Position numbers and translations under genes: made by a program
Assembly (NCBI GenBank): GCA_031277315.1
Contig: JAITMP010000011.1
Location: 1 to 58,780, forward strand
Origin: Zoogloeaceae bacterium
GTDB taxonomy: Bacteria > Pseudomonadota > Gammaproteobacteria > Burkholderiales > Rhodocyclaceae
DNA: 58,780 bases
Direction of reading: 5' to 3'
In this document: positions 1 to 58,780 of the stretch, in pieces
Layout of the letters: each line of letters starts with the position of its first letter
Position numbering within the stretch: position 1 is the first letter of the stretch
Notes under the pieces: model-generated
What the model saw: the letters and a program-made list of their open reading frames with translations, nothing else
Database searches by the model: none
What the model was told of the DNA's origin: nothing

Positions 1-645
1 GGGCAATTCCCTGACCAGCCGCCAGAGCGAAGCGATCAAGCCGCCGTAAGCCAGAGAGGAAGTCGGCTGGCTGTTGGGAAGATAACGGAAAACCAGCGCC
101 GCCATCCCGGAAACAGCAAGGATGGCGATGCCGAATACCGCTCTCCAGCCCAAATGCTCGCCAATGAATCCGGCGGCGACGCGCGCCAGCAAAATACCCA
201 GCAATAATCCGCTCATGACGAGGCCAATCGCGCGTCCGCGCCCGGAAGCCGGAACCAGTTCAGCGGCAAACGGGCCAGCCTGCTGCGCCATTGTCGAAAA
301 AAACCCCAGCATGAAGCTCGCGCCAATCAAAACCGCCAGCGTCGGCGCGGCAATGGCGACCAGCAACGCGCCGCAGGCTCCCAGCGCCTGCCAGATAATC
401 AGGGCGCGGCGATTCACACGGTCGCCCAACGGGGCAATCAACAGCATCCCGATGGCGAAACCGAATTGCGTGGCTGCCGGCACCGCGCCAACCCAGGCCA
501 GTTGATGCGGAAAAGATGCCCCGATGCTGACGAGCAAGGGCTGGTTATAGTAGATGTTTGCAATCGAAACGCCTGCCGTCGCCGCCAAAATGCCGAGTGA
601 CCGATTGAGCGTCTGCTCTGGCGACAAAGTTGAAAGCGGCATCAT
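1..645 (-). CDS. MFS transporter, N-terminal half (runs off left edge)
   Basis: Reading leftward from the ATG at 645 gives 215 codons with no stop before the window edge, so the C-terminal half is missing. The peptide begins MMPLSTLSPEQTLNRS and holds about six hydrophobic helices. The cytoplasmic loop GDRVNRRALI (roughly residues 75-84) matches MFS motif A (GxLaDrxGrr). The style, with YYNQPLL in helix 1 and QQAGPFAAELVP between helices, is that of DHA1-family drug or metabolite exporters. The substrate cannot be told. No neighbour suggests a pathway: the next gene, a small secreted protein, is transcribed in the same direction from 995. Confidence 0.85.
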   Translation of the reverse strand, partial: MMPLSTLSPEQTLNRSLGILAATAGVSIANIYYNQPLLVSIGASFPHQLAWVGAVPAATQFGFAIGMLLIAPLGDRVNRRALIIWQALGACGALLVAIAAPTLAVLIGASFMLGFFSTMAQQAGPFAAELVPASGRGRAIGLVMSGLLLGILLARVAAGFIGEHLGWRAVFGIAILAVSGMAALVFRYLPNSQPTSSLAYGGLIASLWRLVRELP

Positions 646-692
646 GGTTCCATTCAATCAGGCCGGCCCGGCGGTGAAACTGTCCGGGTCAA

Positions 693-995
693 TTATTCCC
701 GGGACGCGGCATCCAGTGTCGTTTGAACTGCCTGATTGTCGGAATATTTTTTGCGGATGGCGCCCACATCCCGATCAAGGGCGTCACCGCAGCGCAGTTG
801 CGTCATTTTTGCATTTACATATTTATCATGGTCAGACCCGTCGCCATTGAACTCCCCGGCAAAGTGCTCGCACAGGGAGATGCGCTCCACGATAGCCCGG
901 ACATCACGCGGAGACTTTGGCGCGGCAGGAGGCGTTTGAGCCATGGCAGCGCCAGCCATGCAGAAGGACAGGATGCCGAGCAAGGTATTTCGCAT
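693..995 (-). CDS. small secreted protein, function unknown
   Basis: This encodes about 100 residues. The chosen start (MRNTLLGILSFCMAGAAMAQ) yields a clean signal peptide ending in AMA-Q. An in-frame ATG at 1037 would add 14 residues ahead of it. The mature part contains ERISLCEHFAGEFNGDGSDHD and, later, one more Cys (LRCGDAL), so one disulfide between the two mature cysteines is possible in the periplasm. I recognise the general style of a short proteobacterial family with a C..H..GE..GD pattern but no named function. No Shine-Dalgarno sequence is evident at either start, and neighbours give no clue. Confidence 0.6.
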   Translation of the reverse strand: MRNTLLGILSFCMAGAAMAQTPPAAPKSPRDVRAIVERISLCEHFAGEFNGDGSDHDKYVNAKMTQLRCGDALDRDVGAIRKKYSDNQAVQTTLDAASRE

Positions 996-1099
996 GCCAT
1001 GCCTGAGGCGGGTTATGTGAATAGCCCGACTATTCATCAGAAGCCGGACTGACCGGCTTCAACCCCATTTGTCATGCAAGGCCATGAACCAGGACCGCG

Positions 1100-1876
1100 C
1101 TAACGGTTCTTGAAATCCGGCTTGCGCTTTTCGATGAAGGCGGCCATGCCTTCCTGTTTGTCGGCGAGGGCGAAGGCGGCGTGAAAAGCGCGCCGCTCGA
1201 ACAGTATGCCTTCGGCGAGCGGCGCTTCATAGGCGCGGTTGACGCATTCCTTGATCATCATGACGACCGGCAGCGAAAAGCCGGCAATGGTGTTGGCGGC
1301 GGCCAGCGCCTCGTCGAGCAGCTTGTCGGCGGGCGTCACGCGCGAGACGAGGCCGGCGCGCTCGGCTTCGGCGGCATCCATCATGCGGGTGGTGAGGCAC
1401 AAATCCATCGCCTTCGCCTTGCCGACGGCGCGCGGCAGCCGTTGCGTGCCGCCGGCGCCGGGCGGGATGCCGAGTTTCACTTCCGGCTGGCCAAACTTCG
1501 CCGTTTCGGCGGCGATGATGATGTCACAGGACATCGCCAGTTCGCAGCCGCCGCCGAGCGCAAAGCCGGCCACGGCGGCAATCACCGGCTTGCGGCAGGT
1601 TTTGACGCATTCCCAGTTGCGGGTGATGAAGTTGCTGTTGTAGACATCGGTATAGCTCATCCGGCTCATGACGACGATGTCGGCACCGGCGGCGAAGGCT
1701 TTTTCCGATCCGGTGATAATCATCGCGCCGATGGCTTCGTCGGCCTCGAATTTGCACAGGGCGTCGCCCAGTTCGTCGACCAGCGCGTCGTTGAGCGCGT
1801 TGAGCGCCTGCGGGCGGTTGAGGGTGATGAGGCCGACTTTGCCGCGGGTTTCGACGATGATGTTTTCGTATGACAT
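1100..1876 (-). CDS. enoyl-CoA hydratase/isomerase family protein
   Basis: This is a 258-residue crotonase-fold protein, the normal size for a stand-alone enoyl-CoA hydratase that hydrates trans-2-enoyl-CoA in fatty-acid or aromatic-acid beta-oxidation. Visible family marks are the oxyanion-hole region [11 protein letters not shown], the segment [15 protein letters not shown] with the first catalytic Glu position, and [21 protein letters not shown] with the second Glu and the glycine-rich turn. The start at 1876 ([13 protein letters not shown]) is preceded by GGAG at good spacing; the ATG at 1918 lies inside the lptA end. It directly follows lptA, where lptB usually sits, so it probably shares readthrough but is functionally unrelated to LPS. 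Confidence 0.9.
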
Positions 1877-1914
1877 GGTGTGCGCGCTCCTGATGTTGTC
1901 CGGCGTTTTTCTGA

Positions 1915-2520
1915 TCACTTTTTCTCCGGCGCGGAAAGGCCCGGAGCGGTTTGCGGTTGCGCCGGCTGGCCGGGGACGGCGCCGGCGGGCGTTTTGTTTT
2001 TCGGCTGGATCACGGCGCGCACCCGGTTGTCCTGTCCGGGCGCGCCGCCGCTGGTGACGGAGTAATTTTCCTGCAGGCTGTTGTAGACGATGTGCTGGCC
2101 GCGCACTTCGTCCTGCCCGCTCTTGATCCAGGCACGGTTGAAGAACTGGGCGGTTTCCGTCTTGGCGTCGTACTCGATGCGTTCCGCCTCGCCTTCGGTG
2201 TATTCCTCCCGGCCGTCGCGCTTGACGCGGAAACGCGCCAGATTGCCGGGGTTGGCGGTGGCGACGCCGTGCTGGAAGCCTTCGGCATCCTGCTTCACCA
2301 CCAGCTTGTCGCCGCGCAGAACCATCGTGCCCTGCGTCAGGGAGACATTGCCCTCGAAGACGTGCACCTTGTTGATCTCGTCGACCGTGACGCGATCCGA
2401 TTCAAGGTTGACCGGCTTGTCGCGGTCGGCCTTTTCGGCGCGGCAAAAGGGCGCGGCGGCCAGCAGGGCCGCACAGCAGAGGAAGAAGGGGAGGCGTATC
2501 GGCAAGCGGGCGGGCATCAT
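1915..2520 (-). CDS. lptA: LptA, periplasmic LPS-transport bridge protein
   Basis: This 201-residue protein has a signal peptide ([19 protein letters not shown]) and the OstA/LptA beta-jellyroll pattern: [38 protein letters not shown], then [15 protein letters not shown] and [12 protein letters not shown]. LptA oligomers carry lipopolysaccharide from the inner-membrane LptBFG-C complex to LptD/E at the outer membrane. The C-terminus is a Pro/Ala/Gln-rich tail (about residues 170-201) outside the fold. Its ATG overlaps the lptC stop by four bases, indicating translational coupling. The expected lptB does not follow; an enoyl-CoA hydratase does. Confidence 0.92.
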
Positions 2521-3104
2521 GGGCGTGAGCGGTGTTTTTTGTCGATGGTGCTGTTGACCTGGCTGCGCAGCAGGTAAATTTGTTTCTTGTTGTCGGCTTC
2601 CATGCCGACGCCGCGAATGACCGAAGCGCCCTGGGTGATCGTCACGGCGGCGCCGGTGCGCGCCACTTCGTCATCCGGGAGCACGGTGACGTGGGTGGTG
2701 GTGAACACGGATTCGGAATTTTTCGCCGTTGCCGCGCGCACGCCGCGCACATTGCCGATCAGCGCGATTTCGCCGCCCTGCGGGCCGACCAGCCCCTGCG
2801 CGGCGGTCACATGCATCGGCCGCGCCCGGTTCAGGAACGCGATGCGCGGCTCGGTCACGACCATGGTGTCGTCATCGGGATAATGCACCGCTTTTTTCGC
2901 AATCAGCATGTTCTGCAAATTGCCGTTCCGGTCGAAGCGGCGCATGGAAAAATTCTCGGCGTAATAGTCGGGATCGTGGCGCAGCAGGGCGTCACTGCGT
3001 TCGCCTTTCAATTCCGTCATCTGTTGCAGCCAGAAGGTGAGGCCGACCAGCAGGCTCATCATGGCGATCGGAAACAGGCCCTGTCCGCGCGGCTTGAGTT
3101 TCAT
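2517..3104 (-). CDS. lptC: LptC, inner-membrane anchored LPS-transport protein
   Basis: This 195-residue protein has one N-terminal membrane anchor (LFPIAMMSLLVGLTFWLQQM, about residues 10-29) and a periplasmic jellyroll with the LptC signature region PDYYAENFSMRRFDRNGNLQNMLIAKKAVHYPDDDT. LptC receives LPS from LptBFG and passes it to LptA. It starts five bases after the kdsD stop and overlaps lptA, so kdsD-lptC-lptA is one leftward operon. In most related genomes kdsC sits between kdsD and lptC; here there is no room for it. Confidence 0.9.
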   Translation of the reverse strand: MKLKPRGQGLFPIAMMSLLVGLTFWLQQMTELKGERSDALLRHDPDYYAENFSMRRFDRNGNLQNMLIAKKAVHYPDDDTMVVTEPRIAFLNRARPMHVTAAQGLVGPQGGEIALIGNVRGVRAATAKNSESVFTTTHVTVLPDDEVARTGAAVTITQGASVIRGVGMEADNKKQIYLLRSQVNSTIDKKHRSRP

Positions 3105-3109
3105 GGCGC

Positions 3110-4102
3110 TCAGATCACCTTGGCGCGGAACAGGTCGTGCGTGTTGAGCGCCCCGGCCAGCGCGCCCCGCTCGACCACCAGAATCTGGCTGATGCTGTGC
3201 TCTTCCATCATTTGCGCCGCCTCCGCCGCCAGCCGGTCGGGGCCGATGGCGCGCGGATGCGGCGTCATCACCTCAGTCACCGGCGTGCCTTTCAGGTCGA
3301 CGATTTTTTCCAGCGCGCGGCGCAGATCGCCGTCGGTGAAAATGCCGAGGACGGCGAGCTTTTCCGTGACGATCGCCGTCATGCCCATGCCGCCGCGCGA
3401 GATCGCCAGCACCGCCTCGGCCACCGTCGCCTTCTCGCCGACGCGCGGCACTTCGCTCAGCGGGCGCATGATGTCGCGCACGCGGGTGAGCAGGCGGCGG
3501 CCCAGCGCGCCGCCGGGGTGGGAACGGGCGAAATCCTCGGCGCCGAAACCGCGCCGGTCGAGCAGCGCCACGGCAAGGGCGTCGCCCAGCGCCAGCGCCG
3601 CCGTGGTGCTGGCGGTCGGCGCCAGATTGAGCGGACAGGCTTCCTCGGCGACGCCGGCATCCAGATGCGCGTCAGCCTCCCGCGCCAGCGACGAGGCCGG
3701 GTTGCCGGTGATGGCGATCAGGCGCCCGCCCCGGCGCTTCACCAGCGGCACGATGGTCAGCAATTCGCTGCCCTCGCCCGAATTCGACAGCGCGATCAGC
3801 ACGTCGTCGCGGGCAATCATGCCGAGATCGCCGTGCGCCGCCTCGGCGGCGTGCACGAAATAAGCCGGCGTGCCGGTGCTTGCCAGCGTGGCGGCGATCT
3901 TGCGCGCAATGTGGCCGGATTTGCCAATGCCGGAAACGATGACGCGGCCGCGGCAGGCGAGAATCAATTCGACGGCGCGGGGAAAAGCATCGTCGAGGCG
4001 AGCGATGAGGTCGCTGACGGCCTGCGCCTCGATGCGCAAAACCCGCTTCGCCATCGCCAGCGCTGACGATTCAGCTTGCGCTTTATCCCGGACTGGATTC
4101 AT
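3110..4102 (-). CDS. kdsD: KdsD, arabinose-5-phosphate isomerase
   Basis: This 330-residue enzyme converts ribulose-5-phosphate to arabinose-5-phosphate, the first step to Kdo for LPS. The N-terminal SIS domain shows VSGIGKSGHIARKIAATLASTGTPAYFVHAAEAAHGDLGM (about residues 55-95) and ALSNSGEGSELL. Two CBS domains follow (about 205-330: DIMRPLSEVPRVG..., VMTPHPRAIGPD...). Length and order match the family. The ATG at 4102 gives a 16-residue extension before MAKRVLRIEAQAV, which is an alternative start at 4054. No clear ribosome site decides between them. It is first in the operon with lptC and lptA. Confidence 0.93.
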   Translation of the reverse strand: MNPVRDKAQAESSALAMAKRVLRIEAQAVSDLIARLDDAFPRAVELILACRGRVIVSGIGKSGHIARKIAATLASTGTPAYFVHAAEAAHGDLGMIARDDVLIALSNSGEGSELLTIVPLVKRRGGRLIAITGNPASSLAREADAHLDAGVAEEACPLNLAPTASTTAALALGDALAVALLDRRGFGAEDFARSHPGGALGRRLLTRVRDIMRPLSEVPRVGEKATVAEAVLAISRGGMGMTAIVTEKLAVLGIFTDGDLRRALEKIVDLKGTPVTEVMTPHPRAIGPDRLAAEAAQMMEEHSISQILVVERGALAGALNTHDLFRAKVI

Positions 4103-4272
4103 GAATGCGATCTGATTGGAGTGGGGGAAAGTATATCAAACCGCCCCGCGCGCCCCGACCGATTCGATAACGGGACGGTCTGGGGGCTGGACGAGATCAT
4201 GAATTACCCGCAGTTGATGTAAGGCGTTCTTTTGATTCATGCGCCCGCCGCCAGCCTGTGATACCCAAGGCT

Positions 4273-4309
4273 GAAAAGAAAAACCCGCCGCTGGCGGGTT
4301 TTTCTTTTC
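4273..4309. terminator. bidirectional intrinsic terminator
   Basis: A perfect 17-bp inverted repeat (arms 4273-4289 and 4293-4309, 3-base loop) has a core of ACCCGCC/GGCGGGT flanked by A-runs on the left and T-runs on the right. It therefore works as a rho-independent terminator in either direction. It lies just after the stop of the leftward pilin-like gene and closes the long pilus operon. The remaining gap between this point and kdsD (4103-4272) holds no gene I can support. Confidence 0.85.
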
Positions 4310-4322
4310 GCGGCAAGCGTTG

Positions 4323-5027
4323 TCAGAACGTCATGCAGACGGTGTAAGGCTGGGCGTCGTCGACGGCGGTGGCGCAGGCGGCGGGGGTTCCCGCGACGAG
4401 ACATTCGGCGGCGTTGCCGCGAGTCGTCGGCTGGCCGCGCGTGGCGCGCATCGAGCCGGTGAAGGGATTGCCGTCGTCCATGTGGGCATCGAGTTGCTTG
4501 ACGAATTTGCCGAGGATACCGCGCGAGCAGACGAGGTAGGTGCCGGCAAGATCGTTGATGTATTGGCTGCCGGAGGAGCGGCTGCCGGTTTCGATGCCGA
4601 TGCGGCCGCCGTCGGCGTTGACGGGCAGATCGCTGTCCGCCGCGATGGTTTGCGGGCCGGCGGCAAGGTTGGCGCGCCGGACATGCTCCCAAAATGCCAC
4701 AGGTTCGCTGCTGGCGAGATTCGCCGCGCCGTCCCACCAGTCGCCGTTCAGCACGCCGTTGCCGGCGCCGTCCGCCGCGACGGGAATCTGAGTGGCGCCA
4801 GCGCCGACGTGGGCCGCCGCGTTGGCGTCGTCGCCCGGAATCGCCTTGTATTTGTCCTGATAGCTGTAGATGTAGAGCGGAATGTTGCGGAAATCGGCGG
4901 CGAAGTTTTTTACCTTCGCGCTGTTGATGAGTTCCTGTCCTTTCAATACGCCGCCGAGCAAGAGGCCGATGATGACCAGCACGATGGCGATTTCAACCAG
5001 GGTAAAGCCTTTCTGTTGTCGTTTCAC
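4323..5027 (-). CDS. prepilin-like protein with GFTLVE methylation site
   Basis: This 234-residue protein begins MKRQQKGFTLVEIAIVLVIIGLLLGGVLKGQEL: a short basic leader, cleavage/methylation at G-F, Glu5 of the mature protein, and one hydrophobic helix, as in type IV pilins and type II secretion pseudopilins. The rest is a globular head with three late cysteines (CSRG, ECLVAG, VCMTF) and PGDDANAAAH near the start of the head, as seen in many short-pilin families. The start is GTG at 5027, placed after AGGAG. It is the last gene of the MSHA-like operon and could be the major or an accessory pilin; sequence alone does not settle which. Confidence 0.85.
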   Translation of the reverse strand: MKRQQKGFTLVEIAIVLVIIGLLLGGVLKGQELINSAKVKNFAADFRNIPLYIYSYQDKYKAIPGDDANAAAHVGAGATQIPVAADGAGNGVLNGDWWDGAANLASSEPVAFWEHVRRANLAAGPQTIAADSDLPVNADGGRIGIETGSRSSGSQYINDLAGTYLVCSRGILGKFVKQLDAHMDDGNPFTGSMRATRGQPTTRGNAAECLVAGTPAACATAVDDAQPYTVCMTF

Positions 5028-5079
5028 GATGTTCTCCTGAGTGATGGGGCGCTGCGTGGAAAAATAGGCTCGTGCCGTT

Positions 5080-5784
5080 TTATGGCAACCTGCCGGCGGT
5101 AATCATGCGGTTGATGAGAACCGACGGCGGCAGCCAGATGACGAGATCGTCGAACGCGCCATCCGGGGATTTGCTGATGAAGCGGTTGTCGCCGTTGGCG
5201 TTTTCCAGTTCGTCGGCGTCGCTTGGCGCGGCGTGCATGAAACCGTTTGCGTTGAAGGCGCCGAAACCATTGCGGCCATGCGACAGCACCAAGACCGGAA
5301 TGCCACCGGCGATTTTTGATCCCGCCGCGCAGGCGCTGTCGGCGCACACGTCGATGTCGCCCGCGCCGTTGAGGGCGAACCCGGCGCCGCTGTCCGAGAA
5401 CGCGGCGCTGACGCGGTAGCGGAAGCGGTTGTTCCAGGCGTCGTCGCGGCCAAGGCCGAGATCGGCCCAGGGCAGCGCGCCTTCCAGGGCGGCGCAGGCG
5501 CCGGGGCTGGCGCTGCGATTCTGAATGCCGTCGTCATCGGTGTCGGGACAGGGCAAATAAGGCTTGCCGTCGCTCGCGGCATGACCAGCGGCGTAACCCG
5601 TCAAGGCTTCGCGGATGTCATTGAGGGTGTTTTCCGTCTCCCGCCGCGCGCGCAGTTCCTGCTGCGCGGAAAGCGGCAGCATCATGCCGGCGACGAGCAG
5701 CGCCATGACGAGTAATGCCACCGCCATTTCGACGAGAGTGAAGCCGCGCCGGAAAGCCGGCCCTGGCCGGACGGCAAATGTCAT
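5080..5784 (-). CDS. prepilin-like protein (minor pilin)
   Basis: From the ATG at 5784 this is 234 residues: MTFAVRPGPAFRRGFTLVEMAVALLVMALLVAG, a typical class III prepilin leader with a processed G-F bond and Glu5. An ATG at 5799 adds five residues. The head contains PCPDTDDDGIQNRSASPGACAALEGALPWADLGLGRDDAWNNRFRYRV: a DxDxDG-like acidic turn and the PWxDLGLG..DxWNxxxRYRV segment seen in many minor pilins of MSHA-type clusters. The ATG starts two bases after the stop of the large lectin-like prepilin, so the two are translationally linked. Confidence 0.82.
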   Translation of the reverse strand: MTFAVRPGPAFRRGFTLVEMAVALLVMALLVAGMMLPLSAQQELRARRETENTLNDIREALTGYAAGHAASDGKPYLPCPDTDDDGIQNRSASPGACAALEGALPWADLGLGRDDAWNNRFRYRVSAAFSDSGAGFALNGAGDIDVCADSACAAGSKIAGGIPVLVLSHGRNGFGAFNANGFMHAAPSDADELENANGDNRFISKSPDGAFDDLVIWLPPSVLINRMITAGRLP

Positions 5785-5786
5785 GG

Positions 5787-8351
5787 TCAGGGCAGCCATG
5801 TCGTGAAAAAATCGCTGAGGGTGACGATCTGGTCGTTCGCCACTGTGCTCTGGGATGTCGTGAAGCCGAGCCGGACCTTGGCGAAGGCGGGGGCGTGACA
5901 GAAACCGTCCGCGCCGCACGTCTGATTCGGCGGGCATATTGGAGATTGCGGAAATGCCGGAGATACGGAAGGCGCGCAACTGTCGCCTTGCGTGTCGTGG
6001 ATTTCGGGTTGATCCGTGAGGTGAATGAACGACGACGAATCAATCGTCGGATACAGCACGCGCAGCGGGCGGGTGGTGTTTTTCATCGCGGCAACCATGA
6101 TGGTGCTGGCGTTTCCCCTTACCAGCCAGACATCGACGCGATACGTTGTATGGCCCGCGTCGCGGTCGACCGCGAGCGGCGAAACCTCGACGCGAACGTG
6201 AATGTCCTGATGCAGCAAACTCGATACGCCGGTGGCATCGAGGCGGGCGACGCCGGCGCCGTGCTGGGTAAGCGTGAGCGGCGTCACCGGGTTGCGGGGC
6301 GGCGGGCGCGGCGCGGCATCCGGCGGCGCGGGCTGGCCGTGCGCGTTGTCATCATGCTTGTCGTCGTCGGCGCCCCAATAAACGATGGCGGCATGGCCGC
6401 CGGCGTAGTCCGGATCGGCGCGGCCATCGTCATCGCTATTGCCATTGCCGTAAGCGCCGGTCTGCCGCGCGGTGTCGATCTCGATGCCGATCTTCGGGTA
6501 AGCGATGGGCGGGCGCACGCCGTTGTCGCCCGAATAACCGAGATGCGCCCGCGCCGCGCCGCAGGCGTTTTCGGCGTTCCGCTCGCCGTCGATGATGGCG
6601 AAGACGAAACCTTCTCCGGCGTCGGCGATATTGAATCTGAAATAACTGCGAAAGCCGCTTCCCATCGCATGCGTTTCCGGCGTCCAGCTACAGCCGAAGA
6701 AAGCCGGCGCGTGCGCCTCGCGGACGGCATTGCTGATGGAAAAATTCCGCCCCAGCGTCAGCGCGCGCGTGGCGGGATCGTATTTGACGAGCTGCCCGCC
6801 CAGGGCGTCCAGCGCGGGCGAGGTAACTTCGCTCAAGCTGGCGCTGGCCGGGATGCAGCGGACGATGTCCTGCCCGACGGCCTGCGGCGGCGCGCGTTCC
6901 AGCGTGGCGTCGCCGGTGAATTCCGTGCCGGCGCCGGTGAAACTGTCGCGGTTGATTCCTTCCAGATAATTCGCCGGCGCGGCGCGGTCACTGGCGCTGG
7001 CGCGTGTTTGCCCGGCGGCGCGCTGGCCGGCGAACAGCAGCGCCCCGGCGCACGCTTCGCCGTTGACGGTGACGCTGCCCGCGTCGGGCTGGACGACGAA
7101 AACCTGATCCTTGTAATGGCTGAAATAGTTTCCCGGATGCTGGTTGTCGTCGTGGCATTCAAACGCATTTGGCATGCCGTTGGCGGGGAAGTCGGCATCG
7201 CCGGCATTCGGGATGCCGTCGTTGTCGATGTCCTGATCCGGGATCCGGCCCGTGCGCTTGCCGGGCGGCGCGGCGACGCCCGCGATGAGATCGGGCGTGA
7301 ACACTTTTCCGGGCAGCAGGAACTGGTCGCGCAAGCAACCTGTCATGCGGTCGAGCATGGCGTTGATGTCGGCGCGAAAATGCGCATTCTTGCCGATGGC
7401 GCTGAACAGGGCGGCGCTCGTCAGCGCGAGTCCCGTGTCGTTGGCGGCCAGCATGCAATCGGCGTTTCCCGGCGGACAGGCTGCCGCCAGCGCCGCGCCG
7501 TATTTGTAGATGCGGCCTTGCGCCGTGATGGCGAAGTTGACGAGGTGCGTGTTCTGGGTCGCCGTCGCGCCCGAGAAATACGCGCTGGCCGCCGGGCCGC
7601 CGGCGCTGTCGCGCAGCACCGCCGCCAGATCGGGGTCGAGATAATTCGCGGGGTTGTAGTTGCCGCCGCATTGCGTGACATCGCTGACGCCGCTTTTACC
7701 CCGGTTCTGTCCGTCCAGCAGCGGGCCGGGAGAAAGCACGATCGCCACCGGCCGGTCGTGCGCTGTTGCCATCAGACTGCGCAGCGTCGCGGGGTCGGCG
7801 TCATGCGTGGCGACGATGTCGATCTGGCCCAAGGTATCCGAATTCATGGGCGCGATTTTTTCGATGCGCTGATGGCTGCCCGAGACGATATACCAAAGGC
7901 ATTCTCCGTGGCCGTCGCGCAACGGCGCGATGCCGAACAGCCGCCAGGGAAAACGCCCGACGACGGTTTTGTTGAGGGCGCTGCCGGAGAGATTCGCGTC
8001 GCAGCCTTCGTGGGGGCAGCCGATATTGGTATTGCCGCCGGTGCCCAGATCGGGCAATGGCAGGTAACCGTAAACGTAATTGTCCGGCCATGCGCCGGCG
8101 GCGATTCTGATCCGGTTCTGCTCGTCGCGGAAAGTCATCGCATAGCCGAGCAGCACCTCTTTCGCCTGCATCAATGCTGCTTCGGTTTGCTGCGCCCGGC
8201 GGCGCTCGGCGGTTGCGGCGCTCAGGCTGTGCACCAGCCAGACAAGCGCGGCCATGACGATGACGGCCAGCAGCGGCAACAGCGCCGCGCCGCGTGCCTG
8301 GCGTCCGGCGCGAAGTCGCCGTCCGGTGGCGGCTTGTTTTCGTTGTCGCAT
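5787..8351 (-). CDS. large prepilin-like protein with C-terminal L-type lectin-like domain
   Basis: This is 854 residues from the ATG at 8351. A longer reading from 8546 would overlap the upstream gene and adds an implausible basic leader. The N-terminus (RQARGAALLPLLAVIVMAALVWLVHSLSAATAERRRAQQTEAALMQAKEVLLGYA) is a pilin-type helix with a PilX-like start. It lacks a clean GFTLxE. A middle region includes DQDIDNDGIPNAGDADFP, a calcium-binding thrombospondin-3-like turn. From about residue 551 the pattern of an L-type lectin/ConA-like jellyroll appears: RSYFRFNIADAGEGFVFAIIDG, PKIGIEIDT, HAAIVYWG followed by an Asp-rich stretch, and a final strand KVRLGFTTSQS. A Cys-rich insertion (CPPNQTCGADGFC) lies near the end. 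It is plausibly a tip adhesin of the pilus, comparable in position to MshQ. The function is inferred. Confidence 0.8.
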   Translation of the reverse strand: MRQRKQAATGRRLRAGRQARGAALLPLLAVIVMAALVWLVHSLSAATAERRRAQQTEAALMQAKEVLLGYAMTFRDEQNRIRIAAGAWPDNYVYGYLPLPDLGTGGNTNIGCPHEGCDANLSGSALNKTVVGRFPWRLFGIAPLRDGHGECLWYIVSGSHQRIEKIAPMNSDTLGQIDIVATHDADPATLRSLMATAHDRPVAIVLSPGPLLDGQNRGKSGVSDVTQCGGNYNPANYLDPDLAAVLRDSAGGPAASAYFSGATATQNTHLVNFAITAQGRIYKYGAALAAACPPGNADCMLAANDTGLALTSAALFSAIGKNAHFRADINAMLDRMTGCLRDQFLLPGKVFTPDLIAGVAAPPGKRTGRIPDQDIDNDGIPNAGDADFPANGMPNAFECHDDNQHPGNYFSHYKDQVFVVQPDAGSVTVNGEACAGALLFAGQRAAGQTRASASDRAAPANYLEGINRDSFTGAGTEFTGDATLERAPPQAVGQDIVRCIPASASLSEVTSPALDALGGQLVKYDPATRALTLGRNFSISNAVREAHAPAFFGCSWTPETHAMGSGFRSYFRFNIADAGEGFVFAIIDGERNAENACGAARAHLGYSGDNGVRPPIAYPKIGIEIDTARQTGAYGNGNSDDDGRADPDYAGGHAAIVYWGADDDKHDDNAHGQPAPPDAAPRPPPRNPVTPLTLTQHGAGVARLDATGVSSLLHQDIHVRVEVSPLAVDRDAGHTTYRVDVWLVRGNASTIMVAAMKNTTRPLRVLYPTIDSSSFIHLTDQPEIHDTQGDSCAPSVSPAFPQSPICPPNQTCGADGFCHAPAFAKVRLGFTTSQSTVANDQIVTLSDFFTTWLP

Positions 8352-8361
8352 GTCGCGGCGC

Positions 8362-8814
8362 TTATCGGGTTCGGCGCGGCGCTTCGCGCCCGATCTGGAT
8401 GCGGCCTTCGCCGATGCCGGTGGCAACGTCGCCCGTGCCGCGATCGAGGGTTTCACCGACCTTGAGGGACGCCGGCACTTCCCTGCCGGCGATGACGGTT
8501 GTCCGGGCCGGGTCGGCGCGGTTGACCTGAACGCGCACGCCGGCAACGGGATCGTTTTCCTCCTGCGGAACGCCGTTCACCCATGTGGTCGTCCGGCCAT
8601 CGCCGCGCCGCACGACGCCGGAAACGGAAAGCGCAGCGCCCTCGGCGGGACGGGCGTCTTCCCGGTTGTCGCGCTGGCGTCCCAGCGCGGCGCGTTCCTC
8701 GGGCGTGAAGAAAAGCCGGCTCAATTCTTCGGCGGCGGCAGCGAGCGGCAGCGTAATGAATGCGGCAGCAAACACGATGAGGCGCGCGTTGGCGCGGATG
8801 GATGTAATCGTCAT
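8362..8814 (-). CDS. mshK: MshK-like pilus assembly protein
   Basis: The ATG at 8814 forms an ATGA overlap with the stop of the preceding gene and gives 150 residues with a signal peptide (RLIVFAAAFITLPLAAAAEE). The sequence RLFFTPEERAALGRQR followed by SVSGVVRRGDGRTTTWVNGVPQ is the usual layout of short MshK/GspB-like periplasmic proteins in these operons. They carry a WVNG motif and are thought to link the inner-membrane platform to the secretin. Identification rests on this motif and on gene order; overall similarity in this family is low. Confidence 0.68.
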   Translation of the reverse strand: MTITSIRANARLIVFAAAFITLPLAAAAEELSRLFFTPEERAALGRQRDNREDARPAEGAALSVSGVVRRGDGRTTTWVNGVPQEENDPVAGVRVQVNRADPARTTVIAGREVPASLKVGETLDRGTGDVATGIGEGRIQIGREAPRRTR

Positions 8815-9482
8815 GCGCCCTTCTCCTTGCGAAGGGTGATCCATTCGATGACGCACTCGGCGGCGAGTTGTGGCGCCACGCCACGATCATCACGCTCACC
8901 ACGCTCACCGCGTTCATCGCGCTCGCCGTGTTCCGCATTGGCAGCGCCCGGCAGGCGCGTGATGTCGCAGCGGCGCACGCGGACATGCGCCGGAGCCGAA
9001 GCGCGCAGGTCGGAGAGGAAAGCGAGCAGATCGCCCTCGTGCAGCAACTGCATGCGCACCTGCATGGCGCTGGAGAAAAAATCATGCCCGGCGCCAACGC
9101 TTGCGCCGGGCAGAACGGCGCTGTCGACGCGCTGCTGCGGGGCGATGTCGTACTGGATGTCGTAGAGCTTGCGCGCGCGCTTGATCTCCCGGATGCGCTC
9201 GACCCATTCGATGCGCTGTTCCTGCTCGAAGATGCCGCTGGCGGAAAGCTGTTCGTAGCGGACGAGCTTCTGCCGGATATCGGAGGCCTCGCTCTCGATG
9301 CGCGCCAGTTGGCGCTGGCTGTCGAGACGCCGCGCGCGGGCGGCGCGCTCTTCCTCTTGCGCGTCCCGATGCAGTTGCGCCGGGATGAACGCAATGACGA
9401 TGCCGGCGGCGATCATGCAGACGGCGGCAATCAGGCTTGGACGCAGGCGGCGAAAATCGTCGCGGCTGAACGCGGCGGGCAT
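8811..9482 (-). CDS. mshJ: MshJ/PilO/GspM-like inner-membrane protein
   Basis: This 223-residue protein has one N-terminal membrane helix (LRPSLIAAVCMIAAGIVIAFIPAQL) followed by a long charged coiled coil (DAQEEERAARARRLDSQRQLARIESEASDIRQKLVRYEQL) and a small alpha/beta region, the plan of PilO, GspM and MshJ. Near the C-terminus there is a low-complexity stretch rich in Gly-Glu-Arg-Asp (about residues 178-198), encoded by a short imperfect DNA repeat at 8885-8935. It probably pairs with the MshI-like protein upstream, as PilO does with PilN. Coupling: its stop overlaps the next start. Confidence 0.72.
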   Translation of the reverse strand: MPAAFSRDDFRRLRPSLIAAVCMIAAGIVIAFIPAQLHRDAQEEERAARARRLDSQRQLARIESEASDIRQKLVRYEQLSASGIFEQEQRIEWVERIREIKRARKLYDIQYDIAPQQRVDSAVLPGASVGAGHDFFSSAMQVRMQLLHEGDLLAFLSDLRASAPAHVRVRRCDITRLPGAANAEHGERDERGERGERDDRGVAPQLAAECVIEWITLRKEKGA

Positions 9483-9483
9483 G

Positions 9484-11025
9484 TCAGCGTTCCCTGCTCA
9501 GGTGAAGGATGAACGGCAATGGCGCGGCCTGTGCCGGCGCGTTGGCGCTGCGCAGGGGCCGGTCCGACTCGACCTCGAAAGGCATGCGCTGGACGCTTAC
9601 CCGCAGCCCCGGATTGCCGCGCAGGGCGGCGACGAAAGCGTTCACCGTTTCGAGTTGCCCGCGCTGATCCGCCGCCATCGCCGCCGGCAACGCGCCATGC
9701 ACGATGGCGATTTCATATATCGGCACGGCGCCGACGGATGGCGCGGACGCCGGCTTGAGCGAATCCGCCGGGTTGCCGCTCAACTGCCATTCGATGCGTT
9801 CGAGATTGATGCGCGGCGCGGCTTCCAGCGCGCGGCTGACGGCGAAATAGAGCGGCTCGGGCGGCGGGCTGCGTTTTTCGAGCGCGTCGAAACGATCCAC
9901 CGTCGCGCGCAAAACTTCCGCGCTGACAGGCAGCGGCGGAAAAGTTTTCAGGATTTCCTGATAGTGCCGCATGTCGCCGTCAGCCTGTTGCAGCAGGGCC
10001 TCCGTTGTTGCGCGGGATGCCAGCGCGCCGTTCATTTCCCAGCCGGCGAAGACAAGGCAGGCGAGCAACGCGCATACGCCGCTTCCGAACAGCCAGGCGC
10101 GCGCCTGCCGGAGCCGGAAAAAACGGCGTTCGCCTGGCGGCGCAAGTTGTTCACGCGGCGGCTTGCGCGCCAGCAGGTGCAGGAAGAGCGATTCGCTGCG
10201 CGAATCCGGCGGCAGGGTCTTCAGGCCGATCAATCCTGCTGCTGCGTGCAAATCCTGATAGTGAATCTGCATGCCTTCCGCATTTTGTCCGCAATGCTTT
10301 TCGAACGCGCCGATCTGCGCCGGGTGCGCCAACACCACCACTGACATGGTCGCGCCACGCGGCAGCAAGCGCTGGCCGAGCAGGTACTGGCGGATGTTGC
10401 CGGCTTCCGTGGCGCAGTGGGCGGCGAGTTCGTCGACGCGGGTTGTTTCCGCCGGCAGGAGACGGCTGAAAACCAGCCGGCCTTGCGCGAAAAAACTCTG
10501 ACGCATGCCGCTGGCACTGAGCGAGACGAGCAGGCAATGCGCGCCGGCGGCCGGCAGCGCGGCGAGCAATGCGCCGCCGAGCAGGGGCAGCGGCCAGATG
10601 CCGGCCAGCCGCGCTTCGGCGGCGCGCAGCGCGGCGAGCCAGGGCGCGAGCGATTGCGGCTCAAGCAGCGCGGCGAGAAGAAACTGTTCATCGCGGCGGC
10701 TGTCTTTTTCGTTGCGCACAACGCGACCGCAGGAAATCGCCGCCGCCAGCGCCGCGCCGGGGTAGTGCTGATCGAGCTTGCGCCGCAAGAGGGCGGCGCG
10801 GTCGGCGCCGTGCGCGCGCGGCAGCGTCTCGATCCGGTAAGCCTCGCCGGTGGAATCGGCGAGCAGATAAAAATCCTGGCCGCGACGCCGCGCCAGATAC
10901 TCGGCAAACGCGGCGAGGCCGGCTGCGTCGGGCGGGAAGCAATCTTCCTCCTCCAGCGCGCCGTTCCGCCAGAGCAGGGCGACAAGCCGTTCGGCGCCGA
11001 GGCAGAGCAGGTATTTTTTTGTCAT
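9484..11025 (-). CDS. mshI: MshI/GspL-like pilus assembly protein (PilM-PilN type)
   Basis: This 513-residue protein has an N-terminal actin-like/PilM-type half (LLCLGAERLVALLWRNGALEEEDCF...; LLVSLSASGMRQSFFAQGRLVFSRLLP). A single membrane helix follows at about residues 322-342 (GSGVCALLACLVFAGWEM), then a periplasmic PilN-like segment with a coiled coil and a ferredoxin-like C-terminal part. This is the GspL/MshI architecture, which connects the cytoplasmic ATPase to periplasmic assembly proteins. Its ATG overlaps the platform-gene stop by one base. Sequence similarity in this family is weak, so the name rests on layout and operon position. Confidence 0.75.
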   Translation of the reverse strand: MTKKYLLCLGAERLVALLWRNGALEEEDCFPPDAAGLAAFAEYLARRRGQDFYLLADSTGEAYRIETLPRAHGADRAALLRRKLDQHYPGAALAAAISCGRVVRNEKDSRRDEQFLLAALLEPQSLAPWLAALRAAEARLAGIWPLPLLGGALLAALPAAGAHCLLVSLSASGMRQSFFAQGRLVFSRLLPAETTRVDELAAHCATEAGNIRQYLLGQRLLPRGATMSVVVLAHPAQIGAFEKHCGQNAEGMQIHYQDLHAAAGLIGLKTLPPDSRSESLFLHLLARKPPREQLAPPGERRFFRLRQARAWLFGSGVCALLACLVFAGWEMNGALASRATTEALLQQADGDMRHYQEILKTFPPLPVSAEVLRATVDRFDALEKRSPPPEPLYFAVSRALEAAPRINLERIEWQLSGNPADSLKPASAPSVGAVPIYEIAIVHGALPAAMAADQRGQLETVNAFVAALRGNPGLRVSVQRMPFEVESDRPLRSANAPAQAAPLPFILHLSRER

Positions 11026-12227
11026 CAGAGCTTCAGCCGCGTGACGACATCGTAGACCGGGCCGAGCACCGAGAGCATCACCCAGCCGAGAATCGCGCCG
11101 AGGATCACGGTCATCGCCGGTTCGATCATGGCCTGTATTCTGCCGATGGATTCCCGGACGTCGCGGTTATAGAAGTAGGCGACGTTGAGCAGCGCCGTGT
11201 CGAGCGCGCCAGTGTTCTCGCCGACGCGCAGCATGCGAATCACCAGCGGCGGAAAAAGGCCGGTGTGCTGGAAGGCGAGGGTGACGTTCTGGCCTTCGGC
11301 GATGCGCTGCCCGGCCTGCTTCAGGCCGTCTTCGATGGCGGCGTTGCCGGCGGCGTCTTCCGTGGCGCGCAGGGCCTCGGTGACGGCAATGCCGGAAGCA
11401 TACAACATGGCGAAGATGCCGGCGAAGCGGGAAAGGACGATCTTGCGCAGGATCGGGCCGAGAACCGGCAGCCGCAGTTTCAGTTCGTCGTAACGGCGGC
11501 GGAACGCCAGACTGGCTTTGATGCCGGCCTTGACGCCGATGCCGGCCAGCAGCGGCGCGGCGAGAAGGAAATAACCGTATTGGCTGACGAAGGACGAGAC
11601 GGCAAGCAGCATGCGGGTCTGCAACGGCATCTCCTGCCCCATGCTCCTGATGAAGCCGGCCATCTGCGGCACCAGATACGCCAGCAGGAAAAACGTCACG
11701 CCGAGGACGATGGCGCCGACGAAAGCCGGATACATGAACAGCTTGCGGGTGTGGGCGGCGAGTTCGTCTTCCCGTTTCAGGGATTCGCTCAGGCTCTCCA
11801 GCACCGCCGGCAGCTTGCCGGCGTGCTCGCCGGCGCGGATCAGGGCGCAAAAAACCTTGTCGAAAATTTTCGGATGTTCCGCCATCGCCTGCGAGAGCGT
11901 GCGGCCGCCTTCGATTGATTCGATGATGCCGGCGATCGCTTCACGAAAGCGCGCATGGCGCAGGCTGTCGCGCAGATCGGCGAGGCCGTCGAGAATCGGC
12001 ACGCCGGCGCGGGTAAGCTGTTCCATGTGAAAACAGAAATTGATCAGTTCGCGCTTCGGCACGCCGCCACCGCGCAAGAAGACGCGCCGGCGCAATTCGC
12101 CGCCGTTGATGAAGTCGAGTCCCATGCGCTTCAGGCGCGTTTCGAGATCGACCGGATTGGCGGCGTCGAGCTGGCCGCGCACGATGCGGCCGCCGGCGTT
12201 CATCGCCTTGTAGGCAAACAGGGCCAC
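11025..12227 (-). CDS. mshG: MshG/GspF/PilC-family platform protein
   Basis: This 400-residue protein is a typical type II secretion/type IV pilus inner-membrane platform with two repeated GspF domains. It starts MALFAYKAMNAGGRIVRGQLDA. The GspF marks are FCFHMEQLTRAGVPILDGLADLRDS and, in the second repeat, FAGIFAMLYASGIAVTEALRATEDAAGN, with membrane segments after each (MYPAFVGAIVLGVTFFLLAYLVP and the C-terminal AMTVILGAILGWVMLSVLGPVYDVV). The protein converts ATPase motion into pilin insertion. It lies one base after the ATPase gene and overlaps the MshI-like gene, so the four genes are tightly coupled. Confidence 0.9.
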   Translation of the reverse strand: MALFAYKAMNAGGRIVRGQLDAANPVDLETRLKRMGLDFINGGELRRRVFLRGGGVPKRELINFCFHMEQLTRAGVPILDGLADLRDSLRHARFREAIAGIIESIEGGRTLSQAMAEHPKIFDKVFCALIRAGEHAGKLPAVLESLSESLKREDELAAHTRKLFMYPAFVGAIVLGVTFFLLAYLVPQMAGFIRSMGQEMPLQTRMLLAVSSFVSQYGYFLLAAPLLAGIGVKAGIKASLAFRRRYDELKLRLPVLGPILRKIVLSRFAGIFAMLYASGIAVTEALRATEDAAGNAAIEDGLKQAGQRIAEGQNVTLAFQHTGLFPPLVIRMLRVGENTGALDTALLNVAYFYNRDVRESIGRIQAMIEPAMTVILGAILGWVMLSVLGPVYDVVTRLKL

Positions 12228-12228
12228 G

Positions 12229-13941
12229 CTACATGCGCTCCGTCAGATCGACGACGCGGCTGATTTCTTCGAGGGAAGTCGCGCCTTCGATGACGCGCCG
12301 CAGTCCGTCATCGGCCAGGCTGCGGAAGCCCTTGCCCAGCGCCGCCTGCCGGATCTCGCGCTGGGTGGCGCGGCGCGCCACGAGTTCATCCAGATCGGCG
12401 TCCATGCGCAGCAGTTCCATGATGGCCTGACGGCCCTTGTAGCCTTGATGGTCGCAGCGCGGGCAGCCGGCGGCGCGGTACAGCGTCGGCGGCGGCGTCT
12501 GCGGCGCGAGGCCGAGCAGGCGCATCTCATGCGGCTCGGCGCGATGGGGCTGCTTGCAATGCGGGCAGAGCGCGCGCGCCAGACGCTGGGCGATGACGCC
12601 GATGATGTTGCCGGCCATGATGTCGGGCAGCACGCCGATGTCGAGCAGGCGCGGGATGGCGCCGATGGCCGAATTGGTGTGCAGGGTGGAGAACACCTGA
12701 TGGCCGGTCATGGCGGCGCGGAAGGCCATACCGGCGGTATCGGCGTCGCGAATCTCGCCCACCAGAATGACATCCGGGTCTTGCCGCATCATCGCCCGCA
12801 CGCCGTTGGCGAAGTCGAGCTTGGCGGCTTCGGCGACGGAAGTCTGGCGGATCAGCGGCATCGGGTATTCGACCGGATCCTCCAGCGTCATGATGTTGAT
12901 GCCCTCCGCGTTGATGTGGTTGAGCATGGAATAGAGCGTGGTGGTCTTGCCGCTGCCGGTCGGGCCGGTGACGAGGACGATGCCCTCGGGCCGCGCGATC
13001 ATCCGCTTCAATTGAGCAAGCTGGATGTCATCAAAGCCGATGCGGTCGAGCGGCACGATGCCCTTCTGGCGGTCGAGGATGCGCAGCACGATGTTCTCGC
13101 CGTGGAGCGTCGGCTGGGCGGAAACGCGAAAGTCGACCAGGCGGCCGCTAATGTTGAGCGAGACGCGCCCATCCTGCGGCGCGCGCGTTTCGGCGATGTT
13201 CATGCCGCTCATGACCTTGATGCGCACCGCCATCGCCGGCCAGTACGATTTATGCAGGGCGCGAATCTGGCGCAGCAGGCCGTCGACGCGGTAGCGGATG
13301 CGCAGAAAATTCTGCTCCGGCTCGAAGTGCGCGTCGGAGGCGTCGCGCTTGACGGCGTCGGTGAGGAGGGCGTCGACCAGACGCACCACCGGCTGGCTGT
13401 ATTCGCCGCTGGCGGCGGCGAAGCTGCGCCAGTCGACCTCGCCGGTTTCAATCTCGTGCAGGATGCCGTCGATCGACAGCTCGTGGCCGTAGTGCTGGTC
13501 GATGGCGCGGGCAATGTCGGATTCGCCCGCCAGCACCGTTTCGATGCGCATGCCGTCGCCGCCGAGCGCGCGCAGTTTGTCCAGCGCGACGATGTCGTGC
13601 ATGTCGGCGATGGCCACCGTCATGCAATGGCGGGCGTCGTCGTAATCGAGCGGCAGCAGGCAGTGGCGCTTGGCGAAATCGCGCGGCACCCGCCGCAGCG
13701 CCGCCGGGTCGATGACGGCATGGGCGAGGTCGACGCTCTTTTTGCCGAGACGCTCGCCGAGCGCGTCGCGCAAGGTCGCTTCGGTGATGAAGCCGAGGCT
13801 GACCAGCAGCTTGCCGATCGGCTGGCGGGATTTTGCCTGCTCCAGCAGCACGATGCGCAGTTGATCCTCGCTGATGACGCCTTGCGCGATCAAGGTCTGG
13901 CCGAGCGGCGGGCGCGGCGGCGCGGGCGGATTCATTGTCAT
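12229..13941 (-). CDS. mshE: MshE/GspE/PilB-family assembly ATPase
   Basis: From the ATG at 13941 (MTMNPPAPPRPPLGQTLIAQ) it is 570 residues; 13935 is an equal alternative. The upstream part of the open frame to 14103 overlaps the secretin gene and is rejected. Domains in order: an N-terminal MshEN domain (GQTLIAQGVISEDQLRIVLLEQAKSRQPIGKLLVSLGFITE), then the secretion-ATPase core with Walker A GPTGSGKTT, the Asp box, Walker B DPDVILVGEIRD and the His box TGHQVFSTLHTN. A zinc tetracysteine C-terminal region follows (CPHCKQPHR and GCPRCDHQGYKGR). This predicts a cytoplasmic extension ATPase for pilus or pseudopilus assembly. Confidence 0.93.
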   Translation of the reverse strand: MTMNPPAPPRPPLGQTLIAQGVISEDQLRIVLLEQAKSRQPIGKLLVSLGFITEATLRDALGERLGKKSVDLAHAVIDPAALRRVPRDFAKRHCLLPLDYDDARHCMTVAIADMHDIVALDKLRALGGDGMRIETVLAGESDIARAIDQHYGHELSIDGILHEIETGEVDWRSFAAASGEYSQPVVRLVDALLTDAVKRDASDAHFEPEQNFLRIRYRVDGLLRQIRALHKSYWPAMAVRIKVMSGMNIAETRAPQDGRVSLNISGRLVDFRVSAQPTLHGENIVLRILDRQKGIVPLDRIGFDDIQLAQLKRMIARPEGIVLVTGPTGSGKTTTLYSMLNHINAEGINIMTLEDPVEYPMPLIRQTSVAEAAKLDFANGVRAMMRQDPDVILVGEIRDADTAGMAFRAAMTGHQVFSTLHTNSAIGAIPRLLDIGVLPDIMAGNIIGVIAQRLARALCPHCKQPHRAEPHEMRLLGLAPQTPPPTLYRAAGCPRCDHQGYKGRQAIMELLRMDADLDELVARRATQREIRQAALGKGFRSLADDGLRRVIEGATSLEEISRVVDLTERM

Positions 13942-13990
13942 GATGCTATTGCAGACGCCCGCGCTTCCCTGCCGGTTGTTCCCGGCAAGT

Positions 13991-15841
13991 TCATTGCGCG
14001 TCGCTTTCGATGCGCCATTCCGGCGCCGGCTGCGGACTGCCCGCGTTCTTGTCGGCGAAAAAATCCTCGCGCGGCAACTGGCCGCGAAAGCGGCTGTAAT
14101 CACCCTGGATGCTGGCGTCGCGGATCACGGTCGGGCGCAGAAAAACCACCAGTTCCGTCTTCGCGGCGGTGTCGTTGCGATGCGTGAACAAGTTGCCGAG
14201 CACGGGTATTTTGGACAGGCCCGGCACGGCATCGTCGTCGTCGCTGACGACATCCTGCATGAGGCCGCCGAGCACGGCGACGTCGCCGTCGTTGACGCGC
14301 ATCAGCGATTCCATTTCCCGCGTCTCGATTTCCGGCACGTTGTTGACGATGATCAGGCTCGGGTGGGGATCCTGCTTGTAGCCGGTGATGCGCGAGATGG
14401 TTGGCCGCACGTTGAGCAGCACCGAATCGTTCTCGCTGATCTGCGGCGTGACGCTCATCACCAGGCCGACGGAAACCGACTGCGGCGTGGTGGTCAGATT
14501 GGTCAGCGTGGTGGTTTGGCTCTGGCTGGTGTCGGCCTTGACCTGAAAATAGACTTCGTTTTTGACGACCTTGAGAATCGCCGTCTGGTTGTTGAGCACC
14601 GACAGCTTCGGACTCGACAGCACTTTGAGCGTGCCGAAATTCTCCAGCAGCCTGACGGCGGCGAGAAAATCGCCGCGACGGAAAGCGAGGCTGAACAAGC
14701 CGCCGGTGACGGCGGACGGCAGCGTGTGATCCGTGATGCTGGCGTCGACGGCATGGGTGGCCGGATCGAACGTGATGGCGCGCGCGAGGTTGCCTTGACC
14801 GAAAGCGCGTTCCGCCGCGCCATGATTGATGTACTGCCAGTCGATGCCCTGCTGATAATTCCGGTTCAGGCGCACTTCGACCAGCGTGGCTTCGATCAGC
14901 ACCTGCCGGCGGGCGGAGGAAAGCACCTCGTCGAGAAATTCCTGAATCTTCCCGTGCTGGCGCGAGGTGGCGCGTGCCAGCATGATGCCGCTTTCACGAT
15001 TCATCATCACCGAAGCGGCTTGCAGCGTTTCGTATTCCTGCCCGTATCCGACTGGCATGGAGCGGGCGGCAAGCGACGCGACCTCGGCCGGAGCGCCGCC
15101 GGCCGCGCTGGCAGCCGCCTGCTCCTGCCCCTCGGCGACGCGCCGCCTGACGATGATTTCCTTGTCCGTCTCGCGCAGGATGTCCTTGATGTTCTGTTCC
15201 AGCGTTTCCCAGAAACGGTTTCTGGCCAGATTGTCGACCCTGGTCGAAGACACGTTGCCGCCGGCAGCGGCGCTGTTGCCGGCGCCCGCCGCGCCGGCAA
15301 TGGCCGGGCTGATGCTGGCGATCTGGGTGTTGATGGCGACATTCCCGCTCGTGTCGCGCGACATGTTCACGTAATCCACCTTGTACGCGCGCAGGAAAGG
15401 CGTATCCGGCATCACCGCCAGATTCGGGCCGTCCAGTTCAAAGCGCATGTCGACCTGTTTGGCGATGCGGTCGAGAAGTTGCGGCAGCGTCTGGTCGATG
15501 GCGTTCATCGTCACGGTGCCGCGAATGCCGGGATGCACGTCGACATTCAGTTTCGCGTCGCGGGCGAGCGCGAAGAGCAGTTCCTCCGCCTTCACGTTCC
15601 GGACCACCACGCTGAAAGTTTCAGCCTTGGAGATCGGTTTTGGCGGCTTCGGCTGCGCCGCCGCCGGCGGCAAGGCAAGCGGCGGCGGCACATTCGGTTT
15701 GACAGGCGCGCTGTCGGCGCCGAGGTGTCCATCCGCGGGCGGCGGCGTCCGCGGCGCGGCGCAAGCGCTGAGCAATACCGGCGCCAATACCGGCGCGAGC
15801 AACAAGGAAATTGATTTTATTGCCGTGACGCGCCGCAGCAT
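13991..15841 (-). CDS. mshL: MshL-type secretin, outer-membrane lipoprotein
   Basis: The ATG at 15841 is preceded by GGGGAGG, giving 616 residues; the open frame to 15943 has no ribosome site. The N-terminus is a lipoprotein signal (SLLLAPVLAPVLLSACAAP, lipobox LSAC). A Pro/Ala-rich linker, an STN-like domain (FSVVVRNVKAEELLFALARDAKLNVDVHPGIRGTVTM) and the secretin core follow. The core shows VLSSARRQVLIEATLVEVRLNRNYQQGIDW, LSSPKLSVLNNQTAILKVV, and MRVNDGDVAVLGGLMQD, then VPGLSKIPVLGNLF. It forms the outer-membrane channel of the MSHA-like machine and is the first gene of the leftward operon ending at 4323. MshM and MshN homologues do not occur between it and the ATPase. Confidence 0.92.
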   Translation of the reverse strand: MLRRVTAIKSISLLLAPVLAPVLLSACAAPRTPPPADGHLGADSAPVKPNVPPPLALPPAAAQPKPPKPISKAETFSVVVRNVKAEELLFALARDAKLNVDVHPGIRGTVTMNAIDQTLPQLLDRIAKQVDMRFELDGPNLAVMPDTPFLRAYKVDYVNMSRDTSGNVAINTQIASISPAIAGAAGAGNSAAAGGNVSSTRVDNLARNRFWETLEQNIKDILRETDKEIIVRRRVAEGQEQAAASAAGGAPAEVASLAARSMPVGYGQEYETLQAASVMMNRESGIMLARATSRQHGKIQEFLDEVLSSARRQVLIEATLVEVRLNRNYQQGIDWQYINHGAAERAFGQGNLARAITFDPATHAVDASITDHTLPSAVTGGLFSLAFRRGDFLAAVRLLENFGTLKVLSSPKLSVLNNQTAILKVVKNEVYFQVKADTSQSQTTTLTNLTTTPQSVSVGLVMSVTPQISENDSVLLNVRPTISRITGYKQDPHPSLIIVNNVPEIETREMESLMRVNDGDVAVLGGLMQDVVSDDDDAVPGLSKIPVLGNLFTHRNDTAAKTELVVFLRPTVIRDASIQGDYSRFRGQLPREDFFADKNAGSPQPAPEWRIESDAQ

Positions 15842-16191
15842 TGCCCCTCCCCTTGTCAAAACCCGGACGCTGTTGCCATCACACCAAGGCCTCTGAACAA
15901 GACCGGCATCGATGGCAAAGCCGTACTTTCTCTTTTTTCTCAAATAAAAGCTTATTTTTGTGATATTACGGATATTTACTTTTCTGCAAAGGAACTTTAT
16001 TGCATATAGATACCATCTGAATATACTTTTTGCTTATATCACGCCAAATGTCATTTTTGATAAATCTCAATGTCTTATTGATTTCGGGCCGACTTGGGCA
16101 TTCCGCCCGAGGAGGGCGTTGAAAGCGGTAGAATGGTTGACTGCATCGGCCCGCCAGGCGGCGGGCGCTCTCATTCAGGAAAGGAATCACG
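15842..16191. other. AT-rich divergent intergenic region between mshL and yggX
   Basis: About 350 bases separate the leftward secretin from the rightward yggX. Positions 15930-16085 are strikingly AT-rich for this window, with runs such as TTTTGTGATATTACGG and ATATACTTTTTGCTTATATC. I take this as the promoter region for both directions. A sequence TTGATAAATCTCAA at 16057-16070 is one mismatch per arm or less from an FNR-type palindrome, but support is weak. The yggX ribosome site (AGGAAAGGA) is at its right end. No gene is supported here. Confidence 0.5.
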
Positions 16192-16464
16192 ATGGGCCGT
16201 ATGGTGAAGTGCGTCAAGCTGGGCCGCGAGGCGGAGGGAATGGATTTTCCGCCGGTGCCGGGCGAATTGGGCAAGCGTATTTTCGAGAGCGTCTCCAAGG
16301 AGGCCTGGCAGCAGTGGGTCAGGTTCCAGACGATGCTGATCAATGAAAATCGTCTCAATCTGGCCGATGCCAAGGCGCGCCAGTATCTGGCCGAGCAGAT
16401 GGAAAAGCATTTCTTCGGCACCGGCGCCGATCAGGTGCAGGGCTACGTGCCGCCGAGCGCCTGA
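16192..16464 (+). CDS. yggX: YggX, Fe(II)-trafficking/oxidative damage protection protein
   Basis: This 90-residue protein matches the YggX family over its full length: [51 protein letters not shown], and the C-terminal YVPPSA. It has the single conserved Cys near the N-terminus (residue 7). YggX is a small cytosolic protein that protects iron-sulfur clusters from oxidants and influences iron handling. The start at 16192 fits the betaproteobacterial form (M-x-RMV-x-C) and follows AGGAAAGGA. It appears to be monocistronic, divergent from the pilus operon. Confidence 0.95.
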
Positions 16465-16532
16465 CGCCCTCACTGTGCGAATGCACGGAAGGCTGCGCCG
16501 CAAGCGCGGGGCTTTCCGGCAAGCTCCGGTTC

Positions 16533-17057
16533 ATGCGCTTCCTTATTCCAGAGTCGATCGAATCGCCTCGCCTCGTCCTCAGAAGTTTTCGTGACGAGGA
16601 CTGGCTGGCCATGCACGCCTATTACGGGGATCCGGAGAGCGTCGTCTACACCACGCTGCGGCCATTTTCAGAGGAGGAGAGCCAGCGCATGGTGGCGGCG
16701 ATCCTGCGGCATTGGCAGCGGCTCGGCTACGGGCCGTATGCCGTCGAGGAGAAAGCCAGCGGCGCAGTGCTTGGCACGGTTGGCCTCTGGTATCCGCGCG
16801 AATGGCCGGAGACGGAAATCAAATGGGCGCTGGCGCGTCAGCACTGGGGCAAGGGTTACGCCGCCGAGGCCGCCCGCGCCGTGCAGTCAACGGCGGGAAC
16901 GCATTTGCCGGAACTGCGCCCGATCAGCATGATCCACGCTGACAACGTCAACTCGCTGCGTCTGGCGCAAGCGGTCGGCGCGGTGTTCGAGAAAGAAATG
17001 GATTTTCGCGGCGGCGTTTATCACATGTACCGGCATCCGGCGCCGCAGCAGTCTTAA
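16533..17057 (+). CDS. GNAT-family N-acetyltransferase (RimJ/RimL type)
   Basis: This 174-residue protein begins with the RimJ/L-style ESPRLVLRSFRDEDWLAMHAYYGDPESVVYTTLRPF. The acetyl-CoA region follows: GTVGLWYPREWPETEIKWALARQHWGKGYAAEAARAV (Q/RxxGxG/A variant HWGKGYA) and the late NVNSLRLAQAVGAVFEKE. Such enzymes acetylate protein N-termini, small molecules or antibiotics; the substrate cannot be predicted. It converges with the ABC transporter gene, the two stop codons overlapping in the tetranucleotide TTAA at 17054-17057. Confidence 0.85.
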   Translation: MRFLIPESIESPRLVLRSFRDEDWLAMHAYYGDPESVVYTTLRPFSEEESQRMVAAILRHWQRLGYGPYAVEEKASGAVLGTVGLWYPREWPETEIKWALARQHWGKGYAAEAARAVQSTAGTHLPELRPISMIHADNVNSLRLAQAVGAVFEKEMDFRGGVYHMYRHPAPQQS

Positions 17058-18874
17058 GCCGGTTCCTGTTCAACTTCTTCCTGTTGTTGCAGCGCCCACA
17101 TCTGAGCGTAGGCGTTGCCGCGTTCGAGCAGGGCGCGGTGAGTGCCGCGCTCGATGATGCGGCCACCGTCGAACACCAGAATCTCGTCGGCGTTCATCAC
17201 TGTCGACAAGCGGTGGGCGATGAGCAAGGTAGTGCGGCCGACGCTGATGCGTTCCAGCTCGCCCTGAATCGCTTTTTCCGATTTGGAATCCAGCGCCGAG
17301 GTGGCTTCGTCGAAGATCAGGATGGGCGGATTTTTCAGCAGCGTCCGCGCGATGGCGACGCGCTGCTTTTCGCCGCCGGAGAGCTTGAGGCCGCGTTCGC
17401 CGACGTGAGTGTCGTATTTCTCCGGCAGCGATTCGATGAAATCGTGGATGTGAGCCGCTTGCGCGGCGGCGATCACTTCGGCGCGGCTTGCCTCGGGGCG
17501 ACCGTACTGGATGTTGTAGAAGATCGAGTCGTTGAACAGCACCGTGTCCTGCGGCACGATGCCGATCGCCGCCCGCAGCGATGCTTGCGTCACATGCCGG
17601 ATGTCGCGGCCATTGATTTTCACCGCGCCGGATTGCACGTCGTAGAAGCGGAACAGCAAACGCGCCAGCGTCGATTTTCCCGACCCCGAATGGCCGACCA
17701 CCGCCACCGTGCCGCCGGCGGGGATGGCGAAGTCGACGTCGAAAAGAATCTGCCGCTTCGGATCATAGGCGAAGCCGACGTGCTCGAAGCGCACATCGCA
17801 CGGGCCGGGCGGCAACAGCGCCGCGCCGGGCGCATCGGCGATCTCGCGCTGCTCGTCCTTGAGCGCGAACATGCGCTCGATATCGGTGAGCGCCTGACGA
17901 ATTTCACGGTAAAGCACGCCGAGCCAGTTGAGCGGAAGATAAAGCTGGATCAGCAAGCCGTTGACCAGCACGATGTCGCCCACCGTCATGACGCCGTTGG
18001 TCACGCCCACCGCCGCCCGCCACATGATCAGCGTCACCGCCGTGGCGACGATGGCGGCCTGACCGAGGTTGAGAAAAGAAAGCGAGATCTGGCTGCGCAC
18101 CTGCGCCGTCGCCCACTTCCGCATCTGCTGGTCGTAGCGGCGCGCTTCGTATTCCTCGTTGTTGAAATACTTCACCGTCTCGTAGTTGAGCAGGCTGTCG
18201 ATGGCATGCGAGTTGGCGGCCGAATCAATCTCGTTCACCTTGCGCCGCAACTGGGTGCGCCGGTTGGTCACGAATACGGTAAAGGTGACGTAGAGCGCCA
18301 GCGCGCCGAATGTAATCAGGGTAAAACTCGCCTCGTAGCGCGCCCCCAGAATGCCGAGCACGAGGCCCACTTCCACCAGCGTCGGCAGGATGCTGTACAA
18401 GGTGTAGTTGATTAATGTGCCGATGGAGCGCGTGCCGCGCTCGATGTCGCGCGTCAGTCCGCCAGTCTGCCGATCCAGATGGAAACGCAGCGACAGCGTG
18501 TGCAAATGGCGGAACACCTGCAAGGCGACATTGCGCACCGCTTCTTGCGTGATGCGGGTGAACAGCAACTCGCGCAGTTCCGTGAACAGCGGCATCGACA
18601 AACGCAGCACGCCGTACATCGCCAGCAGCGCCAGCGGCACGGCGACCATGCGTTCTTGCGCCTGCTCCGCCGTAAAGGTGTCGATGATTCCCTTGAACAC
18701 CAGCGGCACGCCGACATTGGCGCCCTTGGCGGCGATCAGGCAGAGCAGCGCCAGCAGCATGCGGCCCTTGTAGGCCCAGATGTACGGCAACAGGTTGCGG
18801 ATCGTCTGCCAGTCGCGGCGTTGGCCGACGGCGGGCATGGGCAGCGGGAGGGAAGTGGCGGTGGTGCGGCGCAT
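17054..18874 (-). CDS. Atm1-type ABC exporter (fused membrane and ATPase domains)
   Basis: This is 606 residues from the ATG at 18874; a GTG sits one codon earlier. A six-helix ABC exporter domain (about residues 35-330) contains the Atm1-family stretch HAIDSLLNYETVKYFNNEEYEARRYD. It is followed by an ATPase domain with Walker A GHSGSGKST, Q-loop VPQDTVLFNDS, signature LSGGEKQR, Walker B ILIFDEATSALD and the switch His AHRLST. Bacterial Atm1-like transporters export glutathione-linked or metal-sulfur species and are tied to iron-sulfur and heavy-metal homeostasis. It lies near yggX, another iron-protection gene, though on the opposite strand. Confidence 0.9.
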   Translation of the reverse strand: MRRTTATSLPLPMPAVGQRRDWQTIRNLLPYIWAYKGRMLLALLCLIAAKGANVGVPLVFKGIIDTFTAEQAQERMVAVPLALLAMYGVLRLSMPLFTELRELLFTRITQEAVRNVALQVFRHLHTLSLRFHLDRQTGGLTRDIERGTRSIGTLINYTLYSILPTLVEVGLVLGILGARYEASFTLITFGALALYVTFTVFVTNRRTQLRRKVNEIDSAANSHAIDSLLNYETVKYFNNEEYEARRYDQQMRKWATAQVRSQISLSFLNLGQAAIVATAVTLIMWRAAVGVTNGVMTVGDIVLVNGLLIQLYLPLNWLGVLYREIRQALTDIERMFALKDEQREIADAPGAALLPPGPCDVRFEHVGFAYDPKRQILFDVDFAIPAGGTVAVVGHSGSGKSTLARLLFRFYDVQSGAVKINGRDIRHVTQASLRAAIGIVPQDTVLFNDSIFYNIQYGRPEASRAEVIAAAQAAHIHDFIESLPEKYDTHVGERGLKLSGGEKQRVAIARTLLKNPPILIFDEATSALDSKSEKAIQGELERISVGRTTLLIAHRLSTVMNADEILVFDGGRIIERGTHRALLERGNAYAQMWALQQQEEVEQEPA

Positions 18875-18969
18875 CACGCAATTTTAAAGCAAGGCCGACA
18901 GCGCCCCAAGTTAACCGGATTACAGCGGAGCTTGCGTGATGCGGGAATGCGGCCGGAATGCGCGATAAA

Positions 18970-19380
18970 TCAACTCGGCAGGCGCGACCAGATCGCCGCC
19001 AGCCAGATGCCGGCGGTCAGCAGCAGCATGAGCAGCACCGCCGCCGATCCGATGTCCTTGGCGCGTTTCGAGAGCGCGTGCCACTCCGGCCCGATGCGAT
19101 CCACCACGCTTTCGATGGCCGTGTTCAGCAACTCAACCGTCATCAAAAGCATCACGGAACCGGCGAGCAAAGCGACCTCGATCCAGTCGCGGCCAAGCCA
19201 GAACGCGGCGGGAATCAACACCAGGGCCGCCAGCGCCTCCTGACGGAACGCCGTCTCGCCCCAACCGGCGCGCAGCCCCGCCAGCGAATGCCCGCAGGCA
19301 TGCGCGATCCGTGTCAGCCCCGTGCGGGATTTCTGCGGATTCGCGCTGCCTGCGTCCGGCGGTGTCGAAGAAGGGTTCAT
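18970..19380 (-). CDS. dgkA: diacylglycerol kinase DgkA
   Basis: This 136-residue integral membrane protein has an N-terminal amphipathic region (ACGHSLAGLRAGWGETAFRQE), three membrane helices and the family motif ELLNTAIESVVDRIGPEW...SKRAKDIGSAAV, which holds the catalytic Glu and ATP/Mg-binding residues. It phosphorylates diacylglycerol produced by membrane-derived oligosaccharide or LPS modification, recycling it to phosphatidate. It is slightly longer than the E. coli enzyme (about 122 residues) because of a Ser/Pro-rich N-terminus. It is probably monocistronic, with a repeat region starting about 120 bp upstream. Confidence 0.93.
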   Translation of the reverse strand: MNPSSTPPDAGSANPQKSRTGLTRIAHACGHSLAGLRAGWGETAFRQEALAALVLIPAAFWLGRDWIEVALLAGSVMLLMTVELLNTAIESVVDRIGPEWHALSKRAKDIGSAAVLLMLLLTAGIWLAAIWSRLPS

Positions 19381-19499
19381 GGCGAGATAGTAACGCTTCG
19401 GCCTTCAGAGCGCGATGACAATGATCGGGCCGAATCAGTCTCCTCCGGCAAAACGGGTTTCGGCGCCTGGACGGGCGCTTGGGCAGATGAAGCCGGCAT

Positions 19500-19815
19500 G
19501 CCGAAGCCGGGATTGCGCCGTAACGCCGTTGCCGGGATTACATCGCAACGCCGTAGGCTGGGTTGAGCGCAGGGCGTAGGCTGGGTTGAGTGCAGCGAAA
19601 CCCAGCTTTGAGACAAACGCCGGGATTGCGTCGTAACGCCGTTGCCGGGATTGCGTCGTAACGCCGTAGGCTGGGTTGAGCGCAGCGAAACCCAGCTTCA
19701 GCATGCTGGGATTCCGTTTCACTCCATCCCAGCCTACGCCCTTCGTTCCATCCCAGCCTACGTTCCATCCCAGCCTACGTTCCATCCCAGCCTACGTTCC
19801 ATCCCGGCCTACATC
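19500..19815. repeat. REP-type repeat array downstream of the RAYT gene
   Basis: This holds several copies and partial copies of a palindromic repeat. One full 72-bp unit runs 19666-19737: it starts GTAGGCTGGG, has internal CCCAGC...GCTGGG arms and ends CCCAGCCTAC. Partial units sit at 19551-19610. Half-units of the form TTCCATCCCAGCCTACG repeat four times at about 19745-19810. The spacer GTCGTAACGCCGT recurs before several units. Translations of this stretch (for example LGWNVGWDG repeats) are artefacts of the repeat. Confidence 0.9.
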
Positions 19816-19817
19816 TC

Positions 19818-20339
19818 TTATCCCGACCTGCATCCCTCATCTCCTGCCCAATTTTCGGTATAGATCCCTCGCGCCACCCAGCGGGAAAACGTCGAATGCG
19901 GCCAATCCTTCGCCCGTGCCGTCAAGCCATGCTTCACCGGGTTGTAATGGATGTAATCGACATGCCGGGCGTAATCCTCATCGTCGCGGATCAGGTGTTC
20001 CCAATAGCGGCGTTGCCAGATGCCCCGCTCTCCTTTGCGCAAACGGCTTGCCGAACGGTATTCATCCGGCGCCAGCGCGCGCGAGAAATGCGATTTGATC
20101 AATCGCCAGCGGGTCGGATAGCCGTCATCGCCCGGCGGCAGTTGCCAGATGCAATGCAGATGATCGGGCAGAATCACGGCGGCATCCATGATTGCCGGAT
20201 GCGCTTTGAGCGTGTCCCGGAACGCCTCGCGCAATTGCGCGACCCTATCCACCAACAAAGTATTTTCGCCACGCTCGGCCAGATTGACCGTAAAGAAATA
20301 CAAGCCGCCGGCAGTTCGGTTGCGAAGATAGGTTCTCAT
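19818..20339 (-). mobile_element. REP-associated tyrosine transposase (RAYT) gene
   Basis: From the ATG at 20339 this encodes 173 residues: MRTYLRNRTAGGLYFFTVNLAERG. The Y1-transposase core follows: an HUH-like motif in ILPDHLHCIWQLP (about residue 60) and the catalytic Tyr region YIHYNPVKHGL (about 131-141) followed by WPHSTFSRWV. The longer open frame to 20717 only reads through repeat DNA. RAYTs are single-copy IS200/IS605-related proteins believed to bind and move REP palindromes. Here the gene is flanked on both sides by REP arrays, the classic REPtron layout. The frame is intact. Confidence 0.92.
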
Positions 20340-20426
20340 GACCGGGATGAAAAAGAAATGCAGGAAATGTAGGCCGGGATGGGGTGAAACGCAATCCCGG
20401 CTTTCGCAATCAAAATAACATCGTAA

Positions 20427-20947
20427 CGCCGTAGGCCGGGGTTGAGCACAGCGAAACCCGGCTTCGGCATGCTGGGATTCCGTCGTAACGCCGTAGGCTG
20501 GGGTTGAGCGCAGCGAAACCCGGCATGCTGAAGCTGGGATTCCGTCGTAACGCCGTAGGCTGGGGTTGAGCGTAGCGAAACCCAGCATGCTGAAGCTGGG
20601 ATTCCGTTTCACTCCATCCCAGCCTACGCCCCGCGTTCTCCATCCCAACCTGCGTTCCTGAAGCCGGGATTCCGTCGTAACGCCGTAGGCTGGGTTGAGC
20701 GCAGCGAAACCCGGCATGCCGAAGCTGGGATTCCACTTCGTTCCATCCCAGCCTACGCCCCACGTTCCATCCCAACCTGCGTTCCTGCAGCCGGGATTCC
20801 GTCGTAACGCCGTAGGCTGGGTTGAGCGTAGCGAAACCCAGCTTCAGCATGCTGGGATTCCGTTTCACTCCATCCCAGCCTACGCCCCACGTTCCATCCC
20901 AGCCTACGCCCTTCGTTCCATCCCGCCCTGCGTTCTATCCCGGCTTG
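20427..20947. repeat. REP-type repeat array upstream of the RAYT gene
   Basis: This is a dense array of the same palindrome as at 19666. Head-to-tail units begin with GTAGGC(C/T)GGG at 20431, 20493 and 20555 (about 62-bp period). Complete units lie at 20555-20627, 20685-20756 and 20812-20883. Extra TTCCATCCC...CTACGCCC half-units fill the spaces and continue to about 20947. Spacers such as TTCCGTCGTAACGCC are themselves repeated, so this is not a CRISPR. No gene is supported between the RAYT start and the terminator at 20963. Confidence 0.92.
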
Positions 20948-20962
20948 CGTTTGGTGAGTGAA

Positions 20963-20998
20963 TAAAAAACCCGGTCGGCGGGTTGCGCCGACCGGGTT
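20963..20998 (-). terminator. intrinsic terminator of the mtrA1-mtrB1 module
   Basis: A 12-bp perfect stem (arms 20968-20979 and 20987-20998, AACCCGGTCGGC, 7-base loop) is followed, in the leftward direction, by TTTTTTATT. It sits 22 bp after the stop of the outer-membrane porin gene at 21020. Confidence 0.88.
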
Positions 20999-21019
20999 GG
21001 AGCTTGCCGGACGCTGCTG

Positions 21020-23200
21020 TTACTGGAACGAGTAGCGATAGGTCAGATATACCGCGTGGACGCGGTAGTTCGGCTCTTGCAGGTAGGCCGGCAGCGCAAG
21101 GATCGGCGGAGCGGCGTCATACATGTCGTAGTAATAGTCGTTGGAGCGGAGCTTCTGGTAAAGATACCCCGCGCCAATGCTGGAGGTTTTGTCGACATGA
21201 TAAGTGGCGTTGAGACGGAACTGGGTGAGCCGGCTTTTGATGTCCGGCAACGAACCATTATTGGCGTTCGCGGGATCATAAGGAAGTTTCGTCTTGTACC
21301 CGGTCTTGTTGAAGCTGTAGCTGAAATCCTCGGAGAACACGAGCTTGCCGTCGAGCAGCTTCTGTTTGCCGAACAGGCCGAAGGAGTTGTCCTTGTCGTC
21401 CAGTGCGTTGTGCCAGATCTGGTTCAAATTCGCGTTGCTGGCGCTCGACCGCATGTCGCGGTCGCGCTTCTGGTAGCTGGCCCAGGCGCCATACGACATC
21501 TCTTCCGAGGGGTTGAAGTTGGCATACAGGTCGACGCCGGTCGTTCTTCCTTTCTGCACGCCGACGACATCGGCATCGTAATAGTCATCCCTGGAATGGC
21601 GGGCGTTGAGGCCGAGTTCGATCTCGGGCGTGACTTGCCAGTTCACGCCGGTCTTGTATACGTCCTGACGGCGAGAGGACTGAAAGAAGGCAACCCAGCC
21701 GGGCGCGTCAAGGTGATTGGCGCCGGTCCGGTGCATCGGGTTCCAGAAAAGCGGATCGACATCCGAATCCCGATCGGCCCAAGTGTAGCTGGCGTTGAAA
21801 TTCACCGTATCGAGAATGGCCAGTTTGTAACCGGCGCTGAGCTTGTGCTCGTCGCTCTCCGGCACCTGCGCGCAGCCGCCTCCCCTGTACGATTGACCTG
21901 TCTGGCGCTTGTAGAGGGAATCGTTGCACCAGCGTTCGATCTTTTCGTAGTCGTAACTGACATCCGCCCGCTGGCGCTTGTCGATGCGGTAAGTCAGCTT
22001 GGCATCGAACTGATTGCGCTTGTGGCTCATCGGGGCATTGACAGTCGCATCGGCACCCGCTCCCCACAAGAAGGCATCGGTCTTGTTGTCGCGCTCGTTG
22101 TACTTGTAGCCCGTGCTCAGATTCAGCGCCGGCGTGAACTGATGGGTCAGACGGAGGTCGGCCTGGGTGGTGCGGACATCGCCATCAAGGTCTTTCCGGG
22201 GCAAGACGAGCGCGCCGCTATAGCTGCCGCTGAAGTTCTGCGTCTGCGTGTTCCAGCCATAGGAAAAGCCGCCGGTCAGCTTGGTTCTGGGGCTGAAGCT
22301 GTAACCGCCGGTGAAGTTGACCTGATGGAAGTCGTTGTCCGGCATCTGGCTGGCGACGACAGTGGGGGCTGCGGCATCGCTCGCAGCCGCCCACAAGGCG
22401 CGGTTGTCATTCTTGAACAGCGAGGCGCGGTACTCCAGACTGGCATAGGCGTTTTCGCCGACGTAGTTGAGCGCGATGTTGTACATGTCGGTCTGGTATT
22501 CCGTCGGGTTCATCAACAATGCCCGACCGGGGCTGCTGCTGGCATTGAAGAGCTTGGCGCCCGACTGGTCGATGCGCTTGAAGCCGGCCTTGACGCTCCA
22601 TTCTTCGTTGAAGGCGTAGCTGCCGTTGAGGCCGTAGTTCTTGCGCTCGTTATAGACATCGACGTCACGAAAAGTCGCCAGTTGCGCGGCAGTCGGGGCG
22701 GCGTTGTTCGCGGGCGCGCCGTAGCCCGGCGGCAGCCGGAAGTGGTTGTCGCCCGGCGAACCCCGATAGGGCGTCTGGTAGCCGGTGGTGGTGTAGTGGC
22801 GCATCTGGTCGAAGCTGATGCCGATGTTCCACTTGCCCTGTTCCGCGACGCTGGCGTCGAGGCTGCGCGAGGTGGTGCCCAGATTACTGCCGTTGACTTG
22901 CCAGCGGAAAGCGCCGCCGCTGCGGCAGTTGCCGTCGCCGCCGCTCAAGCCGAAATTGCCGACGAGGTAGCCGCCGGAATCATTGAGGCCGTTGTATTCG
23001 CCGAATTTGGGCGCGTCATCGGAAACATGGAGTGCGCCGATTTCCAGATAGCTGGTCGGGCAGACGAGCGCCTTGACATCCTCGTCCATCTTCTCATCGG
23101 CGGCAGCAGCCAGGCCCGGCGCGGCGAACATGGCGAGCAGGGCCAGTCGCACGGCGCGCGTCAGAGAGGCTTGGGTGAAATCACAAGATTGCGTTTTCAT
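21020..23200 (-). CDS. mtrB: MtrB/PioB-family outer-membrane beta-barrel (module 1)
   Basis: This is 726 residues from the ATG at 23200, which follows AGAGGAGAA at good distance. It has a signal peptide (LALLAMFAAPGLAAAA) and then CPTSYLEIGALHVSDDAPKFGEYNGLNDSGGYLVGNF, the typical N-terminus of decahaem-associated MtrB/PioB porins. Alternating amphipathic strands run to the end (HAVYLTYRYSFQ). In Shewanella MtrB and phototroph PioB this barrel wraps a decahaem cytochrome and conducts electrons across the outer membrane. Only one cysteine appears in the mature N-terminus, not the CxxC of Shewanella MtrB. It directly follows the decahaem gene (23223-24230). The direction of electron flow is not determined by sequence. 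Confidence 0.88.
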   Translation of the reverse strand: MKTQSCDFTQASLTRAVRLALLAMFAAPGLAAAADEKMDEDVKALVCPTSYLEIGALHVSDDAPKFGEYNGLNDSGGYLVGNFGLSGGDGNCRSGGAFRWQVNGSNLGTTSRSLDASVAEQGKWNIGISFDQMRHYTTTGYQTPYRGSPGDNHFRLPPGYGAPANNAAPTAAQLATFRDVDVYNERKNYGLNGSYAFNEEWSVKAGFKRIDQSGAKLFNASSSPGRALLMNPTEYQTDMYNIALNYVGENAYASLEYRASLFKNDNRALWAAASDAAAPTVVASQMPDNDFHQVNFTGGYSFSPRTKLTGGFSYGWNTQTQNFSGSYSGALVLPRKDLDGDVRTTQADLRLTHQFTPALNLSTGYKYNERDNKTDAFLWGAGADATVNAPMSHKRNQFDAKLTYRIDKRQRADVSYDYEKIERWCNDSLYKRQTGQSYRGGGCAQVPESDEHKLSAGYKLAILDTVNFNASYTWADRDSDVDPLFWNPMHRTGANHLDAPGWVAFFQSSRRQDVYKTGVNWQVTPEIELGLNARHSRDDYYDADVVGVQKGRTTGVDLYANFNPSEEMSYGAWASYQKRDRDMRSSASNANLNQIWHNALDDKDNSFGLFGKQKLLDGKLVFSEDFSYSFNKTGYKTKLPYDPANANNGSLPDIKSRLTQFRLNATYHVDKTSSIGAGYLYQKLRSNDYYYDMYDAAPPILALPAYLQEPNYRVHAVYLTYRYSFQ

Positions 23201-23222
23201 GATTTGAGTTCTCCTCTCTGGG

Positions 23223-24230
23223 TTATTGCCACAACCGGCGGCCGTCCGGAAGAACCGGGGAATTGGAGCCGTGCACCTGCGCATGGCAGTTCAGGCAGCC
23301 ACGCCCCGCTACACGGTTGGCAGTATTGGCGGTGGCGCTAGCCAAGCCACCAGGGCCATACGGCGTCTTGCTGTCATGCGGGCCATCATGGCATTCCTGA
23401 CACAGGAAGGGCGGCCGCGATTTGAGCAGCGGCGTGATGTTGGAGCCGTGCGGCGTGTGGCAGTTGGTGCAGTCTTCGTTGACCGGCTGGTGTTCCCACA
23501 GGAAGGGGCCGCGCTTCTCGGCATGGCACTCGAAACAGGTTTCGTTGACGGTGTTTCTGGCGAGCAGCTTCGGCCCGGTTGAGCCGTGCGGGTTGTGGCA
23601 TTCCGAGCAGGTGAGCTTGCCGGCGTCGATCGGGTGGGTGGAGATTTTCTTGATCTCGGCGCGCTTCTCCTGATGGCAGGTGAAGCAGACAGCGGGTTGT
23701 TTGATTTTCGCCATCACCGGGTCTTTTTGCGTATGGACGGTATGGCAACTGGCGCAAGCCACATCGTTGGTCTGATGCTGGCTGCCCGACCAGCGCATGC
23801 GCAAACCGGATTTGTGGCAGCTCAGGCAGATTTCGGACTGCTCTTGCGGATCGCTCGGCTCATAGCCGGCAGTGGTGCTTTTGGAGCCGAAAATCCGGTC
23901 GGGGCGCGGGCGGCCCGTGCCTTCGAGGTTACCGCCCAGGTGCTTTTCGCTCGCGCCGTGGCAGTCCCGGCAGCCCGGCGTTCTGGCATCGCCAATGGCG
24001 CCATGCTTGGTCTGGTAAATGGCGAGAATCGGCCTCGTTTCCGATTCGTCGTGGCATTTGGTGCAGACGGCGTCTTTCTGTTTGCGCTGCTCAGTCGCCG
24101 ACTGACCCGCTTCCGTTTTCATGGAATCCGGTCGCCGGGCTGTCGGGTCGGCATGGGAAACGGATGCCAGCCCCAAGGCCAGCATCCCGCCGCAAAACAT
24201 CGCAATTCGCCACCATATTTTATTTTTCAT
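23223..24230 (-). CDS. mtrA: decahaem c-type cytochrome, MtrA/MtoA family (module 1)
   Basis: This is 335 residues from the ATG at 24230, preceded by GGAG. The signal peptide is MKNKIWWRIAMFCGGMLALG...SHA. Ten CxxCH motifs are present in order: CTKCH, CRDCH, CLSCH, CASCH, CFTCH, CSECH, CFECH, CTNCH, CQECH, CLNCH, arranged as two similar pentahaem halves as in MtrA. Repeated patterns such as FxCHxEKRG.F..EHQPVNEDCTNCHxPHGS are diagnostic. The protein should sit in the periplasm, partly inside the MtrB barrel encoded next, and pass electrons between periplasmic carriers and the cell surface. An intrinsic terminator lies between it and the preceding monohaem cytochrome gene. Confidence 0.94.
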   Translation of the reverse strand: MKNKIWWRIAMFCGGMLALGLASVSHADPTARRPDSMKTEAGQSATEQRKQKDAVCTKCHDESETRPILAIYQTKHGAIGDARTPGCRDCHGASEKHLGGNLEGTGRPRPDRIFGSKSTTAGYEPSDPQEQSEICLSCHKSGLRMRWSGSQHQTNDVACASCHTVHTQKDPVMAKIKQPAVCFTCHQEKRAEIKKISTHPIDAGKLTCSECHNPHGSTGPKLLARNTVNETCFECHAEKRGPFLWEHQPVNEDCTNCHTPHGSNITPLLKSRPPFLCQECHDGPHDSKTPYGPGGLASATANTANRVAGRGCLNCHAQVHGSNSPVLPDGRRLWQ

Positions 24231-24295
24231 AAACCGGTTCTCCAGAATCAAAAACGCGCACGCCCGTTACGCTTGCGCGACCGTTGCCGCAATAT

Positions 24296-24321
24296 AAAAA
24301 AATGCGCCCGTCACAGGGCGC
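24296..24321 (-). terminator. intrinsic terminator inside module 1
   Basis: Read leftward, the hairpin GCGCCC-TGTGAC-GGGCGC (24304-24321) is followed by A then seven T (24296-24302 on the plus strand as A-run). It lies between the monohaem cytochrome at 24335 and mtrA at 24230. The stem is short but GC-only, so partial termination is likely, leaving more transcript of the small cytochromes than of mtrA-mtrB. Confidence 0.65.
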
Positions 24322-24334
24322 GTCACAAGGCAAG

Positions 24335-24691
24335 TCACAGGGCAAGAATCCAGTCCGCCAGGTTCTTGATCTGCGCGGCGTCGTTGGGCGGATTCGTCTT
24401 GATGATCTTGTGGTCTTCCTGATGCCCATCGGGGAATTTTGCTTTTTCCCCGGTGGTGAGGTGCTCAACCAAACGCTTCTGCCCATTGGATTTGTCGTGG
24501 TATTTTTTCGCCACTTCGCTCCAGGCCGGCCCCTCCTTGGTCTTCATGACGGAATGGCATTTGAAGCAGTTGTTTGCCCGCGCAAGATGCATGGCGGCTT
24601 CCTCGTCGATTGCCGCCGCCGGACCTGATGCCATCAACATGGCCGCCGCCAAGGCAGCCGAGGAAAAGGAAATGATGTGAAATTTTTTCAT
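24335..24691 (-). CDS. monohaem c-type cytochrome (module 1, second)
   Basis: This is 118 residues from the ATG at 24691, with GGAGAG ten bases upstream. A signal peptide ends near GPAAAID. One haem site, CFKCH, lies at residues 42-46, followed by a class I-like fold (KEGPAWSEVAKKYHDK...NLADWILAL). After the haem site the only Met is residue 49, too close to act as the distal ligand. At the usual distal position there is DGHQEDHKII, with His94 conserved in both paralogues (24932 and 31175). It is predicted to be a small periplasmic electron shuttle for the MtrA/MtrB conduit, comparable in role to MtoD. Confidence 0.85.
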   Translation of the reverse strand: MKKFHIISFSSAALAAAMLMASGPAAAIDEEAAMHLARANNCFKCHSVMKTKEGPAWSEVAKKYHDKSNGQKRLVEHLTTGEKAKFPDGHQEDHKIIKTNPPNDAAQIKNLADWILAL

Positions 24692-24931
24692 GATGCGCTC
24701 ACTCTCCTTCATCAATGCTTGATTGATCTCCGGGACTGAGCGCGCAAAATCCGGCTGGCGAGCGCGAACGCTTGCCGCTGTCAGGCATGACACCCGCAGC
24801 CATCGAGCCAGTGATTTCACGATACTCCTCCCTTGTGCAGGCGACGGGGACGTCGCTTGGTAAAACTAAAATTTGAACAGGCCGCCGGCCCTCTCCCGGA
24901 GCCGTGCGGCCAGTTCAGACTGCCATAACGT

Positions 24932-25273
24932 TCAATGCGACAGAATCCAGCGGATCAGATTGCGAATCTCCCCTTGATCGTCAGTCTTCGGAGAAATATG
25001 TTTCTCTTCCTTGTCGTCGTACTTGACGATCGGATTGGTCGTCAGGTGCGTCCACAGTTTTTCCTCGGCGTCCGCCTTGCCTTTGTATTTGGCGGAGGTT
25101 TTTTCAAAAGACGGGCCGTTCTTATCCTTGACGGGGTCGTGGCATTTTTTGCAGCCACTCTTGCCGAAGAGGGATTTGGCCGCGTCGGCATCAACTTCTT
25201 GCGCCGCAACACCGCCCGCGCAAGTCAGCAGAAACAAGGTGATTCCGGCTATCGCCGCTTTGTTTTTCAACAC
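24932..25273 (-). CDS. monohaem c-type cytochrome (module 1, first)
   Basis: This 113-residue protein starts with GTG at 25273; a strong AAGGAGGAGG lies seven bases upstream. The signal peptide is AIAGITLFLLTCAGGVAAQ. The haem site CKKCH is at residues 41-45, with DKNGPSFEKTSAKYKGK and IRNLIRWILSH as in the paralogues. Apart from the initiator the protein contains no methionine at all, so His/Met haem coordination is impossible; His92 (KEEKHISPKT) is the conserved candidate distal ligand. It is first in module 1, with an FNR-like palindrome about 190 bases upstream. Confidence 0.87.
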   Translation of the reverse strand: MLKNKAAIAGITLFLLTCAGGVAAQEVDADAAKSLFGKSGCKKCHDPVKDKNGPSFEKTSAKYKGKADAEEKLWTHLTTNPIVKYDDKEEKHISPKTDDQGEIRNLIRWILSH

Positions 25274-25464
25274 AGGAAACCTCCTCCTTAAAACAGCCAG
25301 TTATGATGTGGCGCAATTATCGAGAAACCCGAAACGGGAATGCATGACGTGAGATTGAGCCGTTTTTTTACTTCGTGGCGGCGCAATAACTACTCAATAG
25401 TCATCCAAACAGTCACCCAATGCCACGGTCGGCGAAGGGTAGTGTTTTTACGATATCCGGCACA

Positions 25465-25478
25465 TTGATAATAGTCAA
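25465..25478. promoter_or_regulatory. FNR/Anr-type palindrome upstream of module 1
   Basis: TTGATAATAGTCAA (TTGAT-N4-GTCAA) differs at one position from the FNR consensus TTGAT-N4-ATCAA. It is the same arm pair as the site at 31739, also upstream of a monohaem cytochrome that starts an electron-transfer module. It lies 192 bases before the GTG at 25273, in an AT-rich patch (25440-25555). The site is inferred from sequence only. Confidence 0.5.
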
Positions 25479-25597
25479 GAAAAACCGTGGCTGACGTGGC
25501 GCGTTTTGATTCAGATAAAAATAGTTTAGATAGCAATAATATTGCCGTTTTGCGCGGAATGGAACGGGGTCGCGGAATGACGACGGCCTGCTCAGGG

Positions 25598-25897
25598 GCG
25601 TAGGCTGGGATGGAGCGAAGGGGCGTAGGCTGGGATGGAACGAAGGGGCGTAGGCTGGGATGGAACGGAGGGACGTAGGCTGGGATGGAGCGCAGCGCAA
25701 TCCCAGCATGCCGAAGCTGGGTTTCGCTACGCTCAACCCAGCCTACTCGCTGGCTCTGCGCGGAGCGAAGCACAGTCGCAGGGCGTAGGCTGGGATGGAG
25801 TGAAACGGAATCCCAGCATGCCGAAGCTGGGTTTCGCTGCGCTCAACCCAGCCTACTGCCACTACCTCATCGTCATTCCCGCTTTCGCGGGAATGAC
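25598..25897. repeat. repeat cluster between module 1 and module 2
   Basis: Two complete 72-bp palindromic units lie at 25675-25746 and 25785-25856, in the orientation GTAGGCTGGGATGGAG...CTCAACCCAGCCTAC. They are preceded by three tandem half-units (GTAGGCTGGGATGGA, 25604-25674). A separate 26-bp palindrome of the GTCATTCCCGC type is at 25872-25897. The rest of 25274-25597 holds the promoter region of module 1 and no gene. Confidence 0.9.
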
Positions 25898-25900
25898 GGC

Positions 25901-25938
25901 AAAAAAAAACGGCCCCGGAGATTGCGCTCCGGGGCCGT
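25901..25938 (-). terminator. intrinsic terminator of module 2
   Basis: Leftward, the 12-bp stem ACGGCCCCGGAG / CTCCGGGGCCGT (25909-25938, 6-base loop) is followed by a run of T (nine A at 25901-25909 on the plus strand). It lies 16 bases after the stop of the CbcL-like gene and separates module 2 from module 1. Confidence 0.93.
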
Positions 25939-25953
25939 TGTTTCCGGGCCTGC

Positions 25954-27930
25954 TTAAATGTGGGTGAAGAAGCCGATCGCCACCAGCACCAGCAGGATGA
26001 GGCCGATGGTAATCAGCGCCAGACCGAGGATGACGGAGCCGATGTGCATCTGCTTCGACGGCGCGTCGACCAGGTATTTCTCCAGTTCGCCGTTATCCAC
26101 CAGCCGCTGGTACTGGGCCGGGTGTTCGCGGCGGAACTCTTCCAGCGACTGGGTGCCGGTGAACATCACCACATCGGGCGGCGGCAGCTTGTCGGGGCGG
26201 AAGTGGTTGTTGAAGAAATGCACGGTGAACAGGAACACCGCGGCAAGGAAGGCTTCTTCGCCGTGCACCAGCGTGGCGACGTTGAACACCCAGCCGGGGA
26301 AGATGCTCGCCGTGACGTGCGGGAAGGCCAGCATCATGCCGCTCCAGCCGATGATGTTGATACCCCAGAACACCGCCCAGTAGTCGAACTTCTCGAAGTA
26401 AGTCCAGCGGTCGAACTGCGGCTTTTCACCCTTGCCGAAGAACCACTTGAACATGCCCCAGCAATCGGCGAGGTCCTTCCAGTTGGGGATCAGCGAATCC
26501 GGGCCGAACCAGCGGAAGTTCTTGTCGCGCAGCAGCTTCCACATCACGTAGATGAAGTGGATGGCGAAAATGATGATGAAGATCGCGGCGGCGACGCGGT
26601 GGATGAGGCCGAGATTGCGCGGCCCGCCGACGGCGGCGGCAACCTTGGGCGCCCATTCGGTGCCGGAGAACAGCGCCGAGATTCCCGTCAGAACCAAAGT
26701 CATCGTGACCAGGGCAAGGATCAGGTGGCCGATGCGCCAGCCCCAGCCGAAGCGGAGGAAGTGCTTCTCCGGCAGACCCAGACCTTCGGTCTTGATGTGC
26801 GGAATCTCTTTTTGAACCTTGCGCTCCTGCCATTCGCGGTAGTACCAGAGGATGCAATGCACCCAGAAGAAGGCGAAGACGCCGATCAGGAGCGCCACCA
26901 TGAACTTGGTGGCAATCCACATCTGCGGATACTTCTTGAAATCATGCGAGTTGGCATGCGGGCCGAAAGTGGCGAAACCGGCGGTGGCGGGAACCATGCC
27001 CGGCTTCTTGTCGGTGTGGCAGTGCTGACACGTCTTCAGGCGGTTTTTCTCGCTCACCTTCGAGTCGGGATCATCCGCGCCCTTGATGCCGTGGCTGCCG
27101 TGGCAATCCGAGCACTTGGCGGTGTAGGCGAAGCCGAGTTTGTTCACCTGACCGTGATAAGTGTCGCGGTAGCTCTTCAGTTCATCCTTGTGGCAATCGC
27201 CGCAGAACTCCACGTTCTTGAGCTTGAAAGGCTCTGAAGAAGCGCCCCGAATCTCGTGGGTGGTGTGGCAGTCGGTGCAGATGGCGCCCTTGGGATCATT
27301 CTTGCCCATGACAAGTTGGCCGTGGGCGGAGGTTTCATAATCCTCAAGCTGCTCCTCGTGGCAGTTTGTGCCGCAGGTCTTGGGAATGGTCAGCCGCCAT
27401 TGCTCGCGCTCCGGCGTGCCTTTCTTCGGCACCGCGAAGTTGTGGGTGGCGTGGCATTCGGAGCAAAACGCCTTGGGCCGGTTCGGGTTATCGGTGTCCG
27501 GGCGGGCGTGGAAAGATTCCTTGTACGCCGCGATATTGTCGGCCACCACGCCGAGGCGCTCCTTTCCTTCCGCCTTGCCGGAAGCCTTCGCCTCGTTCCA
27601 CAGCTTCTCGTGGCAGCTTACGCAGTTGGGCGGAACGGTGTCGATGACTCTGGCATGGTTTTCCCTGGCATCGACGATGTTGGTGTGGCACGCCACGCAT
27701 TCCATCTTGGCGTGCACGCCGTGCTCGTATTGCTTGGGGTCGACCGGGAGCAAGGGGCGCTTCTCGCCATCGGCCCCGATCATTTCGATTTTCTGCTTGT
27801 CGGTTTGGTGGCACGTCAGGCAAGCGGCATTATCCAGTTCGGCGGCAGTCGCCGCTGTACCGGTCAGCAGTCCGGCGCTCAGGGCAATCAGCCCGGCCAG
27901 CCAGCGGCATTGTTTGGCAAAGGTTCGCAT
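25954..27930 (-). CDS. CbcL-like multihaem cytochrome c / cytochrome b fusion
   Basis: This 658-residue protein has a signal peptide (1-30) and then a periplasmic part with eight CxxCH sites (residues 37, 78, 103, 156, 218, 243, 273, 301) plus a CxxxCH site, CGTNCH, at 186-191: nine likely haems c. After about residue 335 comes a membrane domain of roughly six helices: 337-364, 396-420, 441-466, 516-538, 553-577 and 628-656. Its histidines resemble those of formate-dehydrogenase gamma/b561-type diheme cytochromes (RIGH401, IHRV444, IHFIYVMW458, VHGEE556). This plan is that of Geobacter CbcL, an inner-membrane quinol oxidase for metal reduction. Here it ends the operon with the module 2 MtrA/MtrB and replaces CymA. 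Direction of flow is inferred. Confidence 0.87.
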   Translation of the reverse strand: MRTFAKQCRWLAGLIALSAGLLTGTAATAAELDNAACLTCHQTDKQKIEMIGADGEKRPLLPVDPKQYEHGVHAKMECVACHTNIVDARENHARVIDTVPPNCVSCHEKLWNEAKASGKAEGKERLGVVADNIAAYKESFHARPDTDNPNRPKAFCSECHATHNFAVPKKGTPEREQWRLTIPKTCGTNCHEEQLEDYETSAHGQLVMGKNDPKGAICTDCHTTHEIRGASSEPFKLKNVEFCGDCHKDELKSYRDTYHGQVNKLGFAYTAKCSDCHGSHGIKGADDPDSKVSEKNRLKTCQHCHTDKKPGMVPATAGFATFGPHANSHDFKKYPQMWIATKFMVALLIGVFAFFWVHCILWYYREWQERKVQKEIPHIKTEGLGLPEKHFLRFGWGWRIGHLILALVTMTLVLTGISALFSGTEWAPKVAAAVGGPRNLGLIHRVAAAIFIIIFAIHFIYVMWKLLRDKNFRWFGPDSLIPNWKDLADCWGMFKWFFGKGEKPQFDRWTYFEKFDYWAVFWGINIIGWSGMMLAFPHVTASIFPGWVFNVATLVHGEEAFLAAVFLFTVHFFNNHFRPDKLPPPDVVMFTGTQSLEEFRREHPAQYQRLVDNGELEKYLVDAPSKQMHIGSVILGLALITIGLILLVLVAIGFFTHI

Positions 27931-27984
27931 TTACTGTTTTCTCTCTCTTTGTCAGACCGGCGCGAAAACGCCCCGGCCAAATGA

Positions 27985-28014
27985 CAACGGGACCCGATAC
28001 ACGCGGTCCCGTTG
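27985..28014 (-). terminator. intercistronic hairpin between mtrB2 and the CbcL-like gene
   Basis: The inverted repeat CAACGGGACC / GGTCCCGTTG (arms 27985-27994 and 28005-28014, 10-base loop) lies between the porin stop at 28061 and the next start at 27930. No T-run follows in the leftward direction, so it is more likely a messenger-stabilising or weak attenuating hairpin than a full terminator. Confidence 0.5.
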
Positions 28015-28060
28015 CTGGTCTTTCATCAAGCGATCAACTCGTTCAGGCAAGTGGCAAACA

Positions 28061-30121
28061 CTACTGGAACTTGTAAATGTAGCGGAAGCCGACGAAGGTG
28101 GCGGCCTCGCTGGGGTCGGCGATCACATAAGTACCGTTACTTATATACAAAGGCGAACCGTTGCTGTTCTTCCAAGTCCAGTCGTTGGTCTTCCATCTGT
28201 CGTAGATCAGGTCGAAACGCAGATCGGAAGTCTTGTTGAGCGCATACAAGGCAAACAGCGAAACGCGCAGATGCTTGTCGGTGATGTCGGACGGTGCAAC
28301 GCGGGTCGCGGCGATGCCGTTGGGAACGGGAAGGCCAGTGGCGTCGGACCAAGCCGCGATGTCGTACTCGCTGACACTGCGCGTCCATTCCAGATTGGCG
28401 CCAGTGTGCAGGGCTGACGTGGCTTCCCACTTGACGCCCAGGCCGAGCGAATCGGCGTTGTCCTCAATGTCGTAACGGCGGGTTTGGGTCAAGGTAGTCC
28501 CCATGCGGCCAGTCTGCTTCGCCTTGGTTTGGTCGTAGCTGTACCAAGCATTAAAGCTCAGCTTGTCGTTGACCGTCCAAGTGGCGTCGAGGCTATACAA
28601 GCGGGTTTTGCCTTCATCCAGACCAAGAGGGTTTTGGCCGCTGTACTTATCCTTGCCGTCTTCGAACACGAATTGCAGCGAGAGCGCTTCGAGCGGCGTC
28701 CAGTCCAGCGAAAGTCGAGCTTTGTCGCGCTTGCGATCAGCCACGTTAAGGGGGTTAAGTTGGTTTCTGACGGGATTGGGATCTGTCGGTCCGTATGATG
28801 ACCCATCGCGATCAGCATGCACCCAAGACACGCTGCCGTTGAGAGTGTCCGTCAGCGAGCGACGCAATTCCAAGCGGCCAGTGGTTTCGTTCAGCTTGTG
28901 AACGAACGGTACTCTGGCCAGCCTGTCCGTGCCATTGATATTTTCCGGCAACTCGCGCTTCTGGCGTTTTTCCTCCACGCTACCAACCAGACTATAGACA
29001 TCGGCAAAGCGATAGACGCCCTCCACCTTGCCAGAGAGCGTCCGCAAGGACTGGCTGAAATGGGGATGGGTGTCGGGGGCAGCACCGGCAAAAGAAACAT
29101 TGTTCGGTGTCCGGTCATCCTTGTCGTGATAACGCAGGTTAGCGTTCAGAGAGAAGTCTTTGGTTATGCGCGAGGTCAGGCCCAACTGCACCAGCTTGGT
29201 GACGACTTCGCCATCCAGACTATTGACGCCGCCAACGCCGGGAAACGCAAAGTTTTCATTTTGTGTGGCGTGGGCATACTCCACCTTGAAGGTGCCGCGC
29301 GTGCTCTTGGTGAAGTTGTAACCGCCATTCAGGAACAACTGATGCGCCTGATTATCGAGCGGTAGAGACATAATGTTAGCCGGCCCTTGGAACGCGGTGC
29401 CAGCGCCAGCGAGGCGAATGTTGTTTTCGTACCAACTGGCGTTGTAGCCGCCGCGAAGCTGGAACTTCTCCGTGCTCCAAGACAGCGCCGCTTCTATCTG
29501 GCGTGTCGTGCTGTCGATCGGCTCGGGCGCAAAATTGGTATGGCCATTGTCAGCAAAGTTACGAGCGCCAGTCTTGTCTTCGTTCCTGTAGGTCAGGTTA
29601 AAATCCAGACCGGATTTGCCGTTCTGATACAGGTTCTTGTAGAAATCAAAATTGAGCTGTTCGCGTCTTATGCTCAAATCCTTGGAATAGATAGGTACGG
29701 CGCCAACGGTCGTCATGCTCGACGAGCCGATGCCCTGCACGTTGGTGCGGTACTCGTTGGGATCGTCGCGCCGGATGCGGTTGTATTCCATGCTGATGCC
29801 GATGTCGCCCTGTTTGAGCACTTCGCCCTTGATCGAGCGGTTGTCCAGACCGAGGTCGCGGGCGTCGAGCTTGTACCAGGTGCCAGTGTCGTTGTCCCGC
29901 TTGACGATATCGGCGTCGAGCAGGATGTAACTCTTGCCCTCCCGCATGCCGTCGTACATGCCCGTCTGCCGGCGGTCGTTCGACCAGTTGCCGAAGCCGA
30001 TGGAAATCGCGCTATCGGGTTCGATAAGTTCGGTTACTTCGTCGTCAGCCAGCGCGGGGCCAAATACTGCGGTCAGGGCAGCGGCGACGGCGCTGAGGCG
30101 AAACTGTTTTTGCGTAATCAT
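28061..30121 (-). CDS. mtrB: MtrB/PioB-family outer-membrane beta-barrel (module 2)
   Basis: This 686-residue protein has a signal peptide (AVAAALTAVFGPALADDE). The barrel begins SAISIGFGNWSNDRRQTGMYDGMREGKSYILLDADIVKRDNDTGTWYKLDARDLGLDNRSIKGEV, the form found in PioB/MtoB-type proteins, and ends in AATFVGFRYIYKFQ. Asp/Tyr-rich alternating strands fill the length. The mature protein has no cysteine. It follows the decahaem gene by 12 bases, with GGGGGAAA upstream of its ATG. It should form the outer-membrane sheath for the decahaem protein. It is clearly diverged from the module 1 barrel, so the two conduits are not a recent duplication. Confidence 0.88.
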   Translation of the reverse strand: MITQKQFRLSAVAAALTAVFGPALADDEVTELIEPDSAISIGFGNWSNDRRQTGMYDGMREGKSYILLDADIVKRDNDTGTWYKLDARDLGLDNRSIKGEVLKQGDIGISMEYNRIRRDDPNEYRTNVQGIGSSSMTTVGAVPIYSKDLSIRREQLNFDFYKNLYQNGKSGLDFNLTYRNEDKTGARNFADNGHTNFAPEPIDSTTRQIEAALSWSTEKFQLRGGYNASWYENNIRLAGAGTAFQGPANIMSLPLDNQAHQLFLNGGYNFTKSTRGTFKVEYAHATQNENFAFPGVGGVNSLDGEVVTKLVQLGLTSRITKDFSLNANLRYHDKDDRTPNNVSFAGAAPDTHPHFSQSLRTLSGKVEGVYRFADVYSLVGSVEEKRQKRELPENINGTDRLARVPFVHKLNETTGRLELRRSLTDTLNGSVSWVHADRDGSSYGPTDPNPVRNQLNPLNVADRKRDKARLSLDWTPLEALSLQFVFEDGKDKYSGQNPLGLDEGKTRLYSLDATWTVNDKLSFNAWYSYDQTKAKQTGRMGTTLTQTRRYDIEDNADSLGLGVKWEATSALHTGANLEWTRSVSEYDIAAWSDATGLPVPNGIAATRVAPSDITDKHLRVSLFALYALNKTSDLRFDLIYDRWKTNDWTWKNSNGSPLYISNGTYVIADPSEAATFVGFRYIYKFQ

Positions 30122-30133
30122 GATTTCCCCCTG

Positions 30134-31111
30134 TTAGCGACGGTAGTGTTGGCCGCCATTGGGCAAGTTGCTACCGTGAATGGCTGTATGGCAGACGAGG
30201 CAGCCACGACCGCTGATCGACCCTTGGCCGTTATAGTTGCCACCGATCTGCACGCCAGCGGTATTTTGCGCATGAGCTTGACCACTACTGCTATGACATT
30301 GTTGGCACAGGATAGGTACGCGCTGCGCCAGCAGGTTCGGCGTCGTGGTGCCGTGCGGCTTGTGGCAGATGCCGCAGTCTTCCGCCACCGGCTGGTGCTC
30401 ATGCACGAACGGCCCGCGCTTTTCCATGTGGCAGGTGTAGCAGGTGTCGTTGGTGCTCGACTTGGTGAGCGCCTTCGGGTTGTCGCTATGCACGTCGTGG
30501 CAGGAGGAGCAGCCCATCTTGCCTTCCGGCACCGGGTGGTGCGTCGGGCGGATCATCTGGGCGCGCTGTTCCTTGTGGCAGGAGTAGCAGATATCGGTCT
30601 GGGCGAACTTGTCGCGCACCTTGTCGCGCCGGGCATGAACGTTGTGGCAGGAGACGCAGGCGACATCGCGGCCGGCGTGGGTGCTGGATTGCCAGTTGAT
30701 GCGCTTGCCGCCCTGGTGGCAGGTGAGGCAACGTTCGTTGCGCAACTCGGCTGGCGTGGGCGAATTCTTGGTAAACAGGATGCTCGGCTTGGGCGGCTTG
30801 CCGCTGCCCTTGTAGTTCATGTGGTCGTCGCTGTCGCCGTGGCAGTCGGTGCAGGTCGGCGTGCGGCCATCAGCCTGGGTGCCGTGCTTGGTCTTGCCGA
30901 TGGAAAGCACGGAAGGATGCAGTTCCAGCATGCTCGGCGTCGGGTCGTCGGCTTCGTCGTGGCAGCCGGTGCACTTGGCGTCGCCCTTGAGGATGAGGTC
31001 TTTCTTCTCCTGCGGCGCGTCCTTGGCGTCATCGGCGGCGAGCGTTGCGCCGGCAAACGACACGCCGACGCAACAGGCCATCAAGGCCAGTAGGTTTTTT
31101 ACTGCTTTCAT
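30134..31111 (-). CDS. mtrA: decahaem c-type cytochrome, MtrA/MtoA family (module 2)
   Basis: This 325-residue protein has a signal peptide (LLALMACCVGVSFAGATLAAD). Ten CxxCH motifs: CTGCH, CTDCH, CLTCH, CVSCH, CYSCH, CSSCH, CYTCH, CGICH, CQQCH, CLVCH. The MtrA-like repeats (YTCHMEKRGPFVHEHQPVAEDCGICHKPHGT) and spacing match the module 1 decahaem protein, with which it aligns end to end. It is predicted to reside in the periplasm and within the barrel encoded by the next gene, transferring electrons across the outer membrane. It is placed between the monohaem cytochrome and the barrel, the same order as in module 1. Confidence 0.94.
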   Translation of the reverse strand: MKAVKNLLALMACCVGVSFAGATLAADDAKDAPQEKKDLILKGDAKCTGCHDEADDPTPSMLELHPSVLSIGKTKHGTQADGRTPTCTDCHGDSDDHMNYKGSGKPPKPSILFTKNSPTPAELRNERCLTCHQGGKRINWQSSTHAGRDVACVSCHNVHARRDKVRDKFAQTDICYSCHKEQRAQMIRPTHHPVPEGKMGCSSCHDVHSDNPKALTKSSTNDTCYTCHMEKRGPFVHEHQPVAEDCGICHKPHGTTTPNLLAQRVPILCQQCHSSSGQAHAQNTAGVQIGGNYNGQGSISGRGCLVCHTAIHGSNLPNGGQHYRR

Positions 31112-31136
31112 ATATCCCCCTGAATCACTTCGTTAT

Positions 31137-31161
31137 CGCGCCGGCGCAGGTGGCCGGCGCG
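31137..31161 (-). terminator. intercistronic hairpin after the first monohaem cytochrome of module 2
   Basis: The 9-bp perfect stem CGCGCCGGC / GCCGGCGCG (31137-31145 and 31153-31161, 7-base loop) lies between the cytochrome stop at 31175 and the mtrA start at 31111. There is no T-run. It may protect or attenuate the transcript so that the small cytochrome is made in excess, paralleling the terminator at 24296 in module 1. Confidence 0.5.
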
Positions 31162-31174
31162 GTATTGCCTGTCT

Positions 31175-31519
31175 TTACATCGTGAGAATCCACTGGAGCA
31201 GGTTGTCGGTTTCAGCCGGCGTGGCTTCGATGATCTTGTGCTCTTCCTCGCTGCCGTCCTCGAGCTTGACCTTGTGGACGGTGGTGACGTTCTTGAGCAT
31301 CTTTTCCATGCCTTCGGCTTCCTTGCCTTTGTACTTGGCGGCAATCTTCTTGTAGGACGGGCCTTTCTTGGATTTGTCGAGGGCATGACACTTGAAGCAG
31401 TCATTCTTCTTGGCCAAGGCTCTGGCGGCATCCGCGTCGGGCGCCGCGCTGACGGTGGCGGACAGGGAAAGCAGGGCAACTGCAGAGAACAGGGTTAAAT
31501 GTGTACGGACGAGTTTCAT
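31175..31519 (-). CDS. monohaem c-type cytochrome (module 2, first gene)
   Basis: This 114-residue protein has a signal peptide (LFSAVALLSLSATVSAAP) and one haem site, CFKCH at 41-45. The pattern KKGPSYKKIAAKYKGKEAEGMEKMLKN...LLQWILTM is that of small class I cytochromes. The distal-ligand position carries GSEEEHKIIEATPAE, with His94 aligned to His94 and His92 of the two module 1 paralogues; the Mets at 71 and 74 lie in a helix and are not conserved. It is probably a periplasmic shuttle between the CbcL-like quinol-linked protein and MtrA. It opens the module 2 operon, with an FNR-like palindrome 220 bases upstream. Confidence 0.87.
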   Translation of the reverse strand: MKLVRTHLTLFSAVALLSLSATVSAAPDADAARALAKKNDCFKCHALDKSKKGPSYKKIAAKYKGKEAEGMEKMLKNVTTVHKVKLEDGSEEEHKIIEATPAETDNLLQWILTM

Positions 31520-31738
31520 GGTTTGTCTCCAACCTTTAAAAATGAATTACAAGGAAATTTTTCAAGCTTTGCAGACTGGACAAGCAAGCCCAAAAGCCTG
31601 CTTGTCCGGGAAGAGTATATCGACCTGGGGGCGGCACTCACATCAAAAAGATGTCGGCGCATGATGATTTATAATGCAAAAATCTAATGTTTGATGCTTT
31701 ATTGTTACTAACGGTAGTCCTCTACATCGACAGAAACA

Positions 31739-31752
31739 TTGATTAATGTCAA
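31739..31752. promoter_or_regulatory. FNR/Anr-type palindrome upstream of module 2
   Basis: TTGATTAATGTCAA (TTGAT-N4-GTCAA) has arms identical to the site at 25465 and one mismatch from the FNR consensus. It sits 220 bases before the ATG at 31519, within an AT-rich intergenic region (31520-31800). No other gene is supported in that region, which therefore probably contains the module 2 promoter and a long leader. Confidence 0.52.
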
Positions 31753-31840
31753 AAAACATTAACGAAAATTAATATAAGTCAAGAACGTCAGAAGGTCAAC
31801 CCCCGTGATGGGAAGGGAGAAAACCGCGATGCCGGCAGGG

Positions 31841-33181
31841 TCAAGCCCCGGCAACGGTCATGCGGTCAATGAGGATTGAGCCGACGTGTTTGGAGCCGCG
31901 CACCAGCACGTCGTTGCCGACGGCGACGATGTTACGCAGCATGTCTTTCAGATTGCCGGCGATGGTGATTTCCTGCACCGGATGACCGATCTCGCCGTTT
32001 TCAACCCAGTAGCCGGAAGCGCCGCGTGAATAATCGCCGGTGACGTAGTTGACGCCTTGCCCGAGCAGTTCGGTGACGAGCAGGCCGCGCCCCATCAGGG
32101 CGGCAAGACCGGCCAGATCATGCTGGCCGGGCCGCACGAGCAGATTGTGCGAGCCGCCGGCGTTGCCGGTGGTGCGCATGCCGAGCTTGCGCGCCGAGTA
32201 GACCGAGAGGAAATAGCCTTGCAGCACGCCGGCGGCGACCACCTCGCGGTCGCGCGTGGCAACGCCATCGTCATCAAAGGGGCTGCTCGCCAGTCCGCGC
32301 CGCAGGTGCGGCCGCTCGCTGATATGCATGTGCGATGGGAAGATTTGCGTGCCGAGGCTGTCGAGCAGAAACGAGGATTTGCGGTACAAACTGCCGCCGG
32401 ACACGGCATACACGAAGTTGCCGATCAGCCCCGCCGCCAGCGGCGCTTCAAACAGCACCGGCACTTCGCAGGTGGCGATCTTGCGCGCCCCGAGCCGCGA
32501 CAGGGCGCGGCGGGCGGCGTAGGCGCCGATTAGTTCCGGCTGCGCCAGTTCGGCGGCGTCGCGGCGGCTGCTGTACCAGTCGTCGCGCTGCATGGCGTCG
32601 CCCTTGCCGGCGATGACGGAGCAGGACAGGTAGTGGCGGGAGGCGGCATAACCGCCCATGAAGCCGAGGCTGTTGGCGGAGACGAAATGCGATTGCTGGG
32701 CGGATACGCTGGCGCCTTCGGAGTTCTTCACCAGCGGGCTGACAGCGAAGGCGGCGGCTTCGCAGCGCCGCGCAATGTCGATGGCGTCTTCCACCGGCGG
32801 CATCCAGGGATGATAGAGATCGAGATCGGTTTCGCCGCGCGCCAGCAGTTCGGCTTCGGGCAGCCCGGCGGCTTCGTCCGGCGCGGTGAAACGGGCGATG
32901 GAGAGCGCGGCGTCAACCGTTGCGCGCAGGGCGGCGCGGGAGAAGTCGGACGTCGACGCATAGCCGCGCCGCTGGCCGAGATAGGCCGTGACGCCGACAT
33001 CCTTGTCGCGGTTGTATTCGATGGTTTCGACTTCGCCCTGGCGCACCGTCACCGATTGGCCGAAGCCTTCGGAGACATCGGTTTCGCAGGCGCTGGCGCC
33101 GCGTGACCTGGCGTAATCGAGCAGGTCTTGCGCCATGTCGCGCAGGGTGTCGTGCGGATAGCTGAAGCCTTGGGAAGACAT
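31841..33181 (-). CDS. pmbA: PmbA/TldE, TldD-TldE protease subunit
   Basis: From the ATG at 33181 (MSSQGFSYPHDTLRDMAQ) it is 446 residues, the family length; the longer frame to 33391 overlaps darP and is rejected. Family marks include AGVLQGYFLSVYSARKLGMRTTGNAGGSHNLLV, the NYVTGDYSRGASGYWVENGEI segment and the C-terminal GNLKDMLRNIVAVGNDV. PmbA/TldE partners TldD in a metalloprotease that degrades unstructured peptides, matures microcins and acts on the CcdA antitoxin. PmbA itself lacks the metal site. It is transcribed divergently from darP with 38 bases between starts, a neighbourhood conserved in proteobacteria. Confidence 0.95.
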   Translation of the reverse strand: MSSQGFSYPHDTLRDMAQDLLDYARSRGASACETDVSEGFGQSVTVRQGEVETIEYNRDKDVGVTAYLGQRRGYASTSDFSRAALRATVDAALSIARFTAPDEAAGLPEAELLARGETDLDLYHPWMPPVEDAIDIARRCEAAAFAVSPLVKNSEGASVSAQQSHFVSANSLGFMGGYAASRHYLSCSVIAGKGDAMQRDDWYSSRRDAAELAQPELIGAYAARRALSRLGARKIATCEVPVLFEAPLAAGLIGNFVYAVSGGSLYRKSSFLLDSLGTQIFPSHMHISERPHLRRGLASSPFDDDGVATRDREVVAAGVLQGYFLSVYSARKLGMRTTGNAGGSHNLLVRPGQHDLAGLAALMGRGLLVTELLGQGVNYVTGDYSRGASGYWVENGEIGHPVQEITIAGNLKDMLRNIVAVGNDVLVRGSKHVGSILIDRMTVAGA

Positions 33182-33219
33182 CGTGGCGGAACGCGGGGCA
33201 AAGATATAATCATACCAAG

Positions 33220-33765
33220 ATGAAACCTCTGGACGCTGCGGACAATTTGGAAAATCCGGCATTCGATGACGCGCCGGCGTCTCCCAGCAAATCGCAAAAA
33301 AAACGCGACATGCATGCCTTGCAGGCGTTGGGCGAGGAACTGGCGACGCTGCCGCCGGCCCGCCTTGCCCGCATCGAGATGCCGGAAGCATTGCGCGCCG
33401 CCCTGCAGGAAGCGCAGCGTCTGACGAAGCACGAGGCGCGCCGGCGCCAGATGCAGTACATCGGCCGCCTGATGCGCGACGCCGATCCGGCGCCGATCCG
33501 CGCTGCGCTGGATGCCATCCGGGGCGTTTCCGCCGCCGAAACCGGACGCCAGCACCGCCTGGAACGTTTGCGCCTGCGGTTGCTGGAGGATGAGGCGGCG
33601 CTGACGGAAATCGGCGCGGCGCATCCCGGCGCCGATCTCACGCGCCTGCGGCAGTTGCGCCGCAACGCGCTCAAGGAACGCGACGCCGGTCAACCGCCGC
33701 GCGCCTTCCGCGAATTGTTCCGCCTGCTGCGGGAGTTGGATGATGAGCCTGAGTCCCCCGCTTGA
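33220..33765 (+). CDS. darP: DarP (YjgA), ribosome-associated 50S maturation factor
   Basis: This 181-residue DUF615 protein has SKSQKKRDMHALQALGEELATLPPARLARI near the N-terminus and HEARRRQMQYIGRLMRDADPAPIRAALD in the middle, both characteristic of YjgA/DarP. The Glu/Arg-rich C-terminal helices contact 23S rRNA late in large-subunit assembly. It is divergent from pmbA. The mogA gene follows after about 200 bp, an order common in betaproteobacteria. Confidence 0.94.
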   Translation: MKPLDAADNLENPAFDDAPASPSKSQKKRDMHALQALGEELATLPPARLARIEMPEALRAALQEAQRLTKHEARRRQMQYIGRLMRDADPAPIRAALDAIRGVSAAETGRQHRLERLRLRLLEDEAALTEIGAAHPGADLTRLRQLRRNALKERDAGQPPRAFRELFRLLRELDDEPESPA

Positions 33766-33859
33766 TCCATCGCGAGATGAAACCCAATGCGCCGCCGCCA
33801 TTTCCAATCACGCTATTCCGCACACGGGGCGACAGCCTTGATGTTCCTCTCGCCTGCTC

Positions 33860-33915
33860 GCGGGAAACATTTACTCCCCTCGCCCACTTGTGGGAGAGGG
33901 GCCGGGGGAGAGGGC
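33860..33915. repeat. CTCTCCC-type palindromic repeat
   Basis: Sequence of the form CTCCCCTCGCCCACTTGTGGGAGAGGGGCCGGGGGAGAGGGC is one copy of a second repeat family also seen at 49205, 53266, 53370, 53571, 58396 and 58635. It occupies the gap between darP and mogA, which holds no further gene. Confidence 0.8.
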
Positions 33916-33964
33916 ATCGCAAGTAATGCGGAAGCACAATGAAAAACTTGAACGGGAATCCAGA

Positions 33965-34513
33965 ATGAATGACGAACTGTTGATCGGTCTGGTGTCGATC
34001 TCCGACCGCGCCGCCAGCGGCGCATATGAGGATCAGGGCATCCCCGCCTTGCGTGAATGGTTCGGCGCGGCCCTCGCTTCGCCCTGGCGGATGGAACACC
34101 GGCTGATTCCCGACGAGCAGCCCGCCATCGAGCGGACCCTGATCGAACTCGCCGACAGCATCGGCTGTCATCTCGTCGTGACCACCGGCGGCACCGGCCC
34201 GGCGCCGCGCGACGTGACGCCGGAGGCGACGCTGGCGGTGGCGCACAAGGTGCTGCCGGGGTTCGGCGAACAGATGCGGCAAGTGAGCCTGAAGTATGTG
34301 CCGACGGCGATTTTGTCGCGGCAGGTCGGCGTGGTGCGGGGTGCAACCCTGATTCTCAACCTGCCCGGCCAGCCGAAGGCGATCAAGGAAACTCTCGACG
34401 GCATTTTCGCCGCCGTGCCTTACTGCCTCGACCTGATCGGCGGGCCGTATGTCGAGACAAATGAAGCGGCGGTCAAAGCCTTCCGGCCAAAGTCGGCGCT
34501 GCGGACGAAATAA
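33965..34513 (+). CDS. mogA: MogA, molybdopterin adenylyltransferase
   Basis: From the ATG at 33965 (MNDELLIGLVSISDRAASGAYEDQGIPALREW) it is 182 residues. The family motif HLVVTTGGTGPAPRDVTPEATLAV binds the pterin, and ILNLPGQPKAIKETLDGIFAAVPYCLDLIGGP closes the fold. MogA adenylates molybdopterin with ATP so that MoeA can insert molybdenum. The upstream frame to 33890 only reads through repeat DNA. A molybdenum cofactor is consistent with an organism capable of anaerobic respiration, but no molybdoenzyme is in this window. Confidence 0.95.
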   Translation: MNDELLIGLVSISDRAASGAYEDQGIPALREWFGAALASPWRMEHRLIPDEQPAIERTLIELADSIGCHLVVTTGGTGPAPRDVTPEATLAVAHKVLPGFGEQMRQVSLKYVPTAILSRQVGVVRGATLILNLPGQPKAIKETLDGIFAAVPYCLDLIGGPYVETNEAAVKAFRPKSALRTK

Positions 34514-34555
34514 GCAGCCGCGATCCGGCTCTGACGCATGTGATTTGAATTCATG

Positions 34556-34970
34556 CGGAGGTGGATTCTGCGACTGCGCTTCGCTTCGCGCAGAGCCAGC
34601 CCTCCCCTTCAAGGGGGCGAAGGCGGGGTTTCGCAAAGCACTGCTTTGCGCCGCCTGAGCGGGCCGGCTGTGCAAAGCCAGCACTGGGCGGGGTTGGGTG
34701 GGGATGGGGTTCAATGAATCCCGCAACCCATCCCCATCCCGGCCTTCCCCTTGAAGGGGAAGGAGAAAACCTCTCCTCTCGCCCGCAAGCGGGAACGCCG
34801 TAGGTTGGCGCTGAGCGCAAATCGTCGTCATTCCCGCGAAAGCGGGAATGACGAGGGTTCTCGGCTTGCGGTTTCAGGCTGAGTTGAGCGTAGCGAAACC
34901 CAGCATGCTGAAGCTGGGATTCCGTTTCACTCCATCCCAGCCTACGTTCCATCCCAGCCTACGTCGTTTA
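34556..34970. repeat. mosaic of several repeat families
   Basis: In order: a TTCTGCGACTGCGCTTCGC element; a long mosaic element (about 34600-34775: CCCTTCAAGGGGG..., a GCAAAGCAGTGC palindrome, GGTGGGGATGGGGTTCAATG, CCCCTTGAAGGGGAAGGAG), parts of which recur at 49084-49217 and 58681-58780; a 26-bp GTCATTCCCGC palindrome at 34827-34852; and one 72-bp REP unit at 34874-34945 with a degenerate left end. No gene is supported between mogA and the aminopeptidase. Confidence 0.88.
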
Positions 34971-34986
34971 GCGTCGACCTGTAAAT

Positions 34987-36516
34987 TTATTTGCCCCGCC
35001 GCCGTGGTTTGGGCGAGGCGGTATGCGCGGCCAGCCATTGTTCGATGAATTCCACGCCCCAGGCGACGCCGAAGCCGGTGAGGTCGGTGCCGACCGCGCC
35101 CAGCCCGCCGCTGCAACTCGACGCCGAGAGATCCATATGCACCCAGGCCAGATCGCGGGTGAAGCGCCGCAGAAAACACGCGGCGAGAATATGGTCGGCT
35201 TCGCCTTCGAGCGCGCATTGCTTGATGTCGGCAACCTTGCTTTCCAGCCCCGTTTCGTAATCGGCGTCGAGCGGAAAAACGCAGACGCGCTCTCCGCTCG
35301 CTTCGCCCGCCGCCACCGCCAGCCGCGCCAGCTCCGAGGAGGTGGCGAACACGCCCGAATAGCGGCTGCCGAGGGCGTAGCTCATGCTGCCGGTGAGCGT
35401 GGCGAAATCGAGGATCAGATCCGGCTTGACGCCTTGCTTGCCGCTGCCGGCCAGCGTCAGCGCGTCGGCCAGCACCATGCGGCCTTCGGCGTCGGTGTGC
35501 ACGATCTCGATGGTGGCGCCATCGAGGGCGGTGACGATGTCATTCTGCTTGTAGGCGCTCGATGACAGATGGTTTTGCGCGAGCGGCAGCCAGGCGTCGA
35601 TGGCGAGCGGCATGTCGCGCTCGACCAGCGCCTGCATGAGGCCGAGCGCGACAGCGGAACCGTTCATGTCCTCGTGCATGCCGGCCATGTATTTCGCCGG
35701 CTTCAGGTTGTGGCCGCCGGTGTCAAAGCAGATGCCCTTGCCGACCAGCGCCAGCCGGCCCTGTGCTTTTTTGGGACGCCATGAGAGATGCACGATGGCG
35801 GCGTCTTCCGGCGCGCTGCCCTGCGCCACGGCGACGAATGCGCCCGCGCCCAGCTTGCGCAGCCGGCGCATGTCGTATTCCTCGAACCGCCAGCGGCGGC
35901 CGCGCGCAATCTGGCGCAGGCGGGCGCGGTAGGCGGACGGCGTCAACTCATTCGGCGGCAGCGCCGTCAGCGTCCGGGCCAGAATATTGGCCTCGGCCAC
36001 GGCGGCGATTTCGGCGAAGCCGCCCGTCTCGCGCGCACCGTAAAGATGAATTTTCGCCAGCGGTTTCGGCGCCGGTTTTTTGCGCCGCGTCGGCAGGCGC
36101 GCGCCGTTCAGCCAGGCGACATACAGCGCCTCGCGGGCGTTTTCGCGCCGCGTTTCCGGGCTGCCGAACAGCGCCAGCGTCAGTTCACGCGGCTGTTCTT
36201 CGAGCAGCGGCGCGATGGCCCGGCGCAGCAGGCTCTGCCGGTCGAAGGCGCTTCTGCCGCCTTCCAGCATGACGAAGCTGGCCAGTCCGCCGCCGGCGAG
36301 GTTGACGGTGACCGGCGTCTTCGCCAGTTCCTCGACTTTCATGCCACGGCGACGCAGGGCGGCGCGCAGCCGGTCGAGGGCGGGCATGCCGCGCAAGCCA
36401 TCGAGTTTTTTCACGAAGGGCAGCACCAGCACGGCATGGCTCGCATGATCGAGCGCGGCGGCGCCAGCGGCCGCATCGAGCGGCGCGGCGGTTTGAACGA
36501 GTTTGGCCAGCATCAT
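34987..36516 (-). CDS. M17-family leucyl aminopeptidase
   Basis: This 509-residue protein has a variable N-terminal macro-like domain (1-170) and a catalytic M17 domain: [38 protein letters not shown] with the first metal ligands, and [21 protein letters not shown], the metal/bicarbonate signature. In the canonical motif the first residue is Asn (NTDAEGR); here it is His, and MKxDM is MHEDM, so it belongs to a side branch rather than to true PepA. It predicts a cytosolic di-zinc or manganese enzyme removing N-terminal residues from peptides. It diverges from thyA with 77 bases between starts. Confidence 0.9.
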
Positions 36517-36593
36517 CCGGTTCCTATAGAATCGGCGTCGATTATATCTCCGCCCGTCTTTCTACTTTTTCTCTATCTTTCCCCTATTTTTTC

Positions 36594-37388
36594 ATGCAGC
36601 AATATCTCGACCTGATGCGCCACGTGCTCGAACACGGGCACTGGAAAAACGACCGCACCGGCACCGGCACGCGGTCCGTCTTCGGCTGGCAGATGCGCTT
36701 CGATCTGGCGCGCGGCTTTCCGCTGCTCACCACCAAGAAGCTGCACACCCGCTCGATCATTCATGAACTGCTGTGGTTTCTGCGCGGCGACACGAATATC
36801 CGCTACCTGAAAGAGAACGGCGTTTCGATCTGGGACGACTGGGCCGACGCCGACGGCAACCTCGGCCCGGTGTACGGCTACCAGTGGCGCTCCTGGCGCG
36901 CGCCGGACGGTCGCGTCATCGACCAGATCGCGCAACTTGTCGACGGCCTGAAGCGCGACCCGGATTCACGCCGCCATATCGTCACGGCATGGAACCCGGC
37001 GGATATCGACGCCATGAAGTTGCCGCCCTGCCACGCCCTGTTCCAGTTCTACGTCGCCGACGGCAAATTGTCCTGCCAGCTTTATCAGAGAAGCGCCGAC
37101 ATTTTTCTCGGCGTGCCGTTCAACATCGCCTCCTACGCCCTGCTGACGCTGATGCTGGCGCAGGTGTGCGGCTACCAGCCGGGCGATTTTGTGCACACGC
37201 TCGGCGACGCGCATCTCTACGCCAATCACTTCGAGCAGGCGCGCCTGCAACTCACGCGCGCGCCGCGCGCGCTGCCGCAACTGCGCCTCAACCCGGCGGT
37301 GACCGATCTGTTCGCTTTCCGCTACGAGGATTTCACGCTCGAAGGCTACGATCCGCATCCGCACATCGCCGCGCCGGTGGCGGTATGA
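36594..37388 (+). CDS. thyA: ThyA, thymidylate synthase
   Basis: This 264-residue enzyme is a full-length classical thymidylate synthase: [31 protein letters not shown] at the N-terminus, [34 protein letters not shown], the active-site loop [13 protein letters not shown] with the nucleophilic Cys, and the C-terminal dUMP-binding [21 protein letters not shown]. It methylates dUMP to dTMP using methylene-tetrahydrofolate, leaving dihydrofolate, which the next gene product reduces. The two genes overlap (ATGA), so they are co-translated. Confidence 0.97.
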
Positions 37389-37882
37389 CGGACATGCGCA
37401 CGCCGCGCCTTTCCCTCATCGCCGCCGTCGCCGCCAACGGCGTCATCGGCAGCGAAAACGCCCTGCCCTGGCGCCTGCCGGAAGACCTGAAACACTTCAA
37501 GACGCTGACGACCGGCCATCCGGTTGTCATGGGGCGCAAGACGTTCGAGTCAATCGGCCGCCCGCTGCCGGCGCGCCGCAACATCATCGTCACGCGCAAC
37601 ACGGCTTACGCGGCGCAAGGCTGCGAAACGGCGGCCTCGCTGCCCGCCGCGCTCGCCGCCTGCCCGGATGCCGGCGAAGTGTTCGTCATCGGCGGCGCGC
37701 AAATCTACGCCGAGGCGCTGCCGCTCGCGGCGCGTCTCTACCTCACCGAGATTCAAAAGGAATTTGCCGGCGACGCCCGCTTTCCCGCGCTCGACCGCCG
37801 CCTCTGGCGCGAAACGTCCCGCGACCGCCGTCGTTCCGGCGACGGGCTGGATTTTGATTTTGTGATTTACGACAGGGCTTGA
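37385..37882 (+). CDS. folA: FolA, dihydrofolate reductase
   Basis: The ATG at 37385 overlaps the thyA stop and gives 165 residues: [42 protein letters not shown], the typical N-terminus with the Trp/Asp substrate loop. [28 protein letters not shown] (NADPH) and [26 protein letters not shown] follow. It regenerates tetrahydrofolate after thymidylate synthesis. The longer open frame beginning at 36773 is only the shadow of thyA. It converges with the decarboxylase gene ending at 37903, with 20 bases between stops. Confidence 0.95.
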
Positions 37883-37902
37883 AGCGGCCCGCCGCGTACA
37901 AG

Positions 37903-40137
37903 TCAGCGCACGCAGTCCACGAAATACCGCACCCGGTCATTGCTTCCGTCCTTGACGAGGCCGTGGATATCGGTTTCGAAGCCGGGGAAGCGTTCGTTGA
38001 AGTCGCGGGCGAAGCGGAGGTAGCGGACGATGGTGGCGTTGAAGCGTTCGCCCGGAATCAGCAGCGGAATGCCGGGCGGGTAGGGCGTGAGCAGCACGGC
38101 GGTGACGCGGCCTTCGAGGTTGTCGATTTCAACACGCTCGATTTCGCGGTGGGCCATTTTGGCGAAGGCTTCGGCCGGCGGCATCGCCGGCACCATGTCG
38201 GAGAGATACATTTCGGTGGTCAGCCGCGCCACGTCGTTGGTTTTGTACACGTCGTGGATCTGCCGGCACAGGTCGCGCAGGCCGACGCGCTCGTAGCACG
38301 GGTGTTTCTGGCAGAACTCGGGCAGCACTTTCCACAACGGCTGGTTCTTGTCGTAATCGTCCTTGAACTGTTGCAGTTCGGTGACCATCGTGTTCCAGCG
38401 GCCCTTGGTGATGCCGATGGTGAACATGATGAAGAAGGAATACAGGCCGCATTTTTCGACGATGACGCCGTGCTCGGCGAGATACTTGGTGACGATGGCC
38501 GCCGGGATGCCCCAGTCGGCGAAGTCGCCGCCGACATCCAGCCCCGGCGTGATGACGGTGGCCTTGATCGGATCGAGCATGTTGAAGCCGTCGGCAAGCT
38601 GGCCGAAGCCGTGCCAGCGCTCGCCCGGCTTGAGCATCCAGGCGGCGCGCTCCTCGATGCCCTCCTCGGACAGATCGTCCGGCCCCCAGACCTTGAACCA
38701 CCAGCCGTCTCCCCATTCCTCGTCGACCTTGCGCATGGCGCGGCGGAAGTCGAGCGCCTCGGCAATTGATTCTTCCACCAGCGCGGTGCCGCCCGGCTCT
38801 TCCATCATCGCCGCTGCCACGTCACAGGAGGCGATGATGGCGTATTGCGGCGAGGTGGAGGTGTGCATCAGATAGGCTTCGTTGAAAACGTCGCGGTCGA
38901 GTTTGCGGCGCTCCGAATCCTGCACCAGAATCTGCGAGGCTTGCGAGAGGCCGGCGAGCAGCTTGTGCGTGGATTGGGTCGAGAACACCATTGATTCCTT
39001 GCAGCGCGGGCGGTCGGCGCCGATGGCGTGATAGTCGCCGTAGAAATCGTGGAAGGCGGCGTGCGGCAGCCAGGCTTCATCGAAATGGAGGGCGTCGATC
39101 TTGCCGTCGAGCATCGTCTTGATTTCCTCGACGTTGTAGAGGATGCCGTCATAGGTGGACTGGGTGATGGTGAGCACGCGCGGCTTGCCCTTCACCTTCG
39201 AGGCGAAGGGATGGGCGGCGATTTTTTTCTGGATGTTGCGCCAGGAAAATTCGGATTTCGGAATCGGCCCGATGATGCCGTAGTTGTTGCGCGTCGGCAT
39301 CAGGAAGACGGGAATCGCGCCGGTCATGATGATCGAATGGAGTATCGACTTGTGGCAGTTGCGGTCGACGATGACGATGTCGCCCGGCGCCACCGTCGAG
39401 TTCCAGACGATCTTGTTCGAGGTCGACGTGCCGTTGGTGACGAAGAACAGGTGATCGGCGTTGAAGATGCGCGCCGCGTTGCGCTCCGAGGCCGCCACCG
39501 GCCCGGTGTGGTCGAGCAGTTGGCCGAGTTCCTCCACCGCGTTGCAGACATCGGCGCGCAGCATGTTCTCGCCGAAGAACTGGTGGAACATCTGGCCGAC
39601 CGGCGACTTGAGAAAGGCGACGCCGCCGGAATGGCCGGGGCAATGCCAGGAGTAGGAGCCGTCGGCGGCGTAGTGGGTCAGGGCGCGGAAGAACGGCGGC
39701 GGCAGCGAATCGAGATAGGCTTTCGCCTCGCGCACGACGTAGCGGGCGATGAATTCCGGCGTGTCCTCGAACATGTGGATGAAGCCGTGCAGTTCGCGCA
39801 GCACGTCGTTCGGGATGTGCCGGCTGGTGCGCGTTTCGCCGTGCAGGAAGATCGGAATCTCGGCATTGCGGAAACGAATTTCGGAGACGAAGGCGCGCAA
39901 CTCGGCGATGGTTTCCTCCTCCTCGTTGGTCAACTCCTCGTCGTCGATGGAGAGGATGAAGGCCGAAGCGCGGCTCTGCTGCTGGGCGAAGGAAGACAGG
40001 TCGCCGTAGCTGGTGACGCCGAGCACTTCCATGCCTTCTTCCTTGATGGCTTCGGCAAGGCTGCGGATGCCCAGCCCGGAAGCGTTTTCCGAGCGGAAGT
40101 CTTCGTCGATGATGATGATCGGGAAGTGAAAGCGCAT
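37903..40137 (-). CDS. Orn/Lys/Arg decarboxylase (fold type I, AdiA-like)
   Basis: This 744-residue PLP enzyme of the large bacterial basic amino-acid decarboxylase family has an N-terminal response-regulator-like wing domain (1-130). The PLP domain includes THYAADGSYSWHCPGHSGGVAFLKSPVGQMFHQFFG, TNGTSTSNKIV, HFDEAWLPHAAFHDFYGDYHAIGAD, and the Schiff-base Lys in STQSTHKLLAGLSQAS. A C-terminal domain follows (TPYPPGIPLLIPGERF). Its length is closer to arginine decarboxylase AdiA (about 755) than to lysine decarboxylases (about 715), but the substrate is uncertain. Such enzymes give acid resistance or polyamine precursors. No antiporter gene is adjacent, so a biosynthetic role is possible. Confidence 0.9.
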   Translation of the reverse strand: MRFHFPIIIIDEDFRSENASGLGIRSLAEAIKEEGMEVLGVTSYGDLSSFAQQQSRASAFILSIDDEELTNEEEETIAELRAFVSEIRFRNAEIPIFLHGETRTSRHIPNDVLRELHGFIHMFEDTPEFIARYVVREAKAYLDSLPPPFFRALTHYAADGSYSWHCPGHSGGVAFLKSPVGQMFHQFFGENMLRADVCNAVEELGQLLDHTGPVAASERNAARIFNADHLFFVTNGTSTSNKIVWNSTVAPGDIVIVDRNCHKSILHSIIMTGAIPVFLMPTRNNYGIIGPIPKSEFSWRNIQKKIAAHPFASKVKGKPRVLTITQSTYDGILYNVEEIKTMLDGKIDALHFDEAWLPHAAFHDFYGDYHAIGADRPRCKESMVFSTQSTHKLLAGLSQASQILVQDSERRKLDRDVFNEAYLMHTSTSPQYAIIASCDVAAAMMEEPGGTALVEESIAEALDFRRAMRKVDEEWGDGWWFKVWGPDDLSEEGIEERAAWMLKPGERWHGFGQLADGFNMLDPIKATVITPGLDVGGDFADWGIPAAIVTKYLAEHGVIVEKCGLYSFFIMFTIGITKGRWNTMVTELQQFKDDYDKNQPLWKVLPEFCQKHPCYERVGLRDLCRQIHDVYKTNDVARLTTEMYLSDMVPAMPPAEAFAKMAHREIERVEIDNLEGRVTAVLLTPYPPGIPLLIPGERFNATIVRYLRFARDFNERFPGFETDIHGLVKDGSNDRVRYFVDCVR

Positions 40138-40260
40138 ATATTTACCTACTCCCTGGCCCCCTTCCGGGGGAAGGGGGTAACGGTTGCTCGCCCCTGCGGG
40201 GCTCAGTGTTTTTGAGTGGCGCGGCGGCGGGGCCGGGTCATGTGATTATCCGAACGCCGT

Positions 40261-40827
40261 CTAGATTTTCGGCAGGGTGACGCCGACCTGCCCTTGGTAC
40301 TTGCCGCCGCGATCCTTGTACGACGTTTCGCACACCTCGTCGGATTCAAAGAACAGCACTTGGGCGCAGCCTTCGCCGGCGTAGATCTTGGCCGGCAGCG
40401 GCGTGGTGTTGGAGAACTCCAGCGTCACGTAGCCTTCCCATTCCGGCTCGAAGGGCGTCACGTTCACGATGATGCCGCAGCGGGCGTAGGTGCTCTTGCC
40501 GAGGCAGACCGTGAGGACGTTGCGGGGAATGCGAAAGTATTCGACGGTGCGGGCCAGCGCGAACGAGTTGGGCGGGATGATGCAATAGTCGTTCTTGATC
40601 TCGACGAAGGAATTCGGATCGAAATTTTTCGGGTCGACGATGGTGCAGTTGATGTCGGTGAACAGCTTGAATTCGTTTGAGCAGCGGATGTCGTAGCCGT
40701 AGCTCGACGTGCCGTAGGAGACGATCTTGCGGCCGTCGATCTCGCGCACCTGCCCCGGCTCGAACGGCGAGATCATGTCGTACTCTCGCGCCATGCGGCG
40801 AATCCACTTGTCGGATTTGATGCTCAT
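40261..40827 (-). CDS. dcd: Dcd, dCTP deaminase
   Basis: This 188-residue protein covers the full family: [42 protein letters not shown]-like [21 protein letters not shown], the catalytic region [46 protein letters not shown], and [15 protein letters not shown]. It deaminates dCTP to dUTP, feeding thymidylate synthesis, so it functionally complements the nearby thyA-folA pair. It lies downstream of apbC but behind a terminator. The 120-bp gap to the decarboxylase start (40138-40260) contains only a short CCCCTTCCGGGGG palindrome. Confidence 0.96.
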
Positions 40828-40861
40828 CGCGTGTTTTCCCGCTGTCAGAAAAGAAGCGTGA

Positions 40862-40890
40862 AAAAAGAAAGAGCGGATTATCCGCTCTTT
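40862..40890 (-). terminator. intrinsic terminator of apbC
   Basis: Leftward, the stem AAAGAGCGG / CCGCTCTTT (40868-40890, 5-base loop) is followed by CTTTTTT (40862-40867 on the plus strand as A-run). It separates apbC from dcd. Confidence 0.85.
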
Positions 40891-40936
40891 CGGGGGTGGG
40901 TCAATAGACCGCCGGCGGGCCGGGCGGCGCGCCGGT

Positions 40937-42025
40937 TCAGGTGTTCTGGATGACGATGTTGGGGAATTTGGCCGTCATGTCTTTGGCCTGCGCGGCGATC
41001 TTCACCGCCACCCGCCGGGCGATACCGCGGTAGATGTCGGCGATGCGTCCATCCGGGTCGGCGACCACGGTCGGCTTGCCGGAATCGGCCTGCTCGCGGA
41101 TGTGAATGTCGAGCGGCAGCGCGCCGAGAAATTCCACGTCGTAGTCCTGGCACATTTTGCCGCCGCCGCCGGCGCCGAAGATGTGTTCCTCGTGGCCGCA
41201 CTTCGAGCAGATGTGAATGCTCATGTTCTCGACGACGCCGAGAATCGGGATGCCGACCTTCTCGAACATCTTGAGGCCCTTGCGCGCATCCAGCAGGGCG
41301 ATGTCCTGCGGCGTGGTGACGATCACGGCGCCGGTCACCGGCACCTGCTGGGCCAGCGTGAGCTGGATGTCGCCGGTGCCGGGCGGCAGATCGATGACCA
41401 GATAGTCGACGTCGCGCCATTGCGTGTCGCCGAGCAGTTGCTGCAAAGCCTGCGTCACCATCGGGCCGCGCCAGACCATCGGCGTTTCGGCGTCGATGAG
41501 AAAACCGATCGACATGGCTTGCAGGCCGTAGGCTTCCAGCGGCTCCAGCGTTTTGCCGTCGAGCGATTCGGGTTTGCCGGAGATGCCGAGCATCTGCGGC
41601 TGCGAGGGGCCGTAGATGTCGGCGTCGAGCAGCGCCGTGTTGGCGCCCTCGGCCGCCAGCGCCAGCGCCAGGTTCACCGCCGTGGTGGATTTGCCGACGC
41701 CGCCCTTGCCGGAGGCGACGGCGATGATGTTTTTCACGCCGGGGATCAGCTTCACGCCGCGCTGCACGCTGTGCGAGGCAATCTTGCTGTAGACGTTGGC
41801 GGAAACGTTGCCGGCGCCCGGAATCGCTTTCAGCGCGTCGATGACGCTTTTGCGAATGCCGTCGATCTGGCTCTTCGCCGGGTAACCCAACTCGATGTCG
41901 ACGGCGATGTCGGCGCCGTCGATCTTGATGTTTTTGGCGCAGCGCGCGCTGACGAAATCCTTGCCGGTGTTCGGGTCGGTAATCGCCTTCAGGGCCGTCT
42001 GCACCTGCAATTCGGACATGCTCAT
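40937..42025 (-). CDS. apbC: ApbC/Mrp, iron-sulfur cluster carrier ATPase
   Basis: The ATG at 42025 ([24 protein letters not shown]) is preferred because GGAG lies six bases ahead of it; an ATG at 42037 would add four residues. This gives 362 residues. An N-terminal MIP18-like domain (to about 90) precedes the ParA/NBP35-type ATPase: deviant Walker [27 protein letters not shown], and [10 protein letters not shown]. The cluster-binding CxxC is in [13 protein letters not shown]. The protein binds and transfers [4Fe-4S] clusters in the cytosol. It is divergent from metG as in many proteobacteria, with its own promoter at 42051-42069. Confidence 0.95.
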
Positions 42026-42050
42026 AAGATGCTCCATCAGGGTTTTAATA

Positions 42051-42069
42051 CCTGAGCATTATACTCAGG
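42051..42069 (-). promoter_or_regulatory. apbC promoter -10 within an inverted repeat
   Basis: Reading leftward, a perfect TATAAT (42057-42062) is embedded in the inverted repeat CCTGAG-N7-CTCAGG (42051-42069), about 25 bases before the preferred apbC start. No convincing -35 is seen. A palindrome covering the -10 suggests a repressor site, but no regulator is named. Confidence 0.45.
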
Positions 42070-42151
42070 ATTTAGGGGGTGTGCGCGAACGGCGTTCAGT
42101 TTAGCCGTCCCAACTGCTAAAATCACTGTTTTTCAAGCGAATTTTCACAAA

Positions 42152-44242
42152 ATGCCGCGTCGGATCCTTGTCACCAGCGCCCTGCCTTACGCCAACGGCG
42201 CCATCCATCTGGGCCATTTGGTCGAGTATATCCAGACCGATATCTGGGTCCGTTTCCAGAAAATGCGCGGCCATGTCTGCTGGTACGTCTGCGCCGACGA
42301 CACCCACGGCACACCGATCATGCTGCGCGCCGACAAGGAGGGCATCACGCCGGAACAGTTGATCGCCCGCGTGCACGGCGAGCACCTGCGCGACTTCAGC
42401 GGCTTTCACGTCGCGTTCGACAATTACTATTCGACCCATTCCGACGAAACGCGCCTGCATGCCGAAGACATTTACGCCCGGCTCCAGGCCGCCGGCCTGA
42501 TCGAGACGCGCGCCATCGAGCAGTTCTACGATCCGGTCAAAGCCATGTTCCTGCCGGATCGCTTCATCAAGGGCGAATGTCCGAAATGCGGCGCCGCCGA
42601 CCAGTACGGCGACAACTGCGAGGCCTGCGGCGCCGCCTACGCGCCGACCGAACTCAAGAATCCCTATTCCGCCGTCTCCGGCACGAAACCGGAAATGAGA
42701 CAGTCCGATCATTATTTTTTCAAGCTCTCGGATGCGAAATGCCAGGCGTTCCTGGGCGAATGGACGCGCGCCGGTCATCTGCAAGCCGAAGCCGCCAACA
42801 AGATGCAGGAGTGGCTCAAGCCGGCGGCAAACGACGGCGCAAGCGAAGGGTTGACGGACTGGGACATCTCGCGCGACGCGCCTTACTTCGGCTTCCGCAT
42901 TCCCGGCACGGCGGACAAGTTTTTCTATGTCTGGCTGGACGCGCCGGTCGGCTACATGGGTTCGTTCCAGAATCTCGCCGACCGCGCCGGGCTGCAATTC
43001 GATGAATACTGGGCCGCCGATTCCGGCGCCGAGTTGTATCACTTCATCGGCAAGGACATTCTCTACTTTCACGCCCTGTTCTGGCCGGCCATGCTCAAGT
43101 TCAGCGGCCGCCGCACGCCGAGCGGCGTTTTCGCCCACGGCTTTCTCACCGTGGACGGCCAGAAGATGTCGAAATCACGCGGCACTTTCATCACCGCCGA
43201 AAGCTACCTCGGGCAGGGTCTCGATCCCGAATGGCTGCGCTACTACTACGCCGCCAAGCTCAACGCCAGCATGGAAGACATCGACCTCAATCTGGATGAC
43301 TTCGTTGCCCGCGTGAATTCCGATCTGGTCGGCAAATACGTGAACATCGCCAGCCGTTGCGCCGGCTTCATTCACAAGCGTTTCGGCGCCGCGCTGACGG
43401 CGGCTTCCAGCGCCCTGCTCGCCGACGCGCAGGCAGCGGGCGCGGCGATTGCCGCCCAGTACGAGGCGCGGGAATACGGCAAGGCCGTGCGCGAAATCAT
43501 GGCGCTGGCCGACCGCGCCAACCAGTTCGTCAACGATCATGCGCCGTGGGAACTGGCCAAAAAAGCCGACGGGGAAGCCGAGCTTCACCGCGTCTGCTCG
43601 GAAGCCCTGAACCTGTTCCGCCTGCTGACGATTTATCTCAAGCCGGTGCTGCCGAAGCTGGCCGCCAACGCTGAGGCGTTTCTCGGCGTCGCGCCGCTGG
43701 CCTGGGCGGACGCCGCTGCGCTGCTGCCCGGCGGCCACCGCATCGGCGAATACGCGCATCTCGCCACCCGCGTCGAGCGCAAACAGATCGACCGGCTCGT
43801 CGACGCCAACAAGGACTCGCTCGCGCCGGCCGCCGCGCCGCCGCAGCCTGTCGGGGAGAAGACCGCCGCGCCTGCTGTTTCTGCTGTTTCCACTGCTTCC
43901 CCCGCGTCTTCCACGCCCCTTGTCTCGATTGACGAGTTTTCCAGAATCGACCTGCGCGTTGCCCGCATCGCCAAGGCCGAGCACGTCGAAGGCGCGGAAA
44001 AACTGATCCGGCTCACACTCGATCTCGGCGCGGAAACGCGCACCGTCTTCGCCGGCATCAAGTCGGCCTACGATCCGGCGGCGCTGACTGGCCGCCTGAC
44101 GGTGATGGTCGCCAATCTCGCTCCGCGCAAGATGAAGTTCGGCGTCTCCGAAGGCATGGTGCTGGCCGCTTCCGGCGAGGGGCCGGGCATCTTTCTGCTC
44201 TCCCCGGACAGCGGCGCGCAGCCGGGCATGCGGGTGAAGTAA
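42152..44242 (+). CDS. metG: MetG, methionyl-tRNA synthetase
   Basis: This 696-residue class I synthetase has the HIGH motif HLGH in [28 protein letters not shown], a zinc knuckle [21 protein letters not shown], and KMSKS in [23 protein letters not shown]. The anticodon domain follows, then an Ala/Pro-rich linker (about 560-590) and a C-terminal EMAPII-like tRNA-binding domain ([30 protein letters not shown]...[20 protein letters not shown]). It charges tRNA-Met. It overlaps the acylphosphatase start, TAATG at 44240-44244. Confidence 0.97.
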
Positions 44243-44514
44243 TGGCGCAACGCCGCGTGGTCGTGCATGGCCGGGTGCAAGGCGTCGGCTTTCGCGTCTC
44301 GCTGGCCGGCGAAGCGCGGCGCGAGGGCGTCACCGGCTGGGTGCGCAACCGCCGCGACGGCACGGTCGAAGCCATGCTCTGTGGCGGCGATGAAGCCGTC
44401 GCCGCGCTGATCGACTGGGCGCGGCGCGGCCCGCCGGGCGCGCGCGTCGACCGCGTCGAGGTTGAACTGGGCAGCGGCGATTTTCCGCATTTCGCGCAAT
44501 TGCCGACGGCATGA
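44242..44514 (+). CDS. acyP: acylphosphatase
   Basis: This 90-residue protein is a small alpha/beta acylphosphatase with the phosphate-binding loop [14 protein letters not shown] (catalytic Arg) and [18 protein letters not shown] (catalytic Asn). It hydrolyses acyl phosphates such as 1,3-bisphosphoglycerate or acetyl phosphate; the physiological role is unclear. It sits between metG and oxyR with one-base and four-base overlaps, so metG-acyP-oxyR can be translated as one operon. Confidence 0.95.
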
Positions 44515-45431
44515 GACTCACCGACCTGCGCTACATCGTCGCCGTCGCCCGTGAGCGGCATTTTGGCCGCGCCGCCGAAAAATGTTTCGTCTCGCAGCCG
44601 ACGCTCTCGGTCGCCGTCAAGAAACTGGAAGCGGAACTGGGCGTCATCCTGTTCGAGCGTTCGCCGCAGGAAGTGTGCGTGACGCCGGTCGGCGAGCGCA
44701 TCGTCGCCCAGGCCAAGAAGGCGCTCGCCGAGGCGGCGCTGGTGGCGGAAATCGCCGCCGATGACAAAGGCCCGCTGGCCGCGCCGCTGCGCGTCGGCGT
44801 CATCTACACCATCGCGCCCTGGCTGCTGCCGCGTCTGGTGCCGCTGGTCAAGGCGCGCGCGCCGGACATGCCGCTCATCCTCGAAGAAAATTTCACCCAC
44901 GTTTTGATCGAGAAACTGAAAACCTCCGAACTCGATCTCGCCATCCTCGCCCTGCCGATTGACGAACCTTCGCTGGTGGTGGAACCCGTCTATGAGGAGC
45001 CATTCCGCGTGCTCGTTCCCGCCGCCCATCCCTGGGTGAAACAGAAGGCGATTCCGCCGTCGGCCTTGCTCGACGCGCCGCTCCTGATGCTCGGCGCCGG
45101 CAACTGTTTCCGCGATCAGGTGCTCGACTTGTGCGCGCGGGCGAGCAGTCAGGCCGGCCTCTCGCCGCACGTGCTCGAAGGCAGTTCGCTGGAAACCATC
45201 CGGCATATGGTCGCCAGCGGCGTCGGCGTCACCGTGATGCCGGCCTCGGCGGTGGACGACATTTCCGCCAAGGACCCGCTCCTGCGCGTGCGGCCGTTCG
45301 AGACGCCGGCCCCGGCGCGTCATGTCGGCCTGGCCTGGCGCGTGAGCTATCCGCGCCATCAGGCAACCGAGGTCATCCGCCGCGCCCTGCTCGACAGCAA
45401 ACTGCCCGGCACCCATCCCGTTCCGGCGTGA
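44511..45431 (+). CDS. oxyR: OxyR, peroxide-sensing LysR-type regulator
   Basis: This 306-residue protein has an N-terminal winged helix ([48 protein letters not shown]). The effector domain contains [19 protein letters not shown], whose two cysteines, nine residues apart, match the redox pair Cys199/Cys208 of E. coli OxyR. Peroxide forms a disulfide here that switches target promoters. The rubrerythrin gene begins 133 bases downstream in the same direction, a likely target. The start overlaps the acyP stop. Confidence 0.93.
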
Positions 45432-45563
45432 GCCGGGCGCGATAGCCATAAACTATGAAAGTGGTTGAGAAATACAATTTTCCTTTTTCGTCGAAGGGGG
45501 CTATCTTTCGTCCGTCAAGGCCGGCATGCCTTGCCATATTCAACCCACGTGAGGAGTCAAATC

Positions 45564-45983
45564 ATGCAACTCAAAGGAAGCAAGACCGAGCAGCACCTGA
45601 AAGCCGCTTTCGCCGGTGAATCCCAGGCCAACCGCCGCTATCTCTATTTCGCAAACAAGGCCGACGTCGAGGGCCATGCCGATGTCGCGGCCCTGTTCCG
45701 TTCCACCGCCGAAGGCGAAACCGGCCATGCCCACGGCCATCTGGAGTATCTGGAAAAGTGCGGCGATCCGGCCACCGGCCTGCCCTTCGGCAGCACGTCC
45801 GACAACCTGAAGACTGCCGTCGCCGGCGAGACGCACGAGTACACCGACATGTATCCGGGCATGGCGAAAGACGCCCGCAGCGAAGGTTTCGATGAAATCG
45901 CCGACTGGTTCGAGACGCTGGCGAAAGCGGAGCGTTCGCACGCCAACCGCTATCAGAAAGCCTTGAACGAGCTTGGCAAGTAA
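45564..45983 (+). CDS. rbr: rubrerythrin, diiron domain only
   Basis: From the ATG at 45564 (after GAGGAG) it is 139 residues. The ferritin-like four-helix bundle shows [59 protein letters not shown] and [21 protein letters not shown], giving the Glu/His ligands of the diiron site. The C-terminal rubredoxin [Fe(SCys)4] domain of classical rubrerythrins is absent; the gene ends right after the bundle. It predicts a cytosolic peroxide reductase that needs another electron donor. It is followed by an Fe-S oxidoreductase and DUF3501, a repeated gene trio in proteobacteria. Confidence 0.93.
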
Positions 45984-46002
45984 GACGCTGCAAACGAAGC
46001 AA

Positions 46003-46028
46003 CGCGCGGCCCGCTGACGGGCCGCGCG
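46003..46028 (+). terminator. hairpin between rubrerythrin and Fe-S oxidoreductase genes
   Basis: A perfect 11-bp stem, CGCGCGGCCCG / CGGGCCGCGCG (arms 46003-46013 and 46018-46028, CTGA loop), lies 20 bases after the rubrerythrin stop and 35 before the next start. No T-run follows, so I read it as an attenuator or messenger stabiliser that raises rubrerythrin over the downstream genes. Confidence 0.5.
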
Positions 46029-46062
46029 CGCCGCGCCCGGAACGACTGAAGGAAACAAACCC

Positions 46063-47397
46063 ATGGCTACGCCCATCCGCGAAGGCAATCTCGAAGCGCC
46101 GACCCGCCATCCGCTCGACTGGAACAACCCGGCTTTTTACGATCAGGCCGCGCTCGACCGCGAAATGGAGCGCATTTTCGAAATCTGCCACGGTTGCCGC
46201 CGCTGCGTCAGCCTGTGCCAATCCTTCCCCACGCTGTTCGATCTGGTGGATGCTTCGCCGACGCTGGAAGTCGACGGCGTCAAGAAGGAAGATTACTGGA
46301 AGGTCGTCGAGCACTGCTATCTGTGCGATCTGTGCTACATGACCAAATGCCCCTATGTGCCGCCGCATGAGTGGAATGTGGATTTCCCGCACTTGATGCT
46401 GCGCGCCAAGGCGGCGCATTTCAAGCGCGACGGCGCCAAGCTGCGCGACAAGGTGCTGACCAGCACCGACGCGGTGGGCAAGCTGGCCGGCATTCCGGTG
46501 GTGGCCCAAATCGTCAACACCGTCAACAAGATCGGCCCGGTGCGCAAGATCGTGCAAGGCGTCGTCGGCGTGCATGCCGATGCCTGGCTGCCCGAATTTT
46601 CCAGCCGTCCGCTGCGCAGCCGCCTGGAGAAATTGCCGCTCGACACCCCGGCCGAGCCGGCCGGCAGAACCACAGGCAAGGTGGCGCTGTTCGCCACCTG
46701 CTACATGAACCGCAACGAACCCGGCCCCGGCGAGGATCTCGCCGCCGTCTTCACCCACAACGGCATTCCGGTCACGCTGGCCGAAAAGGAACGCTGCTGC
46801 GGCATGCCGAAGCTGGAACTGGGCGACCTCGAAGCCGTCAAGGCGGCGAAAGAAGTGAACATTCCCCAGCTCGTCAAACTGATCGACGCCGGCTGGGACA
46901 TCACCGCGCTGGTGCCCTCCTGCGTGCTGATGTTCAAGCAGGAACTGCCGCTGATGTTCCCGCACGACGCCGACGTGCAGAAAGTGAAAAACGCTTTCTA
47001 CGATCCCTTTGAATACCTCATGCTGCGCCACCGCGAAGGCAAGCTGAAAACCGATTTCAAGCAACCGCTCGGCAAGGTGTCGTATCAAGCCTCCTGCCAC
47101 CAGCGCGTGCAGAACATCGGGCCGAAAACGAAAGAGGCGCTGTCTCTCGTGCCGGGCACCGAGGTCGACATCATCGAGCGTTGTTCCGGCCACGACGGCA
47201 CGTACGCCGTGAAAGCCGAGTTCCACGACTACGCCGTCAAGATCGTCAAGCCGGTGGTCAAGCGCGTGAACGACGCGCAGCCGAATCACTACGGCAGCGA
47301 CTGCGCCATGGCCGGCCACCACATCAGCCACATCCGCGCCGACGGCACCGCGCCCGAACACCCCATCACCCTGCTGAGAAAAGCCTACGGAGTTTGA
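46063..47397 (+). CDS. (Fe-S)-binding oxidoreductase, GlpC/HdrD-like
   Basis: This 444-residue protein has two iron-sulfur motifs near the N-terminus: CHGCRRCVSLC (Cys42, 45, 48, 52) and CYLCDLCYMTKCP (Cys85, 88, 91, 96, with one extra residue in the last spacing). Two cysteine-rich CCG-type regions follow (ERCCGMPKLELGD about residue 245 and the QASCHQRVQNIG...IIERCSGHDGTYAVK region). This is the layout of GlpC and HdrD-like electron carriers. Its place between rubrerythrin and DUF3501 suggests that it passes electrons to the rubrerythrin, replacing the missing rubredoxin; that is inference. It has no transmembrane segment. Confidence 0.88.
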   Translation: MATPIREGNLEAPTRHPLDWNNPAFYDQAALDREMERIFEICHGCRRCVSLCQSFPTLFDLVDASPTLEVDGVKKEDYWKVVEHCYLCDLCYMTKCPYVPPHEWNVDFPHLMLRAKAAHFKRDGAKLRDKVLTSTDAVGKLAGIPVVAQIVNTVNKIGPVRKIVQGVVGVHADAWLPEFSSRPLRSRLEKLPLDTPAEPAGRTTGKVALFATCYMNRNEPGPGEDLAAVFTHNGIPVTLAEKERCCGMPKLELGDLEAVKAAKEVNIPQLVKLIDAGWDITALVPSCVLMFKQELPLMFPHDADVQKVKNAFYDPFEYLMLRHREGKLKTDFKQPLGKVSYQASCHQRVQNIGPKTKEALSLVPGTEVDIIERCSGHDGTYAVKAEFHDYAVKIVKPVVKRVNDAQPNHYGSDCAMAGHHISHIRADGTAPEHPITLLRKAYGV

Positions 47398-47399
47398 CG

Positions 47400-47975
47400 A
47401 TGTTGACGCATGAAGATCTTTTCAGCCTCGAAAAATACGCCCGCGTGCGGCCCGAGTTCCGCGCCAAGGTCATGGCGCACAAGAAAAGCCGCCAGTTGCC
47501 CATCGGCGCGCATGCCACCCTGTATTTCGAGGACACGCTGACCATGCAATATCAGGTGCAGGAAATGCTGCGCCTGGAACGCATGTTCGAGCCGGCGCTG
47601 ATTCAGGAAGAACTGGATGTCTACAATCCGCTCATCCCGAACGGACGCAACTGGAAAGCCACCTTCATGATCGAATACAGCGACGAGACCGAGCGCCGCT
47701 CCGCTCTGGCCCAACTGCTCGGCATCGAGAAAAGAACCTGGGTGCAAGTCGACGGCTGCGAAAAAGTCTACGCCATCGCCAATGAAGACCTCGACCGCGA
47801 AACCGACGAGAAAACCGCCGCCGTGCACTTCCTGCGCTTCGAGCTAACGCCGCCGATGATCGCAGCGGCAAAAAACGGCGCCGCCATCCGCGCCGGCATC
47901 GACCACGACCTCTACCACGAAAGCGTCACCGCCCCGCCGTCAGTGCGTGAATCTCTGGTGGCCGATCTGGCCTGA
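47400..47975 (+). CDS. DUF3501 family protein
   Basis: The ATG at 47400 is two bases after the upstream stop and gives 191 residues: MLTHEDLFSLEKYARVRPEFRAKVMAHKKSRQLPIGAHATLYFEDTLTMQYQVQEMLRLERMFE. This is the conserved beginning of DUF3501. The function is unknown. It regularly follows the Fe-S oxidoreductase and rubrerythrin genes. Many acidic and aromatic residues but no cysteines apart from one (DGCEKVY) make it unlikely to carry a cluster itself. The frame upstream of 47400 is a shadow of the Fe-S gene. Confidence 0.9.
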   Translation: MLTHEDLFSLEKYARVRPEFRAKVMAHKKSRQLPIGAHATLYFEDTLTMQYQVQEMLRLERMFEPALIQEELDVYNPLIPNGRNWKATFMIEYSDETERRSALAQLLGIEKRTWVQVDGCEKVYAIANEDLDRETDEKTAAVHFLRFELTPPMIAAAKNGAAIRAGIDHDLYHESVTAPPSVRESLVADLA

Positions 47976-48018
47976 TCTGAAGATCGTTTTACGCCCGCCC
48001 CGTTTACGGCCTGCCGGG

Positions 48019-48435
48019 CTAATCGCTCGCCCTTTCGGGACCTTTTTCCACAGCTTCGGCGCGTAACCCCAGCTTGCCCGCCTTGCGTTGCAGCGCCTTG
48101 TCGAATGTCAGGAACGGCTCGCCGTCCGTCTGCGCCAGATGCAGCGCATCGGCGAAATCCAAACCCGCGCGATGGTGGGCAATCGCGGCACGCACAGCGT
48201 CGCCGCTCACCAATGCGATGCGCGGGCTGGCGTCAAGCCAGGCCACGAAGTCGGCAAATTGCCTGGGCGCGAAGCCGTACACTGACCGCAGCACCCATTC
48301 GGTTTCCAGGAGCACGGTTGGAAAGATTCGCCACGGTCGAACGGCCAAGGCAGCAGTGGCAGCCTGATGCTCACGCGCATCGTCCCCGGTTGCCAGCCGC
48401 ACCAGTACGTTTGTATCAACGGCGACGGTTTTCAC
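48019..48435 (-). CDS. vapC: VapC-type PIN-domain toxin
   Basis: This 138-residue protein starts with GTG at 48435. PIN-domain acidic residues are visible: VAVDTNVLVRL (Asp7), LLETEWVLRS (Glu), GLDFADALHLAQ (Asp) and FLTFDKALQRKA (Asp). It predicts an RNase toxin acting on tRNA or rRNA when free of its antitoxin. It overlaps the antitoxin gene by 20 bases. A 65-bp stretch of its 3' part is duplicated 700 bp away (48766-48830). Confidence 0.93.
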   Translation of the reverse strand: MKTVAVDTNVLVRLATGDDAREHQAATAALAVRPWRIFPTVLLETEWVLRSVYGFAPRQFADFVAWLDASPRIALVSGDAVRAAIAHHRAGLDFADALHLAQTDGEPFLTFDKALQRKAGKLGLRAEAVEKGPERASD

Positions 48436-48649
48436 GGGACAAATCCACAGCTTGCGACAGTTCGGTGGCGCTCAGTTTCACGCCTGCCGGATTCAACGGC
48501 TTCCATGCCGGGGCTTCTTCGGGTTTCAACACAATATTCCCGTCATCAATGGAAGCGCTCAAACGGTTGCCCGCCTTCAGCCGCAATGCGTTACGGATAC
48601 TGCTTGGAATGACCAGTTGACCCTTGGTCGAGAGGATGACGGTTTCCAT
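48416..48649 (-). CDS. vapB: AbrB/SpoVT-type antitoxin (VapB)
   Basis: From the ATG at 48649 it is 77 residues: METVILSTKGQLVIPSSIRNALRLKAGNRLSASIDDGNIVLKP, the swapped-hairpin AbrB DNA-binding domain. A short tail (LSATELSQAVDLSRENRRR) would wrap VapC. It neutralises the toxin and should autoregulate the operon. A palindrome with GGTAAG and TTACCATGG repeats at 48667-48697, just upstream, is a reasonable operator. The longer frame to 48967 runs through the vapC remnant and repeats. Confidence 0.92.
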   Translation of the reverse strand: METVILSTKGQLVIPSSIRNALRLKAGNRLSASIDDGNIVLKPEEAPAWKPLNPAGVKLSATELSQAVDLSRENRRR

Positions 48650-48731
48650 GCGGATACTCCGGCTTGGTAAGAACCTTACCATGGTACGGCTTACCATGGC
48701 GATACGCAAGGCGGGCGATGGGTGAAGACGA

Positions 48732-48833
48732 TACTTTTCCCACAGCCTTGGCCGTATAGCCCCAGCCTTGCGTTGCAGCGCCTTGTCGAATGTCAGGAAC
48801 GGCTCGCCGTCCGTCTGCGCCAGATGCAGCCGG
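48732..48833 (-). pseudogene. vapC: vapC 3'-end fragment, truncated by a repeat
   Basis: Positions 48766-48830 are identical over 65 bp to vapC 48081-48145 (encoding LHLAQTDGEPFLTFDKALQRKAG), and 48735-48765 is a diverged version of the vapC end. The similarity stops exactly where a GTAGGCTGGG repeat unit begins at 48834. I read it as the tail of a lost second vapC. Confidence 0.85.
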
Positions 48834-48937
48834 TAGGCTGGGATGGAACGGAGTGAAATCCCGGCTTCGGGGAAGGGCGGCTCAATGCCGGGATTACGAA
48901 CGCTGGGATTGCGTTTCACTCCATCCCAGCCTACGAG
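48834..48937. repeat. degenerate REP unit
   Basis: It begins GTAGGCTGGGATGGAAC and ends TCCATCCCAGCCTACG, as in the 72-bp units, but the centre is enlarged by about 30 bases with diverged sequence. It borders the vapC remnant. Downstream (48938-49004) is a CGCTTCGCGCAGAATGAC element shared with 34556, 53465 and 58595. Confidence 0.8.
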
Positions 48938-49004
48938 TTCTCCGCTTCGCTTCGCGCAGAATGACAACCGTCTTGCGGCGACGAACGCTTGCCGTTGGGC
49001 TTCG

Positions 49005-49331
49005 CTGCGCTCAGCGCCAACCTATGCGCTGAGCGCAAATCGTCGTCATTCCCGCGCAAGCGGGAATGACGAACTCTGCTTGCCTCCCAAACCCATCCCC
49101 ATCCCGACCATCCCGGTGCCGGCTTTGCACAGCCGGCCCGCTCAGGCGGCGCAAAGCAGTGCTTTGCGAAACCCCGCCTTCGCCCCCTTGAAGGGGAAGG
49201 AGAAAATCTCTCCCCTCTCCCGCTCGCGGGAGAGGGGCCGGGGGAGAGGGCATGCGGCGGTAGGCTGGGTTAAGCATAGCGAAACCCAGCATGCCGAAGC
49301 TGGGATTGCGTTTCACTCCATCCCAGCCTAC
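49005..49331. repeat. mosaic repeat block with one 72-bp REP unit
   Basis: It contains a 26-bp palindrome GTCATTCCCGCGCAAGCGGGAATGAC-type at 49045-49070. An inverted copy of the long mosaic element seen at 34600-34775 follows (49084-49217, including the GCAAAGCAGTGCTTTGC palindrome and CCCTTGAAGGGG). Then comes a CTCTCCCGCTCGCGGGAGAG palindrome (49205-49251) and a complete REP unit at 49260-49331. No gene is supported apart from the 3' end of the small leftward frame at 49270-49575. Confidence 0.9.
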
Positions 49332-49575
49332 GGGCTGACTTTACACCTGCCGCAGCCCATCGCGTTAATGATAGCTCTCGCCAAGTGGTCGGATGCGGCA
49401 CATTTTCCACAGAACTAGCGAGTGCTTCCAAAGAAGCTGCACCAATGGCAGCGGCGTCTGAATCCAAGGGGATGACAAGAAACGGCGCTGACGCCATCCA
49501 GAGACCAGATGTTGTCTTGGATTCTGCATGGATCAGAAACCGATCCTTGAATTTGAAGATGTTCGCTGACTTCAT
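49270..49575 (-). CDS. possible small orphan protein with repeat-derived C-terminus
   Basis: This is 101 residues. The first 75 or so (MKSANIFKFKDRFLIHAESKTTSGLWMASAPFLVIPLDSD...VPHPTTWRELS) look like a genuine compact protein. The last 25 (ARRLGWSETQSQLRHAGFRYA) are translated from the REP unit at 49260. The true C-terminus may therefore have been replaced. The style is reminiscent of small immunity proteins of contact-dependent inhibition loci, but I see no toxin gene nearby and do not assign that function. No clear ribosome site is visible. Confidence 0.45.
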   Translation of the reverse strand: MKSANIFKFKDRFLIHAESKTTSGLWMASAPFLVIPLDSDAAAIGAASLEALASSVENVPHPTTWRELSLTRWAAAGVKSARRLGWSETQSQLRHAGFRYA

Positions 49576-49691
49576 AAGCCTAACATGAAGTGGACACCAA
49601 AATCGGTGTATATCTATTCAGAATAGCACACCCAATAACATATTTTCTCCGCTGCCCGATGCGCGCGCATCATTGAGGCGCCGCCGCGCTG

Positions 49692-52600
49692 TTACGGGTA
49701 AACGACTTCGACGTTTTCCGCTTGCAGCCATTGCCGCAGGCCGGTGAGGAGTTCTTCGTCCAGGCGCACGCGCCAGGCGTCGCCGAGCGGCAGTTCGCAT
49801 TCGGCGTCGCCGTTGCGGTAGCGTACGCGCACCGGGCAGGCGCCGTCGCGGTAGGGGGCGAGGAGCACGCGCAGCCGTTGCGCGGCGCCGGCATTGCCGG
49901 TGTTACCCGCGTTGCCGCCGACTTTTTCATTCACGGCCAGCCGCAGCGCCTTGGCGAAACGGCTGCGCGCTTCGGCCAGCGTCAGCAGCCGCTCGGCGTT
50001 GACGCGCAGGCCGCCGTTGAAATCGTCGCGGCTGACCTTGCCTTCGACGATGAGCGGCTCGTCTTCGCGGATCTTGGCGCGCTCGGCTTCGTAGAGTTCG
50101 TTGAACACGGTCATTTCCACCGCCGCCGTGCCGTCGTCGAGGGTGACGACGATCATCTTGCCGCGCCGTGTCATCTGGGTGCGGGTGGCGGTGACGATGC
50201 CGGCCAGCAGCGCCGGTTCTTTCTGCGCTTCGAGCGCGCCGAGCGGGCGACGGATGAAGGCCGCCAGTTCGGCGCGGATTTCGTTGTAGGGGTGGCCGGA
50301 GAGGAAGAAGCCGAGCGCCTGCTTTTCGTTCAGCAGCCGTTCGCGTTCGCTCCAGGGCGGCGCATCCGTCATTCGCACCGGCGCGTCTTGCGCGCCGCCG
50401 GCGTCGAACAAACCGGCTTGCAGGGCGTTGCGCTCGGCTTGTTCGACGGCTTCGAGGGCGATGCCGATCGAGGCCATCAGGCTGGCGCGGCGCTCGTCGA
50501 TGGAGTCGAAGGCGCCGGCGCGGATCAGCGCCTCGATGACGCGGCGGTTCGCCACGCGCTTGTCGATGCGCCGGCAGAAATCGAACAGGTCGGTGAAGTC
50601 GCCGTCCGCTTCGCGCGCGCGCGCGATGGCGCCGATGGCCGATTCGCCGGTGCCCTTGATCGCGCCCAGTCCGTAGCGGATGGTTTTGGCGTCCACCGGC
50701 ATGAAGCGGTAGCGGCTGCGGTTAATGTCCGGCGGCAGGAAAGCCAGCCCGTTCGCCGTGGCGTCGGCGACGAAGAACTGCACCTTGTCGGTGTCGGCCA
50801 TTTCCGAGGACAGCGTGGCCGCCATGAAAGCCGCTGGATGGTGGCACTTGAGCCAGGCCGTCTGGTAGGCGACGAGCGAATAGGCGGCGGCGTGCGATTT
50901 GTTGAAGCCGTAGCCAGCGAACTTCTCCATGGTGTCGAAGATTTCGTTGGCCTTGTCCGCGCTGATGCCGTTCTGTTGCGCGCCGGCGACGAAAATCTCG
51001 CGCTGCTGGGCCATCTCCTCGGGCTTCTTTTTGCCCATCGCGCGGCGCAGCAGATCGGCGCCGCCGAGCGAGTAGCCGGCCACCACCTGCGCGGCCTGCA
51101 TTACCTGCTCCTGATACACCATGATGCCGTAGGTATTGCTGACCACCCGTTCGAGCAGCGGATGCGGATAGACGATGCGTTCGCGGCCATGCTTGCGGGC
51201 GATGAAGGTGGGGATGAATTCCATCGGCCCCGGACGGTAGAGCGCGTTGAGCGCGATCAGGTCTTCGAGCCGGTCGGGTTTCGCCTGCGCCAGCGTGTCT
51301 TTCATGCCGCGCGATTCAAACTGGAATACCGCCGTGGTGTTGGCGGTCTTGAAAATGCGCTCGTAAGTCGGCTTGTCGTCAAGCGGCAGCCGGTCGAGAT
51401 CGACCTCGATGTCCTCGACTTCCTTTATCAGGCGCACCGCCTCGGCCAGAATCGTCAGGGTGCGCAGGCCGAGGAAGTCGAACTTCACCAGACCGGCTTT
51501 TTCCACGTCGTCCTTGTCGAACTGGCTCACTGCGGCTTCCGCGCCGGCGGCGGCGTAGAGCGGGCAGAAGTCGGTCAGGCGGCCCGGCGCGATCAGCACG
51601 CCGCCGGCGTGCATGCCGACGTTGCGCGTCAGCCCTTCGAGTTTTTCGGCCAGCGCCAGCAGTTCGCGGATCTCCTCTTCCTTTTCGGCCCGCTCGGCGA
51701 TGGCCGGCTCTTTGCCGCGCGCTCCCTGCAGCGTGATGCCCAGCTCGTTGGGAATCAGCTTGGCGAACTGGTCGACGAAGTTGAAGCCCAGATCGAGCAC
51801 GCGGCCGACATCGCGCACCACGGCCTTCGCCGCCATGGTGCCGAAGGTGGCGATCTGCGAGACGGCATGGCTGCCGTATTTGCGCTTCACGTAATCAATG
51901 ACGCGGTCGCGGCCTTCCTGACAGAAGTCGATGTCGAAGTCCGGCATCGACACCCGTTCCGGGTTCAGAAAACGCTCGAACAGCAATTCGTAGCGCAGCG
52001 GGTCCAGATCGGTAATGCCGAGCGAATAAGCGGCAAGCGAGCCGGCGCCCGAGCCGCGCCCCGGCCCGACCGGCACGCCGTTCTGTCTGGCCCAGTTGAT
52101 GAAATCGGCGACGATCAGAAAGTAGCCGGAGAAGCCCATCTGCTGAATGGTCCCGCACTCGAAAGCGAGGCGGGCGGCATAGTCCGGCTGCCGGCGCGCG
52201 CGCTCGGCCTCGTCCGGATACAACTGCGCCAGGCGCCGCGCCAGCCCGGCCTCGGCCTCGCGCGTCAGATAGCCGTCGAGAGAAATGCCGTCCGGCGTGG
52301 GAAACAGCGGCAGCCGGTTCTTGCCCAGCTCAATGCTCAGATTGCAGCGGCGGGCGATCTCGACGCTGTTCTCCAGCGCCTCCGGCAAATCGGCGAAAAG
52401 CGCCTGCATCTCGGCCTGCGACTTGAAATACTGCTCCTCGGTAAACAACTTTGGCCGGCGCGGATCGGCCAGCGCGTAACCCTCGGCGATGCACACCCGC
52501 GCCTCGTGCGCCTTGAAGTCGTCGCGTTCGAGAAACTGCACCGGATGCGTCGCCGCCACCGGCAGGCCGAGCCGGGCCGCCAGCGCCACGCTCGCCGCCA

Positions 52601-53168
52601 CCAGCAACTCGGCCTGCGGCTGACCGTAACGCTGAATCTCCAGATAGTAGCTGTCGGGAAACAGCCGCGCCCATTCCCGCGCCGCCGCTTCAGCCTGCGC
52701 GTCCGCGCCCATCAGCAGCGCTTGGCCGACATCGCCGGCGGCAGCGCCCGAGAGCGCGATCAAACCGCTGTTGTCGCCGCCGGCCAGCGCGGCGCGGGAA
52801 ACCTCGGCATGGCCGCGGCCGCGCGGCTCAAGATAAGCCTGCGTCAGCAATTCGCACAGGCGCAGATACCCGTCGCGATTTTTCGCCAGCAACAGCAAGC
52901 GGCAGGCGCGGCCGCGCTCGCCGCTCCCGGCGGCGGCCTCGACCCACATGTCGCAGCCGATCACCGGCTTCAAGCCACGGCCGCGTGCGCCGCTGTAGAA
53001 CTTCACCATGCCGAACAGATTGGCAAGATCGGTCAGCGCCAGCGCCGGCATGCCGTCGCCCGCCGCCTTGGCGATGACCTCGTCCAGACGCACCATGCCG
53101 TCAGCGATGGAATACTCGCTGTGCAGGCGCAAGTGAACGAAATGAACGGAAGAAGCGGGCGAATCCAT
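49692..53168 (-). CDS. dnaE: DnaE, DNA polymerase III alpha subunit
   Basis: This 1158-residue replicative polymerase has an N-terminal PHP domain (VHLRLHSEYSIADGMVRLDEVIAKA), the palm with MPDFDIDFCQEGRDRVIDYV (catalytic Asp pair) and KFDFLGLRTLTIL (third Asp), and fingers with GPMEFIPTFIARKHGRERIVYPHPLLE. HhH DNA-binding helices (NRRVIEALIRAGAFDSI) and an OB domain (LLAGIVTATRTQMTRRGKMIVVTLDDGTAAVEMTVF) follow. It is the chromosomal replicase. The gene stands alone, with small accessory DNA and repeats on both sides. A very long open frame on the opposite strand (49722-53237) is a codon-use mirror. Confidence 0.97.
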   Translation of the reverse strand: MDSPASSVHFVHLRLHSEYSIADGMVRLDEVIAKAAGDGMPALALTDLANLFGMVKFYSGARGRGLKPVIGCDMWVEAAAGSGERGRACRLLLLAKNRDGYLRLCELLTQAYLEPRGRGHAEVSRAALAGGDNSGLIALSGAAAGDVGQALLMGADAQAEAAAREWARLFPDSYYLEIQRYGQPQAELLVAASVALAARLGLPVAATHPVQFLERDDFKAHEARVCIAEGYALADPRRPKLFTEEQYFKSQAEMQALFADLPEALENSVEIARRCNLSIELGKNRLPLFPTPDGISLDGYLTREAEAGLARRLAQLYPDEAERARRQPDYAARLAFECGTIQQMGFSGYFLIVADFINWARQNGVPVGPGRGSGAGSLAAYSLGITDLDPLRYELLFERFLNPERVSMPDFDIDFCQEGRDRVIDYVKRKYGSHAVSQIATFGTMAAKAVVRDVGRVLDLGFNFVDQFAKLIPNELGITLQGARGKEPAIAERAEKEEEIRELLALAEKLEGLTRNVGMHAGGVLIAPGRLTDFCPLYAAAGAEAAVSQFDKDDVEKAGLVKFDFLGLRTLTILAEAVRLIKEVEDIEVDLDRLPLDDKPTYERIFKTANTTAVFQFESRGMKDTLAQAKPDRLEDLIALNALYRPGPMEFIPTFIARKHGRERIVYPHPLLERVVSNTYGIMVYQEQVMQAAQVVAGYSLGGADLLRRAMGKKKPEEMAQQREIFVAGAQQNGISADKANEIFDTMEKFAGYGFNKSHAAAYSLVAYQTAWLKCHHPAAFMAATLSSEMADTDKVQFFVADATANGLAFLPPDINRSRYRFMPVDAKTIRYGLGAIKGTGESAIGAIARAREADGDFTDLFDFCRRIDKRVANRRVIEALIRAGAFDSIDERRASLMASIGIALEAVEQAERNALQAGLFDAGGAQDAPVRMTDAPPWSERERLLNEKQALGFFLSGHPYNEIRAELAAFIRRPLGALEAQKEPALLAGIVTATRTQMTRRGKMIVVTLDDGTAAVEMTVFNELYEAERAKIREDEPLIVEGKVSRDDFNGGLRVNAERLLTLAEARSRFAKALRLAVNEKVGGNAGNTGNAGAAQRLRVLLAPYRDGACPVRVRYRNGDAECELPLGDAWRVRLDEELLTGLRQWLQAENVEVVYP

Positions 53169-53259
53169 GACCGTATTTTAAGTCATCGCCGAGCGCCGTC
53201 GCCGCTATTGCTATCGCGCCACGAAATAGCGCGATAAAACAAAACGCTGTGGAATTTTG

Positions 53260-53702
53260 GCCCTCTCTCCCGCTTTGCGGGAGAGGGTATCAGCGACGTA
53301 GGCTGGGATGAAGTGAAACGGAATCCCAGCATGCCGAAGCTGGGTTTCGCTGCGCTCAACCCAGCCTACTCCTCTCTCCCGCAAGCGGGCGGGGGGAGAC
53401 AAATAAGCGTCCCTCTCCAGCTTTGCGGGAGAGGGATTGAGGGAGAGGGTAGCATCAAGGTTGTCATTCTGCGCGAAGCGAAGCGGAGTCGCAGAATCTA
53501 TCCGCTGCATGGATTCCGCGACTGCGCGCGGAATGACATGAAGGCCGTTGTGCGGGGCCACCGCCGCATGCCCTCTCTCCCGGCCTCTCTCCCGGCCTCT
53601 CTCCCGCAAGCGGGAGAGGGTATCAGCGACGTAGGCTGAGATGGAGTGAAACGGAATCCCAGCATGCCGAAGCTGGGTTTCGCTGCGCTCAACCCAGCCT
53701 AC
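53260..53702. repeat. repeat block with two REP units and CTCTCCC palindromes
   Basis: CTCTCCCGCTTTGCGGGAGAG lies at 53266-53288. A REP unit (72 bp) spans 53298-53369. Related CTCTCCCGCAAGCGGG and CTCCAGCTTTGCGGGAGAG elements follow at 53370-53455, and a CGCGAAGCGAAGCGGAGTCGC element at 53471-53535. Three tandem GGCCTCTCTCCC copies ending in CCGCAAGCGGGAGAG occupy 53571-53620. A second REP unit in the same orientation spans 53631-53702. Both REP units are preceded by the same 15-base string TATCAGCGACGTAGG, so palindrome plus REP was duplicated as a block. Confidence 0.9.
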
Positions 53703-53868
53703 TCCTGCGGTAGATGGCCGGAATGGGGCCAACGAAAGAAGGCGCGACGCATCGCAGCCAAACAAGGCGATTGACGTGGCGCGCGAGGTGGTGGTCTACT
53801 TGCGGGTTGATGCCGTTGCGCTTGAAAATCCATGCGAACCCGCCCGCTTCTTGCGTATCTCCGCTCAT
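53689..53868 (-). CDS. possible small open frame ending in a repeat
   Basis: This frame of 59 codons (MSGDTQEAGGFAWIFKRNGINPQVDHHLARHVNRL...) has plausible residue composition and stops inside the REP unit ending at 53702, so it may be the stump of a gene truncated by the repeat. GGA is directly at the ATG, too close for a good ribosome site. I do not recognise it. The rest of 53703-53972 shows nothing further that I can support. Confidence 0.25.
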   Translation of the reverse strand: MSGDTQEAGGFAWIFKRNGINPQVDHHLARHVNRLVWLRCVAPSFVGPIPAIYRRSRLG

Positions 53869-53972
53869 TCCTTGCGTATCCCGGTTTTGGAGGCGTCATC
53901 AGCCTGGCGTGGTTTCTGTTATTGACTATCATGGCCTTCCCGAATTGGTTTTAGCTTTCCCTTTTCCACCCC

Positions 53973-55391
53973 ATGCGTTTTCTCCGGCACACGACGACAT
54001 TTGACGATCTGGTCGCGCGGTATGGCGACCGGTACCGATGGATCGCGCTCATCATCATCGGCATCGGCACCGTGGCCGGCGTGCTCAGCACGTCGAGCTT
54101 CAATGTCGCGGTGCCGGCGCTGACGCGGCATTTCGGCCTCGGTCAGGATCAGGTGCAGTGGGCGATCACCGGCTTCATGGCGGCCATGACGGTGGGTATG
54201 CTGCCGACATCCTGGCTGCTCGACCGGCTTGGCTTCCGCGTGGTTTTTCTTCTGGCGCTGGCGGTGTTGCTGCTGGCCAGCATCGGCGGTTTTCTGGCGA
54301 CGAGTTTTCCGCTGGTGGTGGCCGCCCGCGTTCTGCAGGGGATGGCCGCCGGCGTCCTGCAGCCGATGGGCATGCTGGCCCTGATGCGCTTGTTCCCGCT
54401 CAACATGCAGGGGCGGGCTTCCGGCATTCTGACGTTCAGCATCGCCTTGACGCCGGCCATCGCGCCGGCGCTGGCCGGCATGCTGCTCGACCGCTTCGGC
54501 TGGGAATCCATTTTCCTGCTCGGCCTGCCTTTCGGCTTTGTTGCGCTGATCGCCGCGTTCTACCTGCTGCCGCTGCCGCGCGACATACAGGAAAAACCGT
54601 TCGACTGGCTCGGCGTGATCTGGCTGGTGCTGATGACGTTGTCGCTCATCGAGGGCGTATCCAGTCTGCAACACAGCGGTTTGCTCGCGCCCTGGACGCT
54701 CGGCCACGGCGTCGTGGTGATCGCCGCCTTGCTCCTTTTTCTCCGCCATGCGCGGCGGCGCCCCGAGCCGATCATCAATCCCGGCCTGTTCGGGCAGCGC
54801 ACTTTCTCGATGGGCGCCATCGTCGCTTTCGCCTATGGCTTCGGGCTGTTCGGCTCGACATATCTGGTGCCGGTGTTTCTGCAAAACGCGCTCGCCTATC
54901 CAGCGTCGGCGGCGGGCATGGCGCTGCTGCCGGCGGGCATCGCGCTCGTTCTCACCCTGCCGCTGGCGGGGCGCATGGCCGACCGTTATCCGCCCAAGCG
55001 GGTGACGCTGGCCGGCCTCATCATCCTCGGTGCGTCTTTTGTCGCCTTCGCCGTGCTCGGCGGCGGCATCCGTTATGGCGAAATCATTGCCGCCACCGTG
55101 GTCGGGCGCATCGGCCTCGGCCTCATCCTGCCGGCGCTGAATCTGGCCACGCTGCGCCATCTGGCGCCGCATCAACTCGGCCAGTCTTCCGTCATCATCA
55201 GCTATGCCCGCCAGCTTGGCGGCGTGATGGGCGTGGCCGTCACCGCCGTGTTCGTCGAATGGCGGGAGACGGTCTACGGCAATGCCGCGCCGGGCGTCTA
55301 TTCCGCGTATGTGCAGGGCTTCATCCTGCTGGCCTTCGTTTTCGTGCTCGCAGCGCTGGCGGCTTCGCAGATGAAAACGACGCGGCCCTGA
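53973..55391 (+). CDS. DHA2-family MFS transporter (EmrB/QacA-like)
   Basis: This 472-residue protein has 13-14 hydrophobic helices. Motif A is present in degenerate form (SWLLDRLGFRVVF), and the motif C-like segment GILTFSIALTPAIAPALAGMLLDRFGWESIFLLGLPFG is typical of drug:H+ antiporters of the DHA2 group. The N-terminus (DDLVARYGDRYRWIALIIIGIGTVAGVLSTSSFNVAVPALTRHFGLGQDQVQWAITGFMAAMTVGML) is the EmrB pattern. It lacks an adjacent EmrA-type membrane fusion protein, so it probably acts alone in the inner membrane. It converges with uvrD, with 23 bases between the stops. Confidence 0.9.
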   Translation: MRFLRHTTTFDDLVARYGDRYRWIALIIIGIGTVAGVLSTSSFNVAVPALTRHFGLGQDQVQWAITGFMAAMTVGMLPTSWLLDRLGFRVVFLLALAVLLLASIGGFLATSFPLVVAARVLQGMAAGVLQPMGMLALMRLFPLNMQGRASGILTFSIALTPAIAPALAGMLLDRFGWESIFLLGLPFGFVALIAAFYLLPLPRDIQEKPFDWLGVIWLVLMTLSLIEGVSSLQHSGLLAPWTLGHGVVVIAALLLFLRHARRRPEPIINPGLFGQRTFSMGAIVAFAYGFGLFGSTYLVPVFLQNALAYPASAAGMALLPAGIALVLTLPLAGRMADRYPPKRVTLAGLIILGASFVAFAVLGGGIRYGEIIAATVVGRIGLGLILPALNLATLRHLAPHQLGQSSVIISYARQLGGVMGVAVTAVFVEWRETVYGNAAPGVYSAYVQGFILLAFVFVLAALAASQMKTTRP

Positions 55392-55414
55392 TATGAAAAC
55401 GAAGCGGCGCCGAC

Positions 55415-57622
55415 TTAAAGCGGCGTCAGCTTGGCGTATTGGAGCGACAGCCACTTTCTGCCGCTGCTGAAATTGACTTGCACGCGGGTATCGCTGCCGC
55501 CGCCTTCGGTGGCGATGATGACGCCGACGCCGAACTTGGCATGCTCGACGTTCTGGCCGATGCGCAAGCCGCCGTCGATGGATGTTGATGTCGCGCCGCG
55601 TTGCGCGCTCTGCGTGCGCTCCATGCTCCGCGCATCTTGATGTTGCGCGGCGCGGCGCGGCGCGGAAAAAGCCAGTCCTGGCGGCAGGGCGCCGCCGTAG
55701 CCGCGCGCCAGTTTCGGCGTCAGCCATTTCAGCAGTTCGGCGGGAATCTCGTCGAAGAAACGCGAGGGCAGGTTGTAGCGCGTCTGGCCGTGCAGCATGC
55801 GCGTCTGCGCATGGCTCAGATACAAACGCTGTCTGGCGCGGGTGACGGCAACGTACATCAGGCGGCGTTCTTCCTCCAGCCCCTTCTCCTCCAGCACGGC
55901 GTTCTCATGCGGGAACAGCCCTTCTTCAAGACCGCTGATGAAAACGGCATCGAACTCCAGCCCCTTGGCCGAGTGCACGGTCATCAACTGCAAGGCGTCG
56001 TCGCCCTCGCCGGCCTGATGCTCGCCGGCTTCGAGCGAAGCGTGGGCGAGAAAAGACGCCAGATCGCCGGAAATTTCGCCGTCATCATTGGCCGTGGCGT
56101 CGACATTGCCGGCTTCGGCGACGAAGTTTTCCGCTGCGCCCACCAGTTCGTCGAGGTTGGCGAGGCGATCCTGTCCTTCCTTCTCGTTCTGATAGTGGAC
56201 GCGCAAGCCGGACAACGCCAGCGTCTGCTCGACCGTCTCCGGCAAGGTCAGCCCGTCGCTGGCAGCCCGCAACTGGTCGACCAGCGCGGCGAAGGCGGCA
56301 GTCTTGCCGCCCTGTTTCGCCGCTTGATACAGGCTGATGCCGCCCGCTTTCGCCGCGTCCTGCGTTTGTTCGACGCTGCGCGCCCCCAGTCCGCGCGCCG
56401 GAAAATTCACCACGCGCAGAAACGCACCGTCGTCGTCCGGGTTGGCGATCAGGCGCAGATAGGCGAGCGCGTGCTTCACCTCCTGCCGCTCGAAAAAACG
56501 CAGCCCGCCATACACGCGATACGGCAGGCCGGCGGAAAACAGCGCGTGTTCGAGCACGCGTGATTGCGCGTTGGCGCGGTAGAGCAGGGCGATTTCGCGC
56601 CGCGCCATGCCCTCGGCGGCGAGGGCGCGGATTTCCTCGACGATCCAGCGCGCCTCCTCGGTGTCGTTGACCGCCTCATAAACGCGAATCGGCTCGCCCG
56701 AGCCGGCGTCGGTCCACAAATTCTTGCCCAGCCGCGCCGCGTTGTTTTTGATGATGGCATTCGCGGCGTCGAGAATGTTGCCGTGCGAGCGATAGTTCTG
56801 TTCCAGGCGGATCACCTCGCTCACCCTGAACTCGCGCTCGAAGTCGCGCATGTTGCCGATCTGCGCGCCGCGAAAAGCGTAGATCGACTGATCGTCGTCG
56901 CCGACGCAGAACAGGCAGGCGCCGCCGCCGGCGAGCAGCTTCAGCCAGCGGTACTGCAACACGTTGGTGTCCTGAAACTCGTCCACCAGAATATGCCGAA
57001 AGCGGTTTTGATAGTGCTGACGGATCGGCTCATTGCGCTGCAGAAGCTCGTAAGCGCGCAGCAGCAGTTCGGCGAAATCCGCCACGCCCTCGCGCTGGCA
57101 CTGCGTCTCGTATTCGCGGTACAGCTCGACGCGCCGCCGCGTGTGCGCGTCCCACGCCTCGACCGCGTCCGGCCTCAGCCCGGCCTCTTTCTGCGCATTG
57201 ATGAAATGGGCCAGTTCCCGTGGCGGAAACTTCTCGTCATCGACGTTGAGCGCCTTCATGAGCCGCTTGATCGCCGCCAGCTGATCCGCCGAATCGAGTA
57301 TCTGAAATGACTGCGGCAGACCGGCGTCGCGGTGATGCGCGCGCAGCATGCGGTTGCACAAGCCGTGAAAAGTGCCGATCCACATGCCGCGCGTATTGAT
57401 CGGCAGCATGGCCGAGAGCCGCGTCGTCATCTCCCGCGCCGCCTTGTTGGTGAAGGTGACGGCGAGAATGCCGTGCGGCCCCGTCTGGCCGGTCTGGATC
57501 AGCCAGGCAATGCGCGTGGTCAGCACCCGCGTCTTGCCCGAACCGGCCCCGGCCAGAATCAAGGCGTGTTGCGGCGGCAGGGTAACGGCGGCGTGCTGGG
57601 GCGGGTTAAGACCGTGAAGCAT
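55415..57622 (-). CDS. uvrD: UvrD/PcrA-type DNA helicase II
   Basis: This 735-residue SF1 helicase has Walker A AGAGSGKTRVLTTRIAWL (about residues 29-46), TFTNKAAREM, motif II ILVDEFQDTNVLQYRWL, motif III GDDDQSIYAFRGA, QNYRSHGNILDAAN, motif V LMTVHSAKGLEFDAVFISGLEEGLFPHE and motif VI MYVAVTRARQRLYLSHA. The C-terminus ends in a tudor-like RNA-polymerase-binding domain (GQNVEHAKFGVGVIIATEGGGSDTRVQVNFSSGRKWLSLQYAKLTPL). It acts in nucleotide excision and mismatch repair and removes stalled polymerases. The start at 57622 fits the family (NPPQHAAV). Confidence 0.96.
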   Translation of the reverse strand: MLHGLNPPQHAAVTLPPQHALILAGAGSGKTRVLTTRIAWLIQTGQTGPHGILAVTFTNKAAREMTTRLSAMLPINTRGMWIGTFHGLCNRMLRAHHRDAGLPQSFQILDSADQLAAIKRLMKALNVDDEKFPPRELAHFINAQKEAGLRPDAVEAWDAHTRRRVELYREYETQCQREGVADFAELLLRAYELLQRNEPIRQHYQNRFRHILVDEFQDTNVLQYRWLKLLAGGGACLFCVGDDDQSIYAFRGAQIGNMRDFEREFRVSEVIRLEQNYRSHGNILDAANAIIKNNAARLGKNLWTDAGSGEPIRVYEAVNDTEEARWIVEEIRALAAEGMARREIALLYRANAQSRVLEHALFSAGLPYRVYGGLRFFERQEVKHALAYLRLIANPDDDGAFLRVVNFPARGLGARSVEQTQDAAKAGGISLYQAAKQGGKTAAFAALVDQLRAASDGLTLPETVEQTLALSGLRVHYQNEKEGQDRLANLDELVGAAENFVAEAGNVDATANDDGEISGDLASFLAHASLEAGEHQAGEGDDALQLMTVHSAKGLEFDAVFISGLEEGLFPHENAVLEEKGLEEERRLMYVAVTRARQRLYLSHAQTRMLHGQTRYNLPSRFFDEIPAELLKWLTPKLARGYGGALPPGLAFSAPRRAAQHQDARSMERTQSAQRGATSTSIDGGLRIGQNVEHAKFGVGVIIATEGGGSDTRVQVNFSSGRKWLSLQYAKLTPL

Positions 57623-57981
57623 GGCGGGTATCGGGCGGGGTCGAAAATCGGCCCCGGATTATAGCCTCCCGCCGGGGGCAATTTCCCCTTCCCGGCGCGG
57701 CGCGGCTTTCCCGCCGCCGCTATCCGCAGCGAGCGCCCGCCCGCCTTTTCCGGTACCCGGACAGGAAGGGTGAAATGTTTGTATTGCAACGCAACATTTT
57801 ATTGAACTAAACTCGAAAAATACTTATCAAACAAGAGGAAGTTAGTTAGAATGAAGATGCTGCCATGCAACATCACCGTGCGTCATAAAGGGTCATGTCT
57901 AGCGTCATATTTGTAACCGCGCCTCGCAAACTAACGGGAGCGGAAGGCGAACCGAGACACGTGGTTGGAAAGGAGGACATC
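57623..57981. other. intergenic region with a possible 21-codon leader frame
   Basis: Between uvrD and the small gene at 57982 the sequence changes to AT-rich at 57770-57900, probably the rightward promoter. A mini frame at 57851-57916 (MKMLPCNITVRHKGSCLASYL) follows AAGAGGAAG at 9 bases and could be a leader peptide, but this is weak. Direct repeats of CGTCATA occur at 57882 and 57902. No larger gene is supported. Confidence 0.3.
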
Positions 57982-58353
57982 ATGAACACGAAGCACAACG
58001 TCATGCCCGTAGTCCGTGAAACCGATGCCCGGAAAACCCGCGCACGGAGTCCGCTGATCCTGCGCTGGGCGACGCGCAAAACCGGTATCCCCGAAGCCCG
58101 CGCCGAAGAACTCTGGCGCGAAGCCTGCCATCACGCCGCCAAAGCCACCGGCCAGGTCGGCACCTCCGAATACTGGGAAGCCGCCGAAACCCGGCTCTAC
58201 AAGCTCATCGAGCGGGAAAGACAGAACTGCCTGCCGACGCCCGAACTCAGCCCGTGGGTGCGCCTGCAATCACGCATCGCCCACCTGCCCCTGCTTGCCG
58301 CCGAAGGCTGGTCCGTCGCCCTCGCCCGCCTGCTGTCCACCCGAGCGTCGTAA
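57982..58353 (+). CDS. small cytosolic protein, function unknown
   Basis: The ATG at 57982 follows a strong AAAGGAGG with 5-6 base spacing and gives 123 residues; upstream in-frame ATG at 57895 has no ribosome site. The sequence is rich in Arg, Glu and Trp: TRARSPLILRWATRKTGIPEARAEELWREACHHAAKATGQVGTSEYWEAAETRLYKLIERERQ. It is predicted mostly helical with no signal peptide or membrane segment. It ends in a hydrophobic helix (AHLPLLAAEGWSVALARLLSTRAS). I do not recognise the family; neighbours give no functional clue. The strong ribosome site argues that it is expressed. Confidence 0.75.
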   Translation: MNTKHNVMPVVRETDARKTRARSPLILRWATRKTGIPEARAEELWREACHHAAKATGQVGTSEYWEAAETRLYKLIERERQNCLPTPELSPWVRLQSRIAHLPLLAAEGWSVALARLLSTRAS

Positions 58354-58395
58354 TTCCGCGCTTTCGGAGCGCAACCCCGCAAACTTCTTCCACGC

Positions 58396-58780
58396 TTTTC
58401 CCCTCTCCCTCAATCCCCCCGATCAAGTCGGGAGGGGCCGGGGGAGAGGGCATGCGGCGGTAGGCTGGGTTGAGCGCAGCGAAACCCAGCTTCGGCATGC
58501 TGGGATTCCACTTCGTTCCATCCCAGCCTACGTTCCTGCGAGCAAATCGTTGTCATTCCCGCGAAAGCGGGAATCCATACAGCGGTGGATTCTGCGACTA
58601 CGCTTCGCTCCGCGCAGAATGACAACCCTGACGCTCCCCTCGCCCGCTTGCGGGAAAGGGACGGGGTTTGTGAAGCCCTCCCCTTCAAGGGGAGGGTTTG
58701 GGTGGGGATGGGGTTCAATGAATCCCGCAACCCATCCCCATCCCGGCCTTCCCCTTGAAGGGGAAGGAGAAAATCTCTCC
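58396..58780. repeat. mosaic repeat block at the right edge
   Basis: In order: a CTCCC...GGGAGAGGGC element (58396-58451), a 72-bp REP unit (58460-58531), a GTCATTCCCGC palindrome (58552-58575), the CGCTTCGCTCCGCGCAGAATGAC element (58595-58623), a CCCGCTTGCGGGAAAG palindrome (58645), and the long mosaic element from 58681 to the window end. The last element is nearly identical for about 85 bp to 34689-34775. The block appears to continue beyond the window. No gene is supported. Confidence 0.9.

Follow-up and report, generated by a model that had tools for sequence, protein, structure and literature searches.

Two adjacent putative Mto-type operons with conduits of different lineages in a Zoogloeaceae genome

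The window, by which we mean the whole stretch of 58,780 nucleotides that was analysed, comes from a contig of a Zoogloeaceae bacterium. Between positions 21020 and 31519 it holds eight genes, all of them real and with correct reading frames, which form two putative operons, each with a strong terminator-like hairpin at its 3' end. These genes and the neighbouring features are as follows.

31519-25954, minus strand: operon 1, in the order monohaem-MtrA-MtrB-CbcL
31175..31519, minus strand: monoA, first gene of operon 1, an MtoD-like monohaem c-type cytochrome (1 CXXCH; PF00034)
30134..31111, minus strand: MtrA1/MtoA, periplasmic decahaem cytochrome (10 CXXCH; TIGR03508, 262.1 bits; PDB 6R2Q chain A, E=6.6e-61)
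28061..30121, minus strand: MtrB1/MtoB, outer-membrane beta-barrel porin (PF11854, 440.4 bits; TIGR03509, 303.7 bits; PDB 6R2Q chain B, E=7.2e-23)
25954..27930, minus strand: CbcL/MtoC, the proposed quinone module, in which a nonahaem c-type domain is fused to a membrane domain of b-type cytochrome
25908..25939, minus strand: intrinsic-terminator-like hairpin after operon 1 (13 pairs, 10 of them G-C, and a T tract; -29.2 kcal/mol for a 51-nt stretch, z -4.57)
25569..25860, unstranded: REP-like repeats between the operons, in the opposite orientation to the set at 19.5-20.9 kb
25273-21020, minus strand: operon 2, in the order monohaem-monohaem-MtrA-MtrB, with a different MtrA/MtrB lineage
24932..25273, minus strand: monoE, first gene of operon 2, an MtoD-like monohaem c-type cytochrome (1 CXXCH; PDB 4XXL, 76.6 bits)
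24335..24691, minus strand: monoF, an MtoD-like monohaem c-type cytochrome (1 CXXCH; 4XXL, 114.6 bits)
23223..24230, minus strand: MtrA2, periplasmic decahaem cytochrome of the second lineage (10 CXXCH; TIGR03508, 292.9 bits; PDB 6R2Q chain A, E=1.4e-71)
21020..23200, minus strand: MtrB2, outer-membrane beta-barrel porin of the second lineage (PF11854, 395.1 bits; TIGR03509, 429.4 bits; PDB 6R2Q chain B, E=3.6e-30)
20968..20998, minus strand: intrinsic-terminator-like hairpin after operon 2 (13 pairs, 10 of them G-C, and a T tract; z -4.89)
19818..20717, minus strand: REP-associated tyrosine transposase frame, within the REP-like repeats downstream of operon 2 (NF047646, 192.6 bits against a cut-off of 80)

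Three starts in operon 2 were moved by reading: monoF from 24820 to 24691, on the position of the signal peptide, MtrA2 from 24251 to 24230 and MtrB2 from 23284 to 23200. Promoter-like sites upstream of the operons showed no excess, with four found against 3.2 expected from shuffles. Family matches and haem counts bear out the proposal, made in an earlier note on this DNA, of a plausible complete route from the quinone pool to the cell exterior. Our preferred explanation, to which we would give an even chance when it is taken as a whole, is that the two operons are separately transcribed Mto-type extracellular electron transfer units lying side by side.

What is operon 1? The best PDB match of monoA is 4XXL (102.6 bits), which is MtoD of Sideroxydans lithotrophicus. 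The CbcL gene adjoins mtoAB, and its product is predicted to fold as a multihaem c domain with a b-type membrane cytochrome. In the MtrA tree (82 rows), MtrA1 falls in a 12-row clade with mtoDABC loci at a support of 100/100. The exact order mono-MtrA-MtrB-CbcL recurs in 8 of 80 titled loci, among them those of Dechloromonas hankyongensis, Pseudothauera nasutitermitis, Azoarcus sp. Aa7 and two Aromatoleum species. Gene order and tree placement thus both agree with mtoDABC loci, in trees built from sequences other than those of D. aromatica and ES-2. Operon 1 is a standard mtoDABC, a known iron-metabolism operon. The earlier note had taken it to be new that a betaproteobacterial operon unites CbcL with MtrA/MtrB; the combination is ordinary in this group, and mtoABCD with the CbcL homologue MtoC is described for D. 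aromatica RCB and G. capsiferriformans ES-2 in PMC5566968 and PMC6295460.

Operon 2 is of another kind. MtrA2 belongs to a separate 14-row clade of the same tree (support 99/91), and a gene of the NapC/NirT family (NapC/CymA-type) adjoins MtrA in 5 of its 13 other rows; in this clade, drawn from a tree that lacks ES-1 MtoA, two loci are linked to CbcL as well as the five linked to NapC/NirT. The present cluster lacks a CymA/ImoA-type tetrahaem gene: none of the window's other frames of at least 70 codons carries a second CXXCH. No Met follows the haem motif of monoE, and a single one follows that of monoF, three residues further along; the haem ligands are putative.

How did two conduits come to lie together? 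The trees (82 rows for MtrA, 54 for MtrB) contain no DmsE, PioA or ES-1 MtoA sequence. MtrA1 and MtrA2 occupy the two supported clades given above, and MtrB1 and MtrB2 also stand apart in their tree, in line with the earlier claim that the two conduits of this betaproteobacterium are diverged. Had one mtrAB pair recently been duplicated in tandem, neighbouring homologous pairs on the same strand would be expected, as seen here; such an origin is exceedingly improbable, since the MtrAs align at 44-45% identity, both MtrAs and MtrBs fall in separate clades, and forcing MtrA1 and MtrA2 into one clade lowers lnL by 103.3 (p-AU 0.0131). By this one-clade test, local duplication of the conduit pair was rejected.

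REP-like repeats lie on both sides of operon 2. Their 83-nt arms (19663-19745 and 25777-25859) are 96% complementary, and their core 16-mer has 44 copies in the genome with at most one mismatch. The match of the REP-associated tyrosine transposase family spans residues 130-275 of its frame; a shorter frame, 19818-20399, has no Pfam match at E<=0.001. GC3 is 0.757 in the cluster and 0.829 in 21 other genes of the window, and the low GC of the cluster may partly stem from the amino-acid make-up of cytochromes. An MtrA match of any kind was found in only 3 of 16 genomes of the genus, this one included. The locus was probably assembled from two lineages by horizontal transfer, and repeat-mediated recombination may have had a part in its assembly. 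Because the common inner-membrane partner gene of the operon 2 lineage is missing here, the two operons bring known parts together in a combination that is new.

The genome, 98.4% complete in 50 contigs, so that an absent gene could sit in a gap, contains a third MtrA/MtrB pair; the three MtrAs of the genome lie on contigs C11 (two) and C2. Could the conduits be of the DmsE/DmsF type, serving an extracellular molybdenum reductase of DMSO or iodate? The decahaem family goes by the name 'DmsE family' at NCBI, and the genome has a DmsA-like gene, albeit below the TIGR02166 cut-off (617.9 against 777.7). We consider such a role very improbable: the DmsA-like gene is on contig C4, and among the listed frames of the window, part of which were searched against families, none was noticed as a molybdo-reductase. 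The earlier note had raised a partnership of the decahaems with DMSO reductase as the challenge to its reading, and gene context speaks against it, the molybdo-enzymes, DmsA-like gene included, being on contigs without MtrAs. Membership in DmsEFAB was likewise rejected, as DmsA/DmsB are not adjacent and all four PF00384 matches over cut-off lie off C11 and C2.

We return to the Mto-type explanation. The most likely function of the locus is to pass electrons between the quinone pool and donors or acceptors outside the cell, in one direction or the other. In each operon, an MtoA/MtrA decahaem seated in an MtoB/MtrB beta-barrel would carry electrons across the outer membrane; monohaem MtoD-like cytochromes, probably bis-His, would carry them through the periplasm; and CbcL/MtoC would exchange them with the quinone pool via its formate-dehydrogenase-like cytochrome b domain. 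Of these steps, the periplasmic one is the least secure, because all three monohaems resemble MtoD and none is a demonstrated PmcA. In S. lithotrophicus ES-1, neither MtoA nor the inner-membrane ImoA interacted in vitro with the bis-His MtoD (+155 mV), whereas the His-Met cytochrome PmcA did interact with them; in Shewanella, MtoD and PmcA alike are reported to be able to pass electrons from CymA to MtrA (PMC13390432).

Since a NapC/CymA-type tetrahaem gene is missing here, operon 2, a mono-mono-mtoAB unit, would rely on the CbcL of operon 1 or on a NapC elsewhere. It is quite possible, if short of probable, that the conduits are functionally separate, operon 1 working with CbcL and operon 2 with NapC (contig C47) or directly with periplasmic acceptors such as NapA. 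Terminator-like hairpins part the operons, the clade of MtrA2 is partly NapC/NirT-linked, as noted above, and the genome has NapA and one NapC/NirT gene over cut-off. That NapC, however, is on another contig, beside frames read by eye as NapF-like and ccm-like, which fits a nap role, and CbcL is near three other tandem loci.

Four tandem conduit loci were found elsewhere: L183 (G262), L155 (G006), L084 (Duganella aquatilis) and L184 (G474). Each resembles the window in that two or three MtrAB pairs lie near one another, and each differs in gene order and strand. CbcL is nearby in L183, L155 and L084; L184 has none within the 13 kb examined, where the contig ends. In the MtrB tree, both porin types occur in one locus at four of the five tandem loci, namely the window, L084, L155 and L183, but not L184. 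Such mixed-lineage dual-conduit islands could represent a recurrent, selected design, in which MtoAB linked to CbcL has repeatedly been joined with MtoAB of a partly NapC/CymA-linked lineage, so that one inner-membrane quinone module can exchange electrons via two outer-membrane wires, each tuned to its own substrates or potentials; we regard this idea as unlikely. If both conduits do feed one quinone module, the locus would offer a natural test case for the question of why several outer-membrane electron wires are retained in bacteria, and of whether the wires differ in the donor, acceptor or potential that they serve.

In which direction do the electrons flow? According to the literature, MtoA/MtrA and MtoC/CbcL may operate either way, and therefore gene content cannot fix the direction. 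The likeliest role would be to give a heterotroph that respires nitrate or oxygen an auxiliary supply of electrons, taken up from Fe(II), reduced minerals or humics; flow the other way is possible. This role is favoured because NapA and NapC are present, RuBisCO has no match in the genome at E<=0.001 (the same search was positive in 5 of 14 control genomes), and no MtrC-type surface cytochrome exceeds the cut-off, the sole TIGR03507 match (22.7 against 209.3 bits) lying inside MtrA1. In the opposite direction, CbcL would oxidise quinol, and Fe(III), humics or an anode would receive the electrons through both conduits. The lack of a RuBisCO match would suit such outward respiration, since electrons from Fe(II) could then not feed a Calvin cycle; moreover, as described in PMC6295460, Geobacter CbcL is proposed to act as a quinol oxidase, and MtrH from the Fe(III)-reducing Rhodoferax ferrireducens is a homologue. 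Nevertheless, we hold outward respiration to be somewhat unlikely, given the missing MtrC/OmcA-type match, monohaems that resemble the MtoD of an Fe(II) oxidiser, and a nearest published operon type, mtoDABC, that is assigned to Fe(II) oxidisers. Mto operons in a genome with no RuBisCO match bear on whether Mto means lithoautotrophy or merely auxiliary electron exchange.

How does the locus compare with known systems? It shares homologous MtrA and MtrB (PDB 6R2Q) with Shewanella MtrCAB, but no MtrC/OmcA exceeds the cut-off in this genome. As described for CbcL of Geobacter sulfurreducens, the CbcL of operon 1 has a cytochrome-b-like membrane domain preceded by nine c-type haem motifs; its outer-membrane partners here are of MtrAB type, not the Pcc complexes of Geobacter, and the literature puts the identity of CbcL with MtoC/MtrH at about 35%. 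The Mto pathway of S. lithotrophicus ES-1 consists of MtoD, MtoA, MtoB, CymA/ImoA and PmcA (PMC4412085, PMC13390432). Operon 2 resembles it in its MtoD-like monohaems and MtoAB, and several of its relatives also have a NapC/NirT-family gene, which is likewise a feature of ES-1; unlike ES-1, the window has no CymA/ImoA gene, no His-Met PmcA was identified among its three monohaems, and operon 2 has two MtoD-like monohaems. With mtoABCD of D. aromatica RCB and ES-2, compared here by published description, operon 1 shares four gene types (MtoD, MtoA, MtoB and a CbcL-type MtoC), whereas in the present locus a second, different mtoAB operon follows.

Eight minus-strand reading frames occupy 21020-31519 of the window and look like two putative transcription units. 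By haem counts and family searches, they encode, in order of transcription from 31519 to 21020:

31519-25954, minus strand: operon 1, a monohaem cytochrome (monoA), a decahaem MtrA (MtrA1), an MtrB porin (MtrB1) and a CbcL-like protein
25273-21020, minus strand: operon 2, two monohaem cytochromes (monoE and monoF), a second decahaem MtrA (MtrA2) and a second MtrB porin (MtrB2)

All eight leftward genes that an earlier note had claimed (a CbcL-like gene, three monohaems and two decahaem/porin pairs) are thus present. In profile searches the MtrAs score 262.1 and 292.9 bits (cut-off 192.2) and the porins 303.7 and 429.4 bits (cut-off 240.05), far above chance level. A terminator scan detected two 13-pair hairpins, one 14 nt past the CbcL stop with seven Ts after it and the other 21 nt past MtrB2; their 51-nt stretches fold with z scores of -4.57 and -4.89, respectively, and 0 of 200 shuffles was equally stable. 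Since 19 terminator-like sites were listed against a mean of 13.8 in shuffles, most such sites are noise; what sets these two apart is the length of their stems and where they lie. The four promoter-like sites found, against 3.2 expected from shuffles, are uninformative.

Do the two conduits share a lineage? In an MtrA tree of 82 rows, MtrA1 falls in a 12-row clade (support 100/100), with CbcL in the viewed context of six rows and not of five, while MtrA2 falls in a 14-row clade (99/91). A single clade for the window MtrAs is contradicted: the constraint joining them costs 103.3 log-likelihood units (p-AU 0.0131). The window porins split in the same way in an MtrB tree of 54 rows, built by quick search. 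These phylogenies place operon 2 in a lineage different from that of operon 1 and bear out the earlier description of the second pair as diverged.

Which inner-membrane protein would serve operon 2? Five of the 13 other rows in the MtrA2 clade have an adjoining tetrahaem gene of the NapC/NirT family (Pfam PF03264), two have CbcL and six have neither in the DNA viewed; the CymA link of this lineage is a partial one. The mono-mono-MtrA-MtrB order recurs at five other loci among those viewed. A NapC/NirT-family gene follows in three (L147, L151, L185), a 10-haem gene and CbcL follow in a Rhodoferax locus of the other lineage (L096), and the context of the fifth (L145) is limited, its contig beginning 263 nt beyond MtrB. 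The MtrA of L151 groups with MtrA2 in a smaller tree (five-row clade, 95/90) and outside the 14-row clade in the 82-row tree, so gene order and lineage match imperfectly. No NapC/CymA gene lies alongside operon 2 in the window. The sole NapC/NirT gene above cut-off in the genome, on contig C47, scores 305.7 bits, just below the napC_nirT subfamily cut-off of 310.6, and adjoins a frame that we read as NapF-like.

The three monohaems each match MtoD across most of their length (PDB search and alignment); for monoE, a designed c555 trimer ranks first by E-value, with a score summed over three copies. MtoD has bis-His ligation and a potential of +155 mV (PMC4412085). Past the haem motif there is no Met in monoE and a single one in monoF, three residues along; in monoA, Met occurs at positions 71, 74 and 114. 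All three carry a His in the loop aligned to EEEHK of MtoD, at a shifted position in monoE, and bis-His ligation is likely on these grounds. Such ligation presents a difficulty, because MtoD of Sideroxydans lithotrophicus ES-1 did not bind the decahaem MtoA or the inner-membrane partner ImoA in vitro, whereas the His-Met cytochrome PmcA bound (PMC13390432). The same text reports that both MtoD and PmcA passed electrons from CymA to MtrA in a Shewanella assay.

Counting the window's own genome, 36 of 150 family genomes have a CbcL match, and MtrA2-like matches are present in 38 of 150 family genomes, 41 of 399 order genomes and, patchily, 3 of 16 genus genomes. Two CbcL loci (L068, L080) carry an extra 10-haem gene beside MtrA-MtrB, possibly MtrC-like. 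Two or more MtrAs lie within about 10 kb in at least 2 of the 38 family genomes (own, G006) and at least 3 of the 41 order genomes (own, G262, G474), lower bounds drawn from printed coordinates with limited candidates scored per genome. Among 80 titled loci, only that of Duganella aquatilis (L084) has two MtrAB pairs, mutually divergent. The G006 locus (L155, 3368-16866) holds three consecutive MtrA-MtrB pairs with CbcL on the opposite strand; the G262 locus (L183) holds two, with CbcL 4.7 kb away from the closer one and an opposite-strand nine-haem frame in between; the G474 locus (L184) holds two, with no CbcL within the 13 kb viewed. A short two-haem frame in L183 (14331-14678) resembles the start of another MtrA, possibly a broken third conduit. 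In the MtrB tree, one porin from each of the window, L084, L155 and L183 belongs to the MtrB1 set (starred, 24 rows) and another falls on the side of MtrB2, that of L084 with support 92, unstarred; mixed porin types in L184 are suggested by bit scores only. Two observations speak against a clean two-type rule: a three-row clade (100/94) that groups both L184 MtrAs with one from L183 lies outside the two main lineages, and L155 has two pairs of one type among its three. We claim no significance for the mixed-type tandem loci.

The genome (2,408,472 bases in 50 contigs, 98.4% complete, the window being all of contig C11) encodes three MtrAs and three MtrB/PioB porins above cut-off. By families and haem counts, the third pair is:

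Contig C2, 678-5613 of locus L144: an MtrA/MtrB pair, then two dihaem cytochromes

Its MtrA and one from a second member of the genus (L196) group together (100/99), the latter lying beside two two-haem frames. Four molybdo-enzymes exceed the PF00384 cut-off, all on contigs other than the MtrA contigs: NapA (1540 bits), a DmsA-like enzyme below its own family cut-off (L181, on contig C4, which has no MtrA), a third reaching no listed subfamily cut-off and a fourth that we take for NuoG from its N-terminus alone. No MtrC or OmcA scores above cut-off in this genome, and no RuBisCO large subunit matches at E≤0.001 in a search positive in 5 of 14 control genomes.

GC content is lower in the cluster genes than in 21 other window genes (0.581 versus 0.651, Mann-Whitney p 1.9e-6), and so is GC3 (0.757 versus 0.829, p 0.0012); amino-acid make-up may account for part of the difference. 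Because of this composition and the patchy genus distribution, the cluster was likely acquired horizontally. The inter-operon gap is 680 nt, about 290 nt of it repeats; these REP-like repeats (25569-25860) recur inverted downstream of operon 2 (19500-20960), where they accompany a REP-associated tyrosine transposase (192.6 bits, cut-off 80). Their core 16-mer has 44 genome copies with at most one mismatch and its reversed control 0, and with repeats so dispersed the flanking of operon 2 alone is no proof that it moved. Farther downstream of operon 2, at a distance of about 5 kb, is a type IV pilus or MSHA-like assembly cluster (secretin, MshE-type ATPase and neighbours, ~4300-15943).

Our best reading, on which we are evenly balanced, is that two outer-membrane conduits would connect through MtoD-like periplasmic shuttles to a single CbcL exchanging electrons with quinones, with auxiliary electron uptake favoured. 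Proteins of the CbcL/MtoC and MtoA/MtrA types may run in either direction, according to two reports (PMC10734462, PMC6295460); uptake is favoured because of the operon type and the lack of an MtrC match. The negative RuBisCO search removes the usual autotrophic purpose of uptake, which would here be an auxiliary electron source. Set against known systems, the locus consists of known modules in a new combination.
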